Made by a program: the position numbers and the translations under genes. 64,000 bases of DNA, taken from positions 1,220,155 through 1,284,154 of the forward strand of contig NZ_JASBRG010000007.1 of NCBI RefSeq assembly GCF_029961145.1. Direction: 5' to 3'. Source of the DNA: Pinibacter soli. GTDB taxonomy: Bacteria; Bacteroidota; Bacteroidia; Chitinophagales; Chitinophagaceae. Below, in pieces: positions 1 to 64,000 of the stretch (its first letter is position 1; every line of letters begins with the position of its first letter). Below the pieces are notes generated by a model. The model searched no databases. It saw nothing but the letters and a program-made list of their open reading frames with translations, and was not told where the DNA came from.

Positions 1-1707
1 ATTCAACCATAAGTAACCATCTTTACTTTCAAATGTTCTAAATCCGGAAACAATGACAGAACTATCCGCCACCTTACCATTTGCATTGATGTAGAATGTA
101 AAGTCATACAGGTTTGGCGTTTGCGGTGTCCACAACAATGGTTTCAAATTGTTCACATTGTAATTGAAAGTACGTTCCTCTCCTGCGTGAATAATGTTTT
201 TCTCCAACCCCAGACCCAAGAATAGAGGCTTGCCATTCTTATCTGCAATCTTTGTAACGAATGAAAATTGACTATCGCTCTTACCTGAATTTTTCACGGT
301 AACCTCAAACGCAGCACCAGTAAGGTTCGGCTTGATGTACACATCACTGATCTTCACAGGATCCGTAATCACGAGCTTCACCGGTTGCCAGATACCAGCC
401 GGATCTCCATTGTAAAATCCATGCGCAAGGTCCTTTAGCATTTTATTGGTTACTTCCACACTAACTGCAACATCAACAACATTGCCTTCGTCTTTAATAT
501 CATTTGTGTAGTCACGAATGACTTTTACTGTTACAAGATTTTTTCCTTTGTGAAACAAACCAGCAGCATCTATGTTAAGGTCGCCAAACATTCCAACATG
601 CTTACCCGCATGCACACCGTTGATCCAGACTTCTGCGATTTTCGAAATGGCATCAAATTGCAGCGATACATCTTTTCCTTCTATATCAGCAGGTAATTCA
701 ATCCATTGACGATACCACGCCGCGGCTGTTTTTTTGTAGTCGAATGTGTAGCCCTCGCATCGATCAGTTTCTGCCTGAAAATAATTATCGGAAGCTCCTT
801 TGGCAAATTGGCCAAAGGTTTCGCCGTGCAGCCAGATCCGAATAGGGTTCCAGAAATCCGGCACGTGCATGCTGTGCCATTCTTTGTCGTCCTCCTTCGG
901 AGAAATGGCTTTCTTTTGATCGGCCATTTCATTTACGGGCATAAACAACCATTGTCCGTCCAGCGAAATCACTGTTCGCCCTTCATTAATTTTATCTACA
1001 ACAATTGCTTTGTATATGCTACGCTCCTGTTTTCTCTTTGCTGTTTTATCAACTGTTTTTGTCGCTGCAGCATATTCCAGTTTCGGCATATTATCCAAAG
1101 CTCCTTTTTGTAATGGCACTATCGTAAGTCCTTCATAGAGGCTGGTGATCCATCCTCCACCGAGTGTGATTTTTCCGGAAGGCGCCAACACACTGTTCTT
1201 GTCTTCTATGTCGATACGTGGCAATAAATCGTCATTGAGAAACACGCGGATTCTCTTGCCACTCACCTGTATGCGGAAGGTATACCAAGTGCCGGGCTGC
1301 GGTTTAAAATCTAATGTGCGCAATGCAAGAAATTCATCTGTGCCGAGATAACCGAGCCTGCTCAGGTAGAGTGTATTTTGCAAACCGCCACGCAGACCAA
1401 TTATATATCTGTCGTTTCTATTGAATTCTCTAAAGCCCGCCCACAATTGTACTTGCTCTTCACCTTTGGGTGTGCAGGCACGAAATGTTGCCTCATAATC
1501 ACTCATGTTTTCATCACCAAAACTTGCATACGCATCTTTTGTTTTCAACACGCCGTTATTCATTTCACATATACCACGGCCCCTTGTCTGGAAAGCACTT
1601 TTAAAAGATGTTGGAGTCGTGGAAACGCCTTGTGCTTTTGCATCTGACAAAAAGAGCAGTGAGGTTGTCGTCAATAACATTACAAGCGAAATTCTTTTTA
1701 ATCTCAT
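1..1707 (-). CDS. GH2-family glycoside hydrolase with N-terminal lectin-like domain (3' end outside window)
   Basis: The frame is open from the ATG at 1707 to the window edge (569 codons), so the C-terminal part, including any catalytic TIM barrel, is not visible. The start MRLKRISLVMLLTTTSLLFL ends in a DAKAQ signal-peptidase site, so the protein is exported. Residues about 25-165 resemble a LamG/DUF1080 concanavalin-like fold (YIIGLRGG, GTWYTFRIQVSGKRIRVFLN). From about 244 the GH2 sugar-binding jelly roll begins (SLDGQWLF, AAAWYRQWIELPADIEGKDV, AEVWINGVHAGKHVGMFGDL), followed by a GH2 immunoglobulin-like domain from about 430 with LWTPQTPNLYDF and GFRTFE. This domain order is usual for GH2 beta-galactosidase/glucuronidase/mannosidase-like enzymes; the substrate cannot be told from this part. 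It is the last visible gene of the putative mannan operon, 11 bases after the GH92 stop. Confidence 0.85.
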   Translation of the reverse strand, partial: MRLKRISLVMLLTTTSLLFLSDAKAQGVSTTPTSFKSAFQTRGRGICEMNNGVLKTKDAYASFGDENMSDYEATFRACTPKGEEQVQLWAGFREFNRNDRYIIGLRGGLQNTLYLSRLGYLGTDEFLALRTLDFKPQPGTWYTFRIQVSGKRIRVFLNDDLLPRIDIEDKNSVLAPSGKITLGGGWITSLYEGLTIVPLQKGALDNMPKLEYAAATKTVDKTAKRKQERSIYKAIVVDKINEGRTVISLDGQWLFMPVNEMADQKKAISPKEDDKEWHSMHVPDFWNPIRIWLHGETFGQFAKGASDNYFQAETDRCEGYTFDYKKTAAAWYRQWIELPADIEGKDVSLQFDAISKIAEVWINGVHAGKHVGMFGDLNIDAAGLFHKGKNLVTVKVIRDYTNDIKDEGNVVDVAVSVEVTNKMLKDLAHGFYNGDPAGIWQPVKLVITDPVKISDVYIKPNLTGAAFEVTVKNSGKSDSQFSFVTKIADKNGKPLFLGLGLEKNIIHAGEERTFNYNVNNLKPLLWTPQTPNLYDFTFYINANGKVADSSVIVSGFRTFESKDGYLWLN

Positions 1708-1718
1708 GACCAATTCAT

Positions 1719-3950
1719 TTATTTTAATAGCGAAGATTTCTGTTTAGAAGCGTGATTCGCATCTGTATCAGGTTTGTCACTCATAATGAACTCCAGCGTA
1801 CCACCCGCCATAATCGCGGCATGATCGATATATGCTGCATCATAAGCTTTTCCATTCAGTAATACTTTTTGTATGTAAGGTTGGGTTGTGGCCCCTGCTG
1901 CTTTTACGGTGAACGTTTTTCCGCCAGGTAGTTTCAATGTTGCCTGCTCCACCAACGGGCTGCCGAAAACATATCTCGTATCGGCCGGAAATACAGGATA
2001 GAAGCCCAATGCAGAGAAAATATACCACGCAGACATTTGTCCGCAGTCTTCATTTCCAATGATGCCATCAGGTTGATCGTGGTACATATCTTTCATGATA
2101 TGCCTTACTGTTTCCGCGGTTTTCCATGGGCGGCCACCAAAGGCATACAGATATGCGATATGGTGGCTAGGCTCGTTGCCATGTGCATATTGGCCAATAG
2201 TTCCAGTGAGATCTGCCAACCCTTTTTCATCAGCGGTTGTTTCCAGAGCAAACATTGTATCGAGTCTGGCATTAAACATTTGTTCACCACCAAGTAACGA
2301 TATCAATCCTTTCACATCCTGCGGCACGAGCCAAAGGTATTGCCAGGCATTGCCTTCTGCGTAAATGGTATTGTTGGCTTTCAGTGCGTTAAAATCAGGG
2401 GCCCGTTCACCATTGTCAAGTTTACCCCGGAAGAATTGCGTGGTTGAATCGAAATATTTTTTGTAGTTCAATGCACGTTTAGAAAAATATTCAAACTCGT
2501 TTTGTTTGCTCAAGGCTTTTGCCATTAAGGCTATGCTGCCATCTCCAATAGCGTATTCAAGACCTTTGGCAACAGAGCGTCTTTCTTTATCTGCTGGAAT
2601 TGCCGTAAATGTTTTCACGCACATCATTCCCAATGTATCTGATGCAGACGTTCCTTTGATTGCATTGAAAGCCCTTTCAGCATCGAATCCTTTTATACCT
2701 TTCAAATAAGCTTCTGCAATTACCTGCCTGCTCGCAATGCCCACCATGGTTCCTGTTTCCCAACCTTCCAAATGCCATTGCGGTAACAAACCTTTTTGAT
2801 CGTAAATGGCAAGCATCGAGTTCACCATGTCCGCAGTTCTTTCCGGTTGTGTGATTGTGTACAATGGATGCACGGCACGGTACGTGTCCCAAAGCGAGAA
2901 CACGCTATAGTTGGCAAATTGCGCATGTTTATATACTTGCTTATCTGCACCACGATAATCGCCATTGTGATCGTTGAACAAAGAAGGATCGATCATTGTA
3001 TGAAATAATGCAGTGTAAAAAATGCGTTTAACTTTTTCGGACGGCGTGTTGATGACCATCTTCGAAAGTTCTTTGTTCCATTTTGCCTTTGCTTCTGCTA
3101 CAACTTTATCGAGGTCCCAATGCGGAATTTCCGCGTTGATATTTGCCAGTGCATTTTCACAGCTTACGGGAGAAATACCAACTTTTAATTTGAGTGTCTT
3201 GGGCGCTTTATCAAAACTGATCAAGCCCTTAATGGCTTTACCTTTTCCGCTATCACCTTGCAGCAGTTTACTATCTTCATAAACTGTAAAATGTTCCAGC
3301 GAGTCGGATGAGCGAATGGCAAAAAATATCAGTTGTTCCTTCGCCCATCCCTTTGAAAAACGATAACCTTCCAAAGTGTATTGATCAACCCTTCTGATGT
3401 ACGTTTCAGCACTTTGATCATTAATTCCTTCTTTAAGATCAATTATAACATGGGCTTCTTTGTTTTGCGGAAATTGATATTGATGGAACCCTACTCTTTC
3501 TGTTGCTGCGAGTTCAACCTGAATATTGGAACCATCAAGCTTTACAGAATAATAACCCGGCAGCACCTTTTCATTTTTATGAGAATAATGTGCGCCGTAA
3601 CCCTTCTGATATTCTTTTTCTGTTGCCTTGTCAGTTCTTATTTCTCCGACATAAGGCATCACCAAAATATCTCCAAGGTCGCCAATGCCCGTACCGCTCA
3701 AATGCATGTGAGCAAAGCCTGTTACGATACTGTCGCCATAATTGTAACCCGAGCACCAATCCCATCCTTTAAAAAAATTGGAAGGACCCAACTGTACCGC
3801 GCCAAAAGGAACGCTCGCACCAACAAATACATGCCCATGACCACCTGAGCCAATATAAGGATCAACGTATTTGGTCAAATCCTGCGCTTGCGATTGTTGG
3901 GTTATGCAAACGAATGAAATAATGTTTATAAAAAAAATCAACCTCTTCAT
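1719..3950 (-). CDS. GH92 alpha-mannosidase (first copy)
   Basis: A 743-residue exported exo-acting alpha-mannosidase of family GH92, which is calcium dependent and inverting. The signal peptide ends at SQAQ, and the mature protein opens with the family hallmark DPYIGSGGHGHVFVG. The N-terminal beta-sandwich spans about 25-250 and the (alpha/alpha)6 catalytic domain about 270-700. The proposed acid is Glu532 in EGNAWQYLW. The proposed base loop is GNEDCGQMSAWYIFSALGFY with Asp635. The substrate loop reads AHGNEPSHHIAYLY. Length and motifs are complete, so the enzyme should be active. It sits downstream of the GH71/99-like gene in the same orientation, separated by 263 bases holding a palindromic element. 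GH92 next to a GH99-like gene is typical of loci that trim yeast-type or N-glycan mannan; the exact linkage is inferred only. Confidence 0.94.
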   Translation of the reverse strand: MKRLIFFINIISFVCITQQSQAQDLTKYVDPYIGSGGHGHVFVGASVPFGAVQLGPSNFFKGWDWCSGYNYGDSIVTGFAHMHLSGTGIGDLGDILVMPYVGEIRTDKATEKEYQKGYGAHYSHKNEKVLPGYYSVKLDGSNIQVELAATERVGFHQYQFPQNKEAHVIIDLKEGINDQSAETYIRRVDQYTLEGYRFSKGWAKEQLIFFAIRSSDSLEHFTVYEDSKLLQGDSGKGKAIKGLISFDKAPKTLKLKVGISPVSCENALANINAEIPHWDLDKVVAEAKAKWNKELSKMVINTPSEKVKRIFYTALFHTMIDPSLFNDHNGDYRGADKQVYKHAQFANYSVFSLWDTYRAVHPLYTITQPERTADMVNSMLAIYDQKGLLPQWHLEGWETGTMVGIASRQVIAEAYLKGIKGFDAERAFNAIKGTSASDTLGMMCVKTFTAIPADKERRSVAKGLEYAIGDGSIALMAKALSKQNEFEYFSKRALNYKKYFDSTTQFFRGKLDNGERAPDFNALKANNTIYAEGNAWQYLWLVPQDVKGLISLLGGEQMFNARLDTMFALETTADEKGLADLTGTIGQYAHGNEPSHHIAYLYAFGGRPWKTAETVRHIMKDMYHDQPDGIIGNEDCGQMSAWYIFSALGFYPVFPADTRYVFGSPLVEQATLKLPGGKTFTVKAAGATTQPYIQKVLLNGKAYDAAYIDHAAIMAGGTLEFIMSDKPDTDANHASKQKSSLLK

Positions 3951-4213
3951 ATTCGATTATTCATCTTTCTTTTTTGAGAAATAATTTTTTTCTAGCTCAT
4001 TTACGTCCTGTGTTTTTCCTCTTATGCGTGTCGCACGTCATTGCGAGCGCAGCGAAACAATCTCATTTGTTGAGAGCAGGTGATTGCATCGCTGCGCTCG
4101 CAATGACGTGTAACACCAAAAATTAGAATCATCTTACTTCAAAAATTGTCAGTTCCATTATTACAGTCGTGTTCCTTAGGTATTCCTAATTTTGACTTTT
4201 GAATTTTTACTTT
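3951..4213. other. Intergenic gap inside the mannan operon with palindrome
   Basis: This 263-base gap separates two co-oriented enzyme genes. It contains the perfectly paired CGTCATTGCGAG-type element listed separately and, beside the GH71/99-like stop codon, an A/T tandem stretch of ACTTTTTACTT type. No open frame or clear promoter was seen here. Confidence 0.6.
4028..4116. repeat. Palindromic element, family A copy 1 (GTCATTGCGAG type)
   Basis: Two 35-base arms at 4028-4062 and 4082-4116 are reverse complements with four mismatches, including a perfect 22-base core starting CACGTCATTGCGAGCGCAGC. The spacer is 19 bases. The same core words (GTCATTGCGAG and GCAATCT) recur at 22.1-22.4 kb and 48.0-48.2 kb, so this is a dispersed intergenic element. 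In RNA it would form a long hairpin between two operon genes. Confidence 0.85.
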
Positions 4214-5488
4214 TTACTTCTTACCAAAACTCTCTGCTTGCTGTACCGGTTGCGTTTCACTAAACGGTATCTCCTTGCGCAACATTTTTGCGGCCATACC
4301 GGTAAGAAACAAATAATGATCTTCGGGAACGCCGTCTTCAAATGTTACAAAACTGCTTGCACCAACCGGCGGATTCTTTGACACTTTAAAGATTGCTGTG
4401 CCTTCATCTATTTCATCAAACATTGCGACGTATAACATTTCTGCGCCGCTTTCTAAAGCTCCTGAAATCTGCTTCCAATAGAATTCTCCTCTATTCCGTG
4501 GCATCTGGTTTTGGGGACTTTTGTTGTACATGTTGTGCCAGCTAAATCCGGGATAAACCACGGGTGCATAGTCAATTTTGTTTTGTTTGCACCATTCTAC
4601 ATCTCCAGCTATGTGTTGCTTGAACGCGGGATAGTTTTGTTCATTATATCTTCCTACAAACCATGGATGAACAATGTCAGCCCTTTTTATTACTTCTGTC
4701 AAATGCGGGTCTTTGACTGCGTCCTTATCCAGGTCTCGCCAATAAGTGGGCACACCGAGCATGATGGAACAACCGCCATACTCTTTGTCATTTTGCAGAA
4801 AGTCCATCATCTTTTCAATATCCTTCAACCCGTACGAACGGCCAGGAAAACCTACGCCCCAAAGGGCTACAAGAGGTTTACCATTATGATACAGGTATGT
4901 TTGTTTTTTACCTCTTGTAGTCAGTTGCAAACTATCAACCAGTTTTTTAAAATCGTTGATCACCACATCAGCATCTCCTTCATGCATGCCGGAGAGATCG
5001 TACATAATTGCAATAGCACGATGATATTTTTTGGCTGCATTCAATGCATTACCTAATACAGTGTTATTATGTCGCAGGCTTACCGGGCTTTTCACATTGC
5101 TTACAAATCTTTGTACGAATACGCCATCAATACCGTACTCCTTCATCCATTTGAAGTGAAGATCAACAGTGGATGCATCATAAGAACTGAACAATACTGC
5201 TGCACTGCTATCTGCAAGGCGAAAAGGAGTTTTGTATGTTTTCTTATATTCTGCAGTTGCCGGCCAGAGATCGACCTTACAATTGCCGGGTTCAAATTTT
5301 CCTTTGGCTGCATAGTGGTTCCACCCACGTCCGGCACCGTCATCAGGAGCATTGAACCAACCCTGATATCCCGCCATTACAAGTCCCTTGTACGAAGTAA
5401 ACGCAGAGGTTTTGCTATGTTTATGTTGTGCGTTCACACTTGTAGTAAACAATATTGCAAATCCAAGTATGTATTTAAATTGTCGCAT
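4214..5488 (-). CDS. GH71/99-like glycoside hydrolase, possible endo-alpha-mannanase
   Basis: A 424-residue secreted protein with signal peptide MRQFKYILGFAILFTTSVNA. The opening KGLVMAGYQGWFNAPDDGAG is the signature of the family annotated as glycoside hydrolase 71/99-like. A TIM-barrel pattern follows (YGIDGVFVQRF, HRAIAIMYDLSG, PLVALWGVGFPG, DIVHPWFVGRY). Near the C terminus FDEIDEGTAIF places Glu359 and Glu362 with the E-x-x-E spacing of the GH99 catalytic pair. GH99 members are endo-alpha-1,2-mannosidases or mannanases, and GH71 members cut alpha-1,3-glucan. The flanking GH92 genes favour mannan, but the subfamily has little biochemistry, so the activity is inferred. The stop codon lies at the start of an A/T tandem stretch. 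Confidence 0.83.
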   Translation of the reverse strand: MRQFKYILGFAILFTTSVNAQHKHSKTSAFTSYKGLVMAGYQGWFNAPDDGAGRGWNHYAAKGKFEPGNCKVDLWPATAEYKKTYKTPFRLADSSAAVLFSSYDASTVDLHFKWMKEYGIDGVFVQRFVSNVKSPVSLRHNNTVLGNALNAAKKYHRAIAIMYDLSGMHEGDADVVINDFKKLVDSLQLTTRGKKQTYLYHNGKPLVALWGVGFPGRSYGLKDIEKMMDFLQNDKEYGGCSIMLGVPTYWRDLDKDAVKDPHLTEVIKRADIVHPWFVGRYNEQNYPAFKQHIAGDVEWCKQNKIDYAPVVYPGFSWHNMYNKSPQNQMPRNRGEFYWKQISGALESGAEMLYVAMFDEIDEGTAIFKVSKNPPVGASSFVTFEDGVPEDHYLFLTGMAAKMLRKEIPFSETQPVQQAESFGKK

Positions 5489-5520
5489 TGGTTTTAAATA
5501 GTTGATTGAATTGTTAGTTG

Positions 5521-7758
5521 CTAAAATCCTGCCCTCTCACCTGTGCCCCAGCGTTTGTTTGGCTTGGGTCCCATTTCCAATTCCAGCGTACCGCCGTCCA
5601 TCAATTGCTGATGTGTGAACCACGGCGTGTTGATGGCTTGCCCATTCAGTTTTGCACTCTGGATGTATTTGTTTACAACCGATGAATTGTTTGCAATTAC
5701 AGTGAATTGTTTTCCGTTTTGAAGATCAATTGTTGACTTCGTAAACAAAGGACTACCGATTATATATGTAGGAACACCGGGCGTTACAGGATAAAAGCCA
5801 AGTGATGAGAACACAACGAAAGCAGACATGCCGCCACCATCTTCATCACCGGGAATGCCGAAAATATTGTCTTTGAACCATGTGCTTAACAGGAAGCGAA
5901 CACGTTTCTGTGTCTTCCACGGACTCGATGTAAAGTTGTATAAGTAAGGTATGTGAAAGCTTGGTTCGTTGCCCATTGAGTACTGCCCTACAAGACCTGT
6001 TGCATCAGGAAACTTGTACCACATCTCACTTTTACTTCTTCCCAACGGCTCTCTGAACAATTGATCGAGTCTGTTTTCAAACTCATTTTTCCCACCCATC
6101 AAGCTCATAAGACCGCTGATGTCATGCTGCACCTGCCACATGTAGGTCCAGCCGTTGTTTTCGTCGTAGTAGTCTCTGCCGCCTTTGCCGCCGTCAAATT
6201 TTGGATCGATGTTTATCCAATTTCCCTGTGCATCTTTTGGCAAGAATATTTTCTGTTGCTTGTTCCAAAGTGTTTTATAGTTCGATGCCCTTGCCGCGAA
6301 TTTTGAATGATCTTTCTCTTTGCCCAGTGTTGCAGCCATTTCACTCACGGCCCAGTCATCATAGCTTGCACCGAGCGTTACAGCCACTGCCTGTCTTTTC
6401 TCAAACGAGTTCACAAGAGCAACTGTTTCTGTTTCTCCCGGTTTTAATCCAGGGAAAAATCCTTTTGTATAGTACACATCTTCAAGCTCTGTCTTAGGAC
6501 CGTTGCGCCATGGCAGCATAGTTGCCTGGGTCGCGTTTTTCAACATGCCTTCATATGCTTTTTCGATGTCAAAATTTTTCAAACCTTTTCGCACATCGTC
6601 GAGAAACATTACAGATGAATGAAAACCATTCATACAAGCATGGTCGCCGAAAAGCACCGGAAATGTTGGCATCCAGCCACTTTGCTCATACATTTTTACG
6701 TAGGAATTGAGCATATCTTCTTCCATGGAAGGGTTAAGAATTGCCCGCAAAGGATGGTGTGCCAAGTAGGTATCCCATGTCCAGTCATCTACATAAAAGG
6801 GTCTGTCTGTTGTATGTATCTTTTTATCGAATCCGCTGTAATATTTTCCATCCTCGGTAATATCAACCATTCGTTCATAACATCTGTACAACGCTGTATA
6901 GAACGAACGTTTCTGTGGCGTTGTGCCTCCCTGTACTTTTATTTGTCCAATCACTTTTTGCCATGCCAGTTGTGCATCATCAGCCAGTTGCTGAAAACCA
7001 GCTCCGTGCAATTCAGATTCATAATTCCTCTTCGCCTGATCTGCGCTTACAAATGAAACTGCATATTTCAACTCAATGGTATCGTTTGCACTGCCGCCGA
7101 AACTAACACTGGATTTGGTTTCGTCTACTTTATCAATTTTGCATTTTGTATTGAAGCTACCATACATGTAGATCTTTATATCGCCATGATAGGTTTCAGT
7201 TGCTGTGATCTCATTGTCTGAAATAAGATCCCAGGAGCTGCTTCCTGTGTTGTAATGTTCCAGTAGCAAACATTTCGTGTGCGTATTTGCAGGAAATGCA
7301 AAACGATAAATACCTGTTTTTTTACCCGGCGCAAATTCCACCGTAATACCGTTGTCGATAAGATATGTCGAGTAATACCATGGCCTTGTAATTTCAAGAT
7401 CATGATCGAATGTCATTTTCTTTTTCCAATCGTCTGCCGTTTTAGGCAATGCCAATGTGGGTTTCAGGGAGAATGCGATTCCCAGTCTATGCGAAACAAT
7501 GAGCAAAGGAAAGCTTGTTATCTGGTCCTCAATATAATCTGCACGAACCGGATACATTCTCATCATCTGGTTGGGTTGCTGAATCGTTGGCCTTGTTGGC
7601 TGCAGCAATTGTCCAACATTTCCAATGGTTGGATCTATGTAATCAAGATCGCTACTAACTTCTATCTTAACCTTCTTGTTGTCTTGCGCCTGCATGCTGT
7701 TGCACACAACCATACAGGCAAGTAAATATGTGATGGCCCTTATTTTCTTTATTGTCAT
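5521..7758 (-). CDS. GH92 alpha-mannosidase-like enzyme (second, divergent copy)
   Basis: The frame is open from 7833, but the ATG at 7758 is preferred. It gives the signal peptide MTIKKIRAITYLLACMVVCN ending at MQAQ and has AAAGG just upstream; the extra 25 residues of the longer form are polar and would bury the signal. The mature protein (about 745 residues) keeps the GH92 frame: YIDPTIGNVGQLLQPTRP at the N terminus, the acid-loop equivalent DENNGWTYMWQVQHD, and the base loop GDEDGGGMSAFVVFSSLGFY. It differs from the first copy in the substrate loop (SMGNEPSFHIPYLY, with Met and Phe where the first copy has His) and in its N-terminal motif. A different linkage or aglycone preference is therefore likely. 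It lies between the WbsX-like lipoprotein and the GH71/99-like gene. Confidence 0.9.
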   Translation of the reverse strand: MTIKKIRAITYLLACMVVCNSMQAQDNKKVKIEVSSDLDYIDPTIGNVGQLLQPTRPTIQQPNQMMRMYPVRADYIEDQITSFPLLIVSHRLGIAFSLKPTLALPKTADDWKKKMTFDHDLEITRPWYYSTYLIDNGITVEFAPGKKTGIYRFAFPANTHTKCLLLEHYNTGSSSWDLISDNEITATETYHGDIKIYMYGSFNTKCKIDKVDETKSSVSFGGSANDTIELKYAVSFVSADQAKRNYESELHGAGFQQLADDAQLAWQKVIGQIKVQGGTTPQKRSFYTALYRCYERMVDITEDGKYYSGFDKKIHTTDRPFYVDDWTWDTYLAHHPLRAILNPSMEEDMLNSYVKMYEQSGWMPTFPVLFGDHACMNGFHSSVMFLDDVRKGLKNFDIEKAYEGMLKNATQATMLPWRNGPKTELEDVYYTKGFFPGLKPGETETVALVNSFEKRQAVAVTLGASYDDWAVSEMAATLGKEKDHSKFAARASNYKTLWNKQQKIFLPKDAQGNWINIDPKFDGGKGGRDYYDENNGWTYMWQVQHDISGLMSLMGGKNEFENRLDQLFREPLGRSKSEMWYKFPDATGLVGQYSMGNEPSFHIPYLYNFTSSPWKTQKRVRFLLSTWFKDNIFGIPGDEDGGGMSAFVVFSSLGFYPVTPGVPTYIIGSPLFTKSTIDLQNGKQFTVIANNSSVVNKYIQSAKLNGQAINTPWFTHQQLMDGGTLELEMGPKPNKRWGTGERAGF

Positions 7759-7816
7759 AGCCTTTATAACGGAAGTCCTTTTTGATTGATTGAATTGGTT
7801 TCGTGCCATGACAAGA

Positions 7817-7854
7817 GCCTTCCGCTGCAACATAGCGCTGCAGCGGGCGAAGGC
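7817..7854 (-). promoter_or_regulatory. Stem-loop between surface lipoprotein gene and enzyme genes
   Basis: GCCTTC-CGCTGCA, a 9-base loop, then TGCAGCG-GGC-GAAGGC forms a 13-pair GC-rich hairpin with a three-base bulge. It lies about 78 bases past the lipoprotein stop and 59 bases before the GH92 start. No U-run follows, so a simple terminator is unlikely. It could be an mRNA-processing or stability element that separates the expression of the susCD part from the enzymes. The role is inferred. Confidence 0.45.
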
Positions 7855-7889
7855 CTCATCTGTCGTTGTTAAAATGGGCTTGTTGTGTG

Positions 7890-7930
7890 CAGCCTATTAA
7901 TTCTTAATTATTAATTATTAATTTTTCTCC
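7890..7930. repeat. A/T tandem repeat of TTAATTATTAA type at gene end
   Basis: TAATTCTTAATTATTAATTA-type units directly follow the lipoprotein stop codon. This resembles the arms of the larger element at 46.5 kb. Its function is unknown. Confidence 0.5.
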
Positions 7931-7931
7931 C

Positions 7932-9047
7932 CTACTTCTTAAACTCCTTTCTTGTCGTAGTGAGATATAAATCGCCGTAGCTTTTTGCAGATTCAAGTTG
8001 TGATGCACTGGCCCAGTCGTTCCATGAATCAAGCAGAATAAGCCTTGTGCTTTGATCTGCATTCATCTTTGCTACGTTACACAGTTGTTTGTAAAGTCTG
8101 CATGTATCGCTTCTTCCATAGAGAGGCTGGAGTGTGGTAGGTTGTGTAATTTTTTGGTTCCAACCTGGTGATACGCAAGGCACATAGCTTACACCCCAAT
8201 TATTATCCTGCCAGTATTGAACAGAATATTTCCAGTTCTCGTTCATCATTTGCGGAAGCAGGTAGAACCTGTCCCAATCGCTGATGTTTGTACTGAAAGA
8301 CTGATGTACCATAGCATCTACGCATTTTTGGAAACGGAAAGGATAACGTGCAGGCGGCGTCCATCTGTCCTGTTGGCCAACAATGTATAACTGCACACCT
8401 ACATCGTTTAGACGTTGTCTTAGCGTTGTATATATAGTTGCATTATCGTTTGAATAGAGAACCTGTGCGTTGTAGATGTACAGTAAAGTTTTACCGTTTA
8501 CTTTCATGTAGTTGGCATCCTGCATGTAAGGCACAAGCTTTAAGATGTCCTGGAAAAATTGCTCAAGTTTTACTTTATCATTCTCCAATGGTGTGGTCGT
8601 AGAAAGCCCGTATGTACCAGATTGCCAGTTATAAGCCAATGCCAGTTTCATTTTGTTTGCAGTATTGGCTTTCAGAAATGACCGCACTACATTTGAATCA
8701 ATTTTAAAGTTGTTGTAGTCACGACTGAATGATCTTATAGAGAACAGGAAGTAATCAATACCAGCGCTATTTGCCTGGTCAATGTGACCTGACATTACAT
8801 CTGGTGGCACCACGCCCGAAGGCATGCTGTATCTGCCTAATGTTGGCGTATCCGGTACGTTCACATTGAACGCGCCGAAGTAGTAGTACATGGCTCCTAC
8901 CGTGTAATCGTTCGTTACCGGAATTTCATTGATCTGGTAGTTCAGGAAATTATCGGCTGCCGTAGGCGCATCACTTTTCTTCACACAACCGATGAAGGCT
9001 AACAACGCTATCGCAATTATTGAGAGGCGAAAATATTTTGTTTGCAT
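7932..9047 (-). CDS. GH99/WbsX-like surface lipoprotein, catalytic motif degenerate; probable glycan-binding protein
   Basis: This 371-residue lipoprotein has a lipobox around Cys21 (LLAFIGC). The fold is GH99/WbsX-like: YTVGAMYYYFGAFN at the start, GIDYFLFSIRSFSRDYNNFK, TLLYIYNAQVLY, and a C-terminal block LLDSWNDWASASQLESAKSY ending with YGDLYL. In active relatives this last block reads N-E-W-x-E-G followed by LEP. Here the two acidic positions are Asp344 and Ser347, so normal GH99 chemistry looks lost. It follows susD by about 20 bases, the place usually held by a surface glycan-binding protein. The likely role is binding mannan at the cell surface and passing it to SusD/SusC. Residual or different catalysis cannot be excluded. 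Confidence 0.78.
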   Translation of the reverse strand: MQTKYFRLSIIAIALLAFIGCVKKSDAPTAADNFLNYQINEIPVTNDYTVGAMYYYFGAFNVNVPDTPTLGRYSMPSGVVPPDVMSGHIDQANSAGIDYFLFSIRSFSRDYNNFKIDSNVVRSFLKANTANKMKLALAYNWQSGTYGLSTTTPLENDKVKLEQFFQDILKLVPYMQDANYMKVNGKTLLYIYNAQVLYSNDNATIYTTLRQRLNDVGVQLYIVGQQDRWTPPARYPFRFQKCVDAMVHQSFSTNISDWDRFYLLPQMMNENWKYSVQYWQDNNWGVSYVPCVSPGWNQKITQPTTLQPLYGRSDTCRLYKQLCNVAKMNADQSTRLILLDSWNDWASASQLESAKSYGDLYLTTTRKEFKK

Positions 9048-9067
9048 ACTTTTCTAAATTATAGTAC

Positions 9068-10843
9068 TTATGGTTTATAGCTTGAAACAACTGTGTAAGT
9101 GAACCCGCTTGCTTTTGCTGCGGCACTTAACTCTTGTATTGTTTTGCCGTACCATTTTTGTACGAGTGAATAATCATATTGCGCAGGCACATCGTTCCAG
9201 TTAATGGTTACGTGCGGCTTCATAAACTTCAATGCAACAGTGTTGTTGATCGCCTCGGAAGTTGTTCCCACAAGGCCCAGCTGCGTCATGGCATCTGCAT
9301 ATCCATCAGGATTTAATGATACCAGGTTTGCCGGATAGAACATGCGGAACGGCACATCTGAATACAATGCTCCGGGAGATGCAGGATTGGTGTGCGGAGG
9401 AAAATTCAACGACCATGTTCTGCGTATCATGCACCATGCATCAAAGCCGCCATCAGGAAAATAATTCATCCATGCCTGTGCATATATTTTGTTGATGTCA
9501 CCATTTGGAATGTCTGCATTCGTAATACCAATGTAGTTTCTGAAAGTTTTACCCACAGAGCTCGTACCCCATTTTACACCATCTACTTGTTTGTAAGTAC
9601 TCGCCTGAGCCAACGTTAAACCCCATGAAACAAAGTTGGCATCGATGCCTGCATTATAATATGCATCGGGAGTTTGAGAACCTCCAAGACCAAGTTGCGC
9701 TGCTTCGGCTTTCAGAAACAATGTTTCTGCAAAACCCATGATCACCATCGGGCGCAAAGGATCGCTCCAAACTTTTGTCGTTACGTTGGAGAATGTATTG
9801 GCATTGCCTATCGGATCAACCTGGTTCGCCAATCCTGCTGTCCATCCCGATAATTTTGCAGTGGATTTTGGAATGCCCCAATGTGGAATCGGATAAGTTA
9901 CAATTCTTAATGAATCATCTGCAGTACTTGCAAGCGTATCTGTAAGTATGTATCGATCAGTTGCTTTTGCTACAGAGTCAAAGTACACATTGATCCTTGG
10001 ATCTTTGTAAGAACGAAGGAAGTCAAGCATGTAATCACTCATCTTTGGAAAAGAAATTCCTGTGGGTGCAGTTACATTAGCCTTGCCCGAATAACCAATG
10101 TAATAAGGATTCTGGTTACCGTTGGTAGTGTTGTCAAACTGGATCTTCGCCGCGTCTGCTTCGGAACCGATGAGGTTTGTTTCATCTGCCATTACTTCTT
10201 TCACGGCATTCAACGCTGTACTGCCAAGCAATAGCTGACTACGAAGTGCTATTTTCAAACGAAGGCTGTTCGCAAATTTCTTCCACTTCAACAGATCGCC
10301 GTTGTAGATCACATCGTACGGAAGTTTATCTGTTATTTTTGCAATGTTCATTTTCGCAGACGCATCTTTCAATGTGTTTAGAAGATTGGCATACACGGTA
10401 TCTTCTTTGTCGTACATGATGGAACTCATACGGTTCGGATCGTTTGCCTGGCTGGCAGCAATCGGCCCGTAAGCCCCTACCAGTATGGATTGTATGTAAG
10501 CCTTATAAATCCTTGCAATCTGCACTCTATTGTTGAATGCTGTATCATTGCCGTAATTATTAAGTATTTGCTGAAGATTGTTCAGAATGGTTACGTAAGA
10601 TGTTTGCCACATTACATCTGCACAATCATATCTTCCGGTTAGTGATACCCAGTTGGCATACTCCCAATATTTGTTTACAGGATATTGTGCGAGTATGGAA
10701 GGTGTTGCTTTGATCGCTGTATTCATGGAACCTTCCGGCATTACTTTTGTAAACTGCGTCGGGTCGGTATTGATATCTGTCATTTTAGAGCAGGCAGAGA
10801 ACATGGAGCCTGCGATGACCGCTATATAAAATATCTTTTTCAT
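9068..10843 (-). CDS. SusD/RagB-family nutrient-binding lipoprotein (SusD-like_2 type)
   Basis: The open frame begins at 10915, but the ATG at 10843 is chosen. It yields the lipoprotein signal MKKIFYIAVIAGSMFSAC with Cys18, and it lies 34 bases past the susC stop instead of overlapping it. The mature protein is about 574 residues. The alpha-helical TPR-like body shows the SusD-like_2 features: early INTDPTQF, AYIQSILVGAYGPIAASQA, YDKEDTVYANLLNTLKDA, KWKKFANSLRLKIALR, and EAAQLGLGG. SusD forms the lid of the SusC channel on the outer face of the outer membrane. The pair should bind and import mannan oligosaccharides, as inferred from the GH92 and GH99-like neighbours. Confidence 0.93.
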   Translation of the reverse strand: MKKIFYIAVIAGSMFSACSKMTDINTDPTQFTKVMPEGSMNTAIKATPSILAQYPVNKYWEYANWVSLTGRYDCADVMWQTSYVTILNNLQQILNNYGNDTAFNNRVQIARIYKAYIQSILVGAYGPIAASQANDPNRMSSIMYDKEDTVYANLLNTLKDASAKMNIAKITDKLPYDVIYNGDLLKWKKFANSLRLKIALRSQLLLGSTALNAVKEVMADETNLIGSEADAAKIQFDNTTNGNQNPYYIGYSGKANVTAPTGISFPKMSDYMLDFLRSYKDPRINVYFDSVAKATDRYILTDTLASTADDSLRIVTYPIPHWGIPKSTAKLSGWTAGLANQVDPIGNANTFSNVTTKVWSDPLRPMVIMGFAETLFLKAEAAQLGLGGSQTPDAYYNAGIDANFVSWGLTLAQASTYKQVDGVKWGTSSVGKTFRNYIGITNADIPNGDINKIYAQAWMNYFPDGGFDAWCMIRRTWSLNFPPHTNPASPGALYSDVPFRMFYPANLVSLNPDGYADAMTQLGLVGTTSEAINNTVALKFMKPHVTINWNDVPAQYDYSLVQKWYGKTIQELSAAAKASGFTYTVVSSYKP

Positions 10844-10877
10844 CTTTGTGTTTTTTAGTGCTCCCGTTGAAACTTTT

Positions 10878-13800
10878 TTAGAATGATAATTTAAGATCGA
10901 AGCCCCATGATGCATAAGGGAATGAGCCTCCGGCCTCTATACCCTGCGCATTGCCTGAGTTTGCTGCCGCTTCAGGATCGATACCCAGTGGAGTGTTTTT
11001 GTAGATCTGCCACAGGTTTCTTCCCACAAATGCGATGCGTGCATTCTGCATTTTGATTTTTGAAATGAGCTTCTTAGGGAATGTATAACCAACTATTACC
11101 TCGCTTATTCTGATGGAAGTTGCGTCATAAGTAAGAGATGGCACATCGTTCGTTACTTTGTCATTACCATTTACAAGTTGAGGATAGATCCATGCAGGCA
11201 AAGGATCTCCCGGAATAAGCCTGCCGTTTTTATCAAGCATTTGATTTCCTCTTGCATCCACTTTTGCCATGTACGCGTTCGGGTAGCGCAATCCTTTTAC
11301 ACGTGCAGAGTCTGCGTAACGTGTAACGGTTGTACCTACTGTCTGTCCAATATTTTTTCTTTCGTTATCGTTCTCACCTAAAATAGTTTGGCTCATTAAC
11401 CACTCATCTCTTCCTGCCAAACTTTGCACGGTCGTACCCTGAAACATTGCTCTTCCGTAAGTCGCAGAGTAAAGGCTACCACCGTATTTCACGGTTACCA
11501 TAACAGATGCATCAAATGCACCGTATCTGAAACTGTTGCTTAAAGACCCCAGCCATTTTGGTCTGAAGTTTCCTGCGAGTACATTGGGGTCTGCGATTGT
11601 ACGACCATTAGAACCTACGATGATCGTGTCACCTACCTTGTATGGCGCATTACCTCTCATGGTTCCATAAGGACGACCCACTTCAGCATACACTGTCACG
11701 CCAAGATTCGAGCCGAGGTTAACACTGTTCACACCTGGCACAAGGGATTTAACAAGGTTATCATTTTTAGAAAAGTTCGCCATCACATTCCATTGGAACT
11801 TCTTTGTTCTCACAGGAGTTGCGCCCAATGTTAACTCGATCCCTTTGTTTTGAATTTCACCGGCATTGAGTACGCGGGTATTGAAACCTGTTTCTTTCGG
11901 CGTGTTCACAGTAAGGATCTGGTTGGTCGTGTTTGATTTGTACACCGTAGCATTTAATGTAATTCTGTTGTTGAAAAATGCGAGATCAAGACCCAACTCT
12001 CTCGAAACAGTTTGCTCCGGTTTCAGATCAGGATTTTTCTTTTGATCCGTGTACACGAGATAAGGATTGTTTACATAGAAACCACCAAGGTTGTATGTTT
12101 CAAGCAACTGGTAGACATTCGGACTTCCGCCCACTTTCGCCCATGAAGCTCTGAACTTACCGGATGAGAGGATATCATTTCTGCGAATGAAATGAGAGAA
12201 CAAAAAGCTACCACCTACTGAAGGATAGAAGAAATCATTTTTCCCTTTCGGCAATGTGGATGACCATTCGTTTCTTCCTGTAACATCGAGGAACAAATAA
12301 TCTCTGAAACCCAATGTTGCAGAACCATACACAGATGCAGATTTTCTTCTTCCCCAGAACTCAGATGCAGAAGGCGCAATCTTCGAGTTGCTGATCGCCG
12401 GCATATCATGCACCAGCAAAGAACCGACAGAAGCAGTGCGAGAACGTCCATTAAAATTGTTATAGTTTACCCCTACCACGCCATTGATGTTAAAGTCGGA
12501 ATTAATCCTTTTGTTGTAGATCAATTGTCCCTCATAGTTCCAGCTTTGATCGGAGCTCATGTTGTTGGTGTAGCTGCCCGTTGGCGTTTTCTTTCCACCT
12601 AACTCATTGTATATATAATATTCACCGAAATTCAAATCACCTGCGATCAACGCTCTTGCTTTCAGCCAACTGAAGATGTCAACATTCAATGAAGTACTTC
12701 CAATGAAACGATTGTGTGCATCTGCGTTTTCGTTCTCATATATTGACCAGTAAGGGTTTTCTGTGTCCGACAATAATTGCTGGCCATTGCTTCCTGTAAA
12801 AATCAGTGCATTTCCATCAGCATCTTTATAAGGATACAAACTTGCCATGTCGATACTGCGTGGCTGATAAACAAATAACACAAGAGGGTTGCCTGGTGTC
12901 AGGTTTCTCGTCATCCTGTTCTTTGTTTTATCATTGGTGTACATCACCTTCGCATCCGCCGTTACTTTTGAATTTAATTTCCGCGAAGCATAAAAAGAAA
13001 GGTTGTGCTTCGTTTTCAGGTTGATGTTGTCCACCACGTCATTGCTTTTTGTAAAGCCGTATGACAAACGGAATGTCGATACCTGGTCAGATTTATTGAT
13101 CGCAATATTTGTTGTATTGACGTAAGGCGACTGGTAGAAGTCCTTCACGTTATTTGCCTGCGGCCAATAACCGTGCGGTTTGCCATCATAAGTATTGTAC
13201 GGCTGCCCCAGCATTGGCATACCCCAGCTTTGCATGTTGATCGATCCCATGTTAACGGCGTTGGTCCCGGGAATTATCTTATCTCCACCTTGTGCGAATC
13301 GTCCATTGGAACCTTCACCATATACATTTTGGTAATCCGGCCACTCGGTAACTGTGTAGGTCTGATAGTTTTGATTTAATGACACCCCGAAATTCTTGTC
13401 ACCTATTTTTCCTTTTTTAGTAGTGATGAGGATGGCGCCATTCGCGGCCTGCGATCCATAAAGCGCTGCTGCGTTTGGCCCTTTCAACACTTCCATGGAT
13501 TCAATGTCATCCGGGTTAAGATCCTGTGCCGCGTTACCGTAGTCAAGGTTGCCATTTTCACCTGTCTTGTTAGAAATGATCACGCCATCTACCACCCATA
13601 TCGGCTGGTTGCTTCCGGTAAGTGAATTTTCCCCGCGCAGTATTAAGCGTGATGAGCTGCCCGGCTGTCCGGTACCCGTCACTTGCAAACCTGCTACTTT
13701 ACCGGCAAGGGTATTAGACAAGTTGATATCCCTTGCTTCGGTCATGTTGTTCGGATCAACCGACTGGCTCGAGTAAGGAACAGATCTTGCCTTCCGCGTT

Positions 13801-14147
13801 TGACCCAGGGCAGAGATCACGACGGCGTCCATTGTGGAGGCGCTCGCCGTGAGTGCTATTTGTATATATCCTGTCTTTGCGTCTACTTCTACTTCTTTGG
13901 AAAGATAGCCGGTCATCGTTACGGCCAGGGTTGTTTTGCCAACCGCATTAATATTTAATTGAAATGATCCGTCGTCCTTAGTAGCGGCTCCAATTCTGGT
14001 ACCTTTTATAAGGATACTTGCATTCGCCAGCGGAACATTTTTGTCGTCAATAATTTTACCTTTTATTGGTACTGACTGACCATAAGAAAGGAGGCTTAAG
14101 AAAATTAAGAGGGCCATCAGGAATGGCAGTTTTAATCGCAATCGCAT
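10878..14147 (-). CDS. SusC/RagA-family TonB-dependent outer-membrane transporter
   Basis: A 1089-residue outer-membrane channel with signal peptide ending at LLSYGQ. A carboxypeptidase-regulatory-like domain follows at about 28-105 (IKGKIIDDKNVPLANASILI). The SusC junction motif is of the MDAVVISALGQTRK class, then a plug domain (GKVAGLQVTGTGQPGSS, IWVVDGVII, DIESMEVLKGPNAAALYGSQ), and a 22-strand barrel that ends in the outer-membrane sorting signal FDLKLSF. It is the first gene of the left locus, with susD directly behind it. Substrate import is driven by TonB. Divergent transcription from the membrane regulator at 14632 suggests control by that protein. Confidence 0.96.
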   Translation of the reverse strand: MRLRLKLPFLMALLIFLSLLSYGQSVPIKGKIIDDKNVPLANASILIKGTRIGAATKDDGSFQLNINAVGKTTLAVTMTGYLSKEVEVDAKTGYIQIALTASASTMDAVVISALGQTRKARSVPYSSQSVDPNNMTEARDINLSNTLAGKVAGLQVTGTGQPGSSSRLILRGENSLTGSNQPIWVVDGVIISNKTGENGNLDYGNAAQDLNPDDIESMEVLKGPNAAALYGSQAANGAILITTKKGKIGDKNFGVSLNQNYQTYTVTEWPDYQNVYGEGSNGRFAQGGDKIIPGTNAVNMGSINMQSWGMPMLGQPYNTYDGKPHGYWPQANNVKDFYQSPYVNTTNIAINKSDQVSTFRLSYGFTKSNDVVDNINLKTKHNLSFYASRKLNSKVTADAKVMYTNDKTKNRMTRNLTPGNPLVLFVYQPRSIDMASLYPYKDADGNALIFTGSNGQQLLSDTENPYWSIYENENADAHNRFIGSTSLNVDIFSWLKARALIAGDLNFGEYYIYNELGGKKTPTGSYTNNMSSDQSWNYEGQLIYNKRINSDFNINGVVGVNYNNFNGRSRTASVGSLLVHDMPAISNSKIAPSASEFWGRRKSASVYGSATLGFRDYLFLDVTGRNEWSSTLPKGKNDFFYPSVGGSFLFSHFIRRNDILSSGKFRASWAKVGGSPNVYQLLETYNLGGFYVNNPYLVYTDQKKNPDLKPEQTVSRELGLDLAFFNNRITLNATVYKSNTTNQILTVNTPKETGFNTRVLNAGEIQNKGIELTLGATPVRTKKFQWNVMANFSKNDNLVKSLVPGVNSVNLGSNLGVTVYAEVGRPYGTMRGNAPYKVGDTIIVGSNGRTIADPNVLAGNFRPKWLGSLSNSFRYGAFDASVMVTVKYGGSLYSATYGRAMFQGTTVQSLAGRDEWLMSQTILGENDNERKNIGQTVGTTVTRYADSARVKGLRYPNAYMAKVDARGNQMLDKNGRLIPGDPLPAWIYPQLVNGNDKVTNDVPSLTYDATSIRISEVIVGYTFPKKLISKIKMQNARIAFVGRNLWQIYKNTPLGIDPEAAANSGNAQGIEAGGSFPYASWGFDLKLSF

Positions 14148-14498
14148 AAATAATAGTTTTGGAATTGAAGAAAACCTAATGGGCTAAAAGTATGATCCTC
14201 AATCTAATATTGCATTAATAAAACATTAATGATAGTTCATTTCGCTTATTAAGTTTTTAAAAGTATGTTTTTGGGAAAAACTTTAGCTGCAGTTTCATTA
14301 TTTTTTGTTCTTCAAGTCAAAAACTAATAACAAGAGGTAGAAAATTTAATTGAATATGCTAAATTGCAACACCTGACCAAATGGCTTTTGAGAATTTGAA
14401 CTCGTATAAGAAGATCGCTTGCGTTTCTACACTAACTAATAAAGTAATTGGCAAGAATTTACATCGCTCCGGATGTGGGTCTTAACTAAATACGGCAA

Positions 14499-14520
14499 TT
14501 ACTGTACATTTAAACAGTAA
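14499..14520. promoter_or_regulatory. Inverted repeat TTACTGT-N8-ACAGTAA
   Basis: A perfect 7-base dyad with an 8-base spacer lies 112 bases before the regulator start. It has the size of a dimeric DNA-binding site and is followed by no U-run. It is a candidate operator for the divergent promoters; the binding protein is unknown. Confidence 0.4.
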
Positions 14521-14577
14521 CCATTTTTTCATTTGTTTTGTGGAACAGGCAAATTGTAAACTCTTATTATTGCCAAT

Positions 14578-14600
14578 ATGAAACGACCAGGTTGTTTCAT
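14578..14600. promoter_or_regulatory. Inverted repeat ATGAAAC-N9-GTTTCAT
   Basis: A perfect 7-base dyad with a 9-base spacer ends 31 bases before the regulator start codon. Its place near the transcription start suggests autoregulation or repression. It could also be a short leader hairpin. Confidence 0.4.
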
Positions 14601-14631
14601 TGGAAATAAAATGAAAATCAGATTTTTATAA

Positions 14632-17277
14632 ATGAATAGCCGGCTTGCCATTAATGATCTGCTCAGAAGGAGTTTCCTGTATCCCGCTGTTCTATCATTA
14701 CTTATACTGCTCTCTCTATCTTCTGCTTCATTCGCACAATATGGCCTTCAATTTGCGAGTCGCGATGCCGACCCCGAAAAAAGGACATCTTTAAATATTA
14801 CGCCAGACAAACCCGTTTGCGTTTCTCAAAAGCTCGATCTCTCATTTGAACTGAGTTTTACGCCCGGCATCACAGACAATTTTGGTTATGCTTTCCGGCT
14901 GGTGAACGATAAAAAGCAAAACCTCGACATGCTATATGACGAGGCCAAAAAAAGTTTTACCATCGTTTTTGGAGATGCATATACTAATATAAGTGTGCCG
15001 ATGCTTTATGGCGACGTAGTGAACCGGTGGGTAAAATTTCACTTATTACTCGACTTTACCCATCAAACCATTGCACTGTACTGCGATTACAAACTTGTAC
15101 AAACCAGCAAAGTTTCATTTAAGGAAAATTGTTTCAACTTATACTTTGGCGCAACTACAGATCCTTACTTCAAATCGTCCGATGTTATTCCCATGCGATT
15201 GAGAAATATCGCATTGAATGTGGATGACCGGGAAAAATCTTTCTGGCCACTGAATGAATCATCCGGCAACCAGGCTTTGGATAGCATTTCCGGAAAAAAA
15301 GCAATAGTACAGAATGAGCATTGGCTAAAGCCGAAACATTCAAGCTGGCAACTGAGGAGCAATCGTAGCTTCAAAAGCTGGGTGAGCGCAGGTTTTGATC
15401 CTGTGCATGAACTGGTGTATATAACGGGGCAGGACTCCATATATATATACTCTGCAAAAACTTCGGCGCTGACAGCGGTGCATCTTTCTGAAAAGCATGA
15501 TTTGCTGCCGGGAAGCCAAACGATCTATAATCCATTCAGCGATCATCTGTACAATTTTTATCCTGATGAACACGACATTGCGGCATATGATGCGCAGACT
15601 CAACATTGGGAAAAAAATTTTAACGCCGCTCCCCTTACAGCCTACTGGCAGGTGAACAAATTCTTTTCGCGCCATGACAGTTCATTGTATTTCATGGCAG
15701 GTTATGGTCAGTTGAGATACAAGAATCTTGTACAGCGCTATCATCTTGCTACAAAAAAATGGGATACGGTAAAAACTGCCGGCGAACATTTCAACCCAAG
15801 ATACCTTTGTGCACTTGGCTCTACGTCAAACGGCGACACGGCATATATTCTCGGTGGCTATGGAAGCAAAGACGGCGACCAGTTGCTTAATCCCCAATTT
15901 TACTATGATCTGACAATGTATGATGTAAAGACATCTACATTCAAAAAGATTTATACACTTAAAGAACCTGCGGAGCCATTCGTGTTTTCCAACTCAATGG
16001 TAATTGACAAGGACGGCAAACATTACTATGCACTGATCAATCCAAAGGATCAGCGCAACACGCAATTACAACTGATAAAGGGTTCGCTGGAAAAACCGGA
16101 GTATGAGCTGATCGGCTCTTCATTTCCCTTCACATTCGTTGATGTTAAGTCGATGGCCAATGTATATTATTGTGACGCTTCCAAAGTAATGCTGGCCGTG
16201 ACTTTGTATACAGATAAAGATGCCAATGTTACCGACGTAAAAATATACAGCATCAATTTCCCCCCGAGCGGCATTGCAACGCCTGAGGTTGCGGCACCGG
16301 CAAATACCTCGAAAAAATATATTGTTGTGTTGGCTGCAATTGGTTTGCTTGTCATTGCTTTCGTTGTTTACAAACTGAGATTATTTAGAAGAAAAACTAT
16401 TGCGCAACCTGTTGAAAGAAGACCCGCGCCTGTGGAAACGGCGATGCCAACGACAACGACAACTGTCAATCCGGCCCCGGCCACTCCCGTCCCAACTCCA
16501 GCCATTCCCGTGATTACTAATGAATATGAGGATATCACGAATGAACAACAAAACAGAGCCGGCGCACACATTTACCTCTTCGGAAATTTTGAAGTGGTAG
16601 CGAGTAACGGCGAAAATATCACAAGATTGTTTACGCCGTTGTTGAAAGAGTTGTTTCTATTATTGTGCATTCATTCTTTAAAATACAACAAAGGTGTATC
16701 GCCGGAAAAACTGATCGAAATATTGTGGCACACAAAGGACACGAAAGATGCGATCAACAACAGGTCGGTGAATATTGCAAAGCTCAAAAGCATTCTTGAA
16801 AAAATTGAGGACTGTACTTTGCAAAAAGAATTTGGTTACTGGAAACTAACATTTGACAGAGATAAGCTGTATATCGATCTTGACCACTTCCTTCAATTGT
16901 TTGCTGAGCGCACGCTTGACAACAAGAGCATCAATGAACTGATCGCGATTGTACAGCGGGGTCCTTTTCTTCCGCAAACTTCTTATCAATGGGCAGACAG
17001 CTTTAAATCAGAGATATCAAGTCTTACGATAGATGCGTTACTGAAATACTGTCAATATCTTTCTTTGCCAGACAATGCAGAAAGAGTGATCAATATTTGC
17101 AACGCCATTTTTGCGTTTGATGAATTGAACGAAAATGCATTGCAGTTGAAATGTAAGAGCCTTGTATCGCTCGGCCGCCATACGCTTGCAAAGGAAGCTT
17201 TCGAAAAATTTGCCTCGAAGTATAAAGAGATCTATGCTGAGGACTATGAAACCAATTATACAAAGATGATTTCGTAG
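14632..17277 (+). CDS. Membrane-spanning transcriptional regulator: lectin-like + Kelch sensor, TM, winged-helix/BTAD output
   Basis: This 881-residue protein starts with a signal sequence ending at SASFAQ. Residues about 40-200 resemble a LamG/concanavalin domain (LDLSFELSFTPG, NRWVKFHLLLDF, TIALYCDYKLVQTSKVSFK). Residues about 240-540 contain Kelch-like propeller blades (LVQRYHLATKKWDTV, DTAYILGGYGSKDGD, DLTMYDVKTSTFKKI). One membrane helix lies at 564-583 (IVVLAAIGLLVIAFVVYKL), followed by RRK and a Pro/Thr-rich linker. The cytoplasmic part has an OmpR/SARP-type winged helix from about 644 (YLFGNFEVVASNGENITRLF, LLKELFLLL, INNRSVNIAKLKSIL) and a BTAD-like helical domain at about 750-880. 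No histidine kinase or receiver domain is present. It is divergent from the mannan locus, so it is the obvious candidate regulator. Signal transfer across one helix is inferred. Confidence 0.82.
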   Translation: MNSRLAINDLLRRSFLYPAVLSLLILLSLSSASFAQYGLQFASRDADPEKRTSLNITPDKPVCVSQKLDLSFELSFTPGITDNFGYAFRLVNDKKQNLDMLYDEAKKSFTIVFGDAYTNISVPMLYGDVVNRWVKFHLLLDFTHQTIALYCDYKLVQTSKVSFKENCFNLYFGATTDPYFKSSDVIPMRLRNIALNVDDREKSFWPLNESSGNQALDSISGKKAIVQNEHWLKPKHSSWQLRSNRSFKSWVSAGFDPVHELVYITGQDSIYIYSAKTSALTAVHLSEKHDLLPGSQTIYNPFSDHLYNFYPDEHDIAAYDAQTQHWEKNFNAAPLTAYWQVNKFFSRHDSSLYFMAGYGQLRYKNLVQRYHLATKKWDTVKTAGEHFNPRYLCALGSTSNGDTAYILGGYGSKDGDQLLNPQFYYDLTMYDVKTSTFKKIYTLKEPAEPFVFSNSMVIDKDGKHYYALINPKDQRNTQLQLIKGSLEKPEYELIGSSFPFTFVDVKSMANVYYCDASKVMLAVTLYTDKDANVTDVKIYSINFPPSGIATPEVAAPANTSKKYIVVLAAIGLLVIAFVVYKLRLFRRKTIAQPVERRPAPVETAMPTTTTTVNPAPATPVPTPAIPVITNEYEDITNEQQNRAGAHIYLFGNFEVVASNGENITRLFTPLLKELFLLLCIHSLKYNKGVSPEKLIEILWHTKDTKDAINNRSVNIAKLKSILEKIEDCTLQKEFGYWKLTFDRDKLYIDLDHFLQLFAERTLDNKSINELIAIVQRGPFLPQTSYQWADSFKSEISSLTIDALLKYCQYLSLPDNAERVINICNAIFAFDELNENALQLKCKSLVSLGRHTLAKEAFEKFASKYKEIYAEDYETNYTKMIS

Positions 17278-17615
17278 AGAGAATTTTAACCACGGAGCAA
17301 AGGAGTTTTTTTCACAGAGCAACAGCGGATCGCCTGGGAAAAATTAACTGGTTTTGAGAGAATGGAGAGAAAGAAGTTTTAGTTCCTCTTATTCCCTGAT
17401 ATGCTGATAACTCGCAATTACTTTCGAAGTATCTCCTCCTTTCCTCCGTGAAAAAAATCTCCTTCAACTCTGTGGTTAAAAAACTATCGAACAATTTCAC
17501 CTTCTCCAACGACCTACTACGAAACCTTCAAATTATACTTACCACACTCGAATCGTTCATATTTTGATAACATACTACCCTTTATCAGAACGTTATTTTT
17601 GCCAAAATTTCTTTT
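17278..17615. other. Intergenic region holding a CACAGAG/CACGGAG inverted-repeat element
   Basis: These 338 bases contain one long imperfect inverted repeat (17284-17483, listed separately). About 130 bases of A/T-rich DNA then precede the next start codon. TATTTTTG at 17594-17601 fits the TAnnTTTG box, but the nearest TTTG upstream is 27 bases away, more than the usual 19-21, so the promoter is uncertain. Confidence 0.5.
17284..17483. repeat. Inverted-repeat element with AACCACGGAG / CTCTGTGGTT ends
   Basis: The left arm reads TTTTAACCACGGAG, AAAGGAG, then TTTTTTTCAC. The right arm read on the other strand gives TTTTTAACCACAGAG, GAAGGAG, then ATTTTTTTCAC. The arms therefore match over roughly 40 bases with small differences, enclosing about 120 bases. 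Similar ACCACAGAG repeats are common between genes in many bacteria. It follows the regulator stop codon and may act as its transcription end. Confidence 0.7.
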
Positions 17616-20045
17616 ATGCGATGTACTCTATTGGTAGCGGGTTTGTGTTTGGCAACTTCCGTTTTCGCACAATCCGATGAAGCTGCTGTTTACAGACAAA
17701 TAAAATTACCAAATGGCTGGAGCCTCACTCCTGCCGGTAACAATGCAATCACACTGGGAGATCTTCCTTTGAACCTTGCAGTAAGTAAAAACAAAAAATT
17801 TCTCGCTGTTACCAATAACGGTCAGAGCACACAATCGATTCAACTGATCGATGCTGCCAAACAAAAAATACTTGATGATGTTGTTATTCCAAAGTCATGG
17901 TACGGTTTAACATTTTCGAACAATGATAAAATGCTGTACGCATCTGGAGGTAACGATAACTGGATTATGCAATATGCGATCAGGAACAACAAGCTGAAAC
18001 TTGAGGACTCAATAGCGCTGGGTGAAAAATGGCCGGTGAAAATTTCCCCGGCAGGTATCGCTGTTGACGACAAGAACGATATTCTATACGTGGTAACAAA
18101 AGAAGACAACAGCCTTTACATTGTTGATCTTACTTCAAAAAAAGTCACAGAGAAATTCAATCTTGGTGCAGAAGCATACACATGTTTATTAAGCGATGAT
18201 AAAAAGACTTTGTACATAAGCCTTTGGGGTGGGGATAAGATCCTGTATTACGATGTTGCTGCAAAAAATATCAGAAGTGAGATTGCCGTAGGCGACAATC
18301 CAAATGAAATCTACTTATCAAAAAAAGAGAAGTATCTATATGTGGCGAATGCAAACGACAACTCCGTATCTGTTATAGATGTTGCACAGGCAAAAGTGAT
18401 CGAAACACTAAATGCAGCTTTGTATCCCAATGCACCAAGCGGTTCTACCAGTAATGCCGTTGCATTATCTGAAGATGAAAAGACACTGTACATTGCTAAT
18501 GCCGATAACAACTGTCTTTCAGTTTACGACGTATCCACTCCGGGCAAAAGCAGTTCAAAAGGTTTTATACCTGTTGGCTGGTACCCTACCAATGTGAAAG
18601 TTGTAGGCAAAAAAATATATGTAACCAACGGTAAAGGATTATCCTCCATGGCGAATCCACACGGTCCTAACCCTGTTGCAAAAAAACAAGCGGTAAACTA
18701 TCAGAAAAGCGACAACGAAACAACCGTTCCTGTGCAGTACATCGCAGGTTTATTTAAAGGCACATTGAGCATTATAGACGAGCCGAATGCAGAACAACTA
18801 AGCGCTTACTCACAACAGGTTTACAATAACACACCTTATTCAAAAGATAAAGAACTGAATGCACAGGGAGAAGCCGGAAACCCTGTACCAATGAAGGTTG
18901 GAGAAGCTTCACCTATCAAGCACGTATTCTACATTGTAAAAGAAAACCGTACATACGATCAGGTTTTAGGTGATGTAAAAAATGGTAACGGCGACCCAGG
19001 TCTTGTTTTATTTGGCGAGCATGTTACCCCTAATCTTCACAAACTTGTGAATGAGTTTGTATTGCTTGATAATTTTTATGTAGATGCAGAAGTAAGTGCT
19101 GATGGCCACAACTGGAGCATGGGTGCATATGCAACTGACTTCCTTGAAAAAACATGGCCAACAAGCTATGGCGGTCGTGGCGGCACTTACAGCGGCGAAG
19201 GCAAAAGAGAAATAGCAAATGGTAAAGCAGGTTTTATCTGGGATCATTGCAAGCGTAATAACGTAAGCTTTAGAACCTATGGTGAATTTGCTGACGATGG
19301 CAAAGCAAACATACCAGTGTTGAAGGGACACATTGCGCCTTACACAGGCTGGGATCTTAGTGTTCGTGATACTGTAAGATATTACCAGTGGGAGCATGAT
19401 TTTGATTCACTGGTAGCAGCCAATGCATTGCCGCAACTTTGTACCATGCGTTTTGGAAACGATCATACAGAAGGCGTGCGTAAAGGCAAACCAACTCCGT
19501 TCGCACACGTGGCAGACAACGATCTTGCTGTTGGCATGTTCATAGAACACCTGAGCAAAAGCCCTGCCTGGAAAGAGAGTGTTGTATTCATTTTGGAAGA
19601 CGATGCACAAAACGGACCTGATCACGTGGATGCACACAGAAGCACTGCATATGTTGCAGGTGGCTTGGTAAAAAGACATTTTGTTGATCATACAATGTAC
19701 TCGACAACAGGTATGATTCGCACAATTGAATTAATTCTTGGCATGCCGCCAATGACACAGTACGATGCGGCTGCAACGCCTATGTTCCGCTGCTTTACAA
19801 CCCAGGCGGACCTTACTCCGTTTACGCATTTGCCAGCCAATATTAACTTGAATGACAAGAACGTTGCCCAGAATAAATTAGCGGAAATGAGCGACAAACT
19901 GGATTGGAGCAAAGAAGACAAAATACCTGATCTGGTATTGAATGATATTCTCTGGAAAAGCATTAAAGGTGAGCACGCTGAAACTCCGGGCCCAAGCAGA
20001 GCGGCGTTTATAAAACAAAGCGAGATGAAAGATGACGATGATTAG
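17616..20045 (+). CDS. Secreted YncE-type beta-propeller fused to a phosphoesterase domain
   Basis: An 809-residue exported protein with signal MRCTLLVAGLCLATSVFAQ. Residues about 40-370 are YVTN/YncE propeller repeats (KKFLAVTNNGQS, KEKYLYVANANDNSVSVIDV, EKTLYIANADNNCLSVYDV). Residues about 425-770 are an alkaline-phosphatase-superfamily phosphoesterase of PF04185 type: VFYIVKENRTYDQVLGDV with the metal-site ENRT, NFYVDAEVSADGHNWSMGAY, and EDDAQNGPDHVDAHRSTAYV with metal-binding Asp and His. This matches the family annotated as bifunctional YncE/alkaline phosphatase family protein. The natural substrate is not known; a phosphate ester or phospholipid is plausible. It appears to be a single-gene unit ending in a strong terminator at 20137. 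Confidence 0.9.
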   Translation: MRCTLLVAGLCLATSVFAQSDEAAVYRQIKLPNGWSLTPAGNNAITLGDLPLNLAVSKNKKFLAVTNNGQSTQSIQLIDAAKQKILDDVVIPKSWYGLTFSNNDKMLYASGGNDNWIMQYAIRNNKLKLEDSIALGEKWPVKISPAGIAVDDKNDILYVVTKEDNSLYIVDLTSKKVTEKFNLGAEAYTCLLSDDKKTLYISLWGGDKILYYDVAAKNIRSEIAVGDNPNEIYLSKKEKYLYVANANDNSVSVIDVAQAKVIETLNAALYPNAPSGSTSNAVALSEDEKTLYIANADNNCLSVYDVSTPGKSSSKGFIPVGWYPTNVKVVGKKIYVTNGKGLSSMANPHGPNPVAKKQAVNYQKSDNETTVPVQYIAGLFKGTLSIIDEPNAEQLSAYSQQVYNNTPYSKDKELNAQGEAGNPVPMKVGEASPIKHVFYIVKENRTYDQVLGDVKNGNGDPGLVLFGEHVTPNLHKLVNEFVLLDNFYVDAEVSADGHNWSMGAYATDFLEKTWPTSYGGRGGTYSGEGKREIANGKAGFIWDHCKRNNVSFRTYGEFADDGKANIPVLKGHIAPYTGWDLSVRDTVRYYQWEHDFDSLVAANALPQLCTMRFGNDHTEGVRKGKPTPFAHVADNDLAVGMFIEHLSKSPAWKESVVFILEDDAQNGPDHVDAHRSTAYVAGGLVKRHFVDHTMYSTTGMIRTIELILGMPPMTQYDAAATPMFRCFTTQADLTPFTHLPANINLNDKNVAQNKLAEMSDKLDWSKEDKIPDLVLNDILWKSIKGEHAETPGPSRAAFIKQSEMKDDDD

Positions 20046-20136
20046 TTGCGAGTGGTTTAAAGTTGAAGGTTCGACGCCTAAAGCTGACTGGCATATCTTT
20101 ATCGATTACATTTTTCTCAACTCTCAACTTCCTAAA

Positions 20137-20168
20137 AAGCTGCCGGCTAACTCCGGCGGCTTTTTTTT
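20137..20168 (+). terminator. Rho-independent terminator
   Basis: A ten-pair stem (AAGCTGCCGG with CCGGCGGCTT, one G-U pair) around a six-base loop runs straight into eight T residues. It lies 92 bases after the phosphoesterase stop and ends that transcription unit before the SRPBCC-ArsR operon. Confidence 0.9.
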
Positions 20169-20181
20169 GTTAAAAACTTGC

Positions 20182-20225
20182 GTAACTCAAAAGTTACATA
20201 TAACTTTACGTAACCTTAAAGTTAC
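20182..20225. promoter_or_regulatory. Double palindromic operator for the SRPBCC-ArsR operon
   Basis: GTAACT-CAAA-AGTTAC at 20182-20197 is a perfect palindrome. A second, GTAAC-CTTAAA-GTTAC, lies at 20210-20225. Their centres are 28 bases apart, and the second ends five bases before the start codon at 20231. The 12-2-12-like geometry fits a dimeric ArsR-type repressor. The operon encodes such a protein, so autoregulation is likely. Confidence 0.7.
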
Positions 20226-20230
20226 TCATT

Positions 20231-20659
20231 ATGGAAAAAGAAATAAAACAATCGTGGTTCTTTAAACAATCCCCGGAAGAAGTTTGGGAATATCTTACAA
20301 AGCCCGAACTCATTGAGCAATGGCTTATGAAATCAAACTTTCAGCCAATTGTAGGTTACAAGTTTCAATTTACATTTGTGCCAAAAGCAGATAGCACGTA
20401 TGCAGGCGTTGTCGATTGCGAAGTATTAACTGTAAATCCTTACACGAAGCTTTCTTACTCCTGGAACGGCAGTACGATGGATAAGGGAAGGAATTTCAAT
20501 TCCAAAGTTGACTGGACACTTGTACCCAAAGACAACGGAACAGAACTTCATTTACAACACAACGGATTTACTGTTTTGGAAGACATAATTGCGCACGATA
20601 GCGGATGGAAGCATTGCTTAAAACGCTTTGAAGAATCAATAAATACCATCACTCAATGA
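20231..20659 (+). CDS. SRPBCC (AHSA1-like) domain protein
   Basis: A 142-residue cytoplasmic protein of the START/Bet v1-like SRPBCC fold. It shows the AHSA1 pattern: an N-terminal strand (IKQSWFFKQSPEEVWEYLT), KPELIEQWLMKSNF, a central GVVDCEVLTVNPYTKLSYSW, VDWTLVPKDNGTELHLQHNG, and a C-terminal helix (SGWKHCLKRFEESINTI). Such proteins bind hydrophobic ligands in a central pocket and are often encoded with an ArsR regulator. Here the next gene overlaps by four bases (ATGA), so translation is probably coupled. The order is the reverse of the more common ArsR-first layout. The ligand is unknown. Confidence 0.9.
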   Translation: MEKEIKQSWFFKQSPEEVWEYLTKPELIEQWLMKSNFQPIVGYKFQFTFVPKADSTYAGVVDCEVLTVNPYTKLSYSWNGSTMDKGRNFNSKVDWTLVPKDNGTELHLQHNGFTVLEDIIAHDSGWKHCLKRFEESINTITQ

Positions 20660-20979
20660 CCGCTCCAGCACTAGATGTTTTCCAGGTAATTGCTGACCCC
20701 AGCCGCCGGCAAATGTTGCATCTGCTTTCAAATGAAAGCATGACAATAAATGCTTTGGCAGAAAACTTCGACATGAGCCGCCCCGCCGTTTCAAAGCATA
20801 TAAAGATCATGTACAATGCAGGCTTTATTTCCATTACAGATATTGGCCGCGAACGCTATTGCACATTAAAGCAGGATGGGTTTAATGAGTTGCAGGATTT
20901 CATTAACTACTTCGATAAATTCTGGACGAGCAAGTTGAAAAAACTGGAAACGATTTTGAACAATAAGGTGGGGAAGTAG
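20656..20979 (+). CDS. ArsR-family winged-helix regulator
   Basis: A 107-residue ArsR/SmtB-type winged helix. It shows LDVFQVIADPSRRQMLHLLS, the recognition helix region MSRPAVSKHIKIMYNAGFI, and the wing ITDIGRERYCTLKQDG. The usual metal-binding ELCVCDL motif is absent, so it should be a metal-independent regulator of the group paired with SRPBCC proteins. The start ATG overlaps the upstream stop codon. The stop codon TAG is the first part of a GTAGAGAC palindromic repeat. It probably represses its own operon through the two palindromes at 20182-20225. Confidence 0.92.
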   Translation: MTAPALDVFQVIADPSRRQMLHLLSNESMTINALAENFDMSRPAVSKHIKIMYNAGFISITDIGRERYCTLKQDGFNELQDFINYFDKFWTSKLKKLETILNNKVGK

Positions 20980-21000
20980 AGACGCGTTGAACGCGTCTAC
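20976..21000. repeat. GTAGAGACGC palindromic repeat, copy 1
   Basis: GTAGAGACGCGTT and AACGCGTCTAC form an inverted repeat with a two-base bulge. The first bases overlap the ArsR stop codon TAG. Confidence 0.75.
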
Positions 21001-21052
21001 CTTGCACCAACACACTGCAACATTAGAGCAGAAACGTGTAGTAACTAACATT

Positions 21053-21114
21053 CATTCAGCGTGTAACGGAGACGCATTCAGCGTGTAACGGAGACGCATT
21101 CAATACGTCTCTAC
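21053..21114. repeat. GTAGAGACGC palindromic repeat, copy 2, with internal 22-base tandem duplication
   Basis: A 22-base unit starting CATTCAGCGTGTAACGGAG occurs twice in tandem (21053-21074 and 21075-21096). It is followed by CATTCAATACGTCTCTAC, the right arm of the repeat family. It lies 35 bases before the YciI-like gene, so it is in or near that gene's leader. Confidence 0.75.
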
Positions 21115-21148
21115 CCCGACTAACAACAAACAACTAACAACTTAAAAA

Positions 21149-21409
21149 ATGAAAACCATAGTAATCGGCGAAGGCTCCGGCGCAACGATGGCAACCATCT
21201 TATCGGTTTACCCGAGACACAAAGCAATCGTAGATAAATATGTTGAAAGAGGCGAAGTCCTGGGTATCGGGCCTTTCGCAGACAGAGGTGGCAACCTTGC
21301 AATATTTACAACACATGAAGCTGCTGAAGCATTCGTTGCTGAAGATCCTTTTGTGTTGGAAGGTATCATTAAATCGTTCGTTATAAAAGATTGGGATGAC
21401 AGTATGTAG
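21149..21409 (+). CDS. YciI-like (YCII-related) protein
   Basis: An 86-residue protein with the YCII ferredoxin-like fold. It shows YPRHKAIVDKYVERGEVLGIG with the conserved His, GPFADRGGNLAIFTTHEAAEAF, and a C-terminal DPFVLEGIIKSFVIKDW with the conserved Asp. The His/Asp pair forms the putative active site in this family, whose function is mostly unknown. The stop codon TAG is part of a GTAGAGAC repeat copy. Repeat copies flank the gene on both sides. No operon partner is evident. Confidence 0.88.
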   Translation: MKTIVIGEGSGATMATILSVYPRHKAIVDKYVERGEVLGIGPFADRGGNLAIFTTHEAAEAFVAEDPFVLEGIIKSFVIKDWDDSM

Positions 21410-21430
21410 AGACATGTTGAACGCGTCTCC
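21406..21430. repeat. GTAGAGACGC palindromic repeat, copy 3
   Basis: GTAGAGACATGTT and AACGCGTCTCC form a diverged inverted repeat. It supplies the stop codon of the YciI-like gene at 21407-21409. Confidence 0.7.
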
Positions 21431-21491
21431 GCTGCACCCAAACACTGCAACATAAAGGAACGAACGCTGAATAAAAACTTACACATTCTAC

Positions 21492-21534
21492 TTGCGACCG
21501 TAGAGACGCATTCAATGCGTCTCTACGGTCGCAA
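21492..21534. repeat. GTAGAGACGC palindromic repeat, copy 4: perfect 21-base arms
   Basis: TTGCGACCGTAGAGACGCAT plus T, one central base, and its exact reverse complement form a 43-base perfect palindrome. It sits between the convergent YciI-like and thermonuclease genes. It encodes the last residues (ATVETH) and the stop of the thermonuclease. It could also act as a bidirectional transcription end. Confidence 0.9.
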
Positions 21535-22003
21535 TGGCCTTTTTCTCCTTCCTAAACTCCCACGGTGCAACTGGATGTTTAACGGCCCATAAGCCTTGTT
21601 TTTGTTTCTTTGCTTTAACCTCAGCATCTGCATACCTTTTCGACTTATCGAAAGCCTTATAATGCCACGCCAGTCCACTTTCGAGCAGCAATAAATTAAG
21701 CTGGCTTCTATCTGGTAAAATAACAATACCGAGCGTTCTACCGTATTTATCCTTGCCTTTCGACTCCACGATGATCAATTTAGAGAAACATTTATCTGCG
21801 GTAAACTTTTTGGCTACAGTTCCATAGTCCTGCTTCTTTTCGGGACAATCAATACCATACAACCGTATCTTAATTTGAAGATGTAAACTGTCAAGTATTG
21901 TGATCGTATCACCATCACTCACTTTAACCACTTTACCTTTTAAAGTTTGCGCGGAAACATTGAATGTGAAAATGATCAACAGAAAAGATATGAATGTTCG
22001 CAT
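21512..22003 (-). CDS. Secreted thermonuclease-like nuclease (SNase fold)
   Basis: A 163-residue exported nuclease with signal MRTFISFLLIIFTFNVSAQ. The SNase OB-fold motifs are complete: VSDGDTITI, IRLYGIDCPE with Arg47, Asp52 and Glu55, and DKYGRTLGIV with Arg89. These match the catalytic Arg/Asp/Glu/Arg set of staphylococcal nuclease. HYKAFDKSKRYADAEVKAKK and GLWA near the C terminus are also typical. It should cut DNA or RNA outside the cytoplasm. Its final six codons and stop lie inside a perfect palindromic repeat, so the natural C terminus was probably changed by insertion of that element. Confidence 0.92.
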   Translation of the reverse strand: MRTFISFLLIIFTFNVSAQTLKGKVVKVSDGDTITILDSLHLQIKIRLYGIDCPEKKQDYGTVAKKFTADKCFSKLIIVESKGKDKYGRTLGIVILPDRSQLNLLLLESGLAWHYKAFDKSKRYADAEVKAKKQKQGLWAVKHPVAPWEFRKEKKAIATVETH

Positions 22004-22080
22004 GTTTTCGACTACGGATTATTTTTCTTTTTAAATGCGAAAATACATTATTGACTAACAAACGAATTTGCAAATCTTAT

Positions 22081-22374
22081 ATCAATGTCGTTTCCTTAAG
22101 GACACATCTTCTGAGTGAGATTGCTTCGCCCGTTTCTTGTTTGTTTATTTTACTTGATATAATTCAACCATTCATTCTCCGCAGGGGCTCGCAATGACGC
22201 GCCGATTCTCGAATTCTTTGGTAACAGGTTGTTGGGTAAAGCTCAAAATGGCAGCACCGTCATTGCGAGACCCTGCGGAGGATGGAGATTGTAAAAGGAA
22301 CCTATTCCTGAAGTGTACGGAAATGGATCGAAGCAATCTCGTTTAAGGAAATTATTCTTAATGAACGACATTGA
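22081..22374. repeat. Nested inverted-repeat element, family A copy 2
   Basis: Three arm pairs are nested. The outer TCAATGTCGTT (22082-22092) pairs with 22364-22374. The middle GAGATTGCTTCG (22117-22128) pairs perfectly with 22329-22340. The inner arm starting CTCCGCAGGG and ending CAATGACG (22176-22198) pairs with 22258-22280 at 22 of 23 positions. The words GTCATTGCGAG and GAAGCAATCTC are shared with the copies at 4.0 kb and 48.1 kb. Confidence 0.85.
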
Positions 22375-22385
22375 ATCTTAAATGC

Positions 22386-22427
22386 ATGACAAAGCCTGTA
22401 CACATTTAAATGCACAGGCTTTGTCAT
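22386..22427 (-). terminator. Hairpin downstream of GH43 gene
   Basis: ATGACAAAGCCTGT pairs perfectly over 14 bases with ACAGGCTTTGTCAT around a 14-base loop containing ATTTAAAT. It lies about 70 bases after the GH43 stop. The U-run is weak, so the terminator role is tentative. Confidence 0.5.
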
Positions 22428-22496
22428 ATAGTCTTAATGATAAACAGACGAACAAAAAATCAGTGAAAATCAGTCCAATCTGCGTCATCTGCGTGC

Positions 22497-24674
22497 TCAC
22501 TTCACATGCACAGGCTTAATCCCTTCATGCGTTGGCGCAACCGGTTTTATCGTTCCATCTGCATTGAACTCCATTTTGTCAATACACACTTCTCTGTTAT
22601 AACCCGCTTCGCCACCCATTTTTATACCGTTAGGATAATTGAATCGATGATACACCAGATACCATTCGTCTTTCCCCGGCACTTGTATTGTTGAGTTGTG
22701 GCCAGTTCCGTAAATGCCAAGCGCATCATTTCTAACGACTACAAAATTGTTCGCCGGAATTTTCATTGGGCCCATCGGCGATGTGGACATGCCATAACGC
22801 ACACGGTAGTTGGGATCACGCGTATCGTTCTGCGACCATAGAAAATAGTAGATCCCGTTTCTGTAAAAAACGTGCGAACCTTCGCAATATGTACTATCCG
22901 GCGTAAACTGTTTTATTGTTTCTGTTTTGATAGAAACCATATCATCGTTCAACTCTGCTGCAGCCATGTAACCATTTCCCCAGTACAAATAAAATTTTCC
23001 ACTTTGCGGATCCTGGAAAACATCCGGATCGATTATCTGTCCACCGCCGCGAGTGATCACATCAGGACGTTTGCTGATCAAAGGTTGGCCAAGATCTACA
23101 AAAGGCCCTGTTGGATTATCGCTCACAGCCACACCAATCTTTGTTTCCGCACAGAAGTAATAAAAGTATTTGTATTGCCCGTTGATCTTTCTTTCAATGA
23201 TACAAGGTGCCCATGCCTTTGATTTTGCCCAGCTAACATCTTTTCCCAACTGTAAAATAACACCCTCATCTTTCCAATTCACAAGATCTGGTGAAGAGAA
23301 TGCTTTAAAATAGGAACCCGACCATCCGCTAAATCCATCGCTAGTTGGATACATATAAAACTTGCCGGTTTTCTCCGCATAAATAATATCAGGATCAGCA
23401 TACAAACCTGCGATTGCAGGGTTGTGATTTTCCACCGCATTCACAGTATAACTCTGAGTGCCTTTGCCTGCAATAGTTACAGTGCTGCGAACACTGCCTG
23501 CGGAAAAATCACGCGTCTTAGAAGTAATTTTTACACCCGGGAATGTAACAAAACCAGGATCAAAATTCTTCAGGTCCGTTCCCGGCAGTACAGGTAGCGT
23601 CAATGTTTTAGTCGCCGTATCTAAAACGATGTTGATCTTTTTTATTTTGGCGTTCGTAACATTGGTAATCGCTGCATCATAACTCATCCACTGCGTTGTA
23701 AGACGTTTCATTTCTTCTGTTGTAACAGGCATTACCGTTCCGTGACGCGGATGAAAATTCATTGTGATATCCTGATCAATCACCGAGAAGTTTTTGAAAT
23801 CTGTTGTTTTGGTAAACTGATATCTACCGCTTGTGTACATGTCATACATCAACACATAACCACTGCCATCATTTAATTTAAATGTGCCCGCTCCTTCTAC
23901 CGGGGATTTTGTTTGCTGCACATAATTATCACTTTGCATCGTGTAACCTCCTGTCAGCTTACTTGAAACAGCCACTTTAATCCCGGGTTGTCTGTCTTCT
24001 GTTTTAAAGAACAGGTAATATTTACTGTCTTTTTCTTCAATGTCTCCGTCAATGCAAGCGGCGTTATCGGGGCTATAAAACAACTGCACTGGTGTTGTTT
24101 CTAAATCTGTGAAGTCTTTATTTGCATACGCGTAATAAATCTTATCGGGCTGATTTCCATTTTTCAACGAAAAATAAACCATGTACTTACCTGTTGCGGC
24201 ATCATAAATTGTTTGCGGTGCCCAAACCCTTAACAGGCTGTCATTTCCCGGAAAACGTTTTTGAATATTCACCACACTGGAGGTCCAGTTAATCAAGTCG
24301 GTTGACTTCAATAGCACCATGGCCCTGTTGGAATTCCAGCCAAGCGCCGACACCATATCGGTTGCCACCATGTAAAAAGTTTTACCGTCGGCACCGCGTA
24401 AAATATGCGGATCACGAACACCGCCTGTCGAACTAATTTTCTCTGACGCAACAATTGGCTCATTGTTATTCAGAGCGCGGTAATGATAACCATCCATGCT
24501 GATCGCAAACCGGATGGCTTCTTCACTTTTTTTATTACCCGTAAAATATGCGAAAAGATAGCCTTGGTAATTTTTTTTGGAACCTGAAGCTGTCACCTTT
24601 TTTTTAGAGGTTGACTGAGCAAAAATCATGGAAGGAAAAATCAATAGCAAAAGAGAGCGGAACAAATATTTCAT
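22497..24674 (-). CDS. Tandem GH43 glycoside hydrolase (two complete GH43 modules)
   Basis: A 725-residue secreted protein (signal ends at MIFAQ) with two five-bladed GH43 propellers. Module one (about 35-345) keeps the Asp/Asp/Glu set: Asp88 in GVRDPHIL, Asp209 in CIDGDIEE, and Glu260 in SPVEGAGTF. A beta-rich linker follows (about 350-420: TLTLPVLPGTDLKNFDPGF). Module two (about 425-725) has Asp427 in YADPDII, Asp549 in IDPDVFQDP, and Glu598 in YCEGSHVF. Both modules look catalytically complete. GH43 enzymes act mainly on arabinose- or xylose-containing glycans, some on galactans. The gene is divergent from the second SusC gene across a 749-base region, so it probably serves that importer. 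Substrate unassigned. Confidence 0.9.
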   Translation of the reverse strand: MKYLFRSLLLLIFPSMIFAQSTSKKKVTASGSKKNYQGYLFAYFTGNKKSEEAIRFAISMDGYHYRALNNNEPIVASEKISSTGGVRDPHILRGADGKTFYMVATDMVSALGWNSNRAMVLLKSTDLINWTSSVVNIQKRFPGNDSLLRVWAPQTIYDAATGKYMVYFSLKNGNQPDKIYYAYANKDFTDLETTPVQLFYSPDNAACIDGDIEEKDSKYYLFFKTEDRQPGIKVAVSSKLTGGYTMQSDNYVQQTKSPVEGAGTFKLNDGSGYVLMYDMYTSGRYQFTKTTDFKNFSVIDQDITMNFHPRHGTVMPVTTEEMKRLTTQWMSYDAAITNVTNAKIKKINIVLDTATKTLTLPVLPGTDLKNFDPGFVTFPGVKITSKTRDFSAGSVRSTVTIAGKGTQSYTVNAVENHNPAIAGLYADPDIIYAEKTGKFYMYPTSDGFSGWSGSYFKAFSSPDLVNWKDEGVILQLGKDVSWAKSKAWAPCIIERKINGQYKYFYYFCAETKIGVAVSDNPTGPFVDLGQPLISKRPDVITRGGGQIIDPDVFQDPQSGKFYLYWGNGYMAAAELNDDMVSIKTETIKQFTPDSTYCEGSHVFYRNGIYYFLWSQNDTRDPNYRVRYGMSTSPMGPMKIPANNFVVVRNDALGIYGTGHNSTIQVPGKDEWYLVYHRFNYPNGIKMGGEAGYNREVCIDKMEFNADGTIKPVAPTHEGIKPVHVK

Positions 24675-24941
24675 CTTATGGCAACTTGGGTTTTACATTT
24701 TGCGGTCAATGTTGAATTAAGAATGTTATCTGTGAACCAGGCAGTTGTAGTGCTATTGACCATCGTTGCGTCGCACACTTGTACTTTTGGTTCTTTATTC
24801 AGCTATCCCAACAACACCGACTCCACAATATTAGTTACAGTACTTATTCAAAATTAGTGTTGCTAAAATATCTATTCGGGGGGAAAATTCATATTTAAAG
24901 GGGGAGAAAATGCAGCTAAGGTGGAAAAACCAAATTTTTAT

Positions 24942-25263
24942 TGTAAAAATGACACGTAATGGTTGAATAACTGAGTAACTGAATAACCGAGGCTCGTGTT
25001 TAATCTTTCACTTCAATTTATTCAGCTTACTCAGTTTATTCAGTTATTCAGTTACTCAGCTTATAAATATCAATTAATTGTCATTTTGACAAAAAACCAG
25101 CCAAAACTGACATTTTCGCCATCCGGTAATATTTTTAATATTAAAGGTCATTTTTACACTTAAATTGCGGCCCCAAAAATATAAAAACCTTATGAATGAC
25201 TAAATCGAATCCAGTATTAACGGGTGTTTGGCAATTTGTCCCCCCAAAATTATCATTTTGTCC
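24942..25263. promoter_or_regulatory. Cluster of TCATTTT motifs upstream of susC
   Basis: Five related sites are seen. They are GTCATTTTTACA (24942-24953, minus strand), the perfect dyad TTGTCA-TTT-TGACAA (25078-25092), TGACATTTTCGCC (25108-25120), GGTCATTTTTACAC (25146-25159) and TTATCATTTTGTCC (25250-25263). The first and fourth share an exact 12-base word in opposite orientation. They look like sites for one regulator. Confidence 0.45.
24965..25070. repeat. Inverted repeat of ACTGAATAACTGA units
   Basis: The left arm GAATAACTGAGTAACTGAAT is matched by TTATTCAGTTACTCAG at 25044-25059, a perfect 16-base pairing with 24971-24986. The right side also has extra tandem units (TTTATTCAGTTATTCAG). 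It is a palindromic element whose arms consist of short A/T-rich tandem units. Confidence 0.75.
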
Positions 25264-25423
25264 ATGTAGCATCTTTAACAAATATTTCAAGTTTGTCTTG
25301 CCAAAAAAACGATTGCCATGAAGCCACAACATTTTCCAAAGCAGTACATGACCCTTCATCTACTCCATACTTCAAGTACTGAATTTCCCAACTAACATTA
25401 TTGACTTTAAACTAAAACGCAGA

Positions 25424-28400
25424 ATGCTTATGACCAGAAAGCAGCTATTAAACAATGGCTTGTTACCATTACTTATTTGCATCCTTGTCGGAATTGCATC
25501 CCGATGCTATTCCCAGGAGAATGAGATTACGGTGAGAGGAAAGATCCGTTCCGACTCAGCCGCGATCCCTTCCGCAACGATTGTGCTTAAAACGAATCCT
25601 CAGAGAAGTACCCAATCTGACGAAAAAGGTAACTACTCCATTAAAGCTCCCGCTAACGGAACGTTGATCGTTTCTTCCGTAGGATTTGAAACACAGGAAA
25701 TTGATATTCAGGGTAACAGTATCCTGAACGTTGTTCTTAAAGCGAAGGACAACAAACTAACCGACGTAGTGGTAGTTGGATACGGTACACAGAAAAAAGC
25801 TACGGTTGTGAGCTCTGTTACCTCCATCAGCCCGAAAGAAATAAAAGGACCTACGAGTAACCTGACAACGATGCTTGCAGGCAGGATCTCCGGGATGATC
25901 TCTTTTCAAACAACGGGTGAACCGGGCGGCGATAATGCCAACTTCTTTATTCGCGGTCTCGGAACCTTTGGTTCGGGAAAAGTGAATCCGCTTATCCTCA
26001 TCGACGGTATCGAGTCCAGCACTACGGACCTTGCAAGATTGCAGCCGGATAACATCTCCGGGTTTTCCATCTTGAAAGATGCGACTGCAACTTCCGTATA
26101 TGGAGCCCGTGGTGCGAACGGTGTAATCCTTGTGACGACTAAAGTTGGCCAGTCTGGCAAAATGCAATTCAACATTCGTTTGGAAAATTCCTTTTCTTCT
26201 AACACTCAAAGCGTAGACCTGGCAGACAACGTTTCCTACATGAATCTTGCCAATGAGGCCGTGCTAACAAGAAACCCTCTGGGTGCCGTTTTGTACAGCC
26301 AAAACAAAATTGACCACACTGCTGCAGGCGACGATGCTTTGTTGTATCCAAGCAATGACTGGGTAAACCAATTGATCAAACCGGTTACTACCAACCAGAG
26401 AGCGAATGTGAACATCGGCGGTGGCGGAGAAAAAGCGAAATACTACCTGGCGTTGAGTTACAACCGCGACAACGGTAACATTAGAAACAGCTCCTTAAAC
26501 GGATTTGATAACAACATTAAACTTCAAACGTATTCGATACTATCGAACGTTACTTTGAGCCTGACCAAAACAACTGAAGCTTTGGTGAGCCTTAAAGGAC
26601 AGTTTGACGATTACAATGGCCCCGTTCCGGGAAGAGATGAATACGGAAATACACTTAGCGGCGGTGCAACCGTTTACCACAACGCTATTTATAGCAACCC
26701 CGTGGCTTTCCCGGCTGTTTATCCACAAAGCTATATTTCGTATGCGAACCATCCTTTGTTTGGTAACGCTGTAATTCCGGGATCTGCCAACACACTGTAC
26801 ACAAACCCTTATGCTCAATCACTTTCAGGATTTCAAGCAACCAACACAAGCACAATGACCGCTCAGTTGAGTTTGAAACAAAACCTGAATTTCGTTACAA
26901 ATGGCTTGTCTGCAAGAGCGATGGCTTACACAACCCGTTACTCAACATTTTCAGTAAACAGACAGGTTAGTCCGTACTATTATGCGTCTGATCTTGTTGA
27001 CGGAAAACTTGCAGGAATATATCTTATCAACGACGGTAGTGCAGGTAATCCTTTCCCTGCGCCAACAGAATACCTGACTTATGCGCCGGGCGACAAAACA
27101 TTGAACAGTACTTTTTACGGAGAAGCGGCTATTAACTACAACCGCACTTTCAACGATAAACATGCTGTTGGTGCCATGTTCATCGGAACAATGCGCAACT
27201 ATGTTACTGGTAACGCATCTACATTACAACTTTCATTGCCTTCGAGAAACGCTGGTGTTTCCGGTCGTATGACTTATGGATATGACAACAGATACCTATT
27301 AGAATTTGACTTCGGTTACAACGGTTCCGAAAGATTTGCAGAGAACCACCGATTTGGTTTCTTCCCTTCTGTAGGTGGAGGCTGGGTCGTGTCTAATGAA
27401 AAATTCTGGGAGCCATTACAGAAAGTAGCCAACAACCTGAAATTCAGATTTACTTACGGTTTGGTGGGTAATGATCAGATTGGTAAAGCGGAAGACAGAT
27501 TCTTCTACCTGTCTGAAGTTGGTTTAAATGGTGCTGTTGCAGGTGGCTTTGGTACTAACTTCAACTCAAGCAGAAACACTGTTTATACCAATCGTTACGC
27601 AAACCCTGACATCACATGGGAAAAATCAAAACAGCTGAACATCGGTATGGACCTGACTTTGCTGGATGACATCAAAGTAACTGTTGATGCATACCACCAA
27701 AAACGTTCCAACATCTTGATGTCAAGAACCACAATTCCTTCTACTATGGGTTTGCAGGCAACGCCATCTGCAAACGTGGGGCAAGCAGAGAGCCAGGGTG
27801 TTGATATCGCACTTGATTATCACAAAACAATTTCAAGATACTGGTGGGCGCAGGTAAGAGGAACATTTACTTATGCAAAAAGTAAAGTGCTCGTAAACGA
27901 AGAACCTGCCTATGCAGAAAATAATATCAATCTTTCACATGTTGGCAACTCTGTTGCTCAGATGTATGGCCTTATTGCAGAAAGATTGTTCAGTGATGAC
28001 AAGGAAGTAGGCAACTCTCCTACTCAGTTCGGCCGTGTACTTGCCGGTGATATCAAATACAGAGATATCAATGGCGATGGTAAAATAAGTGTAGCAGATT
28101 ATGTTCCACTTGGTTTCCCAAGTGTTCCTGAAATCCAATATGGCTTTGGTTTTTCACTGGGTTATAAAAACTTTGATTTCAGTGCTTTCTTCCAAGGTAC
28201 AGACCGTGTAGCATTCATGGTAGATCCGATAGCTATTTCTCCATTCTACAACCAACATGGTTTGTTGAATGCAATTGCCGAAAATCATTGGTCAGAAGAC
28301 AACAGAAACGCTTACGCATTGTGGCCCCGCCTGAATATCAACAGCGATGTGGTTGGTGGTTCCCCTACTTACAACAACAACTACGCATCTTCATGGTGGT

Positions 28401-28624
28401 TAAGGAACGGCGCGTTTATGCGTTTGAAATCTATGGAGCTTGGCTACAACCTTTCTGCGGCTACTCTTAGAAAGATACATTTTGCAAATGCAAGAATTTA
28501 TGTGAATGGAATCAACCTGTTAACGTTCAGTCATTTCAAAACATGGGATCCTGAAATGGGTTCTTCAGGCTTAGGTTATCCAATTCAAAAAGTTGTAAAC
28601 GTAGGTATGCTATTCGGATTCTAA
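25424..28624 (+). CDS. SusC/RagA-family TonB-dependent outer-membrane transporter (second pair)
   Basis: A 1066-residue transporter with signal sequence through RCYSQ. The carboxypeptidase-regulatory-like domain is at about 35-110 (VRGKIRSDSAAIPSATIVL). The junction motif LTDVVVVGYGTQKKATVVSS marks the classical SusC class. The plug has LAGRISGMISFQTTGEPGG, LILIDGIES and ILKDATATSVYGARGANGVI. The barrel ends in VVNVGMLFGF with terminal Phe. susD follows with a 67-base gap to the preferred start. It belongs to an operon with two further surface lipoproteins, and the tandem GH43 enzyme is divergent. The glycan is not assigned. Confidence 0.96.
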   Translation: MLMTRKQLLNNGLLPLLICILVGIASRCYSQENEITVRGKIRSDSAAIPSATIVLKTNPQRSTQSDEKGNYSIKAPANGTLIVSSVGFETQEIDIQGNSILNVVLKAKDNKLTDVVVVGYGTQKKATVVSSVTSISPKEIKGPTSNLTTMLAGRISGMISFQTTGEPGGDNANFFIRGLGTFGSGKVNPLILIDGIESSTTDLARLQPDNISGFSILKDATATSVYGARGANGVILVTTKVGQSGKMQFNIRLENSFSSNTQSVDLADNVSYMNLANEAVLTRNPLGAVLYSQNKIDHTAAGDDALLYPSNDWVNQLIKPVTTNQRANVNIGGGGEKAKYYLALSYNRDNGNIRNSSLNGFDNNIKLQTYSILSNVTLSLTKTTEALVSLKGQFDDYNGPVPGRDEYGNTLSGGATVYHNAIYSNPVAFPAVYPQSYISYANHPLFGNAVIPGSANTLYTNPYAQSLSGFQATNTSTMTAQLSLKQNLNFVTNGLSARAMAYTTRYSTFSVNRQVSPYYYASDLVDGKLAGIYLINDGSAGNPFPAPTEYLTYAPGDKTLNSTFYGEAAINYNRTFNDKHAVGAMFIGTMRNYVTGNASTLQLSLPSRNAGVSGRMTYGYDNRYLLEFDFGYNGSERFAENHRFGFFPSVGGGWVVSNEKFWEPLQKVANNLKFRFTYGLVGNDQIGKAEDRFFYLSEVGLNGAVAGGFGTNFNSSRNTVYTNRYANPDITWEKSKQLNIGMDLTLLDDIKVTVDAYHQKRSNILMSRTTIPSTMGLQATPSANVGQAESQGVDIALDYHKTISRYWWAQVRGTFTYAKSKVLVNEEPAYAENNINLSHVGNSVAQMYGLIAERLFSDDKEVGNSPTQFGRVLAGDIKYRDINGDGKISVADYVPLGFPSVPEIQYGFGFSLGYKNFDFSAFFQGTDRVAFMVDPIAISPFYNQHGLLNAIAENHWSEDNRNAYALWPRLNINSDVVGGSPTYNNNYASSWWLRNGAFMRLKSMELGYNLSAATLRKIHFANARIYVNGINLLTFSHFKTWDPEMGSSGLGYPIQKVVNVGMLFGF

Positions 28625-28691
28625 AACTTCAAACAACTAATTCATGAAATACAGTTTCAATAAAAATAAAAGATATTCATTTTTCAGGATC

Positions 28692-30650
28692 ATGAAAACG
28701 TCAATGCGGTTACGCGGCATTCTGGCGACGGGACTTGTCGTATTGTTGTCGACAACCTCCTGCAACAAGGGATTCCTGAATGTGGTGCCTGATAACGTAG
28801 CAACAATCGATAACGCATTTGCATCTAAAACAGAGGCAGAGAAATATTTATTTACATGCTACTCGTATCTGCCAAATGATGAAGATCCAACTTATAACCC
28901 GGGCATAACGGCGAGCGATGAAACCTGGATCGAAGACAATGAGATCCACATCCGTTCTACCAACGTTGCACAAATGCCAAGAGGTGGACAAAACACTTCT
29001 GATCCTATCTGTAACTATTGGGACGGTACGAGAGATGGAGCCTTGAACAGTAACGGACACGGCATGTTCAGAGCAATCAGGGATTGTAATGTTTTCCTGG
29101 AGAACATTGAAGACCTGAGTAAAGTTCCTGACCTTGATATAGACACAAGAGAAAGATGGATCGCTGAGGCGCAGTTCCTGAAAGCCTTTTATCACTTCAT
29201 TCTTTTCAGGTCATACGGCCCCATTCCTGTTGTTGACAAAAACATCCCGATCAGTGCCCCGTTGAGTGAAACACAGGTTAAAAGACAACCGGTTGACAGC
29301 GTTGTTAACTACATAGCTAATCTGCTGGATACAGCGGCTGTTCACCTGCCATCTTCTATTCTTAACCAGGCATCCGAGCTGGGAAGAATTACTAAGCCTA
29401 TCGCTATGGGCCTGAAAGCTAGATTGCTTGTCTATGCTGCAAGTCCGTTGTTTAACGGCAACTCAGACTTTGCAAGCATGCAAAACAAAGGCGGCGAAAA
29501 ACTATTCAATACTACATACAGCGCCGACAAATGGAAAAGAGCAGCAGATGCATGTAAAGCAGCAATTGATGCAAGCACAGGGCAAGGCATTAAATTGTAC
29601 ACCTTCACAACTCCGGCCGGCAGTGTACTTACCGACACTACTATAACGCAGATGAGCATACGCAATGCGGTGAGCGATCCATGGAACTCAGAGCTTGTAT
29701 GGGGATTAACACACAGTGGAATGGGCCTTAACTCGTTCTTCCAGGCTATAGGCGGTGCAGCGTACGACAGAACATACATTCAAAATAACGGTATCACTTA
29801 TGGTAACGCTTTGATGGGCCCAACACTTAAAATGGCTAAAATGTTCTACACCAAAAACGGTGTACCTATTGATGAAGACAAAACACTTGACTTCTCTAAC
29901 TACTCAGCACTTCGCATTGCTTCGCACGCTGAAAGATTCAATGTCAAAGAAGGTGAAGCAACTGCCAGACTGAATTTCGACAGAGAGCCACGCTTCTATG
30001 CCAACATCGGGTTCGACAGATGTATCTGGTATATGGCAAACAGTCCTTCTCATTCTGATGAAAACACATTCTACCTGTTTTGTCATGCAGGTGAGTTTGG
30101 ACAAAACTCCCCTATTCCAATCACTACAATGTACATGAAGAAGATCCTTAACTGGAAATTCGATTGGAACACACGTTTGTACACACCTTACCCATACCCT
30201 ATTATCAGATTGGCCGACTTGTATCTGATGTATGCAGAAGCATTGAATGAAGCAAACGAGACTCCAACTGCCGACGTTTACCAATATGTAAATCTTGTCA
30301 GAGCAAGAGGTGGTCTAAAATCTGTGCAAGATGCATGGTCAGCTTACAGTAACAACCCAACCAAGTACACAACCAAAGCAGGTATGCGCTCTATCATTCA
30401 AAGAGAACGTGCGATTGAATTGTGTTTTGAAGGACAACGCTACTGGGATCTGATCCGCTGGAAAACAGCGGCAACAGAGCTTTCAGGTAATGTTACCGGA
30501 TGGGACAGAACAGCAAAAACTTCGGACCTGTTCTATCGCGAGTTAACTTTCTACTCAAGAAAATTTGTTGCACCACGTGATTATTTGTTTCCGTTGAAAG
30601 ACAACGACCTGTTGAATAATCCAAACCTGGTACAGAATCCAAACTGGTAA
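28692..30650 (+). CDS. SusD/RagB-family nutrient-binding lipoprotein (second pair)
   Basis: An upstream ATG at 28644 is in frame, but the ATG at 28692 gives the cleaner lipoprotein signal MKTSMRLRGILATGLVVLLS ending at TTSC. The mature protein is about 630 residues. Classical SusD features are present: FLNVVPDNVATIDNAFASKT, RWIAEAQFLKAFYHFILF, RSYGPIPVVDKNI, KPIAMGLKARLLVYAASPLF, PIIRLADLYLMYAEALNEAN, and IIQRERAIELCFEGQRYWDL. The C-terminal RDYLFPLKDNDLLNNPNLVQ is also typical. It caps the SusC channel on the cell surface. Confidence 0.95.
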   Translation: MKTSMRLRGILATGLVVLLSTTSCNKGFLNVVPDNVATIDNAFASKTEAEKYLFTCYSYLPNDEDPTYNPGITASDETWIEDNEIHIRSTNVAQMPRGGQNTSDPICNYWDGTRDGALNSNGHGMFRAIRDCNVFLENIEDLSKVPDLDIDTRERWIAEAQFLKAFYHFILFRSYGPIPVVDKNIPISAPLSETQVKRQPVDSVVNYIANLLDTAAVHLPSSILNQASELGRITKPIAMGLKARLLVYAASPLFNGNSDFASMQNKGGEKLFNTTYSADKWKRAADACKAAIDASTGQGIKLYTFTTPAGSVLTDTTITQMSIRNAVSDPWNSELVWGLTHSGMGLNSFFQAIGGAAYDRTYIQNNGITYGNALMGPTLKMAKMFYTKNGVPIDEDKTLDFSNYSALRIASHAERFNVKEGEATARLNFDREPRFYANIGFDRCIWYMANSPSHSDENTFYLFCHAGEFGQNSPIPITTMYMKKILNWKFDWNTRLYTPYPYPIIRLADLYLMYAEALNEANETPTADVYQYVNLVRARGGLKSVQDAWSAYSNNPTKYTTKAGMRSIIQRERAIELCFEGQRYWDLIRWKTAATELSGNVTGWDRTAKTSDLFYRELTFYSRKFVAPRDYLFPLKDNDLLNNPNLVQNPNW

Positions 30651-30686
30651 AAGTTAAAGCTATCGCTAACTAATAAATCTTTCAAA

Positions 30687-31904
30687 ATGGGTAAACTAAA
30701 TTTATATATTCTATCATTTTCTTTACTTGCATTTGGTTGCAAACAGGAGACTTTAAATTCCCCGATTGTCAGCAACTCAAATGCACCGGGCACTGTTGCC
30801 AACGTTAAAGTGGTTAACCAGAATGGCAAGGCCAGCATCACTTATTCATTACCGTCAGACAAAGACCTGCAGTACGTGAAAGCAGTGTATGAAACTTCAC
30901 CGGGCGTTGCAGCGCAGGTGATCGCGTCACGCTATGCCAACAATCTTACTGTTGATGGTTTTGGTGATACACTGGCACACACCATCAAGCTGTATTCGGT
31001 AAACTCCAGCGAAGTTTCTTCTGCACCGGTTAACGTTACTGTTAATCCGTTGACGCCGGGCTATATTCTTGCACGTCGCTCCTTAGAAGTGAACATTACA
31101 TTCGGTGGTTTTACTATTAAAGCCCACAACCCAACAAGCGACAACCTTGCGATCATCCCAATGGTTGATACTACAGGCAAAGGCAATTGGGGACAAACGA
31201 CCGGCATGGACAACGTTTACAGTGCAGATACTGTTATCACTGCTACTATCAGGAACCAACCTTCTGTTGAAAGAAAATATGCATTTGCTGTAAGAGACAG
31301 ATGGTTCCACTATTCTGACACATTGTTTTTAACACTTACTCCATTGTTCGAGCAGCAGTTGGATAAAAGCAAATTCGCTACGCTTGTATTGCCTCATGAT
31401 GCTACCGTGTTGAACAACGGTGGTTACACATGGCCGTACTACATGTACGATGGCAACTATCATCCTGGCTGGCCTTCTACTTACTTTACAGTAGAAAGTT
31501 CCATCACGCCGCAAATGGTAACGATTGATCTCGGTGCTGTACATACGTTCAGCCGTTTCCAGATCAATCCTTACAAGGAAGTAGGTAACTATTATTACGT
31601 GAGAGGTAATCCAAAAGATTTTGAAGTTTGGGGTTCAAATAGTCCCGACCTTACCGATCCGGTATCTGCTACAAACCAACCAGGATCATCATGGACAAAG
31701 ATCGACACGTATCACGTTACGAAGCCTTCAGGTTCGGGCTACCAGATAGAAACAACTGCTGACCAGCAAGCTGCATACAATGGCTGGCAGTTTGATTTCC
31801 CAACGGGTTTGAAAGATTACCGCTACATACGCATCCGTCAATTATCAAACTGGCAGGGAAGCTACTTCCTAACCATTGCAGAGTTGACGCTGTGGGGAAA
31901 ATAG
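30687..31904 (+). CDS. DUF4959/DUF5126/DUF5000-type surface lipoprotein
   Basis: A 405-residue lipoprotein (Cys18 in LLAFGCKQE). The domain order resembles the family annotated as DUF5000 domain-containing lipoprotein. It has an N-terminal fibronectin-like DUF4959 (GTVANVKVVNQNGKASITYS), a central DUF5126 (LEVNITFGGFTIKAHNPTSD, KYAFAVRDRWFHYSDTL), and a C-terminal galactose-binding-like DUF5000 (TYFTVESSITPQMVTIDLGA, FEVWGSN, YRYIRIRQLSN, IAELTLWGK). The C-terminal jelly roll resembles F5/8-type carbohydrate-binding domains. By its position after susCD it should be a surface glycan-binding protein. It is 36 bases behind susD and is followed by two strong hairpins. Confidence 0.88.
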   Translation: MGKLNLYILSFSLLAFGCKQETLNSPIVSNSNAPGTVANVKVVNQNGKASITYSLPSDKDLQYVKAVYETSPGVAAQVIASRYANNLTVDGFGDTLAHTIKLYSVNSSEVSSAPVNVTVNPLTPGYILARRSLEVNITFGGFTIKAHNPTSDNLAIIPMVDTTGKGNWGQTTGMDNVYSADTVITATIRNQPSVERKYAFAVRDRWFHYSDTLFLTLTPLFEQQLDKSKFATLVLPHDATVLNNGGYTWPYYMYDGNYHPGWPSTYFTVESSITPQMVTIDLGAVHTFSRFQINPYKEVGNYYYVRGNPKDFEVWGSNSPDLTDPVSATNQPGSSWTKIDTYHVTKPSGSGYQIETTADQQAAYNGWQFDFPTGLKDYRYIRIRQLSNWQGSYFLTIAELTLWGK

Positions 31905-31909
31905 TTATA

Positions 31910-31976
31910 CCGATTGGTCAAACAATATAGACCAATTTCGACTGCGTCTTATTGGTCTATTTGTTTGATCCATCGG
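31910..31976 (+). promoter_or_regulatory. Long intercistronic hairpin 1
   Basis: CCGATTGGTCAAACAATATA-type left arm (31910-31936) pairs with ATTGGTCTATTTGTTTGATC-type right arm (31951-31976), about 24 pairs with a small bulge and one mismatch. It starts 6 bases after the upstream stop codon. It may terminate part of the transcripts or protect the upstream mRNA end. Confidence 0.6.
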
Positions 31977-31984
31977 CATTATGA

Positions 31985-32030
31985 AGGATTTGAATTTTAT
32001 CTCTGTGATAAATAATAAAATTCAAATCCT
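31985..32030 (+). promoter_or_regulatory. Long intercistronic hairpin 2
   Basis: AGGATTTGAATTTTAT pairs perfectly over 16 bases with ATAAAATTCAAATCCT around a 14-base loop. It lies eight bases after hairpin 1 and 33 bases before the next start codon. The stem is A/T rich and no U-run follows. Confidence 0.65.
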
Positions 32031-32063
32031 GATAATACGCTTAACATAAAAAAATTAAGAACA

Positions 32064-33323
32064 ATGAAAAGAAATTTAGCAATGGTAACTGTCATCACCA
32101 TCGTAGCGATCTGGATGGCGGCGTGCACTAAAATAGATAACTACAAGTCAAAATATATGTCTGGCGGCGGCATTACTTACACGGGCAAAATGGACTCGGT
32201 AAAAATCTTCTCCGGCAGATACCGTGCGCAGTTAAATGGTCTGTTTACTTCTGATCCAAACATTGTGAAGTACAGAGTTTTCACAAAAAGCGGACTCGAT
32301 TCAATGGAGGTGGTAGTAAAAAGAACTTCTGGTGTAGACACTGCAAAAACAATTATTCCAAACCTTGAAGAGGGAACACAGAGCTTTGAAGTAAGAACCT
32401 ACGACAGTGCCGGGCACTCTTCTGTTCCGGTGTTTGTAACGGCGAACGTTTACGGTGCAAATTACCAGGCTTCTATTGTGAACCGTGGAGTTGCAGATGC
32501 ATCTTTGCAAACTGATGGTTCAGCAAAGATCACATGGGCTGATGTAAGTGCCGATGCGGGTGTGCAATACATGCAGATCAAATTTTCGGATGTTTCGAAT
32601 AAGTTACATGATACCATCGTGTATTCTCAACCTACTAACCTAACAAGCAGCTTGCCTAACATTAAAGTAGGTTCAACATTTTCTTACAGAACAGCATATT
32701 TGCCAAACGCAACAGCCATCGATACATTTTATACAGCTTACCAGGACCACAGCGTAAAAGCAGATGTAACGAAAGTATATCTGTCTAACTATGGCCCAGA
32801 CTTTAAAGGCACACTTGGTAGTGACGGCAGATTCGGAACTCTGAATGCACCGTGGGTATCAAACGCAGGTGCCTTGAACAAAGGCGGTGGCACGTTCGGT
32901 GGTTACCAGCATGCTTCATGGCAGTCTGCAGGACTGATTACATGGGAAACATGGGGTAACACGCCGGTAGTTGACGGAAAAGTTTACCAGGTAACATCTG
33001 CACCATTGCCCGCGGGGAATTACACCGTTACATTCAACTACTATTCTGAGATACAATCGAACTCATCTGTTTATTGTATTGCGGCAGCAGGCAACACCGG
33101 CATACCATCACTGGCGAATCTTTCAAGCGCCCTTGGCTATGCTGCGATGTTTAATGGAGCTACTGTAGGCGCTACATCACCAAATGTAACAGAATCAAAA
33201 AGCTTCAATTTTACCCTTACGTCACCACAATCGGTGTCTTTAGGATTTCTTGGAAACGTTGTTGGAAGCGGCAATCCGGGAAGTTACTTTGAAGTAAAAT
33301 ATATTCAGTTGATCCAAAATTAA
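32064..33323 (+). CDS. DUF4998/DUF5013-type surface lipoprotein
   Basis: A 419-residue lipoprotein (Cys21 in WMAACTKID). The N-terminal half resembles DUF4998 (YMSGGGITYTGKMDSVKIFS, GRYRAQLNGLFTSDPNIVKY, LEEGTQSFEVRTYDSAGHSS). The C-terminal half resembles DUF5013 (APWVSNAGALNKGG, LITWETWGNTPVVDGKVYQV, PAGNYTVTFNYYSEIQSNSS), a jelly-roll domain common in lipoproteins of Sus-like loci. The likely role is glycan recognition at the surface alongside the DUF5000 lipoprotein. Two intercistronic hairpins separate it from the preceding gene, so its level may differ. It ends the operon; a long palindrome follows. Confidence 0.86.
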   Translation: MKRNLAMVTVITIVAIWMAACTKIDNYKSKYMSGGGITYTGKMDSVKIFSGRYRAQLNGLFTSDPNIVKYRVFTKSGLDSMEVVVKRTSGVDTAKTIIPNLEEGTQSFEVRTYDSAGHSSVPVFVTANVYGANYQASIVNRGVADASLQTDGSAKITWADVSADAGVQYMQIKFSDVSNKLHDTIVYSQPTNLTSSLPNIKVGSTFSYRTAYLPNATAIDTFYTAYQDHSVKADVTKVYLSNYGPDFKGTLGSDGRFGTLNAPWVSNAGALNKGGGTFGGYQHASWQSAGLITWETWGNTPVVDGKVYQVTSAPLPAGNYTVTFNYYSEIQSNSSVYCIAAAGNTGIPSLANLSSALGYAAMFNGATVGATSPNVTESKSFNFTLTSPQSVSLGFLGNVVGSGNPGSYFEVKYIQLIQN

Positions 33324-33330
33324 AAAACAC

Positions 33331-33427
33331 AGAACGCAGATTTTCATGATTTATTAAGATTGTATGGTTTGAAATTTTATGACGCCCTCTGATTTCAAAT
33401 CATAAAAATCATGAAAATCTGCGTTCT
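33331..33427. repeat. Long palindrome with AACGCAGATTTTCATGATTT arms
   Basis: The arms at 33331-33352 and 33406-33427 are perfect reverse complements over 22 bases. A second inner pair (TATGGTTTGAAAT at 33362-33374 with 33392-33404) has one mismatch. The whole forms a near-continuous cruciform right after the end of the second Sus-like operon. The word AATCTGCGT also occurs near 22480. Confidence 0.85.
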
Positions 33428-33453
33428 CTCTTATTGCTTTTATAAAATCAAAA

Positions 33454-33481
33454 AAGCCGCAGACAATGTTGTCCACGGCTT
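33454..33481 (-). terminator. Terminator of the phosphonatase-like operon
   Basis: On the minus strand AAGCCG and CGGCTT pair around an inner GACAA/TTGTC stem and are followed by a T-rich run (TTTTTTGATTTTA). It lies about 30 bases beyond the HAD stop codon. Confidence 0.75.
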
Positions 33482-33511
33482 ACTATTCAACAAGAAACAA
33501 AAATGAGACTG

Positions 33512-34204
33512 TTACATCTGCATCTCAATATTCATTTCAAGAATTGGCAACAGGTCAAGCAAATCATCAATGATGTAATCAGGATTGGCTGTCAGCAACT
33601 GATCGTAAGTGTGTGCGCCGGTTGTAATGCCAATATTCATTGAGCATCCAGCGTTGCGTCCCTCTTCAATATCAATAATAGAATCTCCAACTTTTACCAC
33701 TTCCTCTGCGTCTGCAATATTGAATTTCTGCATTGCCAGCAAAATCATATCAGGATTGGGTCTGTTGTTTTGCACATCTGTCGCAGTGATCAATCCATCG
33801 AAATCTTCTCCTTCTTTCCATCCAATTTTTTCAATAAGCGAAACGGCTGTCTCATTACTGTAGCCTGTATTCAACACCACTAAAATATTTTTCTCTCTAA
33901 GTGACTGAAACAACTGATCTGCATTTTGCTGGGGAAATACTTTATGTGTACCGTATGCTTCTTCCAACATTACCATGAATCGACCATAAATCTCACCGGC
34001 CAATATTTCATCATGGTTTTGTGCATAAGCTGCTAATATACTTTTTATCGCCTCCAGCTTTTCTTTACCTGCACCCTGTGCCAATACTTTATCTAACGAA
34101 AAATCATATCCCTTCTCGCTGATCGCTTTCTGCAACGTTTTATACACAATGTTATCTTCGTTCACAGTGGTACCTGCCATATCAAAAACAACCATTCTGA
34201 TCAT
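33512..34204 (-). CDS. Phosphonatase-like HAD hydrolase (TIGR03351 type)
   Basis: A 230-residue cytoplasmic HAD-superfamily enzyme. The nucleophile motif is FDMAGTTVN (Asp8, Ala10) instead of DxDxT. The usual Lys before the last motif is Arg (Arg148 in NNRPNPDM), and the metal loop is VGDSIIDIEEG. DxAGT plus Arg sets phosphonatase and its closest homologues apart from other HADs. Lys47 in QGAGKEKLEAI matches by G-x-x-K spacing the Schiff-base lysine of phosphonoacetaldehyde hydrolase. It is therefore a candidate C-P bond hydrolase releasing phosphate from phosphonoacetaldehyde or a related phosphonoaldehyde. It is the last gene of a three-gene minus-strand operon. Confidence 0.87.
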   Translation of the reverse strand: MIRMVVFDMAGTTVNEDNIVYKTLQKAISEKGYDFSLDKVLAQGAGKEKLEAIKSILAAYAQNHDEILAGEIYGRFMVMLEEAYGTHKVFPQQNADQLFQSLREKNILVVLNTGYSNETAVSLIEKIGWKEGEDFDGLITATDVQNNRPNPDMILLAMQKFNIADAEEVVKVGDSIIDIEEGRNAGCSMNIGITTGAHTYDQLLTANPDYIIDDLLDLLPILEMNIEMQM

Positions 34205-34247
34205 GAGCTATTATTTATGTTCGTTTAAAAATTTGTTGATACTATTT

Positions 34248-35351
34248 CTATAAGCCCGCATTCACCCTTACTCCTACACGCACGGGCTTTTGTTCACTTG
34301 CAAATGCAAATGCGTCTTCAACTGCTTCGATATTGTATTCTTTTTCAACCAACTCAGCGAAAGGATACTTGCTATGGCTCCTTTCGATAAACTCCGTTGC
34401 CTTAACAAGATCATCGTAATTGTAATTATGCAAACCGCGTATCTGCAATAATTTCCTAACAACTTTCTGCGCATCCACTTTTACAGGAGCATCAGGAAAC
34501 ACAGCGCCAATCCATATTGCAGCGCCACCCAAAGCCAAAGAATCCATCCCCATCTCCATCGCACGAGGACTGCCGCTCATATCGAAAACAATATCAGCTT
34601 CCGGCCAGGGCAGTTCATTTTCTTCTGTTTTTTCATCTAAGTGATATGATTTGCTTGCGCCAAATTTCTCGCCCCATTGCAATCTCCCATTGTCACGATC
34701 AACAAGTCCGATCCACGAAGCACCCGCTTCTTTACACATTGCCAAACAAGCCAGGCCAAGCATTCCGGCCCCCAAAACGAGCACTTTCCTGTTCTCAATT
34801 TTTCCTGCAATTCGCAAAGCACCCATTACCGTGGCGTGTGCGCAATTGATGGTCGCAGCAACTTTAAGCGGAACATCATTGGAGATTTTTATGATCGCGG
34901 TATTTGCACGCAACACGCAGTAGTCTGCCAAACCACCGTTAAACACATCATCTTCTTTCGCCAACGCATGTCCGTATTTGAAAAGCTGCTCACTCTTCTG
35001 CGGCATATCCGGATGTGGCGGCACAATACCCGGTGGCACTGAAAAAATCGACCACGTGATTCTATCGCCCGGTTGTATAGCCGCACCATTGATATCTTTG
35101 CCGGAATGTTGCGGATCGATCCAGGCAATTTCGCCTACAACCTCATGGCCGAGCACGACATTAGGAGGCTCTTGCCTTCTACCGCAATAAGTATGTATAT
35201 CGCTCCCACAAAGGGTTGTGTACAGTGTCTTCACAAGCACTTCACCCGTCTTAATGAAAGGCACATCATGCGTGCTAATTGAAAATGGTTGTCCGTGACC
35301 ATTAAACACTGCGACTTTACCGGGTGGAAAACTGAGTAAGTCCTGATTCAT
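34248..35351 (-). CDS. Phosphonate-catabolism-associated zinc-type dehydrogenase (TIGR03366-like)
   Basis: A 367-residue MDR-family dehydrogenase. Catalytic zinc ligands are visible at Cys48 (TTLCGSDIHTYCG) and His69/Glu70 (VVLGHEVVG). The nucleotide-binding loop is VLGAGMLGLACLAM (from about 192). QKSEQLFKYGHALAKEDDVF and GGLADYCVLR match the family named as phosphonate-catabolism-associated alcohol dehydrogenase. The four-Cys structural zinc cluster normally found just before QKxExLFKYGH is missing here: that segment reads SIFSVPPGIVPPHPDMP. The ATG overlaps the upstream carrier gene by 35 bases. The role would be interconverting a phosphonate-derived aldehyde and alcohol. Assignment rests on motifs and neighbours. 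Confidence 0.84.
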   Translation of the reverse strand: MNQDLLSFPPGKVAVFNGHGQPFSISTHDVPFIKTGEVLVKTLYTTLCGSDIHTYCGRRQEPPNVVLGHEVVGEIAWIDPQHSGKDINGAAIQPGDRITWSIFSVPPGIVPPHPDMPQKSEQLFKYGHALAKEDDVFNGGLADYCVLRANTAIIKISNDVPLKVAATINCAHATVMGALRIAGKIENRKVLVLGAGMLGLACLAMCKEAGASWIGLVDRDNGRLQWGEKFGASKSYHLDEKTEENELPWPEADIVFDMSGSPRAMEMGMDSLALGGAAIWIGAVFPDAPVKVDAQKVVRKLLQIRGLHNYNYDDLVKATEFIERSHSKYPFAELVEKEYNIEAVEDAFAFASEQKPVRVGVRVNAGL

Positions 35352-36597
35352 TTTCTTTCAATTTCATTTTAAAATACCAGTTACAGAATAACACCAGTAG
35401 CCCTCCTGAAATGCCGATGTAGACGCAAATGCGCAAGAACAGCGACAGTATGGAACTATCCGGAGGAGCAAGATATCTCAGCAACATCAGCAAGATGTAG
35501 CCCGTGTATCCTACAGCATCTACCACATACATCAGAAAGCCGATATTGGCACATTCTTTTGTAATCGCGATAAGCCTTTCGAATATTGTAGTATGGATGG
35601 CAACATAAGGAATGTACACACCGAGACCTGCCAGCACCATGAACACAAAATTTCCCATGCCATGGCCCACGCCGTTTATGGCAATCAGCAAAATGGCAAA
35701 TCCAAAAACACACGTCATCAGTGCAAATCGAAATGCTTTGTAATGATTTTTGATCAGCACCGCAAAGCCGCTGACAATTACTACACCAAGCGACACGAGC
35801 AATTCTGATTGCGTAAAAATTTCAGGCGTTTGTTTAAAACCCAGATCCCGCCAAAGTTCCGAAGCGAAGTCCGCACGGATACTACGCAATATGGTAACAA
35901 ACAAATACACTATCGTAATGCCGGAAATACCTGGTGCATATTTTAGAAAGAACGCCTTTCTTGCCTGAGCCGACATGGGTGTTCTTTCCGAACGGCTCGT
36001 TATGTCTGCAGTTGAAGGAGCGGGCACAATATTCAACATTGCAACAAACATTGCCATCGGCACCATGAAGAAAGCGCCTGTGGCAAATGGCATCCAACTC
36101 TCAGGAACGCTCCAATGGAGCAGCATATTCCCAACGGATTTCGAAGCGCCATCAGCAACAATAAAACTGGCGCAAAGACCCGCTATCATTGCTTCCGAAT
36201 GCCGCCTTCCTTCCAGAAAACCCAATACTAAACCGAAGACAACGCCAAGCGGCAGTCCGTTCAATAATAAGCACACAATGTTCCATGGCCGCGGCACAAT
36301 GCCAAAAAGCAATAATGTTAATTCAGCGAAGAATATAAGACCAATCAATACTTTTATCCGCTGTGAAGGTTTTATTTCAGCAACGACTTTTATACCGATC
36401 CACTTAGCCAACATGTAACCGAGTGTTTGTGAAATGATCAGCAGGAATTTATAGTCTATCCCCCAATATACAACATCACTATAGGTGGCGGCAGTGTATT
36501 GTTTTCGAAAACCATACATGCAGAAATAAGCTCCAAAAGCTGCAACCAGTGCCCACACGGGATGTTGAGATAATTTCTGCAAGGACTTTATAGGCAT
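35317..36597 (-). CDS. DUF5690-family MFS-like membrane carrier
   Basis: A 426-residue inner-membrane protein with about twelve hydrophobic segments. It begins with HPVWALVAAFGAYFCMYGFR and QYTAATYSDVVYWGIDYKFL, a pattern found in DUF5690 proteins and related to phosphate-ester antiporters of the major facilitator superfamily. Charged loops include GRRHSEAM and ERLIAITKECANIGFLMYVV. It is the first gene of the operon with the dehydrogenase and the phosphonatase-like HAD and overlaps the dehydrogenase by 35 bases. It may bring an organophosphonate or product across the inner membrane. The substrate is inferred from context only. Confidence 0.82.
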   Translation of the reverse strand: MPIKSLQKLSQHPVWALVAAFGAYFCMYGFRKQYTAATYSDVVYWGIDYKFLLIISQTLGYMLAKWIGIKVVAEIKPSQRIKVLIGLIFFAELTLLLFGIVPRPWNIVCLLLNGLPLGVVFGLVLGFLEGRRHSEAMIAGLCASFIVADGASKSVGNMLLHWSVPESWMPFATGAFFMVPMAMFVAMLNIVPAPSTADITSRSERTPMSAQARKAFFLKYAPGISGITIVYLFVTILRSIRADFASELWRDLGFKQTPEIFTQSELLVSLGVVIVSGFAVLIKNHYKAFRFALMTCVFGFAILLIAINGVGHGMGNFVFMVLAGLGVYIPYVAIHTTIFERLIAITKECANIGFLMYVVDAVGYTGYILLMLLRYLAPPDSSILSLFLRICVYIGISGGLLVLFCNWYFKMKLKENESGLTQFSTR

Positions 36598-36732
36598 AGG
36601 TTGTGTTTATGTACAATAGTAGTGGTAGTTAATCTGCACGTTGTGTTTTGTAAAACTAAACACTGTTTACTATTTGTAAACACCCAGAAGCGTTAAGGAT
36701 TTATTACGGAATAGTTAAGCGGAGGGAAATGA

Positions 36733-36792
36733 GAATTGAAAGTTGAAAGTTGAAAATTATAAGATGTCCTAACTTTTTACTTTTACTTTTTA
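36733..36792. repeat. A/T-rich tandem unit pair (GAAAGTT / TTTTTAC type)
   Basis: GAAAGTTGAAAGTTGAAAAT faces TTTTTACTTTTACTTTTTAT next to the small gene's stop codon. The same type of stretch borders the GH71/99-like stop at 4192-4218. The function is unknown. Confidence 0.5.
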
Positions 36793-37083
36793 TTGCTCAA
36801 TCAATTGCATTAAAACCAACTCTCGGATCTGGTTCCAATCAACAGCATCTCTTTCGGAAAAATCAAATGTGCGCTGCATGCTTTTTGCGTACTGTCTTGC
36901 AGGAAACGCAATGCAGGTGCTGTCAAGATACTGGTTAAAAACACAAATAATCTTCGTGCTTAGCTTATACATAAACACATTGTCAATCTTTTTCTCTTTT
37001 ATTCTTGGATCAATGTTTTGTAATAACGAACGCAGTTTGTGCAGATTAATTTGTTGCTTCAAATTTTGAGATGTGGTGTTCAT
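36790..37083 (-). CDS. Small hypothetical protein, 97 residues
   Basis: I do not recognise this protein. It is charged and mostly helical in appearance (NLKQQINLHKLRSLLQNIDP, RIKEKKIDNVFMYKLSTKII, QYAKSMQRTFDFSERDAVDW) with no signal peptide or membrane helix. It starts with ATG at 37083, 67 bases after the GNAT stop and in the same direction, so it may be the last gene of that group. The stop codon opens into an A/T tandem stretch, as seen at other real gene ends here. A spurious frame cannot be excluded. Confidence 0.45.
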   Translation of the reverse strand: MNTTSQNLKQQINLHKLRSLLQNIDPRIKEKKIDNVFMYKLSTKIICVFNQYLDSTCIAFPARQYAKSMQRTFDFSERDAVDWNQIRELVLMQLIEQ

Positions 37084-37150
37084 GCAGTGTTCAAGATTTT
37101 TATTGAGTTGTTAGTTGCAAGGCATCAATATGCAAACATCAGCCTAACAA

Positions 37151-37648
37151 CTAACAACTCTTTTTGTTGTATCTCTTGTGAGTTTCCATAAAACCGTTTT
37201 GCAAATAGAACTTGTGCGTTTGCAGTCTGCTAAGCTTCGTGGTTACTTCCAAAACAGCACACCCAGTGTTCCGGGCCAACTCTTCTATGAATTGGATCAA
37301 CTCCCTGCCAATACCGGCAGAACGATGATTCTGCTTCACGCAAAGCGCCGTGATTCTTCCTGCAAACCCGTCACAGTGAAATAATGGAAATCGTGCAAAG
37401 GCAATGAATCCAATAACCTCGTCGTGTTTTTCGTATACAAAGGCAATACCTTCGTGTTCGGAATATGATGCATACCGTTTTGCAAAAGAGGCAACAGAAT
37501 TATCTGGATAGTCAAGCTCCGCAAGCAATTCAACAACTGCCCCGTAATCTTTTTCCTCCACCGCTCTTATTCGAACTCCGTCCTTTAAAGATGTTGTCAC
37601 AGCACTAGCTTTACGCTCGCCGTCTTGATAACTCACATTATTCAACAT
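37151..37648 (-). CDS. GNAT-family N-acetyltransferase
   Basis: A 165-residue cytoplasmic acetyltransferase. The start overlaps the upstream phosphatase gene by 11 bases. The GNAT core is complete: IRAVEEKDYGAVVELLAELD at the start, GIAFVYEKHDEVIGFIAFAR (strand 3-4), the acetyl-CoA loop VKQNHRSAGIGRELIQFIEE, and the C-terminal LQTHKFYLQNGFMETHKRY. Substrate unknown. In GNATs linked to phosphonate or amine metabolism the acceptor can be an aminoalkyl compound, but nothing in the sequence shows this here. Confidence 0.88.
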   Translation of the reverse strand: MLNNVSYQDGERKASAVTTSLKDGVRIRAVEEKDYGAVVELLAELDYPDNSVASFAKRYASYSEHEGIAFVYEKHDEVIGFIAFARFPLFHCDGFAGRITALCVKQNHRSAGIGRELIQFIEELARNTGCAVLEVTTKLSRLQTHKFYLQNGFMETHKRYNKKSC

Positions 37649-38444
37649 ACATTGATTGTAATTTCTTCAACTTAGACTTAGTCAAGCCCATTTCTTTTGC
37701 AAGGTAATTATCAATGCTGCCATATGTTGTTTTGATACTATTGAAAGTTGCTTGCAAATAAGCCGGATCTGCGGCCATCATCTTCTTTGCTCTTTCTTCC
37801 GGCATTTTATAAGCAGCGGTCATCATTTGCATCGCCTTTTCATTTTCGCTGCGGCGGTAATAATTTGTAGCCGTATAATCTGCCATGATCGTTTCTTCGT
37901 TTACACCTAAAGCATAGAGAATCAAGGCAGCAGCAATACCTGTTCTATCCTTACCTGCGCTGCAATGAAACAGCAGGGCACTGTCAGGGGCAACAACAAA
38001 CATTTGATCAAACATTGGTTTATACCTCGCGGTAAACGGTGTAAGGTCGCTGTAAAATTCAGTCAGTGAATTTGCCTGCATCATCTTTCTCATGCTGGCA
38101 GAATCGCCAATGGTTTCACTTCCGGCGGGCAAAGAAATTCTTCTTGTAGTTGTGGGAATGCGGTCGGGAGCGGTCGCTACTTCATATGGACCTCTGAAAT
38201 CAAGATCGTAACTGATGCTCAGCTTCGCTAATGTTTGCAGATCTTGTTCAGACAATTTATTCAGCGCAGCCGAACGATACAATTTTCCCCACTTCACGTG
38301 TTTACCATCGTTGGTTGTGTAGCCACCGATGTCGCGAAAGTTAATTGCACCCTGCAGCTTCACTTCTCTTTTAGAACTATCCGCTATTTGTGCAAAAGTT
38401 AAAAGCGGGAATATGATTAATGATAAGAAGGAAATCCGTTTCAT
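37638..38444 (-). CDS. Secreted tyrosine-type protein phosphatase (DSP-like)
   Basis: A 268-residue exported protein (signal MKRISFLSLIIFPLLTFAQ). The CX5R signature is HCSAGKDRTG with Cys161 and Arg167. The family hallmark GAINFRDIGGYTTNDGKHVK and YRSAALNKLSEQDLQTL place it with bacterial tyrosine-phosphatase-like proteins related to lipid or protein phosphatases (Y_phosphatase3 type). The C-terminal helix bundle (YDPAYLQATF-like ADPAYLQATFNSIKTTYGSI) is also characteristic. It should hydrolyse a phosphomonoester in the periplasm. It lies between the third susD and the GNAT gene in the same orientation. Confidence 0.9.
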   Translation of the reverse strand: MKRISFLSLIIFPLLTFAQIADSSKREVKLQGAINFRDIGGYTTNDGKHVKWGKLYRSAALNKLSEQDLQTLAKLSISYDLDFRGPYEVATAPDRIPTTTRRISLPAGSETIGDSASMRKMMQANSLTEFYSDLTPFTARYKPMFDQMFVVAPDSALLFHCSAGKDRTGIAAALILYALGVNEETIMADYTATNYYRRSENEKAMQMMTAAYKMPEERAKKMMAADPAYLQATFNSIKTTYGSIDNYLAKEMGLTKSKLKKLQSMYVE

Positions 38445-38451
38445 TTAATTA

Positions 38452-38597
38452 GACTTTTTGATTTTGAAAATTTGAAAATTCATTCAGTTTATCATTACTG
38501 TATGCTACGCCGGCAGCATCATGGTGCCTGGTATAGGTAAAGAATGATTGACTTTAATAATTTTCAAATCTTCAAATCTTCAAATTTTAAAATTATT
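38452..38597. repeat. A/T-rich inverted repeat with GAAAATTTGAAAATT arms
   Basis: TTTTGAAAATTTGAAAATT at 38462-38480 faces AATTTTCAAATCTTCAAATC from 38559; ATTTGAAAATT pairs perfectly with AATTTTCAAAT. About 75 bases with a short inner GGCA/TGCC dyad lie between the arms. The element spans the gap between susD (whose stop it touches) and the phosphatase gene, so it may end the susCD transcript. Confidence 0.6.
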
Positions 38598-40191
38598 TAG
38601 TAAGCCACATGTCTTTGTTCAGATCATCCGATCCGCCAAATTGCTTTTGAATTGCACTGGTACAATTAGCTTCATTGTATACTTTCTCATCAGTTGGATA
38701 CTGCCAGCGACGAGGAATAACGCCTGAACCATTGATACCAGGACCATTCTGTGCAAATACCGGCAAACCTGTTCTTCTGAAATTATAGAATGCTTCAATG
38801 CCTGAGTTTTCAAACATCGCAACATATTTCTGATTCAGAATTTGAGTAAGACCATCGTTGTTATTGCCTTTGTAAACAACAGCAGGGTTTGTAAGAAAGT
38901 CACTGAATTTAACAGTAACTGTTCCTAATGTTTTACCTGCAAGATCACCAATCGTAAGTGTCTGACCATCTGCCAAACCATAAAAACCAAGCGATGCATT
39001 GATACCGTTATTGTACCATGTAGCAGCATCCGCACCAGTCACCCAACCTCTGTTGATCGCTTCCGCAATGTTGAAACACATCTCAGGATAACCCATCATA
39101 ATGTATGGCTCAGGACCTGTTAGTGAAGCAAAGTATCTTTTGTAGTTTACGAAAGAATAAGCTCCCGCGTTAGAAGCTACGTTTAAGTCAGATTGTGCTT
39201 TCGAAATATCAGCACCAACATAAGCTGTAAAATCACTTACTGTTTTACCACCCGCAAGTTGCGCAGGCGCAGGTGTTGCGATCACAAACGTGCGTGGATC
39301 TTTTGTTGCTGTTGTAGTGTTCAAATAAGTGTTACCGATATTTTCATACAAGTTGTATGGCTCCGACGGAGTGCGTGGATACTGGTTGTATGAAGAGTTG
39401 AACTTAAAAGCCAGGTTGTCCGTATTGCCTGTCATTACAGGATACTTTGCTGGATTGCCGAGGATCGTTGCAAACTGTGTTTTAATGTTCAGATCAGCAT
39501 TATCGTCCGCACGTTTGCTGAGACTGATCAATACACGTAATTTGTAAGTATTTACAACCTTTTGCCATTGCGATACAGTAAGAGCATAAATATCGCCATC
39601 AATAGTTGTGTTGGCATTTGATGAGGTAATCAAACCACCAAACATAGTGTTCGCAGAATCCAGCAACGCAAGACTGTTCTTGTAAACATCATGCTGTAAA
39701 TCATACGCTGGAGTAAGATTATTTTCATTACCGGCCTGCGTCATAGGAATATCTCCTACTCTTTGCGTAAGCCAGATAAAACAATATGCACGCAGGAATT
39801 TACCCAGAGCGCCATATACGTTGTTTGCTGTACCGAACTGCGTTGCAGCCTGTGCTTCCATTTTTGAAACATACTTCAACATGTCATAAGCTGTTGCTGT
39901 ATTTGCCCAGTTGTATGAGTTGTTTCCACGATAATAACTTAGGTTAGAAACAGTGTACTGGTTCCATCTCATTGTTTGATCCCATGGGCCTTCAAACACG
40001 CTGTTAGCTCTTGCATCTACCACGCCACCGCCCTGGTACACACCAAACAATGTGCGGTTGAGAATGAGCGAAGGCGACACTAATGAGTTTGAACTTGCTA
40101 CATTCGGATTGTTTTCCAGGTTGCCTTTCTGGCATGCACTCATCGATACGACAAGCGCAAAAAAAGCGACTATATATTGAAACTTTTTCAT
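38593..40191 (-). CDS. SusD/RagB-family nutrient-binding lipoprotein (SusD-like_2 type, third pair)
   Basis: The frame opens at 40230, but the ATG at 40191 gives the lipoprotein signal MKKFQYIVAFFALVVSMSAC directly. The mature protein is about 515 residues. SusD-like_2 features are NPNVASSNSLVSPSLILNRT, AYCFIWLTQRVGDIPMTQAG, YDLQHDVYKNSLALLDSAN, QKVVNTYKLRVLISLSKRAD, MGYPEMCFNIAEAINRGWV, and QKYVAMFENSGIEAFYNFRR. No glycosidase or extra surface lipoprotein accompanies it, which is unusual for a glycan system. The ligand could be something other than a polysaccharide. Confidence 0.93.
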   Translation of the reverse strand: MKKFQYIVAFFALVVSMSACQKGNLENNPNVASSNSLVSPSLILNRTLFGVYQGGGVVDARANSVFEGPWDQTMRWNQYTVSNLSYYRGNNSYNWANTATAYDMLKYVSKMEAQAATQFGTANNVYGALGKFLRAYCFIWLTQRVGDIPMTQAGNENNLTPAYDLQHDVYKNSLALLDSANTMFGGLITSSNANTTIDGDIYALTVSQWQKVVNTYKLRVLISLSKRADDNADLNIKTQFATILGNPAKYPVMTGNTDNLAFKFNSSYNQYPRTPSEPYNLYENIGNTYLNTTTATKDPRTFVIATPAPAQLAGGKTVSDFTAYVGADISKAQSDLNVASNAGAYSFVNYKRYFASLTGPEPYIMMGYPEMCFNIAEAINRGWVTGADAATWYNNGINASLGFYGLADGQTLTIGDLAGKTLGTVTVKFSDFLTNPAVVYKGNNNDGLTQILNQKYVAMFENSGIEAFYNFRRTGLPVFAQNGPGINGSGVIPRRWQYPTDEKVYNEANCTSAIQKQFGGSDDLNKDMWLTK

Positions 40192-40233
40192 TGCTACTTT
40201 ATTTAAATCGATTCTAAAAATTCTATTCAATTG

Positions 40234-43200
40234 CTAGAAGGATAAGTTTACATTAAATCCAAAACGACGTGCTGTTGTTGATTGCAAACCAGTTTTGCTG
40301 TTCAGCGATCTGTCAGAGATGTTGAATCCTGATGCATACTGATCAAGATCAATGTCCTTCCGCTCGGCGAAGTACAGCAGGTTTCTTCCCACCAGTGAAA
40401 CGGAAGCACCTTTCAGGAATTTGCCATGGAACTTGTCAGCCGGGAAAGTATAACCCAACACTACCTCTCTTAATTTCAGATAAGAACGACTGATCAAAAA
40501 CGGCTCATCAAATTTTGCATACAAGCTGTTTTGTACATAGTTCTGAACAGTTACCGGAGTTTTGTTTGCTTCAAACTTTAATTGATCCAAATTAGTGATC
40601 GCGCCATTTTCATATACTGGTGTACCTGAAGTAATAACAACACCTTTACCTACGTAGGCAGGTTTTGCATCAACAGTGCTCAGGCTTGTACTTTTCCATT
40701 CGTTCAAACGTGCAGTGCCATAATCGCCTTGTACCAAATCAAGTGCATTACCAGAGTTCATTGACTGCGCAAATACGTAGTCGTATATTTTACCACCTAC
40801 ACGGCCATCAAACTGAAAACTGAAAGAGAAATTTTTGTAGTTAAAACGGTTATTGATACCAAACACATAGTCAGGGTTTGCGTAACCAAGAAGTTGCTTG
40901 TTATCTGTGCCAGTTTTAGGTTCAAGCAGCAAGCCACTTGAGTTATAGATCGGCTGTCCATCAGGAGCGCGAAAAACTTTGTAACCATAGAATGCATCCA
41001 ATCTGTCGCCAATGTGGTAGTTGTGATCGTTGATCGTTACTGTTTTCTCATTCTGATAAATGTCTCTCAGTTTTTCTTTATAAGTTGACCAGTTCACCAT
41101 GACATCCCATGAGAAATCTTTTGTTCTGATGGGATTGCCGATTAATGCAACTTCAAAACCATCTTTTTGAGAAGTAATACCATTTACGTTGTGCGAATAA
41201 TAACCTGTAGAAGAGGCCACGGGCAAAGGATAGATCAAAGGACCGTTGATTGTTCTAAAGTATGTGAAATCGAGTCCCAGTCTGTTTTTCAGGAATTTAA
41301 TATCCAAACCTGTTTCGTATGATTTGATATCGAAGCTCTGCAGGCTCTTGTTTGCCAGCGTATTTGAGTAAGTAACGGCCTGCGTGTTGTTGTAGTAGCT
41401 TGCGCCATTGTACGCCATCTGATTGGTGTATGAAGGACCATCATATGAAGTGTACAATTCTGATCCATATCCAAGCAAGCCACTGTTAAGCGTTTGCGGG
41501 TTTCCAACAGATGTTGTTAAAGCGTTGTAAGACGAACCAATTGTAGAGTTTGTCAAGCCACCTTTTACGTCAGCGTAAGAACCACGGATCTTCAGGAAGG
41601 AAATAGCTTCAGGAAGCTTTGTGTAGTCAGATATAACAGAGCTTACACCCACTGAAGGATAGAAAATTGTTTGCTGCCCTTCAGGCAAAGTGGATGTTTT
41701 ATCTACACGGCCGGTTGCAGAAACGTTGATATAATTTTTATAACAAAGATCAACAGACGCGTAACCGCTTATCACTTGCATGTTTGAACCGAATGTATAA
41801 GCTTTGATGGGGTTTTTGGAGTTAGACAAATTGTATACGTTGGCAAAATTCAACTGATAAGTGGAAAGCCAGTCAGAATTGTATCTGAATGTTCTGATGC
41901 TTGATCCGCCCACTGCTGTCAGGTTAAAACCTTTACCAAGATTTTTGTTGTAGGTCGCTAGCAGGTCGGTGTTGTTTTCAATCAACATGCGGTTATCTTC
42001 ACGATAGTCTCCGTTCCATATGTTGTAAAGCGTACCAACTTTTTGAAAATAATAACCGCTGTAGTAAGCGTTCAGATTGGTGGATGGCGGCACTTTCTCT
42101 GTGCGCAACTGGTTCCAGGTAGTCACCTGTGAACGAAGGCTGATGTTAAGATCTTTATTGACCTTGTAAGTAAATTTCAGATAACCGTACACATCAGTTT
42201 TGTAGTGACCGTGCAACCATTCGTGCGCAACAAAGTAAGGATTGTTTTCACGACCATACTCTGCGTAATACTGTACCAATCCTGGTCTGCCGGTTGGACC
42301 TTTCCAGTAATCTTTCATATCATCCGATGCCCAGCTTGCAGAACCGTACACTTTAAACATGTAAGGATAACTGTTTGGACCATAGCTTACATCGGGAATG
42401 TTTGGTGTGTATTGTGCGTTGAAGTTAAGATTGGCTTCCATGCGCAATTTTTGTGAAAAATTATAACCAGCGTTGATGTTCAGGTTATCGATGTTCAACT
42501 TTGTGTTTGGCGCCATCCCTTTTTGGTAAGTGTGAGAATATGACATACGCAGATCATATTTATCACCAGATGCAGATACAGCGATGTTATTGGTTGACAG
42601 CAAGCCTGTCTCCATGAAGTTTTCAAAATTATTCACACCGCGAGCGATCCATGGAGTGCCTGTGCGCTGTCCTGAGGTTGGATCAATCGGGCTGTCATAT
42701 TGTTTTACCGGCTGACCTTCAAAGCGAGGGCCCCAGATGTTTGAACGGCGATAAGAACCATCAAGATCATACAGATCATTACCATATGCATACTTGTAGT
42801 TGTTACCATAACCATATTCTGTTTGATTTTTAGGCAACGCTGTGTAACCTTTTTCAAACATGGTGCTTGAATTAAACTCTACTGTATATCCCCTTCTATC
42901 TTTACTGCCTTTTTTTGTAGTCACCAAAATGGCTCCGTTCTGTCCTCTGAAACCATACAATGCCGCGGCGTTTGCGCCTTTCAACACGGTATAGCTTTCG
43001 ATATCATCTGCACTCATGTTCCATGTATCTGAGTTTACCGGTACACCATCGACAACAAATAACAAATCTGTACTACCGCGCAATACAACCTGCGGACGGC
43101 CAAGCATCTCTGCTGATGCACCAACGGTAAGACCGGCAACTTTACCTGTTAAAGAGTTGATCGCGTTTGGTTCGCGGGCTTTCACCAGGTCAGCGCCCTT

Positions 43201-43596
43201 AACTTCTTGTGTAGAGTAGCCGATTCTTTTTGCCTCTTTTTTAACGCCAAGAGCAGTCACAACGATTTCGTTCAACTGCGTTTTATTTTCGTGAAGAGTA
43301 ATATTGTGTTCATTTGTTTGACCCACTGTTTCTTCGAAAGGATTGTATCCCACGTAAGAAAATACAAGTGTGGCGTCACCAGCCGGAACTTTAATGTGGT
43401 AGATACCGTATTCGTCGGCAACGGCAGATATTTGCGTTCCCTTTACGTTAACAGTAGCCGAACTTACAGGAGCTCCGTTCTCACCTAATACTTTTCCCGA
43501 TACAGTTCTTATTTGCGCGAATGCACAAACATTCACCAGCAGGCCGGAGATCATCAACAGGCTTACAGTGTACAAGCGAGTCAATTTTGATTTCAT
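40234..43596 (-). CDS. SusC/RagA-family TonB-dependent outer-membrane transporter (third pair)
   Basis: A 1120-residue transporter with signal ending at CAFAQ. The carboxypeptidase-regulatory-like domain (VSGKVLGENGAPVSSATVNV) is followed by the junction LNEIVVTALGVKKEAKRIGY, the same non-classical class as the first pair. The plug contains GKVAGLTVGASAEMLGRPQV, LLFVVDGVPVNS and YTVLKGANAAALYGFRGQNG. The barrel ends in RRFGFNVNLSF. It lies 363 bases downstream of the membrane AraC gene in the same orientation; that regulator is the natural candidate for its control. Neighbouring genes point to phosphorus chemistry more than to glycans. Confidence 0.96.
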   Translation of the reverse strand: MKSKLTRLYTVSLLMISGLLVNVCAFAQIRTVSGKVLGENGAPVSSATVNVKGTQISAVADEYGIYHIKVPAGDATLVFSYVGYNPFEETVGQTNEHNITLHENKTQLNEIVVTALGVKKEAKRIGYSTQEVKGADLVKAREPNAINSLTGKVAGLTVGASAEMLGRPQVVLRGSTDLLFVVDGVPVNSDTWNMSADDIESYTVLKGANAAALYGFRGQNGAILVTTKKGSKDRRGYTVEFNSSTMFEKGYTALPKNQTEYGYGNNYKYAYGNDLYDLDGSYRRSNIWGPRFEGQPVKQYDSPIDPTSGQRTGTPWIARGVNNFENFMETGLLSTNNIAVSASGDKYDLRMSYSHTYQKGMAPNTKLNIDNLNINAGYNFSQKLRMEANLNFNAQYTPNIPDVSYGPNSYPYMFKVYGSASWASDDMKDYWKGPTGRPGLVQYYAEYGRENNPYFVAHEWLHGHYKTDVYGYLKFTYKVNKDLNISLRSQVTTWNQLRTEKVPPSTNLNAYYSGYYFQKVGTLYNIWNGDYREDNRMLIENNTDLLATYNKNLGKGFNLTAVGGSSIRTFRYNSDWLSTYQLNFANVYNLSNSKNPIKAYTFGSNMQVISGYASVDLCYKNYINVSATGRVDKTSTLPEGQQTIFYPSVGVSSVISDYTKLPEAISFLKIRGSYADVKGGLTNSTIGSSYNALTTSVGNPQTLNSGLLGYGSELYTSYDGPSYTNQMAYNGASYYNNTQAVTYSNTLANKSLQSFDIKSYETGLDIKFLKNRLGLDFTYFRTINGPLIYPLPVASSTGYYSHNVNGITSQKDGFEVALIGNPIRTKDFSWDVMVNWSTYKEKLRDIYQNEKTVTINDHNYHIGDRLDAFYGYKVFRAPDGQPIYNSSGLLLEPKTGTDNKQLLGYANPDYVFGINNRFNYKNFSFSFQFDGRVGGKIYDYVFAQSMNSGNALDLVQGDYGTARLNEWKSTSLSTVDAKPAYVGKGVVITSGTPVYENGAITNLDQLKFEANKTPVTVQNYVQNSLYAKFDEPFLISRSYLKLREVVLGYTFPADKFHGKFLKGASVSLVGRNLLYFAERKDIDLDQYASGFNISDRSLNSKTGLQSTTARRFGFNVNLSF

Positions 43597-43959
43597 TTTA
43601 ATTGGGTGTTTTATGAGATAAAAAAGTCGTGAAGACTATCGTAACACAAATGTTGTACGAATACAAACCGTACTCGAATGTGCCACGTGGGCGGTACTAT
43701 TTTTGTAGTTCCCGAGCGGGAAATACATTTTAAAATCGCAACCAATTACTTATCAATCAATTGCAATATTTACGTATTGTTATCGAAATTTTAAGGGATT
43801 GTTAAGGCATGAAAGAGTATCTGAAACACGCGAAACGCCTTGGCCGCGGCTATAAAAACCTGCATTAACTAACAAGCTGTTCCCTTCTAAATTAGGAATG
43901 CCACACATGAAGCCGCGTTTAGCATTTAGCGTTAAGCGCCAGGATTTCAGCTTTTAGCG
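43597..43959. other. Upstream region of third susC, with palindromes
   Basis: These 363 bases hold the likely promoter of the third susC and the end of the araC gene. TTCCCG-AG-CGGGAA at 43709-43722 is a perfect palindrome, and CCACGTGG lies 26 bases away at 43683-43690. Around 43917-43970, TTTAGC units and TTAGCGCTAA form a palindromic cluster that supplies the araC stop codon TAG. No gene-like frame was found. Confidence 0.55.
43709..43722. promoter_or_regulatory. Palindrome TTCCCG-AG-CGGGAA
   Basis: A perfect 6-2-6 palindrome lies 113 bases before the susC start. Together with CCACGTGG it is the most GC-rich part of an otherwise A/T-rich region. It is a candidate regulator site; the protein is unknown. 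Confidence 0.35.
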
Positions 43960-45087
43960 CTAAGCACAAACCAACATTTTCTTTCTGTAAGCGGAAGGTG
44001 TTACTCCGGTGATCTTTTTGAAGTAAGTGTTGAAGGACGATTTTGAATTGAAGCCACAATCAAATGCAAGTGAGAGCATGTTTACATCCACATCGGGATC
44101 GCGGAGTTTTTGCATAGCCTCTTCTATCCGATATTCATTTATAAAAGAGTAGAAATTTTTGAGAAGCCTGTCATTTAGAAGTTGGGTAATGTGATGCTTA
44201 GGAATTTTTATTTTGTGTGCCAGGTCGTCGAGCGAAAGTTCTGTATCTAAATATACTTTGCTTTGCAACATATACTTTATCAATTTCACCTCGTACTCAT
44301 CCATCATCTTTTCATCAAGCGCTGATTTAAGATAGCGTTTTTCCGGTAGTTTTTCAGCGACTTCAGCTTGTGGTTGTTTTTCTACAACTGGCTCTGTATC
44401 TTGTTTTTCCGGCACAGCTACGCTAAACCTCTGAGCGAGCTTATATTTCAATATGGCTATAGGAATGAGTGCAAAACAAATGTATGGAGCTATACGAATG
44501 TCAAGATCAGTACTTCGCAGCTCGAATGTATGTAAGATAATAAGGAAGATGCCAAACAAAATACCAAAGGCTAAAATGTAGGCTATACTGTTAAGCAATG
44601 ACTTCTTATTCGCATCCAAACTTGCACCACGGACATTCAAATGCCTGATTGTCGCAACCGGATAACTTATCAATGACGCTGTCACCAACCACTTATAATA
44701 AGTTGTGTAAGTAATAATAAACTCCGGGCTTACCACGTTTAATGAACGCCCAATCATTAGCGAGAGATAAAAAATGGAGAATAATAAGAAGGGGAAAAAA
44801 TGCATGGAAGATTGTTTCGCAGAAACCTTTTTTCCTGTAAACGACAATGCAGTTATATACAGCAAAGGCCCATAGCAAAGTCCAAAGCCACTCGCAATCT
44901 TGCCATACAAAAATTCATTTTTCATTACCGCCAGGATAAAACATTTTATACTCAGGTGGCAGAGTAAAATGAAAAGCAATTTGTAAATATTTTTATCAAA
45001 ATCGTCTTTTACGCCGCTAACATTAAGCAGGTAAATGCTTATAGCAGTTTGAACGATAATACAAATCAGTACAATTACACTAATCAT
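43960..45087 (-). CDS. AraC-family regulator with membrane-embedded N-terminal domain
   Basis: A 375-residue protein with seven or so hydrophobic segments in residues 1-235 (ISVIVLICIIVQTAISIYLL, GFGLCYGPLLYITALSFTG, SIAYILAFGILFGIFLIIL). A charged Pro/Glu/Gln-rich linker of about 35 residues follows, then a C-terminal AraC DNA-binding domain at about 265-375 (LDTELSLDDLAHKIKIPKHH, NEYRIEEAMQKLRDP, LAFDCGFNSKSSFNTYFKKI, TGVTPSAYRKKM). This layout is common in Bacteroidota: membrane sensing linked directly to DNA binding. It probably controls the third susCD pair downstream. Its promoter shares a 22-base block with that of the next upstream gene. The stop codon is inside a TTAGCGCTAA palindrome. 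Confidence 0.9.
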   Translation of the reverse strand: MISVIVLICIIVQTAISIYLLNVSGVKDDFDKNIYKLLFILLCHLSIKCFILAVMKNEFLYGKIASGFGLCYGPLLYITALSFTGKKVSAKQSSMHFFPFLLFSIFYLSLMIGRSLNVVSPEFIITYTTYYKWLVTASLISYPVATIRHLNVRGASLDANKKSLLNSIAYILAFGILFGIFLIILHTFELRSTDLDIRIAPYICFALIPIAILKYKLAQRFSVAVPEKQDTEPVVEKQPQAEVAEKLPEKRYLKSALDEKMMDEYEVKLIKYMLQSKVYLDTELSLDDLAHKIKIPKHHITQLLNDRLLKNFYSFINEYRIEEAMQKLRDPDVDVNMLSLAFDCGFNSKSSFNTYFKKITGVTPSAYRKKMLVCA

Positions 45088-45107
45088 GAAACAGTAGTTG
45101 GGTGTGA

Positions 45108-45129
45108 CAAAACTAGGTATCCAATGTTA
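45108..45129 (-). promoter_or_regulatory. Promoter of araC with shared 22-base block
   Basis: Read on the minus strand the block begins TAACATTGGATACC and ends with TAGTTTTG, which fits the Bacteroidota -7 box TAnnTTTG. It ends 20 bases before the start codon. Twenty of 22 bases are identical to the block at 45707-45728. No TTTG was found at the expected -33 position. Confidence 0.6.
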
Positions 45130-45160
45130 TCCGACCGTTAACTATAGTTGCAGTAGCAAA

Positions 45161-45679
45161 TCATCTGCTTTTCGCATTCCTCATCCTAATCATTGAAAAG
45201 TTCAATGCGTACCGAAGGACCGCATCATGTAATGTCCAAAGATCTGGCACGAACCGCAGCTCAACATTGCGCTCTGTTATCGCCGACACGGGATCTTCAA
45301 TCGCAGCAACTGCTTTAGGTTCAGTTTCTTTATTTGAAATATAATAGCCCGCACAAATATCGAGCAGTACAAAATCTTCAGATGGAAACTCGTAACAATA
45401 GAGAGACGTTTCTTTAATCTTTTTCCACCAGCCCGATTCTACTGCAACTACATATGATGCAGTTGTATTTCCTAAAAATCGTTCTGCGTCTTCACTTGTT
45501 GATTCTGTTGTTTTATAAAAACATACTCTCGGGCAATCCCTCGGCAACAAGTAATTATGCAGCATCGTATCTGAGATCGCAAACACAACGTTTCCCGTAA
45601 TGCTGTCCAACTTAGAAGGCGAAGGACGCGGCTTAAAAGTCTTTATACCAGCCTCCTCGCTCACATGAAACAGTTGCAT
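45161..45679 (-). CDS. DUF6886-family protein
   Basis: A 172-residue cytoplasmic protein matching the family named DUF6886. It starts MQLFHVSEEAGIKTFKPRPS, which is diagnostic. Further family features are TGNVVFAISDTMLHNYLLPR, DCPRVCFYKTTESTSEDAER, YCYEFPSEDFVLLDICAGYY, and LRFVPDLWTLHDAVLRYALN. The N-terminal segment resembles folds that bind NAD-like or nucleotide ligands, but no activity is known to me. It carries the same promoter block as the araC gene 73 bases downstream, so the two are likely co-regulated. Confidence 0.85.
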   Translation of the reverse strand: MQLFHVSEEAGIKTFKPRPSPSKLDSITGNVVFAISDTMLHNYLLPRDCPRVCFYKTTESTSEDAERFLGNTTASYVVAVESGWWKKIKETSLYCYEFPSEDFVLLDICAGYYISNKETEPKAVAAIEDPVSAITERNVELRFVPDLWTLHDAVLRYALNFSMIRMRNAKSR

Positions 45680-45706
45680 TTTGATCGTTGGTTTTCTTCA
45701 ACTTAT

Positions 45707-45728
45707 CAAATCTAGATATCCAATGTTA
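45707..45728 (-). promoter_or_regulatory. Promoter of DUF6886 gene with shared 22-base block
   Basis: On the minus strand the block begins TAACATTGGATATC and ends with TAGATTTG, again a TAnnTTTG -7 box, 27 bases before the start codon. It differs from the araC block at two of 22 positions. Confidence 0.6.
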
Positions 45729-45934
45729 AGTTATTGTATACAATGCATTACCGATTAGTTAAGCGCTGCTAAACTTTCAAGTCGTTACAAATCATTTTGT
45801 TTAATTCAAATAAACTTCTATGCAGTAAAACGAGGCAAAAGTTTACACATACAAAACATTGAAATTTCGATAATAGCGTTGTTGTATGTTCCTTTGCACT
45901 ACGTTATCTATCATATTTACAGAGACTTACCGAC

Positions 45935-46510
45935 ATGAAAGAAGATATTTTACTGAGCATTAGCCAGCGTATTAAAGAGTTGCGAAAAGAAAGAGGCATC
46001 ACTGTTCAGGAACTTGCCAACAACGCACAAGTAACCAAAGGATTGATTTCACAAATAGAAAACAGTCGCACCATTCCCTCATTGATGGTACTGATAGACA
46101 TTATCAAAGCGCTGGATGTTGACATGAACGCATTCTTCAAAAGCATTTCACCACAACGTGATGCACCCGTATTAATAAAGCGTCGCAATGAATACGAGCA
46201 TTTTGAAAAGGAACAAGCAATCGGTTTCGACTACCACCGTATTTTTTCAAAGCATATAAAAAACACAACGGTTGATATTGTATTGCTGGAACTGCAACCC
46301 GGTGCCAACAGACCAATGGTGCAAACGGAAGCCTTTGAATATAAATATGTAATCGCAGGAAAAGTGGAATACCAGTTTGAAAAAGAAAACATCATCGTAG
46401 AAACCGGCGACTCCATGTTGTTTGATGGACGGCTTATGCACACGCCACTCAATCTTGGAAAAACAACTGCGACGATGTTGGTGGTGTACTTTTTTGAAAA
46501 ACAAGACTAA
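45935..46510 (+). CDS. XRE-family regulator with C-terminal cupin
   Basis: A 191-residue cytoplasmic regulator. Residues 8-63 are an XRE helix-turn-helix (ISQRIKELRKERGITVQELA, KGLISQIENSRTIPSLMVLI). Residues about 105-190 are a cupin sensor domain (LELQPGANRPMVQTEAFEYK, YVIAGKVEYQFEKENIIVET, GDSMLFDGRLMHTPLN). The layout matches regulators that sense a small ligand and control a neighbouring catabolic gene. The FAD oxidoreductase gene follows 265 bases downstream in the same direction, with a palindromic element in between, and is the likely target. Confidence 0.92.
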   Translation: MKEDILLSISQRIKELRKERGITVQELANNAQVTKGLISQIENSRTIPSLMVLIDIIKALDVDMNAFFKSISPQRDAPVLIKRRNEYEHFEKEQAIGFDYHRIFSKHIKNTTVDIVLLELQPGANRPMVQTEAFEYKYVIAGKVEYQFEKENIIVETGDSMLFDGRLMHTPLNLGKTTATMLVVYFFEKQD

Positions 46511-46512
46511 CG

Positions 46513-46690
46513 TTAATTAAGAATTCGCAATTAAGAATTAAGAATTCATCAGTCGAAAAATTCGTTATCGAAGGCCGTTTCAAAATATGAATGAGGCTTT
46601 TCTTTATCATTTTTGAAAGCCGCTCTAACAGTACATGCTCCGCACAAAGAATTCTTAATTTTTAATTCTTAATTCTTAATTCTTAATTGA
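46513..46690. repeat. A/T-rich nested inverted repeat with TTAAGAA units
   Basis: AATTAAGAATTAAGAATTC at 46529-46547 faces GAATTCTTAATT and further TTAATTC units up to about 46690. The outer 12 bases pair perfectly. Inside, GGCCGTTTCAAAA faces TTTTTGAAAGCCGC. The element lies between the XRE-cupin and the FAD oxidoreductase genes. It would form an extended hairpin if transcribed. Confidence 0.7.
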
Positions 46691-46774
46691 TTGAAATTAT
46701 TAATTGTTTAATACACCAAAGTTTACTTTCTATAGCCAATCGTTTAGTATTGCTGCACAAAATCAACTCTCCAT

Positions 46775-47887
46775 ATGCAGCAAACTGCAATCGTTATAGG
46801 AGCCGGAATCGTTGGCCTTGCTACAGCAAGAGCTCTTTCCCTAAAGGGTTATTCAGTAAAAATATTTGAACGCAATGAGATGGCGATTGGCGCGTCTATC
46901 CGCAACTTCGGAATGTTGTGGCCCATTGGTCAGCCCGAGGGTAAACTGTATGAAAGAGCAATACGCTCAAGTGAAATATGGCGCGAACTGTGCAAGGAAG
47001 CCGATATATGGCACCATGAAAACGGCTCATTGCATCTTGCTTACCATGCTGACGAATTGCAGGTGATGGAAGAATTTACAGCAACTGCAAAGCTCTATCG
47101 CAATTGCGAAATGATCAACGCCTCTGAGGCTATCGCCAAATCGGAAGCAGTGAATCCGCAAGGATTGAAAGGGGCATTATGGAGTTCAAGCGAGATCATC
47201 ATCGAGTCAAGACAAGCAGTGGCGCAGGTCGCCAGCTATCTTGCAGAAAAATATAATGTAGAATTCTTTTGGAACACCGCCATTACCCGCATTAACTATC
47301 CAACAATTTTTGCAGGTAATAAAGAATGGCAGGCTGACAAAATATTTGTGTGCAGCGGCGCAGATTTTGAAACCTTATATCCCGAAGTTTTTCAGTCAGT
47401 ACCTATTACCAAATGCAAATTGCAAATGATGCGACTCGCTGCCCAGCCCGGCAAGTGGCGCATTGGACCTTCCTTGTGCGGAGGATTAACGCTTACACAC
47501 TACTCTGCATTCAAGTCTGCTCCATCGCTTGATGCTTTGAAAAAAAGATATGCAGCGGAATTTCCCGAATACATTCAGTGGGGCATTCACGTAATGGTGT
47601 CACAAAACGAAGAAGGGGCACTTACTGTTGGAGACACGCATGAATACGGCCTTGCCCACGATCCATTCGATCGCGAGCAACTTAATATTTGGGTGCTTGA
47701 CTATCTTAAAACATTTGCACGCTTCAAATCATGGGAACGCATTCAATCGTGGAACGGTCAGTATGCGAAGATGACAAATGGGGCCACAGAGTTTGTTCAT
47801 TCCCCTGAAGATGGCGTAACCATTGTAAATGCTACAGGTGGCGCAGGCATGACACTTTCTTTTGGCCTGGCGGAAGAGTTGATTTAA
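46775..47887 (+). CDS. FAD-dependent oxidoreductase, TIGR03364 type (phosphonate-associated)
   Basis: A 370-residue DAO-family flavoenzyme. The dinucleotide loop is VIGAGIVGLATARALSLKGY (GxGxxG at 9-14). It continues with EMAIGASIRNFGMLWPIGQP, which is distinctive of the TIGR03364 family, and ends with VNATGGAGMTLSFGLAEEL. This family was defined by repeated occurrence with phosphonate-degradation genes. As far as I recall, members oxidise N-alkylated 2-aminoethylphosphonate to phosphonoacetaldehyde. The phosphonatase-like HAD and dehydrogenase at 33.5-35.4 kb would handle such a product. Regulation by the upstream XRE-cupin protein is likely. A hairpin at 47915 ends the transcript. Confidence 0.86.
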   Translation: MQQTAIVIGAGIVGLATARALSLKGYSVKIFERNEMAIGASIRNFGMLWPIGQPEGKLYERAIRSSEIWRELCKEADIWHHENGSLHLAYHADELQVMEEFTATAKLYRNCEMINASEAIAKSEAVNPQGLKGALWSSSEIIIESRQAVAQVASYLAEKYNVEFFWNTAITRINYPTIFAGNKEWQADKIFVCSGADFETLYPEVFQSVPITKCKLQMMRLAAQPGKWRIGPSLCGGLTLTHYSAFKSAPSLDALKKRYAAEFPEYIQWGIHVMVSQNEEGALTVGDTHEYGLAHDPFDREQLNIWVLDYLKTFARFKSWERIQSWNGQYAKMTNGATEFVHSPEDGVTIVNATGGAGMTLSFGLAEELI

Positions 47888-47914
47888 TTGAAATTGAAAG
47901 TGAGATTAATATAG

Positions 47915-47954
47915 AAAGGCCGCCTGAATGATTCTAGTCGGACAGGCAGCTTTT
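47915..47954 (+). terminator. Terminator-like hairpin after FAD oxidoreductase
   Basis: AAAGGCCGCCTG pairs with CAGGCAGCTTTT at 10 of 12 positions around a 16-base loop and is followed by TTTTC. It lies 28 bases after the stop codon. It is also the outer left arm of the larger palindrome. Confidence 0.6.
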
Positions 47955-48266
47955 CATGATCGTCATATTTTTTTTGATTCGACCAGAAGTAGATGAATGG
48001 ATAGATGGGGCAAACAAGGCAGCGCGTCATTGCGAGCCCCAGTGGAGAATGAATTATTGAATGATAAAAAGCAAAATACTCAAACAACAGGCGGGGCGAA
48101 GCAATCTCAGACAAGAAGATTGCTTCGCCCCGTTCGTTTTAATGCATAAAGTTTTAAAAGCATCAAACAATGATAAATGCCGGGGCTCGCAATGACGACC
48201 TGCATAAGATTTGTCGGATCTTCTAAAAATCTGCCTGCCCGGCTAGAGTCTTTCACGCGGTCGTTC
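47915..48266. repeat. Composite nested inverted-repeat element, family A copy 3
   Basis: The outer arm around GGCCGCCTGAATGATTCTAG pairs with the region around 48232-48264 at about 26 of 32 positions. The middle arm GTCATTGCGAGCCCC (48026-48040) pairs perfectly with 48182-48196. The inner arm CGGGGCGAAGCAATCT (48092-48107) pairs perfectly with AGATTGCTTCGCCCCG (48117-48132). The core words are those of the copies at 4.0 kb and 22.2 kb. Confidence 0.85.
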
Positions 48267-48296
48267 CTTCTTTTTCAACTTTCAATTTTCAATTCC

Positions 48297-50819
48297 CTAA
48301 ACCTCCCCTCCCATAAACGGATCGGTAAAACCCGCTACTCCAGTCTCTACTTTCCCTGCATATCTTTTTTCAAATATTTCATCACCTTCAACTGTTACAG
48401 AGAAATCATACCAACCGTGTTGTTTGGATAACTCGATGGGTAAAATGAGCTTACCTTTTGGCTGTACAGTTTTTTCAATGTCAGCCGTTTTATAAGCATT
48501 GTCTGTGATCCTTATTTTATAAGGCGTTTGAGAAGTATTGTTTAATATCAGTGCAATGTTTCCTGTAAGCTTGTTTTTATTGCCTGATTTTTCATAACGA
48601 CATTCTACAGCAATCGCGGGATCATTTGCGGAGCCTTTAAATTCCCTGAAGAATCCGTTGGGCCCATATACACACAAATGATATTTGCCATTTTCAAAAT
48701 CTTTTAATGACCAGTTCCGTTCCAATTGATCAGCAGCTTTAACGGCAAAGGCCCATGTCTGCAAATCTTTTCCGGGTCTGTAAACATTGAATGGGGAGCC
48801 CAGCGCATCGGCACCAAACGCCTGGTTACCGGCCTTCAATTGCATAACAAACGCATCCCTTGCAGCATTTAAATAACCATCTGCATACAATTCGTAATTT
48901 AATGCACTAGCGGGTTTTACGCCCTTCTCCTGCTTAGGCATATATTCGGAAGCGTGAGGATCTTTTTGAATTGCTTTAATTTCTTCTGCAGTTAACGATT
49001 TAAAACTGTCAGGCAGTTTTTTAAATTGTGCATTGTAAACCTGTTCAAGAAATGGACGCATTACAACGTAATCAATACCGGGCGAATCGTTTGTGTTGGA
49101 AGGTCTGAAGACGGATGTCAAATCACCGCAAACAGTTCTTCTCCAATCGCTGATATTGCTTTCATGAATGTCTTTTCCGCTTTTCGCTTTGACAAATTTT
49201 TCTAGAAATTGTATCGTGGAAGTATGATCGAAAACTTCTGAGTTCACATAGCCACCTCTTGTCCACGGCGACGCTATTACAAGTGGTACTCTGTAACCCA
49301 ATCCTATAGCACTTTCGCGATTGGCTGGCTCGGGAAATCCATTCCTTGCAGTTAATTGCTTCTTTGTAACAAATTCAACTTTCGTGTCCATACCTCTCGA
49401 TGCCATTCCAGTTTCAGGTCTGTCGGAATGCGGCGCTACAAACGGCGGCACGTGATCGAAGTAGCCGTCATTCTCATCGTAAGTAAGAATGAAAATTGTC
49501 TTCTTCCAAACTTCAGGATTTTGTGTTAGAATATCCATTACCTCCGAAACATACCATGCACCATACCATGCAGATGACGGATGATCTGATAAATGCTCCG
49601 GTGCCGCGATCCATGAAACCATCGGCAAGTTGCCACGCTTTACATCTTCCCTGAATTGATACAACAAGTCTCCTTTCGGAACCTGCATCGTTCTTTCAAC
49701 ACCATTGTCACTATATGTTACAGATTCGAGTGAATGATAATGCGGATCATTCGTATTGGTCGTAAACGCCTTCTGTTGAAGCGCTTTTTCTCTTGGAGAA
49801 AGTTTACCGAGCATCTCGTGATTTTTTACTTCGAGCTCTGTCGTACATTGTTTCAATGTCCGCTGTTTGTTCTCGATAGTTTTTTGCAACTTTTTGGCTG
49901 CAACATCAACAGCACTTAAACTTGCAAGTTGGGTTTGCAGGTCCGCGATTTGCTTTGGAAAAGTATCTGTCACTTTTTTCAGATACGCAAGATGTTTTTC
50001 ATGCAGTTTGACATTATACTGCGAAAAATATTCCAACGGATTATCGCCGAAATTGGACAACCATGCTTCTTCATGTCCTTCAAATCCAACATTGACGGCT
50101 ACTTCATTCTGATAGAATTTCCACGACACATTGTTGTCTTCCAGCAACTCAGGAAATGTGCGGAAGTTTAGTGTTTCAAAATCCATATCATCGTTCCATA
50201 CAAGCGCTCTTGAATCCTCATTTTGCTCAGCTCTTATCGTGCCTGCCCAAAAGTATAACCTGTTTGGGCTGGTACCCGTAAGTGATGAGCAAAAGTGTTG
50301 GTCACACACCGTAAATCCGTCTGCCAATGCGTAATAGAAAGGAATGTCTTCGCGTGTGTAATAGCCCAGCGTTAAAGGCATGTCGGAATATTCTTTAATC
50401 CCATTTTTCTTTACATTCAACCATTGATCATACTTACCATCGTTGCGGGCATTTATCTGGTTGTTCCAAGAATGCGGCAGCGAACTCATCCATGTCGCCT
50501 TTGTATTTTTTAAATCAAGTCTGAAAGGCGCGTACGTATTACCGGCACTGTTAGATTGTAGCCACACGGGATTATTGTTGGCAAGCCTGATAGCGCGGGG
50601 ATCATTGTATCCCCGCACGCCGCGAAGCGTACCGTAGGTGTGATCAAACGATCTGTTTTCCTGCATCAGTATCACAACGTGTTCTGCATCTTTCCATGTA
50701 GTGCCGGGAGCGGCCTCTATTGCCAATGCTCTTTGCACTGCGGCGGGTATCAAAGTATTCATACCCATAAGACCCGACAGAAGGCCTGCTTTCTTTATAA
50801 ACTCTCTGCGATTTTCCAT
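48297..50819 (-). CDS. Phosphocholine-specific phospholipase C-type enzyme, Tat-exported
   Basis: The ATG at 50819 is chosen because it starts the Tat signal MENRREFIKKAGLLSGLMG (twin Arg RREFIKK); an ATG 48 bases upstream only adds a non-typical leader. The protein is 840 residues. The PF04185 phosphoesterase domain shows HVVILMQENRSFDHTYGTLR with the metal-site Glu-Asn, DGFTVCDQHFCSSLTGTSPN, TYDENDGYFDHVPPFVAP, and VFDHTSTIQFLEKF. A pair of C-terminal beta domains (about 655-840) is typical of the non-hemolytic PlcN/PlcH group. Residues about 275-340 form a long coiled-coil-like insertion. It should cleave phosphatidylcholine-like lipids to diacylglycerol and the phospho-headgroup in the periplasm or outside. 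It converges with the FAD oxidoreductase gene. Confidence 0.92.
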   Translation of the reverse strand: MENRREFIKKAGLLSGLMGMNTLIPAAVQRALAIEAAPGTTWKDAEHVVILMQENRSFDHTYGTLRGVRGYNDPRAIRLANNNPVWLQSNSAGNTYAPFRLDLKNTKATWMSSLPHSWNNQINARNDGKYDQWLNVKKNGIKEYSDMPLTLGYYTREDIPFYYALADGFTVCDQHFCSSLTGTSPNRLYFWAGTIRAEQNEDSRALVWNDDMDFETLNFRTFPELLEDNNVSWKFYQNEVAVNVGFEGHEEAWLSNFGDNPLEYFSQYNVKLHEKHLAYLKKVTDTFPKQIADLQTQLASLSAVDVAAKKLQKTIENKQRTLKQCTTELEVKNHEMLGKLSPREKALQQKAFTTNTNDPHYHSLESVTYSDNGVERTMQVPKGDLLYQFREDVKRGNLPMVSWIAAPEHLSDHPSSAWYGAWYVSEVMDILTQNPEVWKKTIFILTYDENDGYFDHVPPFVAPHSDRPETGMASRGMDTKVEFVTKKQLTARNGFPEPANRESAIGLGYRVPLVIASPWTRGGYVNSEVFDHTSTIQFLEKFVKAKSGKDIHESNISDWRRTVCGDLTSVFRPSNTNDSPGIDYVVMRPFLEQVYNAQFKKLPDSFKSLTAEEIKAIQKDPHASEYMPKQEKGVKPASALNYELYADGYLNAARDAFVMQLKAGNQAFGADALGSPFNVYRPGKDLQTWAFAVKAADQLERNWSLKDFENGKYHLCVYGPNGFFREFKGSANDPAIAVECRYEKSGNKNKLTGNIALILNNTSQTPYKIRITDNAYKTADIEKTVQPKGKLILPIELSKQHGWYDFSVTVEGDEIFEKRYAGKVETGVAGFTDPFMGGEV

Positions 50820-50962
50820 GAACAAAAAATAGTTAATGCCATCAAATATGTTTCCCTTCACTGTCAACTAATCATCCACACTTTAAAACTATGTAATAAA
50901 AATTCACTTGCAATAGATTCTTTTTTATAGTATTGTTATCTTAAACAACCCCTATTAAAACC

Positions 50963-51456
50963 ATGCACCAAATTAAAAAGTATTCAGTACTTATTATGGT
51001 AGCTTTTGGCATATCAGCGTTTGTCAAGCCGGTATTCTGCTTTTTCCTTATCGGTTCACTTTTATTATATGTGGCAATACATGCCAGGCTTTTTTTTAAG
51101 CAATTAAACAAAATGGCATCGAAACTACAGGCACTATAATAGAATACCGCTCGGACAGTGATGGATACAAAAAACCTGTTATCGAATTTACGACCAAAAC
51201 AGGAGAGACTATTGCGGATTCGCCCACCTTGTATGCTTCAAGCGATTTGAACAAAGTCAGATCATACAAAAAAAATCTCTACCAACAAGTGTCGGTGACG
51301 TATGACTCCAATGATCCTAAAAAATTTTTCCTGACTGATTACATGGATTTTGAGTACTTAATACTCGCTTTTTTTGCATTGGGTGGTTGTGGAGGCATCG
51401 CACTGTTCATCTGCGATATTCTCGGGTACATAAAACTCAGTCAAGAGAATACTTGA
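50963..51456 (+). pseudogene. DUF3592-type membrane protein, frameshifted
   Basis: An ATG at 50963 opens a frame with a hydrophobic helix (KPVFCFFLIGSLLLYVAIHA) that stops at TAA after QALQ-type residues near 51137. The continuation lies in another frame: NGIETTGTIIEYRSDSDGYK, KPVIEFTTKTGETI, YQQVSVTYDSNDPKKFFLTD, then a second membrane helix up to 51456. Together these give a normal DUF3592 protein of about 164 residues. The break is near 51098-51105, next to an eight-T run (one base seems to be missing in AAGCAATTAAAC). The cause may be a mutation or a sequencing error. Slipping back one base at the T-run leads to TAA at once, so programmed frameshifting is unlikely. Confidence 0.78.
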
Positions 51457-51461
51457 TGCCT

Positions 51462-51490
51462 TTGAGCAAAATAACAGCTCAATATTATTT
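51462..51490 (+). terminator. Terminator-like hairpin
   Basis: TTGAGC and GCTCAA pair around AAAATAACA and are followed by TATTATTTTT. It begins six bases after the DUF3592 frame ends. Confidence 0.55.
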
Positions 51491-51560
51491 TTAGGTTATA
51501 TCATCGAACAAACAACTGAACTCCGGTTACAGTGTCTATTTTCGCGACTTTTAAAATCTT

Positions 51561-52271
51561 ATGAGAGCTATCTTCATCTTAACCCTTGCAATTCTTGCTA
51601 CACTTGCAAAGGCGCAATCTCCCTGCGACAAAGTATTATTGTATGACAAACTATTTGCTTCTTATGAAGAATTTCATTTTAAAAGTTTGAGGAGATTTAA
51701 CATCCACAACATTCCTGATTCAACATTGCTGAACATGAAGAACGAAATCATCAATCTCAGTTCAGCGTATTTTTTCTCTGTCTTAAAAATCAAGGAGGTT
51801 AGATTGTATGATACAAGCAACCTGACACCTTCTAGCAACAGACGTCTTTTTCCGATTTACGACAAAGATTCCAATCCTGTCTACACATTCTACGCGATAC
51901 TATTTGAAACAAAGGCAATCAACGGCACTCCATTTTTATTCAGGCTTGATATCCTGAAAAACGGTAAGCTGCTGGATGAAGGTCAAATTCATTTTTTAAC
52001 GCAGGGCGAATTGCAAATCATCACTTGTGATCAGGCGCTCACGGCGGCATTGACAGACTCAGTTCAATTCAAAATCCGATCGGTTAAAAACATGAGTTTA
52101 GCTTACGATCAAATAGACAAAATGATATCCTGGTCAATCTACTCAAATGAGGATCCTATAGGAAATATCTACATCAAGCGAATAAACGCGGCCAATGGAA
52201 AACCATATGCCAGAATCATTACCAAAATGATTACTACTGACAGCGTTAAGGATGTAAAAGTTGGACCTTGA
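51561..52271 (+). CDS. Secreted hypothetical protein, 236 residues
   Basis: I do not recognise a family. The start MRAIFILTLAILATLAKAQS is a clear signal peptide, so the mature protein of about 218 residues is periplasmic or secreted. It has two or three Cys (SPCDKVLLY, IITCDQALTAA), a mixed alpha/beta pattern with YDKLFASYEEFHFKSLRRFN and NPVYTFYAILFETKAINGTP, and no membrane helix or repeat. Its stop is 30 bases from the convergent pectinesterase stop. No operon partner is visible besides the broken DUF3592 gene upstream. Confidence 0.75.
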   Translation: MRAIFILTLAILATLAKAQSPCDKVLLYDKLFASYEEFHFKSLRRFNIHNIPDSTLLNMKNEIINLSSAYFFSVLKIKEVRLYDTSNLTPSSNRRLFPIYDKDSNPVYTFYAILFETKAINGTPFLFRLDILKNGKLLDEGQIHFLTQGELQIITCDQALTAALTDSVQFKIRSVKNMSLAYDQIDKMISWSIYSNEDPIGNIYIKRINAANGKPYARIITKMITTDSVKDVKVGP

Positions 52272-52301
52272 GAAATGAGTTCATCGTACACAAATCAAAA
52301 C

Positions 52302-53249
52302 TCAAAATTTCCAATCTCCCAAAATATTTGAAACAGTATATTGGCTGGCTTCTTCTGAAGTAAGCTGATGAGACCACCCTACCCGTTTATCAGGAGCAGA
52401 ACCTGGACCATAACTTTTATACTCCGCATAGAACGCCGTCTTTTGATTTTCAATTTTACCCCAATAATCCCAGCCTTCTGGTTTTACCTGTTCATCCAAA
52501 AAGCAATTGAGGTAAACAACTTTTGCAAAAGGGCGCCACGGCCGCCCAAGCATGAAAGTGCCGTTAGCAGCATTGCCGGTTAGTTTACAATTGAGAAAAA
52601 CGTAACCAAACTTTCTACCTTCCGGTGTTGAAGCCGCGGTATAGTAGCCAGCGTTCTTCGCATATAAAGTACAGCTATCAAACACTGCAGTAGCAGCGCC
52701 AAAAATAAAATCAACGGTACCCTCTATATAACATTTGTAATAATACTGACGGCTATTGTCGCCATGCGTGTAGAGCGTATCCTGAAAACCGAGAAAACGG
52801 CAGTTAATAAACTTCGCACGATCGCCGGTTACTCTTACTGCAACGGCCTGCCCAACCGGACCAGAAGAGTTTTCGAACGTGATGTTTTCAGCAGTGAAAT
52901 CATTTCCAAAAACAAAAAAGCTGGAAGAACCGGATGTTCCAATTCCCTGGCCGGAACTATCTTTTTTAGAAGCATAATCATCGTAGGTTAAGATTGTTTT
53001 GTCAACGCTTTCACCTATAAAATGCACTTTCATTTTTGTTTCAGGCAGTCGAAGCTTTTCTTTGTACACACCATTTTTAATGTAGATAATCGTTTCCGAA
53101 TTACTCATATCCGGCACTGCGTTTATGGCTTCCTGAACTGTTTTATAGTTTCCTTTCCCATCCGGGGAAACAATAATCTTTTTACTCTGGCTCATTGCCA
53201 TTGCAGAGACCGCAACGAGAAGGAAGGAAGTGGCAAGTAATCTTTTCAT
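52302..53249 (-). CDS. Pectinesterase, carbohydrate esterase family 8
   Basis: A 315-residue secreted enzyme with signal ending at AMAMSQ. The right-handed beta-helix begins IIVSPDGKGNYKTVQEAINA. All CE8 motifs are visible: GQAVAVRV with Gln134, FQDTLYTHG with the acid/base Asp157, GTVDFIFGAA with the nucleophile Asp180, and MLGRPWRPFA with Arg236. It removes methyl esters from homogalacturonan, making it accessible to the polygalacturonase encoded 69 bases upstream in the same operon. The length is normal for single-domain bacterial pectinesterases. Confidence 0.96.
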   Translation of the reverse strand: MKRLLATSFLLVAVSAMAMSQSKKIIVSPDGKGNYKTVQEAINAVPDMSNSETIIYIKNGVYKEKLRLPETKMKVHFIGESVDKTILTYDDYASKKDSSGQGIGTSGSSSFFVFGNDFTAENITFENSSGPVGQAVAVRVTGDRAKFINCRFLGFQDTLYTHGDNSRQYYYKCYIEGTVDFIFGAATAVFDSCTLYAKNAGYYTAASTPEGRKFGYVFLNCKLTGNAANGTFMLGRPWRPFAKVVYLNCFLDEQVKPEGWDYWGKIENQKTAFYAEYKSYGPGSAPDKRVGWSHQLTSEEASQYTVSNILGDWKF

Positions 53250-53318
53250 GAATAATTTAAGTGGCTTTTATTTGATTAGTCTGATGTAAACTTTAAATAA
53301 TTCAGCGTTCATTATTTT

Positions 53319-54737
53319 CTATTGAAGCCTTTCTTTTTCCTCAATGCTGTGCACTTTATTTTCAACTTTAAGCGGGCTATCGATCGAAATTTTTAATCCC
53401 TGTATATCCCATGACGCAACATACTCTAGGCGACCAAGCTCATTCGCCGCCACAGAAGTATTTTCATACCGGAAATTACTCAACATTGAAGTTGGCAGCC
53501 CCGTTACGTCAAACACTTTCTTTGCATTGGTTACAGTCACATTTTTCACATAAATATCCTTTGCATGCGGAATTCCTTTCTCTGCCGGCTCTACGTGTTG
53601 CAACATAGCCTTCCAATGCGACGGAATAGAATCGGAAGAATAACCCTTTGGCAAAGTTGAATAACTATAAGCAGGGAACCAGTTGAGATTAAATTGAAAA
53701 GCATTATTGATCGAATCCATCACAATGTTGTCAAAATAAATATCTTCTATCGTACCGCCGCGTGTTGTGGCTGATTTAATACGCAACCCGTTATCAGTAT
53801 GCTTTGCTTTTAAGTTGGTGGCATATATGTGCCTTATTCCCCCGGACGTTTCACTGCCCAACGTAATCAATCCCGCGCCGCGACGGGCAATGCTGTTTTG
53901 TATCACTACATACTCAGTCGGTTTGTTAACACGCAACCCATCCCAATCTCTACCGGCCTTCAAACAAAAATTATCATCATTGCAATCTATATCACAATCA
54001 TCGATCAACACCCATGAAGAGGAGTCAACATCGATGCCGTCTGTACTAGGGCCGCTACCGTTTTCATTGTTTTTAATTACAAGCCCGCTTGCTGTCACGT
54101 ACTGCGAATACAAAATCTGCACGGTCCAAAATCCTGCACTCTTTAACGTCAGGCCTTTTACGGCTACGTTATCTGAATTTTGTATAAGAATAGTGCGAAC
54201 TCTTTTCACATCGTAATCAACGATCCATCTTAAGTCTTTTGCATCGTATTCTTTGCGCATCTTCCAGTAAAGATCCCAGTTGAATTTTCCTCTTGCATCA
54301 ATCACCCCGTTTCCTGTTACAGAAGCATTTTTTGCGTCAATAACATTAATTAGTGCTGCGGGCCATTTCATTTCGATACCTGCAACCCTTGTATCTATGT
54401 CAGGATAATCAGTGAGCGATTCGCTGCCGAGTATTAAAACATCCTTGCCGATAACCAATTGAACATTTGACTTGAGAAAGATCGCTCCCATCACATATGT
54501 ACCGGCAGGAAAAAAAACTTTACCGCCGCCTGCTTTCGAACAGGCATCAATGGCTTTTTGCACCTGCTTTGCAACACTGCTTGCAGAGCCGGGTTTCGCA
54601 CCATATTTCGCAACGCTGTATTCTTTATCAGCAACATCAATTTTCTTGCACCCAACTTCACTTACCCATGAGGGTGCTTGTGCATTCACAATTAAAGACG
54701 CTATTAGTAATAAGGGAAAGGTTAATATTTTTTTCAT
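53319..54737 (-). CDS. Polygalacturonase-type glycoside hydrolase family 28
   Basis: A 472-residue exported enzyme (signal MKKILTFPLLLIASLIVNAQ) with a right-handed beta-helix. GH28 motifs are STDGIDVDS with Asp233 and Asp236, DCNDDNFCLKAGRD with Asp254/Asp255, GSETSGG at 294-300 in the place of GHG, and LRIKS with the substrate Arg319/Lys321. The GSE variant is common in exo-acting or rhamnogalacturonan-related GH28 enzymes. With pectinesterase next to it, the likely substrate is de-esterified homogalacturonan or its oligomers. It is followed by the pectinesterase gene and preceded by the GH2 gene with only 17 bases between. Confidence 0.93.
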   Translation of the reverse strand: MKKILTFPLLLIASLIVNAQAPSWVSEVGCKKIDVADKEYSVAKYGAKPGSASSVAKQVQKAIDACSKAGGGKVFFPAGTYVMGAIFLKSNVQLVIGKDVLILGSESLTDYPDIDTRVAGIEMKWPAALINVIDAKNASVTGNGVIDARGKFNWDLYWKMRKEYDAKDLRWIVDYDVKRVRTILIQNSDNVAVKGLTLKSAGFWTVQILYSQYVTASGLVIKNNENGSGPSTDGIDVDSSSWVLIDDCDIDCNDDNFCLKAGRDWDGLRVNKPTEYVVIQNSIARRGAGLITLGSETSGGIRHIYATNLKAKHTDNGLRIKSATTRGGTIEDIYFDNIVMDSINNAFQFNLNWFPAYSYSTLPKGYSSDSIPSHWKAMLQHVEPAEKGIPHAKDIYVKNVTVTNAKKVFDVTGLPTSMLSNFRYENTSVAANELGRLEYVASWDIQGLKISIDSPLKVENKVHSIEEKERLQ

Positions 54738-54754
54738 TGCAATTAAATCGTCGT

Positions 54755-57610
54755 TTAAAAAACATTATCAACTGATGGCCTGCTATAATTTTCGTTGCTT
54801 TTAGAAATAGATGGCAAACCAAAATAAAAATAAAGTGTTCGTGTAACCGGTTTGTTAATCTCTGTCAATTCGCTCTGAGGGCCATATACTGCTGCGTTCT
54901 TAGTAATGTTGGTTGCCAGCTTGGTACCGATTGGAGGAATGCAATCCAAAAATGAAATATTGCCAACAGGAAGCTTTGGATAAAATTCCGGCCCGGTGAT
55001 TCCGTAAAAATCAAAGAGACGTACAAACAAATTTTCTTCCTGGCTGGCCACATAAAAACGTCCTTCGATGGTGTTGAATTCCATCCATGAAATATCGCCA
55101 TAGTATCCTTTAAACTCAGGATATACGAGCGGCGAGTAAGAGGTTTGCGTATTGTTATAAAAATTCTGCCAAACGTTTACCGGCGTGCCTTTCATTCTAT
55201 TCTTCCACTGCCTGTAAGGGCCCTTACCCAGCCATCTTGTTCCCAGCACATAATTTTCAGGATAAGAGAAACTTATCCCTGCAAAATCATATTTTCCCTT
55301 CAGCGAATAAGTGTAATCAAGTGTCAACCAGCCACTACCACTCATTTTCCATTTTACTGATTGTATATCGCCATCATACTTGAATTCAGCAATGCTATTG
55401 GTTCCGTCTTGATATACTTTCACTCCTGTAAGCGTTCCTTTACCCTGTACCATTACTGGTCCGTTGTTGAATGAAAGAGCCGATGCTTTGCTATTCGTCA
55501 CTTTCTTCAACAGTCCTGTCTTAGTATCTATCTCCACAGTAACGTCTCCGCCTTTCAGTGTTATCACTGAATCAGTTTGTATAAAGAATGCAGCCTTGTC
55601 GCTTGCAGAAATAAACGCCGGCGACATCTGGCTGTTGGATTTCAATTTCCACGTCCATTCATTCAACACATTGCCGAACCTATCAGTTATACGAAGCACC
55701 AATCCCTCATATTGTTTAAAGTCTGCAGGAAGATTCAATGCTATGTTTCCTTTTTGCAGTGGCAAAATAGATGGAACGGTTGCCACACCCTGCTTTGCAA
55801 CCTGGTAGCCGCGTGATTGCAAATCGAATGGCTTCGCAAAATTCACGAGAGCCCATTGATACTTGCATTCATTGAGATTGGTAAAATGATAACGGTTCTC
55901 CACTTCAATATTGCCATTGAAATTGTCGGGAATGTTTTTCATTTCCAGGTGTACCGGGCAAAAGATTTCTTTCAATGCATAGAAGCTTCCTTCTTTTTCC
56001 CTGTGAGGTCCCAGGATGCCATCATTTGCGTTGAGTCCGTTCGCATCAATAATGTTGTTCATGTCTGTACGAACAACGCCTTCGTCGAGCATTGCCCAAA
56101 TAAAACCACCACCGCTTCTTTTTGCGTGCCAGTGCAGCTCCCAGAAATCATCCATAGCTGCACCTCCACCACCATCATCCTGTGAATGCAGGAATTCAGT
56201 TGGCATGTAGATGAGGCTGTCATTCAAAATATTTTTCGTACTGTAATAATCTTCGTAGTGATTACAATCAATACCATTGAATTGATTGCCCGGCCTGTGA
56301 TGCGGATGAATAACAGGACGATGCGAAACATCCCACTTATCAAAGTCATCATCGAGTTCTTTGTTGGTTCCGCCTTCATTACCGTTGTCCCAGAAAATAA
56401 TGGAAGGATGATTAACATCCCTTACAACCATCTCTCTTACAAGCGGCTCCCCCACTTTTGTGCTGTATGCTTTTTGCCATCCGGCCAGTTCATCTAACAC
56501 ATACAATCCAAGTGAGTCACACAATTCAAGAAATCTTTTATCGGGAGGATAATGCGAGCAACGAACGGCATTCATGTTCATATCTTTGAGTAGCCGAACG
56601 TCCATTAATTGAATACTGTCATTCAATGTGCGTGCGGTTTCCGGCCACCAGCAATGGCGGTTTACGCCTTTCATTTTTACTTGTACACCATTTATGTAAA
56701 TACCATCACCGTGCCGCACCTCAATGGTTCTGAATCCAAATTTTTCTTTTGCGTGAAAGACTGTCTTATCGCCTTCTTTTAAATAAAAATTTACGCTGTA
56801 TAATTCCGGTGTTTCACTTGTCCACGTTAAAGGAGATTTTACTTTGGTTTGCAAAAGTGTAGTGGTGTCGTTAGGAGAAATTGTTTTTGTAACGGTCGCT
56901 ACTTTATTTCCTTTTTTATCGACAATGTCTGCAACAATCTTATTTGCCTTCTTAATATTTTTGGTAAAAACCTGCATGGTCAAATCGCCATTTGCTTTTG
57001 CATCTATAGCCATGCGATCGATGTGTTGCTGCTCAACTGCCTCTAAATACACGGGCCTAAAAATGCCGCCAAATACCCAGTAGTCTGCTAATCGCTCAGC
57101 ATTATTTACCGATGCGTCGTCAGACATCTTGCTTACCGTAACTTCCAATAAGTTTGCGCTGCCTATTTTTATTTTATCCGTGATATCATATTTGAACTCG
57201 TAGAAAGCGCCACGATGTTTACTACCGGCACTCACTCCATTGATCTTTACTTCTGTATCCGTCATGCTTCCTTCAAACACGATCCGCACTACTTTGCCGG
57301 ACCATGATTTCGGCACGGTAAAAGAATATTTGTACATTCCTTTTTCGTCTGCAAACCTGAAATTGCTGCCATAGGTTTTGTAATCCCTTCCATAGTTGTA
57401 ACTGCCAAACCCTTGCTGCTCCCAGCAGGACGGCACTTGTATAGTGGTCCACTTACTGCTGTTCCTTCCGCCTGTGCAGCAGAAATCCCATGTTACTGTG
57501 TGATTATTGGCAGTGCCTGACAAATATTGAATTTGCTTTTCCTGCGCCCGCGTGCCCGAAAAACATACCGTCAAGGCAGCGGCAAAAAATACCGTAAGAA
57601 CATTTTTCAT
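54755..57610 (-). CDS. GH2-family beta-glycosidase (beta-galactosidase-like)
   Basis: A 951-residue secreted GH2 enzyme (signal ends at GTRAQ). The sugar-binding domain is at about 30-200 (YKYSFTVPKSWSGKVVRIVF, EVKINGVSAGSKHRGAFYEF) and the Ig-like domain at about 205-310. The TIM barrel begins MKGVNRHCWWPETARTLNDS and continues NMNAVRCSHYPPDKRFLELC. The acid/base is Glu412 in FWDNGNEGG. A candidate nucleophile is Glu472 in YMPTEFLHSQDDGG. A C-terminal beta-galactosidase small-chain-like domain (YSLKGKYDFAGISFSYPENY, WLGKGPYRQWKNRMKGTPVN) supports beta-galactosidase. In a pectin locus this would remove galactose side chains of rhamnogalacturonan I. It is the first gene of the minus-strand operon, divergent from the sigma factor. 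Confidence 0.92.
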   Translation of the reverse strand: MKNVLTVFFAAALTVCFSGTRAQEKQIQYLSGTANNHTVTWDFCCTGGRNSSKWTTIQVPSCWEQQGFGSYNYGRDYKTYGSNFRFADEKGMYKYSFTVPKSWSGKVVRIVFEGSMTDTEVKINGVSAGSKHRGAFYEFKYDITDKIKIGSANLLEVTVSKMSDDASVNNAERLADYWVFGGIFRPVYLEAVEQQHIDRMAIDAKANGDLTMQVFTKNIKKANKIVADIVDKKGNKVATVTKTISPNDTTTLLQTKVKSPLTWTSETPELYSVNFYLKEGDKTVFHAKEKFGFRTIEVRHGDGIYINGVQVKMKGVNRHCWWPETARTLNDSIQLMDVRLLKDMNMNAVRCSHYPPDKRFLELCDSLGLYVLDELAGWQKAYSTKVGEPLVREMVVRDVNHPSIIFWDNGNEGGTNKELDDDFDKWDVSHRPVIHPHHRPGNQFNGIDCNHYEDYYSTKNILNDSLIYMPTEFLHSQDDGGGGAAMDDFWELHWHAKRSGGGFIWAMLDEGVVRTDMNNIIDANGLNANDGILGPHREKEGSFYALKEIFCPVHLEMKNIPDNFNGNIEVENRYHFTNLNECKYQWALVNFAKPFDLQSRGYQVAKQGVATVPSILPLQKGNIALNLPADFKQYEGLVLRITDRFGNVLNEWTWKLKSNSQMSPAFISASDKAAFFIQTDSVITLKGGDVTVEIDTKTGLLKKVTNSKASALSFNNGPVMVQGKGTLTGVKVYQDGTNSIAEFKYDGDIQSVKWKMSGSGWLTLDYTYSLKGKYDFAGISFSYPENYVLGTRWLGKGPYRQWKNRMKGTPVNVWQNFYNNTQTSYSPLVYPEFKGYYGDISWMEFNTIEGRFYVASQEENLFVRLFDFYGITGPEFYPKLPVGNISFLDCIPPIGTKLATNITKNAAVYGPQSELTEINKPVTRTLYFYFGLPSISKSNENYSRPSVDNVF

Positions 57611-57841
57611 AAGCTTAGCGTTGTTCCGATTCGTTTGGTGTTAATTTTCCTAAAGAAATTATTTTGCTCCTAAAAATAAAACGTTACCAACTGATAATCA
57701 AAATAAATTGTAAATGTGACAATTAAAGCGATAAAAAAGAAGCTACCGTAAAAAATATTTTCAAAAGAATGAAGGACAATCATTTGCGGCATTTCATTTC
57801 TTGTTATTATTGAGTTTGAAATATAAACGGGCCTAATCCTC

Positions 57842-57872
57842 TTTACATGGTGCCTGCAATTATTTATATTTG
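57842..57872 (+). promoter_or_regulatory. Candidate promoter of ECF sigma gene
   Basis: TATATTTG at 57865-57872 fits the Bacteroidota -7 box TAnnTTTG. TTTA at 57842-57845, 19 bases upstream, is one base from the -33 box TTTG. The start codon lies 22 bases after the -7 box, giving a short leader. Confidence 0.5.
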
Positions 57873-57894
57873 ATAAAACGATTGCTTTTTTGAG

Positions 57895-58479
57895 ATGAAG
57901 TATTCCGCTCTGACTGACCAGCAACTGCTTGCGTTTCTTAGGGAAGCGAACAAGGATGCCTTTGCCGAAATCTACAACCGGTATTGGAACAGCCTGTATT
58001 GGTCGGCTTACAATATCATCAAAAACGAGTCTGTGGCCCAGGATGCCGTTCAGGAAGTTTTCATTGCCCTGTGGCAGCGAAATACGGAAGCTGATATCCA
58101 GGCTTTAAATGCATACCTGCACCAGGCCGTTCGTTTTCAAATACTAAAGGCGATAAAAAAACAAAAGGCGGACGAGCAGTTTTACAGCCGTCTGGTTAAC
58201 ATTACCGCCAACATCGTTTACGAAAATCCGTTATTATTTAAAGAACAGGAGTCTTTGCTGAAAGACATACTAGATACCCTTCCCGAAGATTGCAGACTCA
58301 TTTTCCAGATGAGCCGGGAAGAACAAATGACCTACAAACAAATAGCCCTGCAATTAAACATTTCCGAGAAAACCGTAGAGAAAAAAATGACACTCTGCCT
58401 GAAACACTTCCGCCAGGTACTACAGGAAAACAAACATATTTTACTGATGATGGTGCTGGTAATCAGCCTTGCAAAATAG
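57895..58479 (+). CDS. ECF RNA polymerase sigma factor (FecI-like)
   Basis: A 194-residue ECF sigma factor. Region 2 spans about 20-90 (DAFAEIYNRYWNSLYWSAYN, SVAQDAVQEVFIALWQR) and region 4 about 125-180 (LPEDCRLIFQMSREEQMTYK, QIALQLNISEKTVEKKMTLC). A hydrophobic tail (HILLMMVLVISLAK) is present, as in several Bacteroidota ECF factors of the FecI group. The FecR-like anti-sigma gene follows 79 bases downstream. It should direct transcription of the adjacent susCD operon in response to the glycan. The GH2-GH28-CE8 operon on the other side of the 284-base gap may be a second target. Confidence 0.93.
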   Translation: MKYSALTDQQLLAFLREANKDAFAEIYNRYWNSLYWSAYNIIKNESVAQDAVQEVFIALWQRNTEADIQALNAYLHQAVRFQILKAIKKQKADEQFYSRLVNITANIVYENPLLFKEQESLLKDILDTLPEDCRLIFQMSREEQMTYKQIALQLNISEKTVEKKMTLCLKHFRQVLQENKHILLMMVLVISLAK

Positions 58480-58558
58480 CGGTCGAAAAAAAGTTTAAAA
58501 ATATTTTCCATTTTCCGTAGGGTACCGTTTTCATTTTGGTACTTATATATTGAAGCGC

Positions 58559-59635
58559 ATGATCAAAGAACATTTTATACAACTGGTTGACAAATATTTG
58601 ACAGGTACCGCCACCGACGCAGAGCGTCGGTTGATGGAGGAATATATGACAAGACTGGAGTCCACAGACACTGTTTTCCCGGATATTGAGAACGAACAAA
58701 GACTTAAAGAGATCATTTGGAACAATGTGCAGGCAGAAACAGGCATTGAAACACCGGTCATCGTGTTGCCGTGGTATAAAAGAAAGATCGTACAACGTGT
58801 TGCTGTAGCGGCGTTGCTTATCGCACTCGCGGGAATCGGCATCAAATTTTTAACAGGCAATAACAACGACAGTAAACCGACTGTCGCACAAAAAGATAAC
58901 ATCAGGAACAATAATAACTCACCAGTTGTACAGCATAGGATGAACAAAACCGGACATGAAGAAGTGCTGCAACTGATGGATGGTTCTTCGATCACACTGG
59001 CGGATAAGAGCGAAGTGACTTATGAAGAACCTTTCCAAACAAAGAGAGATATTACATTGGTTGGAAAAGCCTATTTCAAAGTAGCGAAAGATGATGCGAA
59101 GCCCTTTACAGTAATCAGCGGCGATATTGCCACAACCGCATTGGGTACGGAGTTTACAGTAACTGCTTATTCACACCTCAGTCAAATTGTAGTTCGATTG
59201 TATGAGGGAAAGGTAGTTGTGAAACCGGTGCAGGCGACCAACAAAAGAATGAAGAAAGATGTGTATCTGCTACCTGGCCAGGAGTTTGTGTACGATAAGA
59301 ATTTTACAAAAGTAAAAAGCTTCAAACTCAACACAAGTGGCACACCGGCAGAGATCATGACGAACGAACAAAAAGAGAATCCGTCAATACCACAAAACAA
59401 CCAGGGATCATGGTACATGTTCAATAATCAAACACTTGCGCAGGTGCTTGATCAATTGTCCGAAATGTTTGACGTGAATATTCAATATCAGCAACAGGAT
59501 GTCAGGAATATTTATTTCACCGGAAAATACAATAGAACAGACTCGCTGGAAACAATTTTAAAAGACATTGGAATTCTGCACAAACTAACGATTAACAAAC
59601 TGGACGATAGCACGTTCATCATTACAAAAAAGTAA
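58559..59635 (+). CDS. FecR-family anti-sigma factor
   Basis: The frame is open from a TTG at 58550, but the ATG at 58559 is preferred. The 358-residue protein has a short cytoplasmic sigma-binding part (HFIQLVDKYLTGTATDAERR), one membrane helix at about 78-96 (VAVAALLIALAGIGIKFL), a periplasmic FecR domain (LMDGSSITLADKSEVTYEEP, TLVGKAYFKVAKDDAKPFTV, TALGTEFTVTAYSHLSQIVV), and a C-terminal DUF4974/STN-like domain (QTLAQVLDQLSEMFDVNIQY, TGKYNRTDSLETILKDIGIL). It holds the sigma factor until the transporter signals substrate. It is followed by susC after 104 bases. Confidence 0.94.
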   Translation: MIKEHFIQLVDKYLTGTATDAERRLMEEYMTRLESTDTVFPDIENEQRLKEIIWNNVQAETGIETPVIVLPWYKRKIVQRVAVAALLIALAGIGIKFLTGNNNDSKPTVAQKDNIRNNNNSPVVQHRMNKTGHEEVLQLMDGSSITLADKSEVTYEEPFQTKRDITLVGKAYFKVAKDDAKPFTVISGDIATTALGTEFTVTAYSHLSQIVVRLYEGKVVVKPVQATNKRMKKDVYLLPGQEFVYDKNFTKVKSFKLNTSGTPAEIMTNEQKENPSIPQNNQGSWYMFNNQTLAQVLDQLSEMFDVNIQYQQQDVRNIYFTGKYNRTDSLETILKDIGILHKLTINKLDDSTFIITKK

Positions 59636-59739
59636 TTCAACCTTAAAATTTTAAACCATTCATCTTTTACGAGATGTGAGGTCGATGCAAGACATCGGCT
59701 AAAGGGAATCATTTTGTTCATTTTAAACTGCAAAGCCAT

Positions 59740-62700
59740 ATGAGATTACAACTGCTTAAGCCACCGAAGGCTTTTCTTCCACTGCTATTTATTTTGCAAA
59801 TTTTTCATCCTTTGTTTGCAAGCGCACAGGATGCTTCAGGAGAAGTGAAGGGAATTGTTCGTGGTGCCAAAAATGAACCACTTGCGGGAGTATCCGTTGT
59901 TGTCCGCAATGCAAAAACGAATTTTACTTCAGGCACCAAAACAGATACTACAGGCGTGTTTACATTCCTGCATGTACCATCTGGCGGGCCTTATAACTTC
60001 AACCTTTCAATGATTGGTTATGAAAGCCAAACGCTGTCAGGATATTCCGTAAAAGAAGGGACTACGTTTTCACTATCTGTTACCATGAAAGAAACTGCGG
60101 CTACGCTCGAGCAGATCATGGTAGTTGGCTATGGTACGCAAAAACAAAAGGACCTGACAGGTTCTGTATCTGCAGTTACTAACAAGAATTTTAACCAGGG
60201 CGCTGTACTCAGCCCGCAGCAAGCGATACAAGGCAAGTTGCCTGGCGTAAACATTTCGCAGAACAGCGGAAAGCCAGGCGGCTCCAATACCATACGCATT
60301 CGTGGAGGTACGTCATTGACTGGCTCTAACGATCCTTTGTATGTAATTGACGGAGTACCCATCTCTACTTCTGCAGGTGTGGCACAGGCAAATATCCGCG
60401 GCAATGGCACAGATGTTTTTGACCAGGAACCAACCAATCCATTGATGACGTTGAATCCTGATGATATCGAATCTGTAACAGTTTTGAAAGATGCCTCTGC
60501 AACTGCAATTTATGGTTCACGCGGTGCAAATGGAGTAATTGTTATTACCACAAAGAAAGGTCAGGCAGGAAGCCCGAAAGTAAGTCTTGGTGCAACCGGC
60601 GGCGTTTCCAAAGTTTCGAAAACATTGCCTGTTCTATCTGCGGATCAATACAGAAAAACAGTGAAGGATCTTAATTTACCATTAGATGACAAAGGTGCCA
60701 ATACCAACTGGCAAGACGAAATTTACAGACCTGCTTACTTGCAGGACTACAATCTGGCAATGTCTGGCGGCAACAGCAAAACCACTTATCGCGCATCACT
60801 TGGCTACGGTGATCAGCAGGGAGTGATGCTTGGTTCAGATTTGAAAAGAGCCAATGCCAGAATTAACATCAACCACTCTGCATTAAACGACAGGCTTACG
60901 TTTGACATGCGTGTAAACTACGGTACAACATTTTCAAAATCTGCGCCGGTATCAAACACGGTGGGTAGCGAATCCGGCACCAGCATGAACTACGAGGCAT
61001 ACGTTTTCAACCCAACTTATCCGGTGTACGATTCTAACGGCAACTACACTTTCGTTCCACCGTACCGCGTAAACCCGGTTTCATTTTCAACAGATGTTAT
61101 TGATGAACTTACCAACAGCAGGTTCCTGGGAAACCTTTCTACGACCTACAAAATATTACGTCCGTTAAGTATCAACCTCAACCTAGGTTATACCAAACAA
61201 GACATCGATCGTAATTCTTACATCAAGAAGTCAAACCTTCTGGGCGCTGGACTTGGCGGCTATGCAAGTGTGCAGAAATTGCAGGACTATAGCAAATTGC
61301 TCGAAACTGTATTACGCTATAATAACGTATTTGGCAAACATACAGTGGATGCGATCGGCGGTTACTCCTGGCAGTATTTCGTTAATGAAGGCGACAGAAC
61401 TTCAGCTTCAGGATTTTTGTCCGATGAATTCAGATGGTATAGTTTGCAAGCGGCAAAAACAATACAGGGCGTAAGTACATTCAAACAAAGCAATACGCTT
61501 ATCTCCTTTTATGCAAGAGTAAATTATAACTATGATGATCGCTTCCTTGTTACAGGAACTATCAGAAGAGACGGGTCAAGCAGATTTGGTGAGGGTAACA
61601 AATGGGGAACTTTCCCTTCAGGTTCAGTAGCATGGAGAATTTCGCGTGAGAAGTTTTTCCCTGCCAAAATATTCAATGACCTGAAAGTACGTGCCAGCTA
61701 TGGCGTTACGGGTAACCAGGAAATTGGCAACCTGAACTCTGTAACAACTCTTGGAGCAACTACTACAGGTTATATTGTGGGTGGAGAACGTGTTACAGTT
61801 GTACTACCACAACAATATGCGAACCCAAATTTAAGATGGGAACAAACAGCGCAATTCAATGCTGGTATCGACTTCGCTATAGTTAACAACAGACTACGTG
61901 GTAGCATTGATTTTTATAACAAGAAGACATCAGACCTTTTGCTGAGGCTGCCTGTACCTTCTCCGACTGCTGTCAGCACCCAGCTTGCCAACGTAGGTAG
62001 TGTACAAAACAGAGGCGTTGAAATTGCCCTGGATGGAACTGTAATTGACGGCAACAACTTCAGATGGGAAAGCAGTTTCAATATTTCATTCAACAGGAAC
62101 AAAGTGTTGAGCCTCTCCAATGATCAGTACAAAGGAAACAACATCCAGATCGCACCAATACAAGGCGCAGGGCTTGCAGGCATTTATGCGCAATTGATCA
62201 TGCCGGGCCAACCTTTAGGAACCTTCTACGGCAAACAATTTTATGGCATCAAAGGAGGCGTAGAACAATTGAGCGCAAATGATACAGTGATAGGCAATGC
62301 GCAGCCAAATTATATCTATGGATTCTCCAACACGCTTTCCTACAAAAGATTTGCATTGAACTTTACGTTCCGCGGATCTGTTGGCAATGACGTGTACAAT
62401 ATGACTGCGAATAATTTGGCTTACTTAAATAACCTACCCGGAAGAAACGTAATGGACATTGCGGTAACAAGTGGTGTGGCACGTGACCAGCCAAAGAAAT
62501 ATTCTTCCCGCTGGATCGAGAATGGTTCATTCTGCAGATTGGATAATGTAACACTTAGCTACAACATACCTGTGAAAGGAACATTCATTTCAAATGCACG
62601 TGCATTTGTTACAGGCACGAATTTGCTGATGTTTACACATTACACAGGACTTGATCCCGAGGTAAATTCAGAAGTGTCAGGCACAGGTGTTGCGCCATTG

Positions 62701-62766
62701 GGTATAGACTACCTGGCTTATCCAAGAGCTAAAGCAATAAGCGCAGGAGTAAACCTTTCTTTCTAA
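59740..62766 (+). CDS. SusC/RagA-family TonB-dependent outer-membrane transporter (fourth pair)
   Basis: A 1008-residue transporter with signal ending at LFASAQ. The carboxypeptidase-regulatory-like domain (VKGIVRGAKNEPLAGVSVVV) leads to the classical junction LEQIMVVGYGTQKQKDLTGS. Plug motifs are QGKLPGVNISQNSGKPGGSN, LYVIDGVPIST and SVTVLKDASATAIYGSRGAN. The barrel ends AISAGVNLSF. There is no N-terminal STN domain, although the gene follows a FecI/FecR pair, which normally receives its signal from an STN-bearing transporter. By context it imports pectin oligosaccharides. Confidence 0.96.
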   Translation: MRLQLLKPPKAFLPLLFILQIFHPLFASAQDASGEVKGIVRGAKNEPLAGVSVVVRNAKTNFTSGTKTDTTGVFTFLHVPSGGPYNFNLSMIGYESQTLSGYSVKEGTTFSLSVTMKETAATLEQIMVVGYGTQKQKDLTGSVSAVTNKNFNQGAVLSPQQAIQGKLPGVNISQNSGKPGGSNTIRIRGGTSLTGSNDPLYVIDGVPISTSAGVAQANIRGNGTDVFDQEPTNPLMTLNPDDIESVTVLKDASATAIYGSRGANGVIVITTKKGQAGSPKVSLGATGGVSKVSKTLPVLSADQYRKTVKDLNLPLDDKGANTNWQDEIYRPAYLQDYNLAMSGGNSKTTYRASLGYGDQQGVMLGSDLKRANARININHSALNDRLTFDMRVNYGTTFSKSAPVSNTVGSESGTSMNYEAYVFNPTYPVYDSNGNYTFVPPYRVNPVSFSTDVIDELTNSRFLGNLSTTYKILRPLSINLNLGYTKQDIDRNSYIKKSNLLGAGLGGYASVQKLQDYSKLLETVLRYNNVFGKHTVDAIGGYSWQYFVNEGDRTSASGFLSDEFRWYSLQAAKTIQGVSTFKQSNTLISFYARVNYNYDDRFLVTGTIRRDGSSRFGEGNKWGTFPSGSVAWRISREKFFPAKIFNDLKVRASYGVTGNQEIGNLNSVTTLGATTTGYIVGGERVTVVLPQQYANPNLRWEQTAQFNAGIDFAIVNNRLRGSIDFYNKKTSDLLLRLPVPSPTAVSTQLANVGSVQNRGVEIALDGTVIDGNNFRWESSFNISFNRNKVLSLSNDQYKGNNIQIAPIQGAGLAGIYAQLIMPGQPLGTFYGKQFYGIKGGVEQLSANDTVIGNAQPNYIYGFSNTLSYKRFALNFTFRGSVGNDVYNMTANNLAYLNNLPGRNVMDIAVTSGVARDQPKKYSSRWIENGSFCRLDNVTLSYNIPVKGTFISNARAFVTGTNLLMFTHYTGLDPEVNSEVSGTGVAPLGIDYLAYPRAKAISAGVNLSF

Positions 62767-62797
62767 GCCATTTTATTAAAACTAACTTTTGATTGCT

Positions 62798-64000
62798 ATG
62801 AACGCTAATATAAAAAAACTCATTATTTGCTTCGCTACCTTCAGCAGCCTTGCGGGATGCACAAAGCTGGATGAAGAAATGTATGGAAGCTTATCTCCCG
62901 ATACTTATTACAAAACAGAAGCAGAGGGATTGTCGTCCGTTGCAGGTGTGTACCAATTGTTATCGTACAACGTTGACATAAACGATCCATGGAGAATGGG
63001 AGAATTCATGACTGATGAATTCATTGTTCCGGGCAGAGCAAGTGGAGGATGGTTTGATCAAAACAATATTGATCTAACCAAACACCAGCAGGATGCAAAC
63101 AATGCAACCAACGCAAGAGCATGGAAATATATGTTCCAGGAAATTGGAACAGCAAACGCCGTGCTGGAAAGTTTGCAAAAATCGCCCAACCAGGATGCGA
63201 TGAAACCACTTATCGCGGAAACAAGGGCACTCAGGGCCTACGGCTATTTTTATTGCATGGATTATTGGGGAAACATACCATTGGTAACTGTTGCAAGGAT
63301 TGACCCAAATAACCTGCCAACAAATACGCCAAGAGCAGATATCTATAAGTTTATAGAATCAGAATTACTGGCTGCCGTGAATGACATTCCTTCCGTTACA
63401 AAAGTGAACAGAACGTCTTACTATCCAAGGTTTACAAAAGAATCAATTTACTCTATACTGGCAATCTTGTACCTGAATGCGGAAGTCTACACAGGCACTC
63501 CCCAGTGGCAGAAAGCAAGTGACATGTGCGATAAAGTAATCAGCTCCGGCGCATATGATTTAGAAACCGAAGTGTTGAACAACTTCAAATCAAACTTGCA
63601 AGCCAACTCAAAGGAAATCATTTCCGCGTTCACCGTTGATCCCGTAAAAACCGCTGGCAACAACCAGTTCATCTTGTACACACAAAATGCACTTGACCAA
63701 TTAAAATACAATCTGCCGTTTGCCCCGGCCAACGGTTACAGCACAACGCAAGCGGTGCTGGACAGATACGAGAACCAGGACGTAAGAAAAACATTGATAG
63801 AATATGGCCCGCAAACATATCTCGATGGCAGTCCTTTGAAATATGCAAATGGCACTCAGCTCGTACTGGTACCTGTAAAAGACATCATCAGTGCGCAGGA
63901 TAATGAAGGCTACAAGGTTTTGAAATATACGCCGGTTGGAACAACATGGTCAGGTTATAACGGCGACAACGATCTTGTTATGGTAAGATATTCTGAAATA
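62798..64000 (+). CDS. SusD/RagB-family nutrient-binding lipoprotein (fourth pair; 3' end outside window)
   Basis: An open frame of 401 codons runs from the ATG at 62798 to the edge. The lipoprotein signal is MNANIKKLIICFATFSSLAG with Cys21 following. Classical SusD features are YKTEAEGLSSVAGVYQLLSY, MKPLIAETRALRAYGYFYCM, DYWGNIPLVT, FIESELLAAVNDIP, FTKESIYSILAILYLNAEVY and QKASDMCDKVISSGAYDLE. The gene starts 31 bases after susC. The C-terminal third, which usually carries the RAxELCFEGxRxxDL segment, is not visible. It should be the lid of the fourth transporter in the pectin locus. Confidence 0.95.
   Translation, partial: MNANIKKLIICFATFSSLAGCTKLDEEMYGSLSPDTYYKTEAEGLSSVAGVYQLLSYNVDINDPWRMGEFMTDEFIVPGRASGGWFDQNNIDLTKHQQDANNATNARAWKYMFQEIGTANAVLESLQKSPNQDAMKPLIAETRALRAYGYFYCMDYWGNIPLVTVARIDPNNLPTNTPRADIYKFIESELLAAVNDIPSVTKVNRTSYYPRFTKESIYSILAILYLNAEVYTGTPQWQKASDMCDKVISSGAYDLETEVLNNFKSNLQANSKEIISAFTVDPVKTAGNNQFILYTQNALDQLKYNLPFAPANGYSTTQAVLDRYENQDVRKTLIEYGPQTYLDGSPLKYANGTQLVLVPVKDIISAQDNEGYKVLKYTPVGTTWSGYNGDNDLVMVRYSEI

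Follow-up and report, generated by a model that had tools for sequence, protein, structure and literature searches.

An 881-residue protein of Pinibacter soli is probably a one-component transmembrane transcription activator that would sense an oligosaccharide, presumably an alpha-mannan fragment, and act through a SARP-type output domain. The domain order, the SARP fold and homology, the predicted topology, the gene linkage, and a controlled operator pattern have been established by computation, whereas the ligand, signalling, DNA binding, and activation are inferred. The DNA analyzed, hereafter the window, is a stretch of 64,000 nt (GCF_029961145.1, NZ_JASBRG010000007.1, positions 1,220,155 to 1,284,154, forward strand). 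The open reading frame of the regulator starts with the ATG at 14632, and its stop codon ends at 17277. The genes on the opposite side follow the order susC, susD-like_2, WbsX-type, GH92, GH99, GH92, and constitute an alpha-mannan-type set by the established activities of their families; the position directly divergent from a mannan locus, which a first-pass annotation of the sequence had reported, is thereby upheld.

14632..17277, plus strand: transmembrane SARP-type regulator gene, 881 aa (open reading frame, Pfam, orthologues, AlphaFold2)
10878..14147, minus strand: susC, TonB-dependent transporter (domain scan)
9068..10915, minus strand: susD-like_2 lipoprotein (domain scan)
7932..9047, minus strand: WbsX-type protein (domain scan)
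5521..7833, minus strand: GH92 glycoside hydrolase, alpha-mannosidase by family (domain scan)
4214..5488, minus strand: GH99-type glycoside hydrolase, endo-alpha-mannanase-type by family (domain scan)
1719..3950, minus strand: GH92 glycoside hydrolase, alpha-mannosidase by family (domain scan)

On the 3′ side of the regulator gene lie a lactonase/phosphoesterase-like gene, an AHSA1 gene, and an ArsR-type regulator gene, the last of which (at 20656) is one of the ten neighbours scanned. No kinase, receiver, or sigma domain was found in the ten neighbouring proteins scanned (1719-24674, the gene at 21512 being outside the scan), and none was matched by Pfam in the regulator itself, in agreement with the first-pass annotation, which had noted the absence of such a partner.

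Linkage to glycan-uptake loci and distribution in Bacteroidota

Two genus mates encode 881-aa orthologues (91% and 88% identity) that are likewise divergent from the same susC, and each of these genomes contains two further copies; the genome of P. soli itself contains one paralogue of the regulator (41% identity). A scan for related loci, from which the best 80 of 99 matches were kept, a choice favouring close relatives, provided 79 loci (L031-L109), and these, together with the window, L021, L028, and L029, constitute a set of 83 loci, some of which are cut by contig ends. The main alignment comprises 70 of the 79 scan loci; outside it are L035, L092, and L095, each with one stop in the matched stretch (open frames of 868, 758, and 855 aa), L070 and L075, with a broken frame, and the near-duplicates L031, L042, L057, and L068. 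The C-terminal alignment has 66 rows and the sensor alignment 52. The relatives among the best 80 of 99 matches belong mostly to Chitinophagaceae and also to other Bacteroidota, including Bacteroides, and their record titles name Chitinophaga, Niastella, Puia, Emticicia, Labilibaculum, Draconibacterium, Maribellus, Bacteroides salyersiae, and others.

SusC or SusD is encoded in the available stretch of 64 of the 83 loci, and neither is found in the stretches of the other 19, several of which are on short contigs. A susC lies within 1 kb of the regulator gene in 43/83 loci: 28 have it in divergent orientation, and the other 15 have it on the strand of the regulator gene, where it follows that gene in 14 and immediately precedes it in one (L078). 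Of the 58 loci for which both flanks extend to 8 kb or more, 52 encode SusC or SusD in the flank and 35 have susC within 1 kb; when the loci are grouped at 60% identity, 21 of 40 clusters have susC within 1 kb. The rough chance level for susC as an immediate neighbour is 3%, an estimate from 80 susC-size frames in a genome assumed to have 5,000 genes. Furthermore, GH92 is the commonest family among the sampled neighbour proteins (10/93), and its presence in 42/83 loci, along with relatives of the GH99-type gene of the window in 32/83, provides a hint of an alpha-mannan ligand.

In the taxonomic family of P. soli, the full profile matches 28 of 294 genomes at E ≤ 1e-20, and in the phylum the C-terminal profile matches 23 of 392 genomes at E ≤ 0.001, some of these matches being other BTAD proteins. 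Family members with a strong C-terminal match are contained in 13 of the 20 stretches from the phylum search, and the remaining seven hold other BTAD proteins, weak matches, or none. A match to the SusC profile was found in the stretch examined for 3 of the 13 distant loci. The conserved link to susC expected by the first-pass annotation is thus strong among the relatives that the scan retained but weak in more distant ones. A plasmid search yielded five records, four from Persicobacter, of which two relatives are annotated as hypothetical, and one from Parabacteroides. The output domain is joined to a LamG sensor without a Kelch match in two loci (L152 and L153), and Parabacteroides distasonis (L223) has the same output domain behind a sensor, named LamG-like in its record, that likewise has no Kelch match.

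Domain architecture and the SARP-type output domain

The domain order was tested in three ways, i.e., by Pfam, by an AlphaFold2 model of the full-length protein (71-row alignment; mean pLDDT 87, pTM 0.60), and by an AlphaFold2 model of residues 644-881 alone (pLDDT 95.1, pTM 0.88). The order read from the sequence in the first-pass annotation, a concanavalin-like domain, a Kelch-like propeller, a membrane helix, and a winged helix with a BTAD-like domain, was borne out by Pfam and AlphaFold2, and the observation of the architecture is confirmed.

14632..14736, plus strand: signal peptide, residues ~1-35 (model helix 4-29 and sequence; cleavage site by eye)
14746..15261, plus strand: predicted concanavalin-like beta sandwich, residues ~39-210 (model strands 53-205; Laminin_G_3 in relatives)
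15262..16260, plus strand: Kelch-type beta propeller, residues ~211-543 (Pfam, PDB-sequence profile search, Foldseek)
16306..16389, plus strand: membrane helix, residues 559-586 (model helix; hydropathy and charge)
16390..16563, plus strand: Thr/Pro-rich cytoplasmic linker, residues 587-644 (pLDDT <50 at 587-634)
16564..16866, plus strand: winged-helix DNA-binding domain, residues 645-745 (AlphaFold2 models, fold search)
16867..17274, plus strand: BTAD-like helical domain, residues 746-881 (AlphaFold2 model, fold search, hhalign)

The propeller strands span residues 214-542 of the full-length model, Pfam matches Kelch_6 (349-380) and Kelch_4 (397-440) above cut-off in the window protein, and Kelch propellers were matched by both the profile search of PDB sequences and Foldseek. 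Foldseek also returned sialidases combining lectin and propeller domains at low TM-scores (0.17-0.18; rmsd >20). The lectin-like reading is weaker than the rest and relies on the predicted model and on relatives: Pfam gives no match to this fold in the window copy, PDB sequences give none either, and Laminin_G_3 is detected at E ≤ 0.05 in 11 of 52 relatives in the sensor alignment (best 5.8e-6). The term glycan sensor is an inference from fold and neighbourhood. The mean column identity is 0.51-0.53 for the two sensor domains, 0.26 for residues 547-644, and 0.77 for the recognition-helix stretch 704-725, which is the highest of the six stretches measured; the linker, of 58 residues in the window protein, varies from 27 to 116 across the alignment.

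Topology was assessed in the 77 of 83 proteins with at least 800 aa, six shorter ones being excluded. A hydrophobic segment past residue 300, in the middle or C-terminal half, is present in 75/77. In 71 of these 75, the sequence C-terminal to the segment carries a higher net charge than the sequence N-terminal to it (means of 4.1 and 0.3), and the C-terminal side is therefore expected to be cytoplasmic. An N-terminal hydrophobic peak was observed in 50/77 proteins and a second hydrophobic peak in 22/75. On this predicted topology, the criterion of a membrane-spanning one-component layout beside susC, as in SusR-like regulators, is met.

In the full-length model, the C-terminal part forms a winged-helix topology (645-741) followed by a helical bundle (749-880); a fold lacking the winged helix at 644-745, which would have refuted the first-pass annotation, was therefore not obtained. 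With the C-terminal model as query, only six PDB chains were matched at E ≤ 1e-3, all of EmbR (2fez, 2ff4) or AfsR (8hvr, 8k60), and the criterion that an OmpR-type winged helix precede a BTAD helical domain is met by this fold search. The criterion of sequence homology to SARP/BTAD proteins is met by profile matches and hhalign: the C-terminal family profile matches two soluble proteins that combine BTAD with TPR repeats, one receiver-BTAD protein (Trans_reg_C sub-threshold), and one ATPase-TPR-BTAD protein, Pfam BTAD is above cut-off in proteins found by this profile, and hhalign of the family C-terminal part against these four SARP domains gives 98.9% (E 2.3e-17). The SARP-like output proposed by the first-pass annotation is supported on both counts. 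Within the family, Pfam BTAD (PF03704) remains below its gathering score, with 12.7 and 15.7 bits versus 22.1 (12.7 for the window protein), and is detected at E ≤ 0.1 in 7/66 relatives (best E 0.0006). Because the fold and profile tests are met, these sub-threshold scores are taken as a limit of the Pfam model, and the claim is confined to a divergent branch of SARPs. The usual N-terminal position of the SARP module, as in AfsR, is not met, since the module occupies residues 645-881 of 881.

Two other origins of the output domain were considered. The best PDB sequence match of the profile is a PhoB-type regulator (E 0.49) and a VanR model is weakly matched by 14/66 relatives, but the BTAD half and the result of the fold search speak for a SARP rather than a PhoB-like response regulator. 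An origin from SusR is unsupported; the comparison was performed with a DUF6377 protein of Bacteroides salyersiae encoded beside GH97, which we assume to represent SusR, and hhalign assigned it a probability of 0.2% to the output domain.

Direct repeats upstream of susC

The literature describes SARP operators as direct repeats with a step of 11 or 22 bp, on which the monomers lie side by side (PMC5930380, PMC10936776). The discovery set comprised the intergenic regions preceding regulator-linked susC genes, 42 regions from 40 loci. In a motif-free scan for direct repeats, with plain letter shuffles as reference, the maximum mean was obtained at 11 bp (7.07 of 9 versus 6.23 shuffled) and the second at 12 bp (6.81 versus 6.27). 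The repeat unit is RTTAAY; in 43 units taken from one region per cluster, the next base is usually C (65%) or G (19%). With a chain defined as at least two RTTAAY at 11/12 bp within the last 300 bp of a region, chains were found in 33/42 regulator-linked upstream regions, at least three copies being present in 18/42, and in 0/40 unrelated susC upstream regions of the P. soli genome (Fisher p 5e-15, uncorrected for relatedness). These controls were 40 of 80 own-genome susC-size frames, taken roughly by rank without the window susC and not including the L219 susC. In 200 dinucleotide shuffles, a mean of 0.23 and a maximum of 2 of the 42 regions had a chain. The shorter core TTAA was found in 38/42 versus 8/40 unrelated regions. 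The 42 regions fall into 20 clusters; a chain occurs in at least one region of 18 clusters and in most regions of 13. Measured in 33 regions, the distance from the end of the last repeat to the susC start has a median of 70 bp. In an earlier control set of 22 same-locus susC genes not adjoining the regulator, which may contain real targets, RTTAAY pairs occurred at a spacing of 11 in 1/22 and of 12 in 4/22.

14202..14230, minus strand: predicted operator (direct-repeat scan; no binding data)

The putative operator of the window, read towards susC, is ATTAATGttttATTAATGcaatATTAGAT (plus-strand positions 14202-14230). Its strict copies are two only, an ATTAATG pair at 14224-14230 and 14213-14219 with an 11-bp step, and a degenerate third copy, ATTAGAT, follows at the next 11-bp step (14202-14208). 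The strict pair ends 66 bp and the degenerate copy 54 bp before the susC start, and the strict pair is unchanged in both genus-mate orthologues.

A held-out test was performed on 43 loci unused in discovery, many of which are related to discovery loci, with tested gaps longer than 20 bp and control regions of at least 60 bp. Chains were present in 19/31 gaps to the next same-strand gene versus 12/153 other intergenic regions of these loci, several of the latter being before GH92 or susC (Fisher p 2e-10), and on either side of the regulator gene in 23/43. In clusters without a discovery member, chains were present in 12/21 gaps and 8/13 clusters. Across all 83 loci, an intergenic region adjoining the regulator gene contains a site in 56/83, compared with 16/356 other regions. 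The Fisher values overstate the evidence because related loci are not independent. The strict site next to the regulator gene is missing in 27/83 loci, including that of the own-genome paralogue, where it is located at a GH92-GH92 promoter instead.

Among the 13 distant loci of the phylum search, a chain lies beside the regulator gene in four (L149, L150, L151, and L154); four copies are present between two tandem regulator genes in L151, and the chain-bearing gap of L149 lies between convergent genes. No strict site was found outside coding sequence in the stretches examined of the four Persicobacter loci, all of which have SusC, and neither SusC nor such a site was found in that of the Parabacteroides locus; a search of these loci for another 11/12-bp repeat gave degenerate matches only. 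Over the whole genome, the two-copy pattern shows no enrichment, with 22 places against 31 for its reversed form. Elsewhere in the genome, the L219 susC has three pairs upstream and no regulator of the same family nearby. A fixed promoter element behind the repeats was sought and none was resolved. As a pattern in the sequence, without binding data, the SARP criterion of direct repeats with an 11-bp step is met for the family, at 11 and 12 bp. The repeats point the same way as the fold, the SARP assignment, and the susC link, and add to the support for the first-pass reading on these points; ligand binding and control of the locus have not been shown.

Relation to known regulators, proposed mechanism, and alternatives

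The window protein shares with the SARPs AfsR, EmbR, and PimR the winged helix with a BTAD helical domain and the direct-repeat operators with an 11-bp step, but an exported lectin-propeller sensor and then a membrane helix precede its C-terminal module, and the family occurs in Bacteroidota, is linked to glycan-uptake loci, and has an AT-rich RTTAAY repeat followed mostly by C or G. According to PMC3878776, SusR is a membrane protein with a periplasmic sensor and a cytoplasmic C-terminal DNA-binding domain without clear relatives, and its motifs are direct repeats 67 or 77 bp apart. The layout of a single protein with a periplasmic sensor, a membrane pass, and a cytoplasmic C-terminal DNA-binding domain beside susC/susD is therefore common to both, whereas the sensor, the repeat distance (11-12 bp), and, judged by the DUF6377 stand-in, the output domain differ. 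The distinct signalling design proposed in the first-pass annotation stands for the sensor and output domain but not for the overall one-protein logic, already known from SusR, and a SusR-like working logic with a different output domain, a divergent SARP, is the best reading. Hybrid two-component systems and ECF sigma/anti-sigma pairs likewise exert local control of susC/susD operons, but the window protein and the ten scanned neighbours have no kinase, receiver, or sigma domain. ToxR/CadC-type regulators are membrane-spanning one-component proteins with an OmpR-type winged helix; the window protein follows the same logic in reversed order, its DNA-binding domain being C-terminal, with a BTAD domain added.

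In the proposed mechanism, the exported lectin-like and propeller part would sense a periplasmic oligosaccharide, probably an alpha-mannan fragment, and the signal would cross the membrane through the single helix. The cytoplasmic SARP module, tethered by the flexible linker and presumably acting while membrane-bound, would sit side by side with others on the direct repeats preceding the divergent susC, approximately three copies of the RTTAAYC type with a step of 11-12 bp, and would recruit RNA polymerase to the mannan operon; binding and activation are inferred from SARPs.

The exported part might alternatively sense a protein partner or a transporter state, e.g., loaded SusC/SusD, rather than free sugar. 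Such sensing would be in keeping with the close susC linkage and with the Kelch propellers among the PDB matches, which are mostly protein-binding, but it is considered doubtful, with 19/83 loci having neither SusC nor SusD in the available stretch (several on short contigs) and with GH92 as the recurrent neighbour. Signalling could also proceed by regulated cleavage of the same protein, in which ligand-triggered proteolysis near the membrane would free the SARP module; this possibility is likewise rated unlikely. SusR is described as binding its promoters while a membrane protein (PMC3878776), although the Pro/Glu/Ala/Thr-rich linker after the membrane helix is poorly conserved (27-116 residues; identity 0.26 at 547-644) and a freed module could fill several adjacent repeats without membrane constraint.

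A role as a repressor of the divergent locus that is released by ligand appears very improbable. A repressor could likewise act from an operator placed, as here, between two divergent genes, and the site position, a median of 70 bp before the start codon, does not decide between activator and repressor because no promoter element was resolved, but SARPs are described as activators in PMC10936776. A chance neighbourhood, in which the regulator gene would code for a conserved membrane protein unconnected with the locus, its winged helix being degenerate, is scarcely credible; the BTAD score below the Pfam cut-off is in its favour, but it is already disfavoured by the linkage, operator, and fold results and by the recognition-helix stretch being the best conserved of those measured.

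With the transmembrane SARP activator as the preferred reading, the family is likely to represent a further class of PUL regulators, comprising transmembrane SARPs with lectin-propeller or lectin-only sensors in several Bacteroidota orders, often linked to alpha-mannoside degradation, which would bind multiple RTTAAYC copies cooperatively while membrane-anchored. Three Bacteroidota-specific modes of glycan-locus control, SusR-like, hybrid two-component, and ECF, are counted in papers from 2013 and 2023 (PMC3878776, PMC10316084), and SARP, BTAD, and Kelch are absent from the main text of a census of transmembrane transcription regulators (PMC10269533). Among the papers listed in searches of one open-access library, from which most subscription journals and bioRxiv server copies are missing, no description of a Kelch/SARP/BTAD regulator class in Bacteroidota was found. 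If the class is real, many susC/susD and GH92 loci in Chitinophagaceae and some other Bacteroidota would gain a candidate regulator and a testable operator, a SARP output, familiar chiefly from the control of antibiotics in Streptomyces, would be placed at the end of a membrane receptor, and the way in which a tethered protein occupies several neighbouring DNA sites would become directly testable. In the genome of P. soli, the two regulator loci contain 4 of the 11 full-length GH92 genes.

Regulators with the same output domain or in tandem

The SARP output domain is common to three proteins with LamG-type sensors, encoded at two loci (L153:9041-11437 and L152:7971-10088) and in Parabacteroides distasonis (L223:6066-8744). 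The sensor assignment and the absence of a Kelch match are based on Pfam for L152 and L153 and on the record's name only for L223; the L153 protein has an additional, weak PI-PLC-X match. Furthermore, the receiver-BTAD protein at L160:9427-10704 is a SARP-type output within a response regulator of the same phylum, with a sub-threshold winged-helix match. At a distant locus from the phylum search (L151:7349-11073), two genes of the transmembrane regulator family are arranged in tandem, with four RTTAAY repeats, the predicted operator, at 12-bp steps in between. Two further relatives (L034 and L060) are located on MAG contigs titled Williamsia, which is an actinobacterium; this title looks mislabelled because SusC/SusD adjoin both relatives.

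Other possible susC regulators in the window

Two regions were read by eye, the first as an ECF/anti-sigma locus:

57895-62766, sigma-factor-like gene and larger gene, followed by susC
43960-45087, AraC-like gene, adjoining susC at 40234-43596

RTTAAY pairs away from regulator genes

In the same genome, three RTTAAY pairs are located at L219:8980-9148 (G000 contig 7), upstream of a susC gene (L219 9422-12658), and no regulator of the transmembrane SARP family was found within the 19.5 kb read. This susC gene may be controlled in trans, or its locus may be an orphan. A pair is also located between two divergent GH92 genes at the locus of the own-genome paralogue (L021:6225-6242), and both genus mates have a pair at a similar position (L024:10140 and L025:14367).
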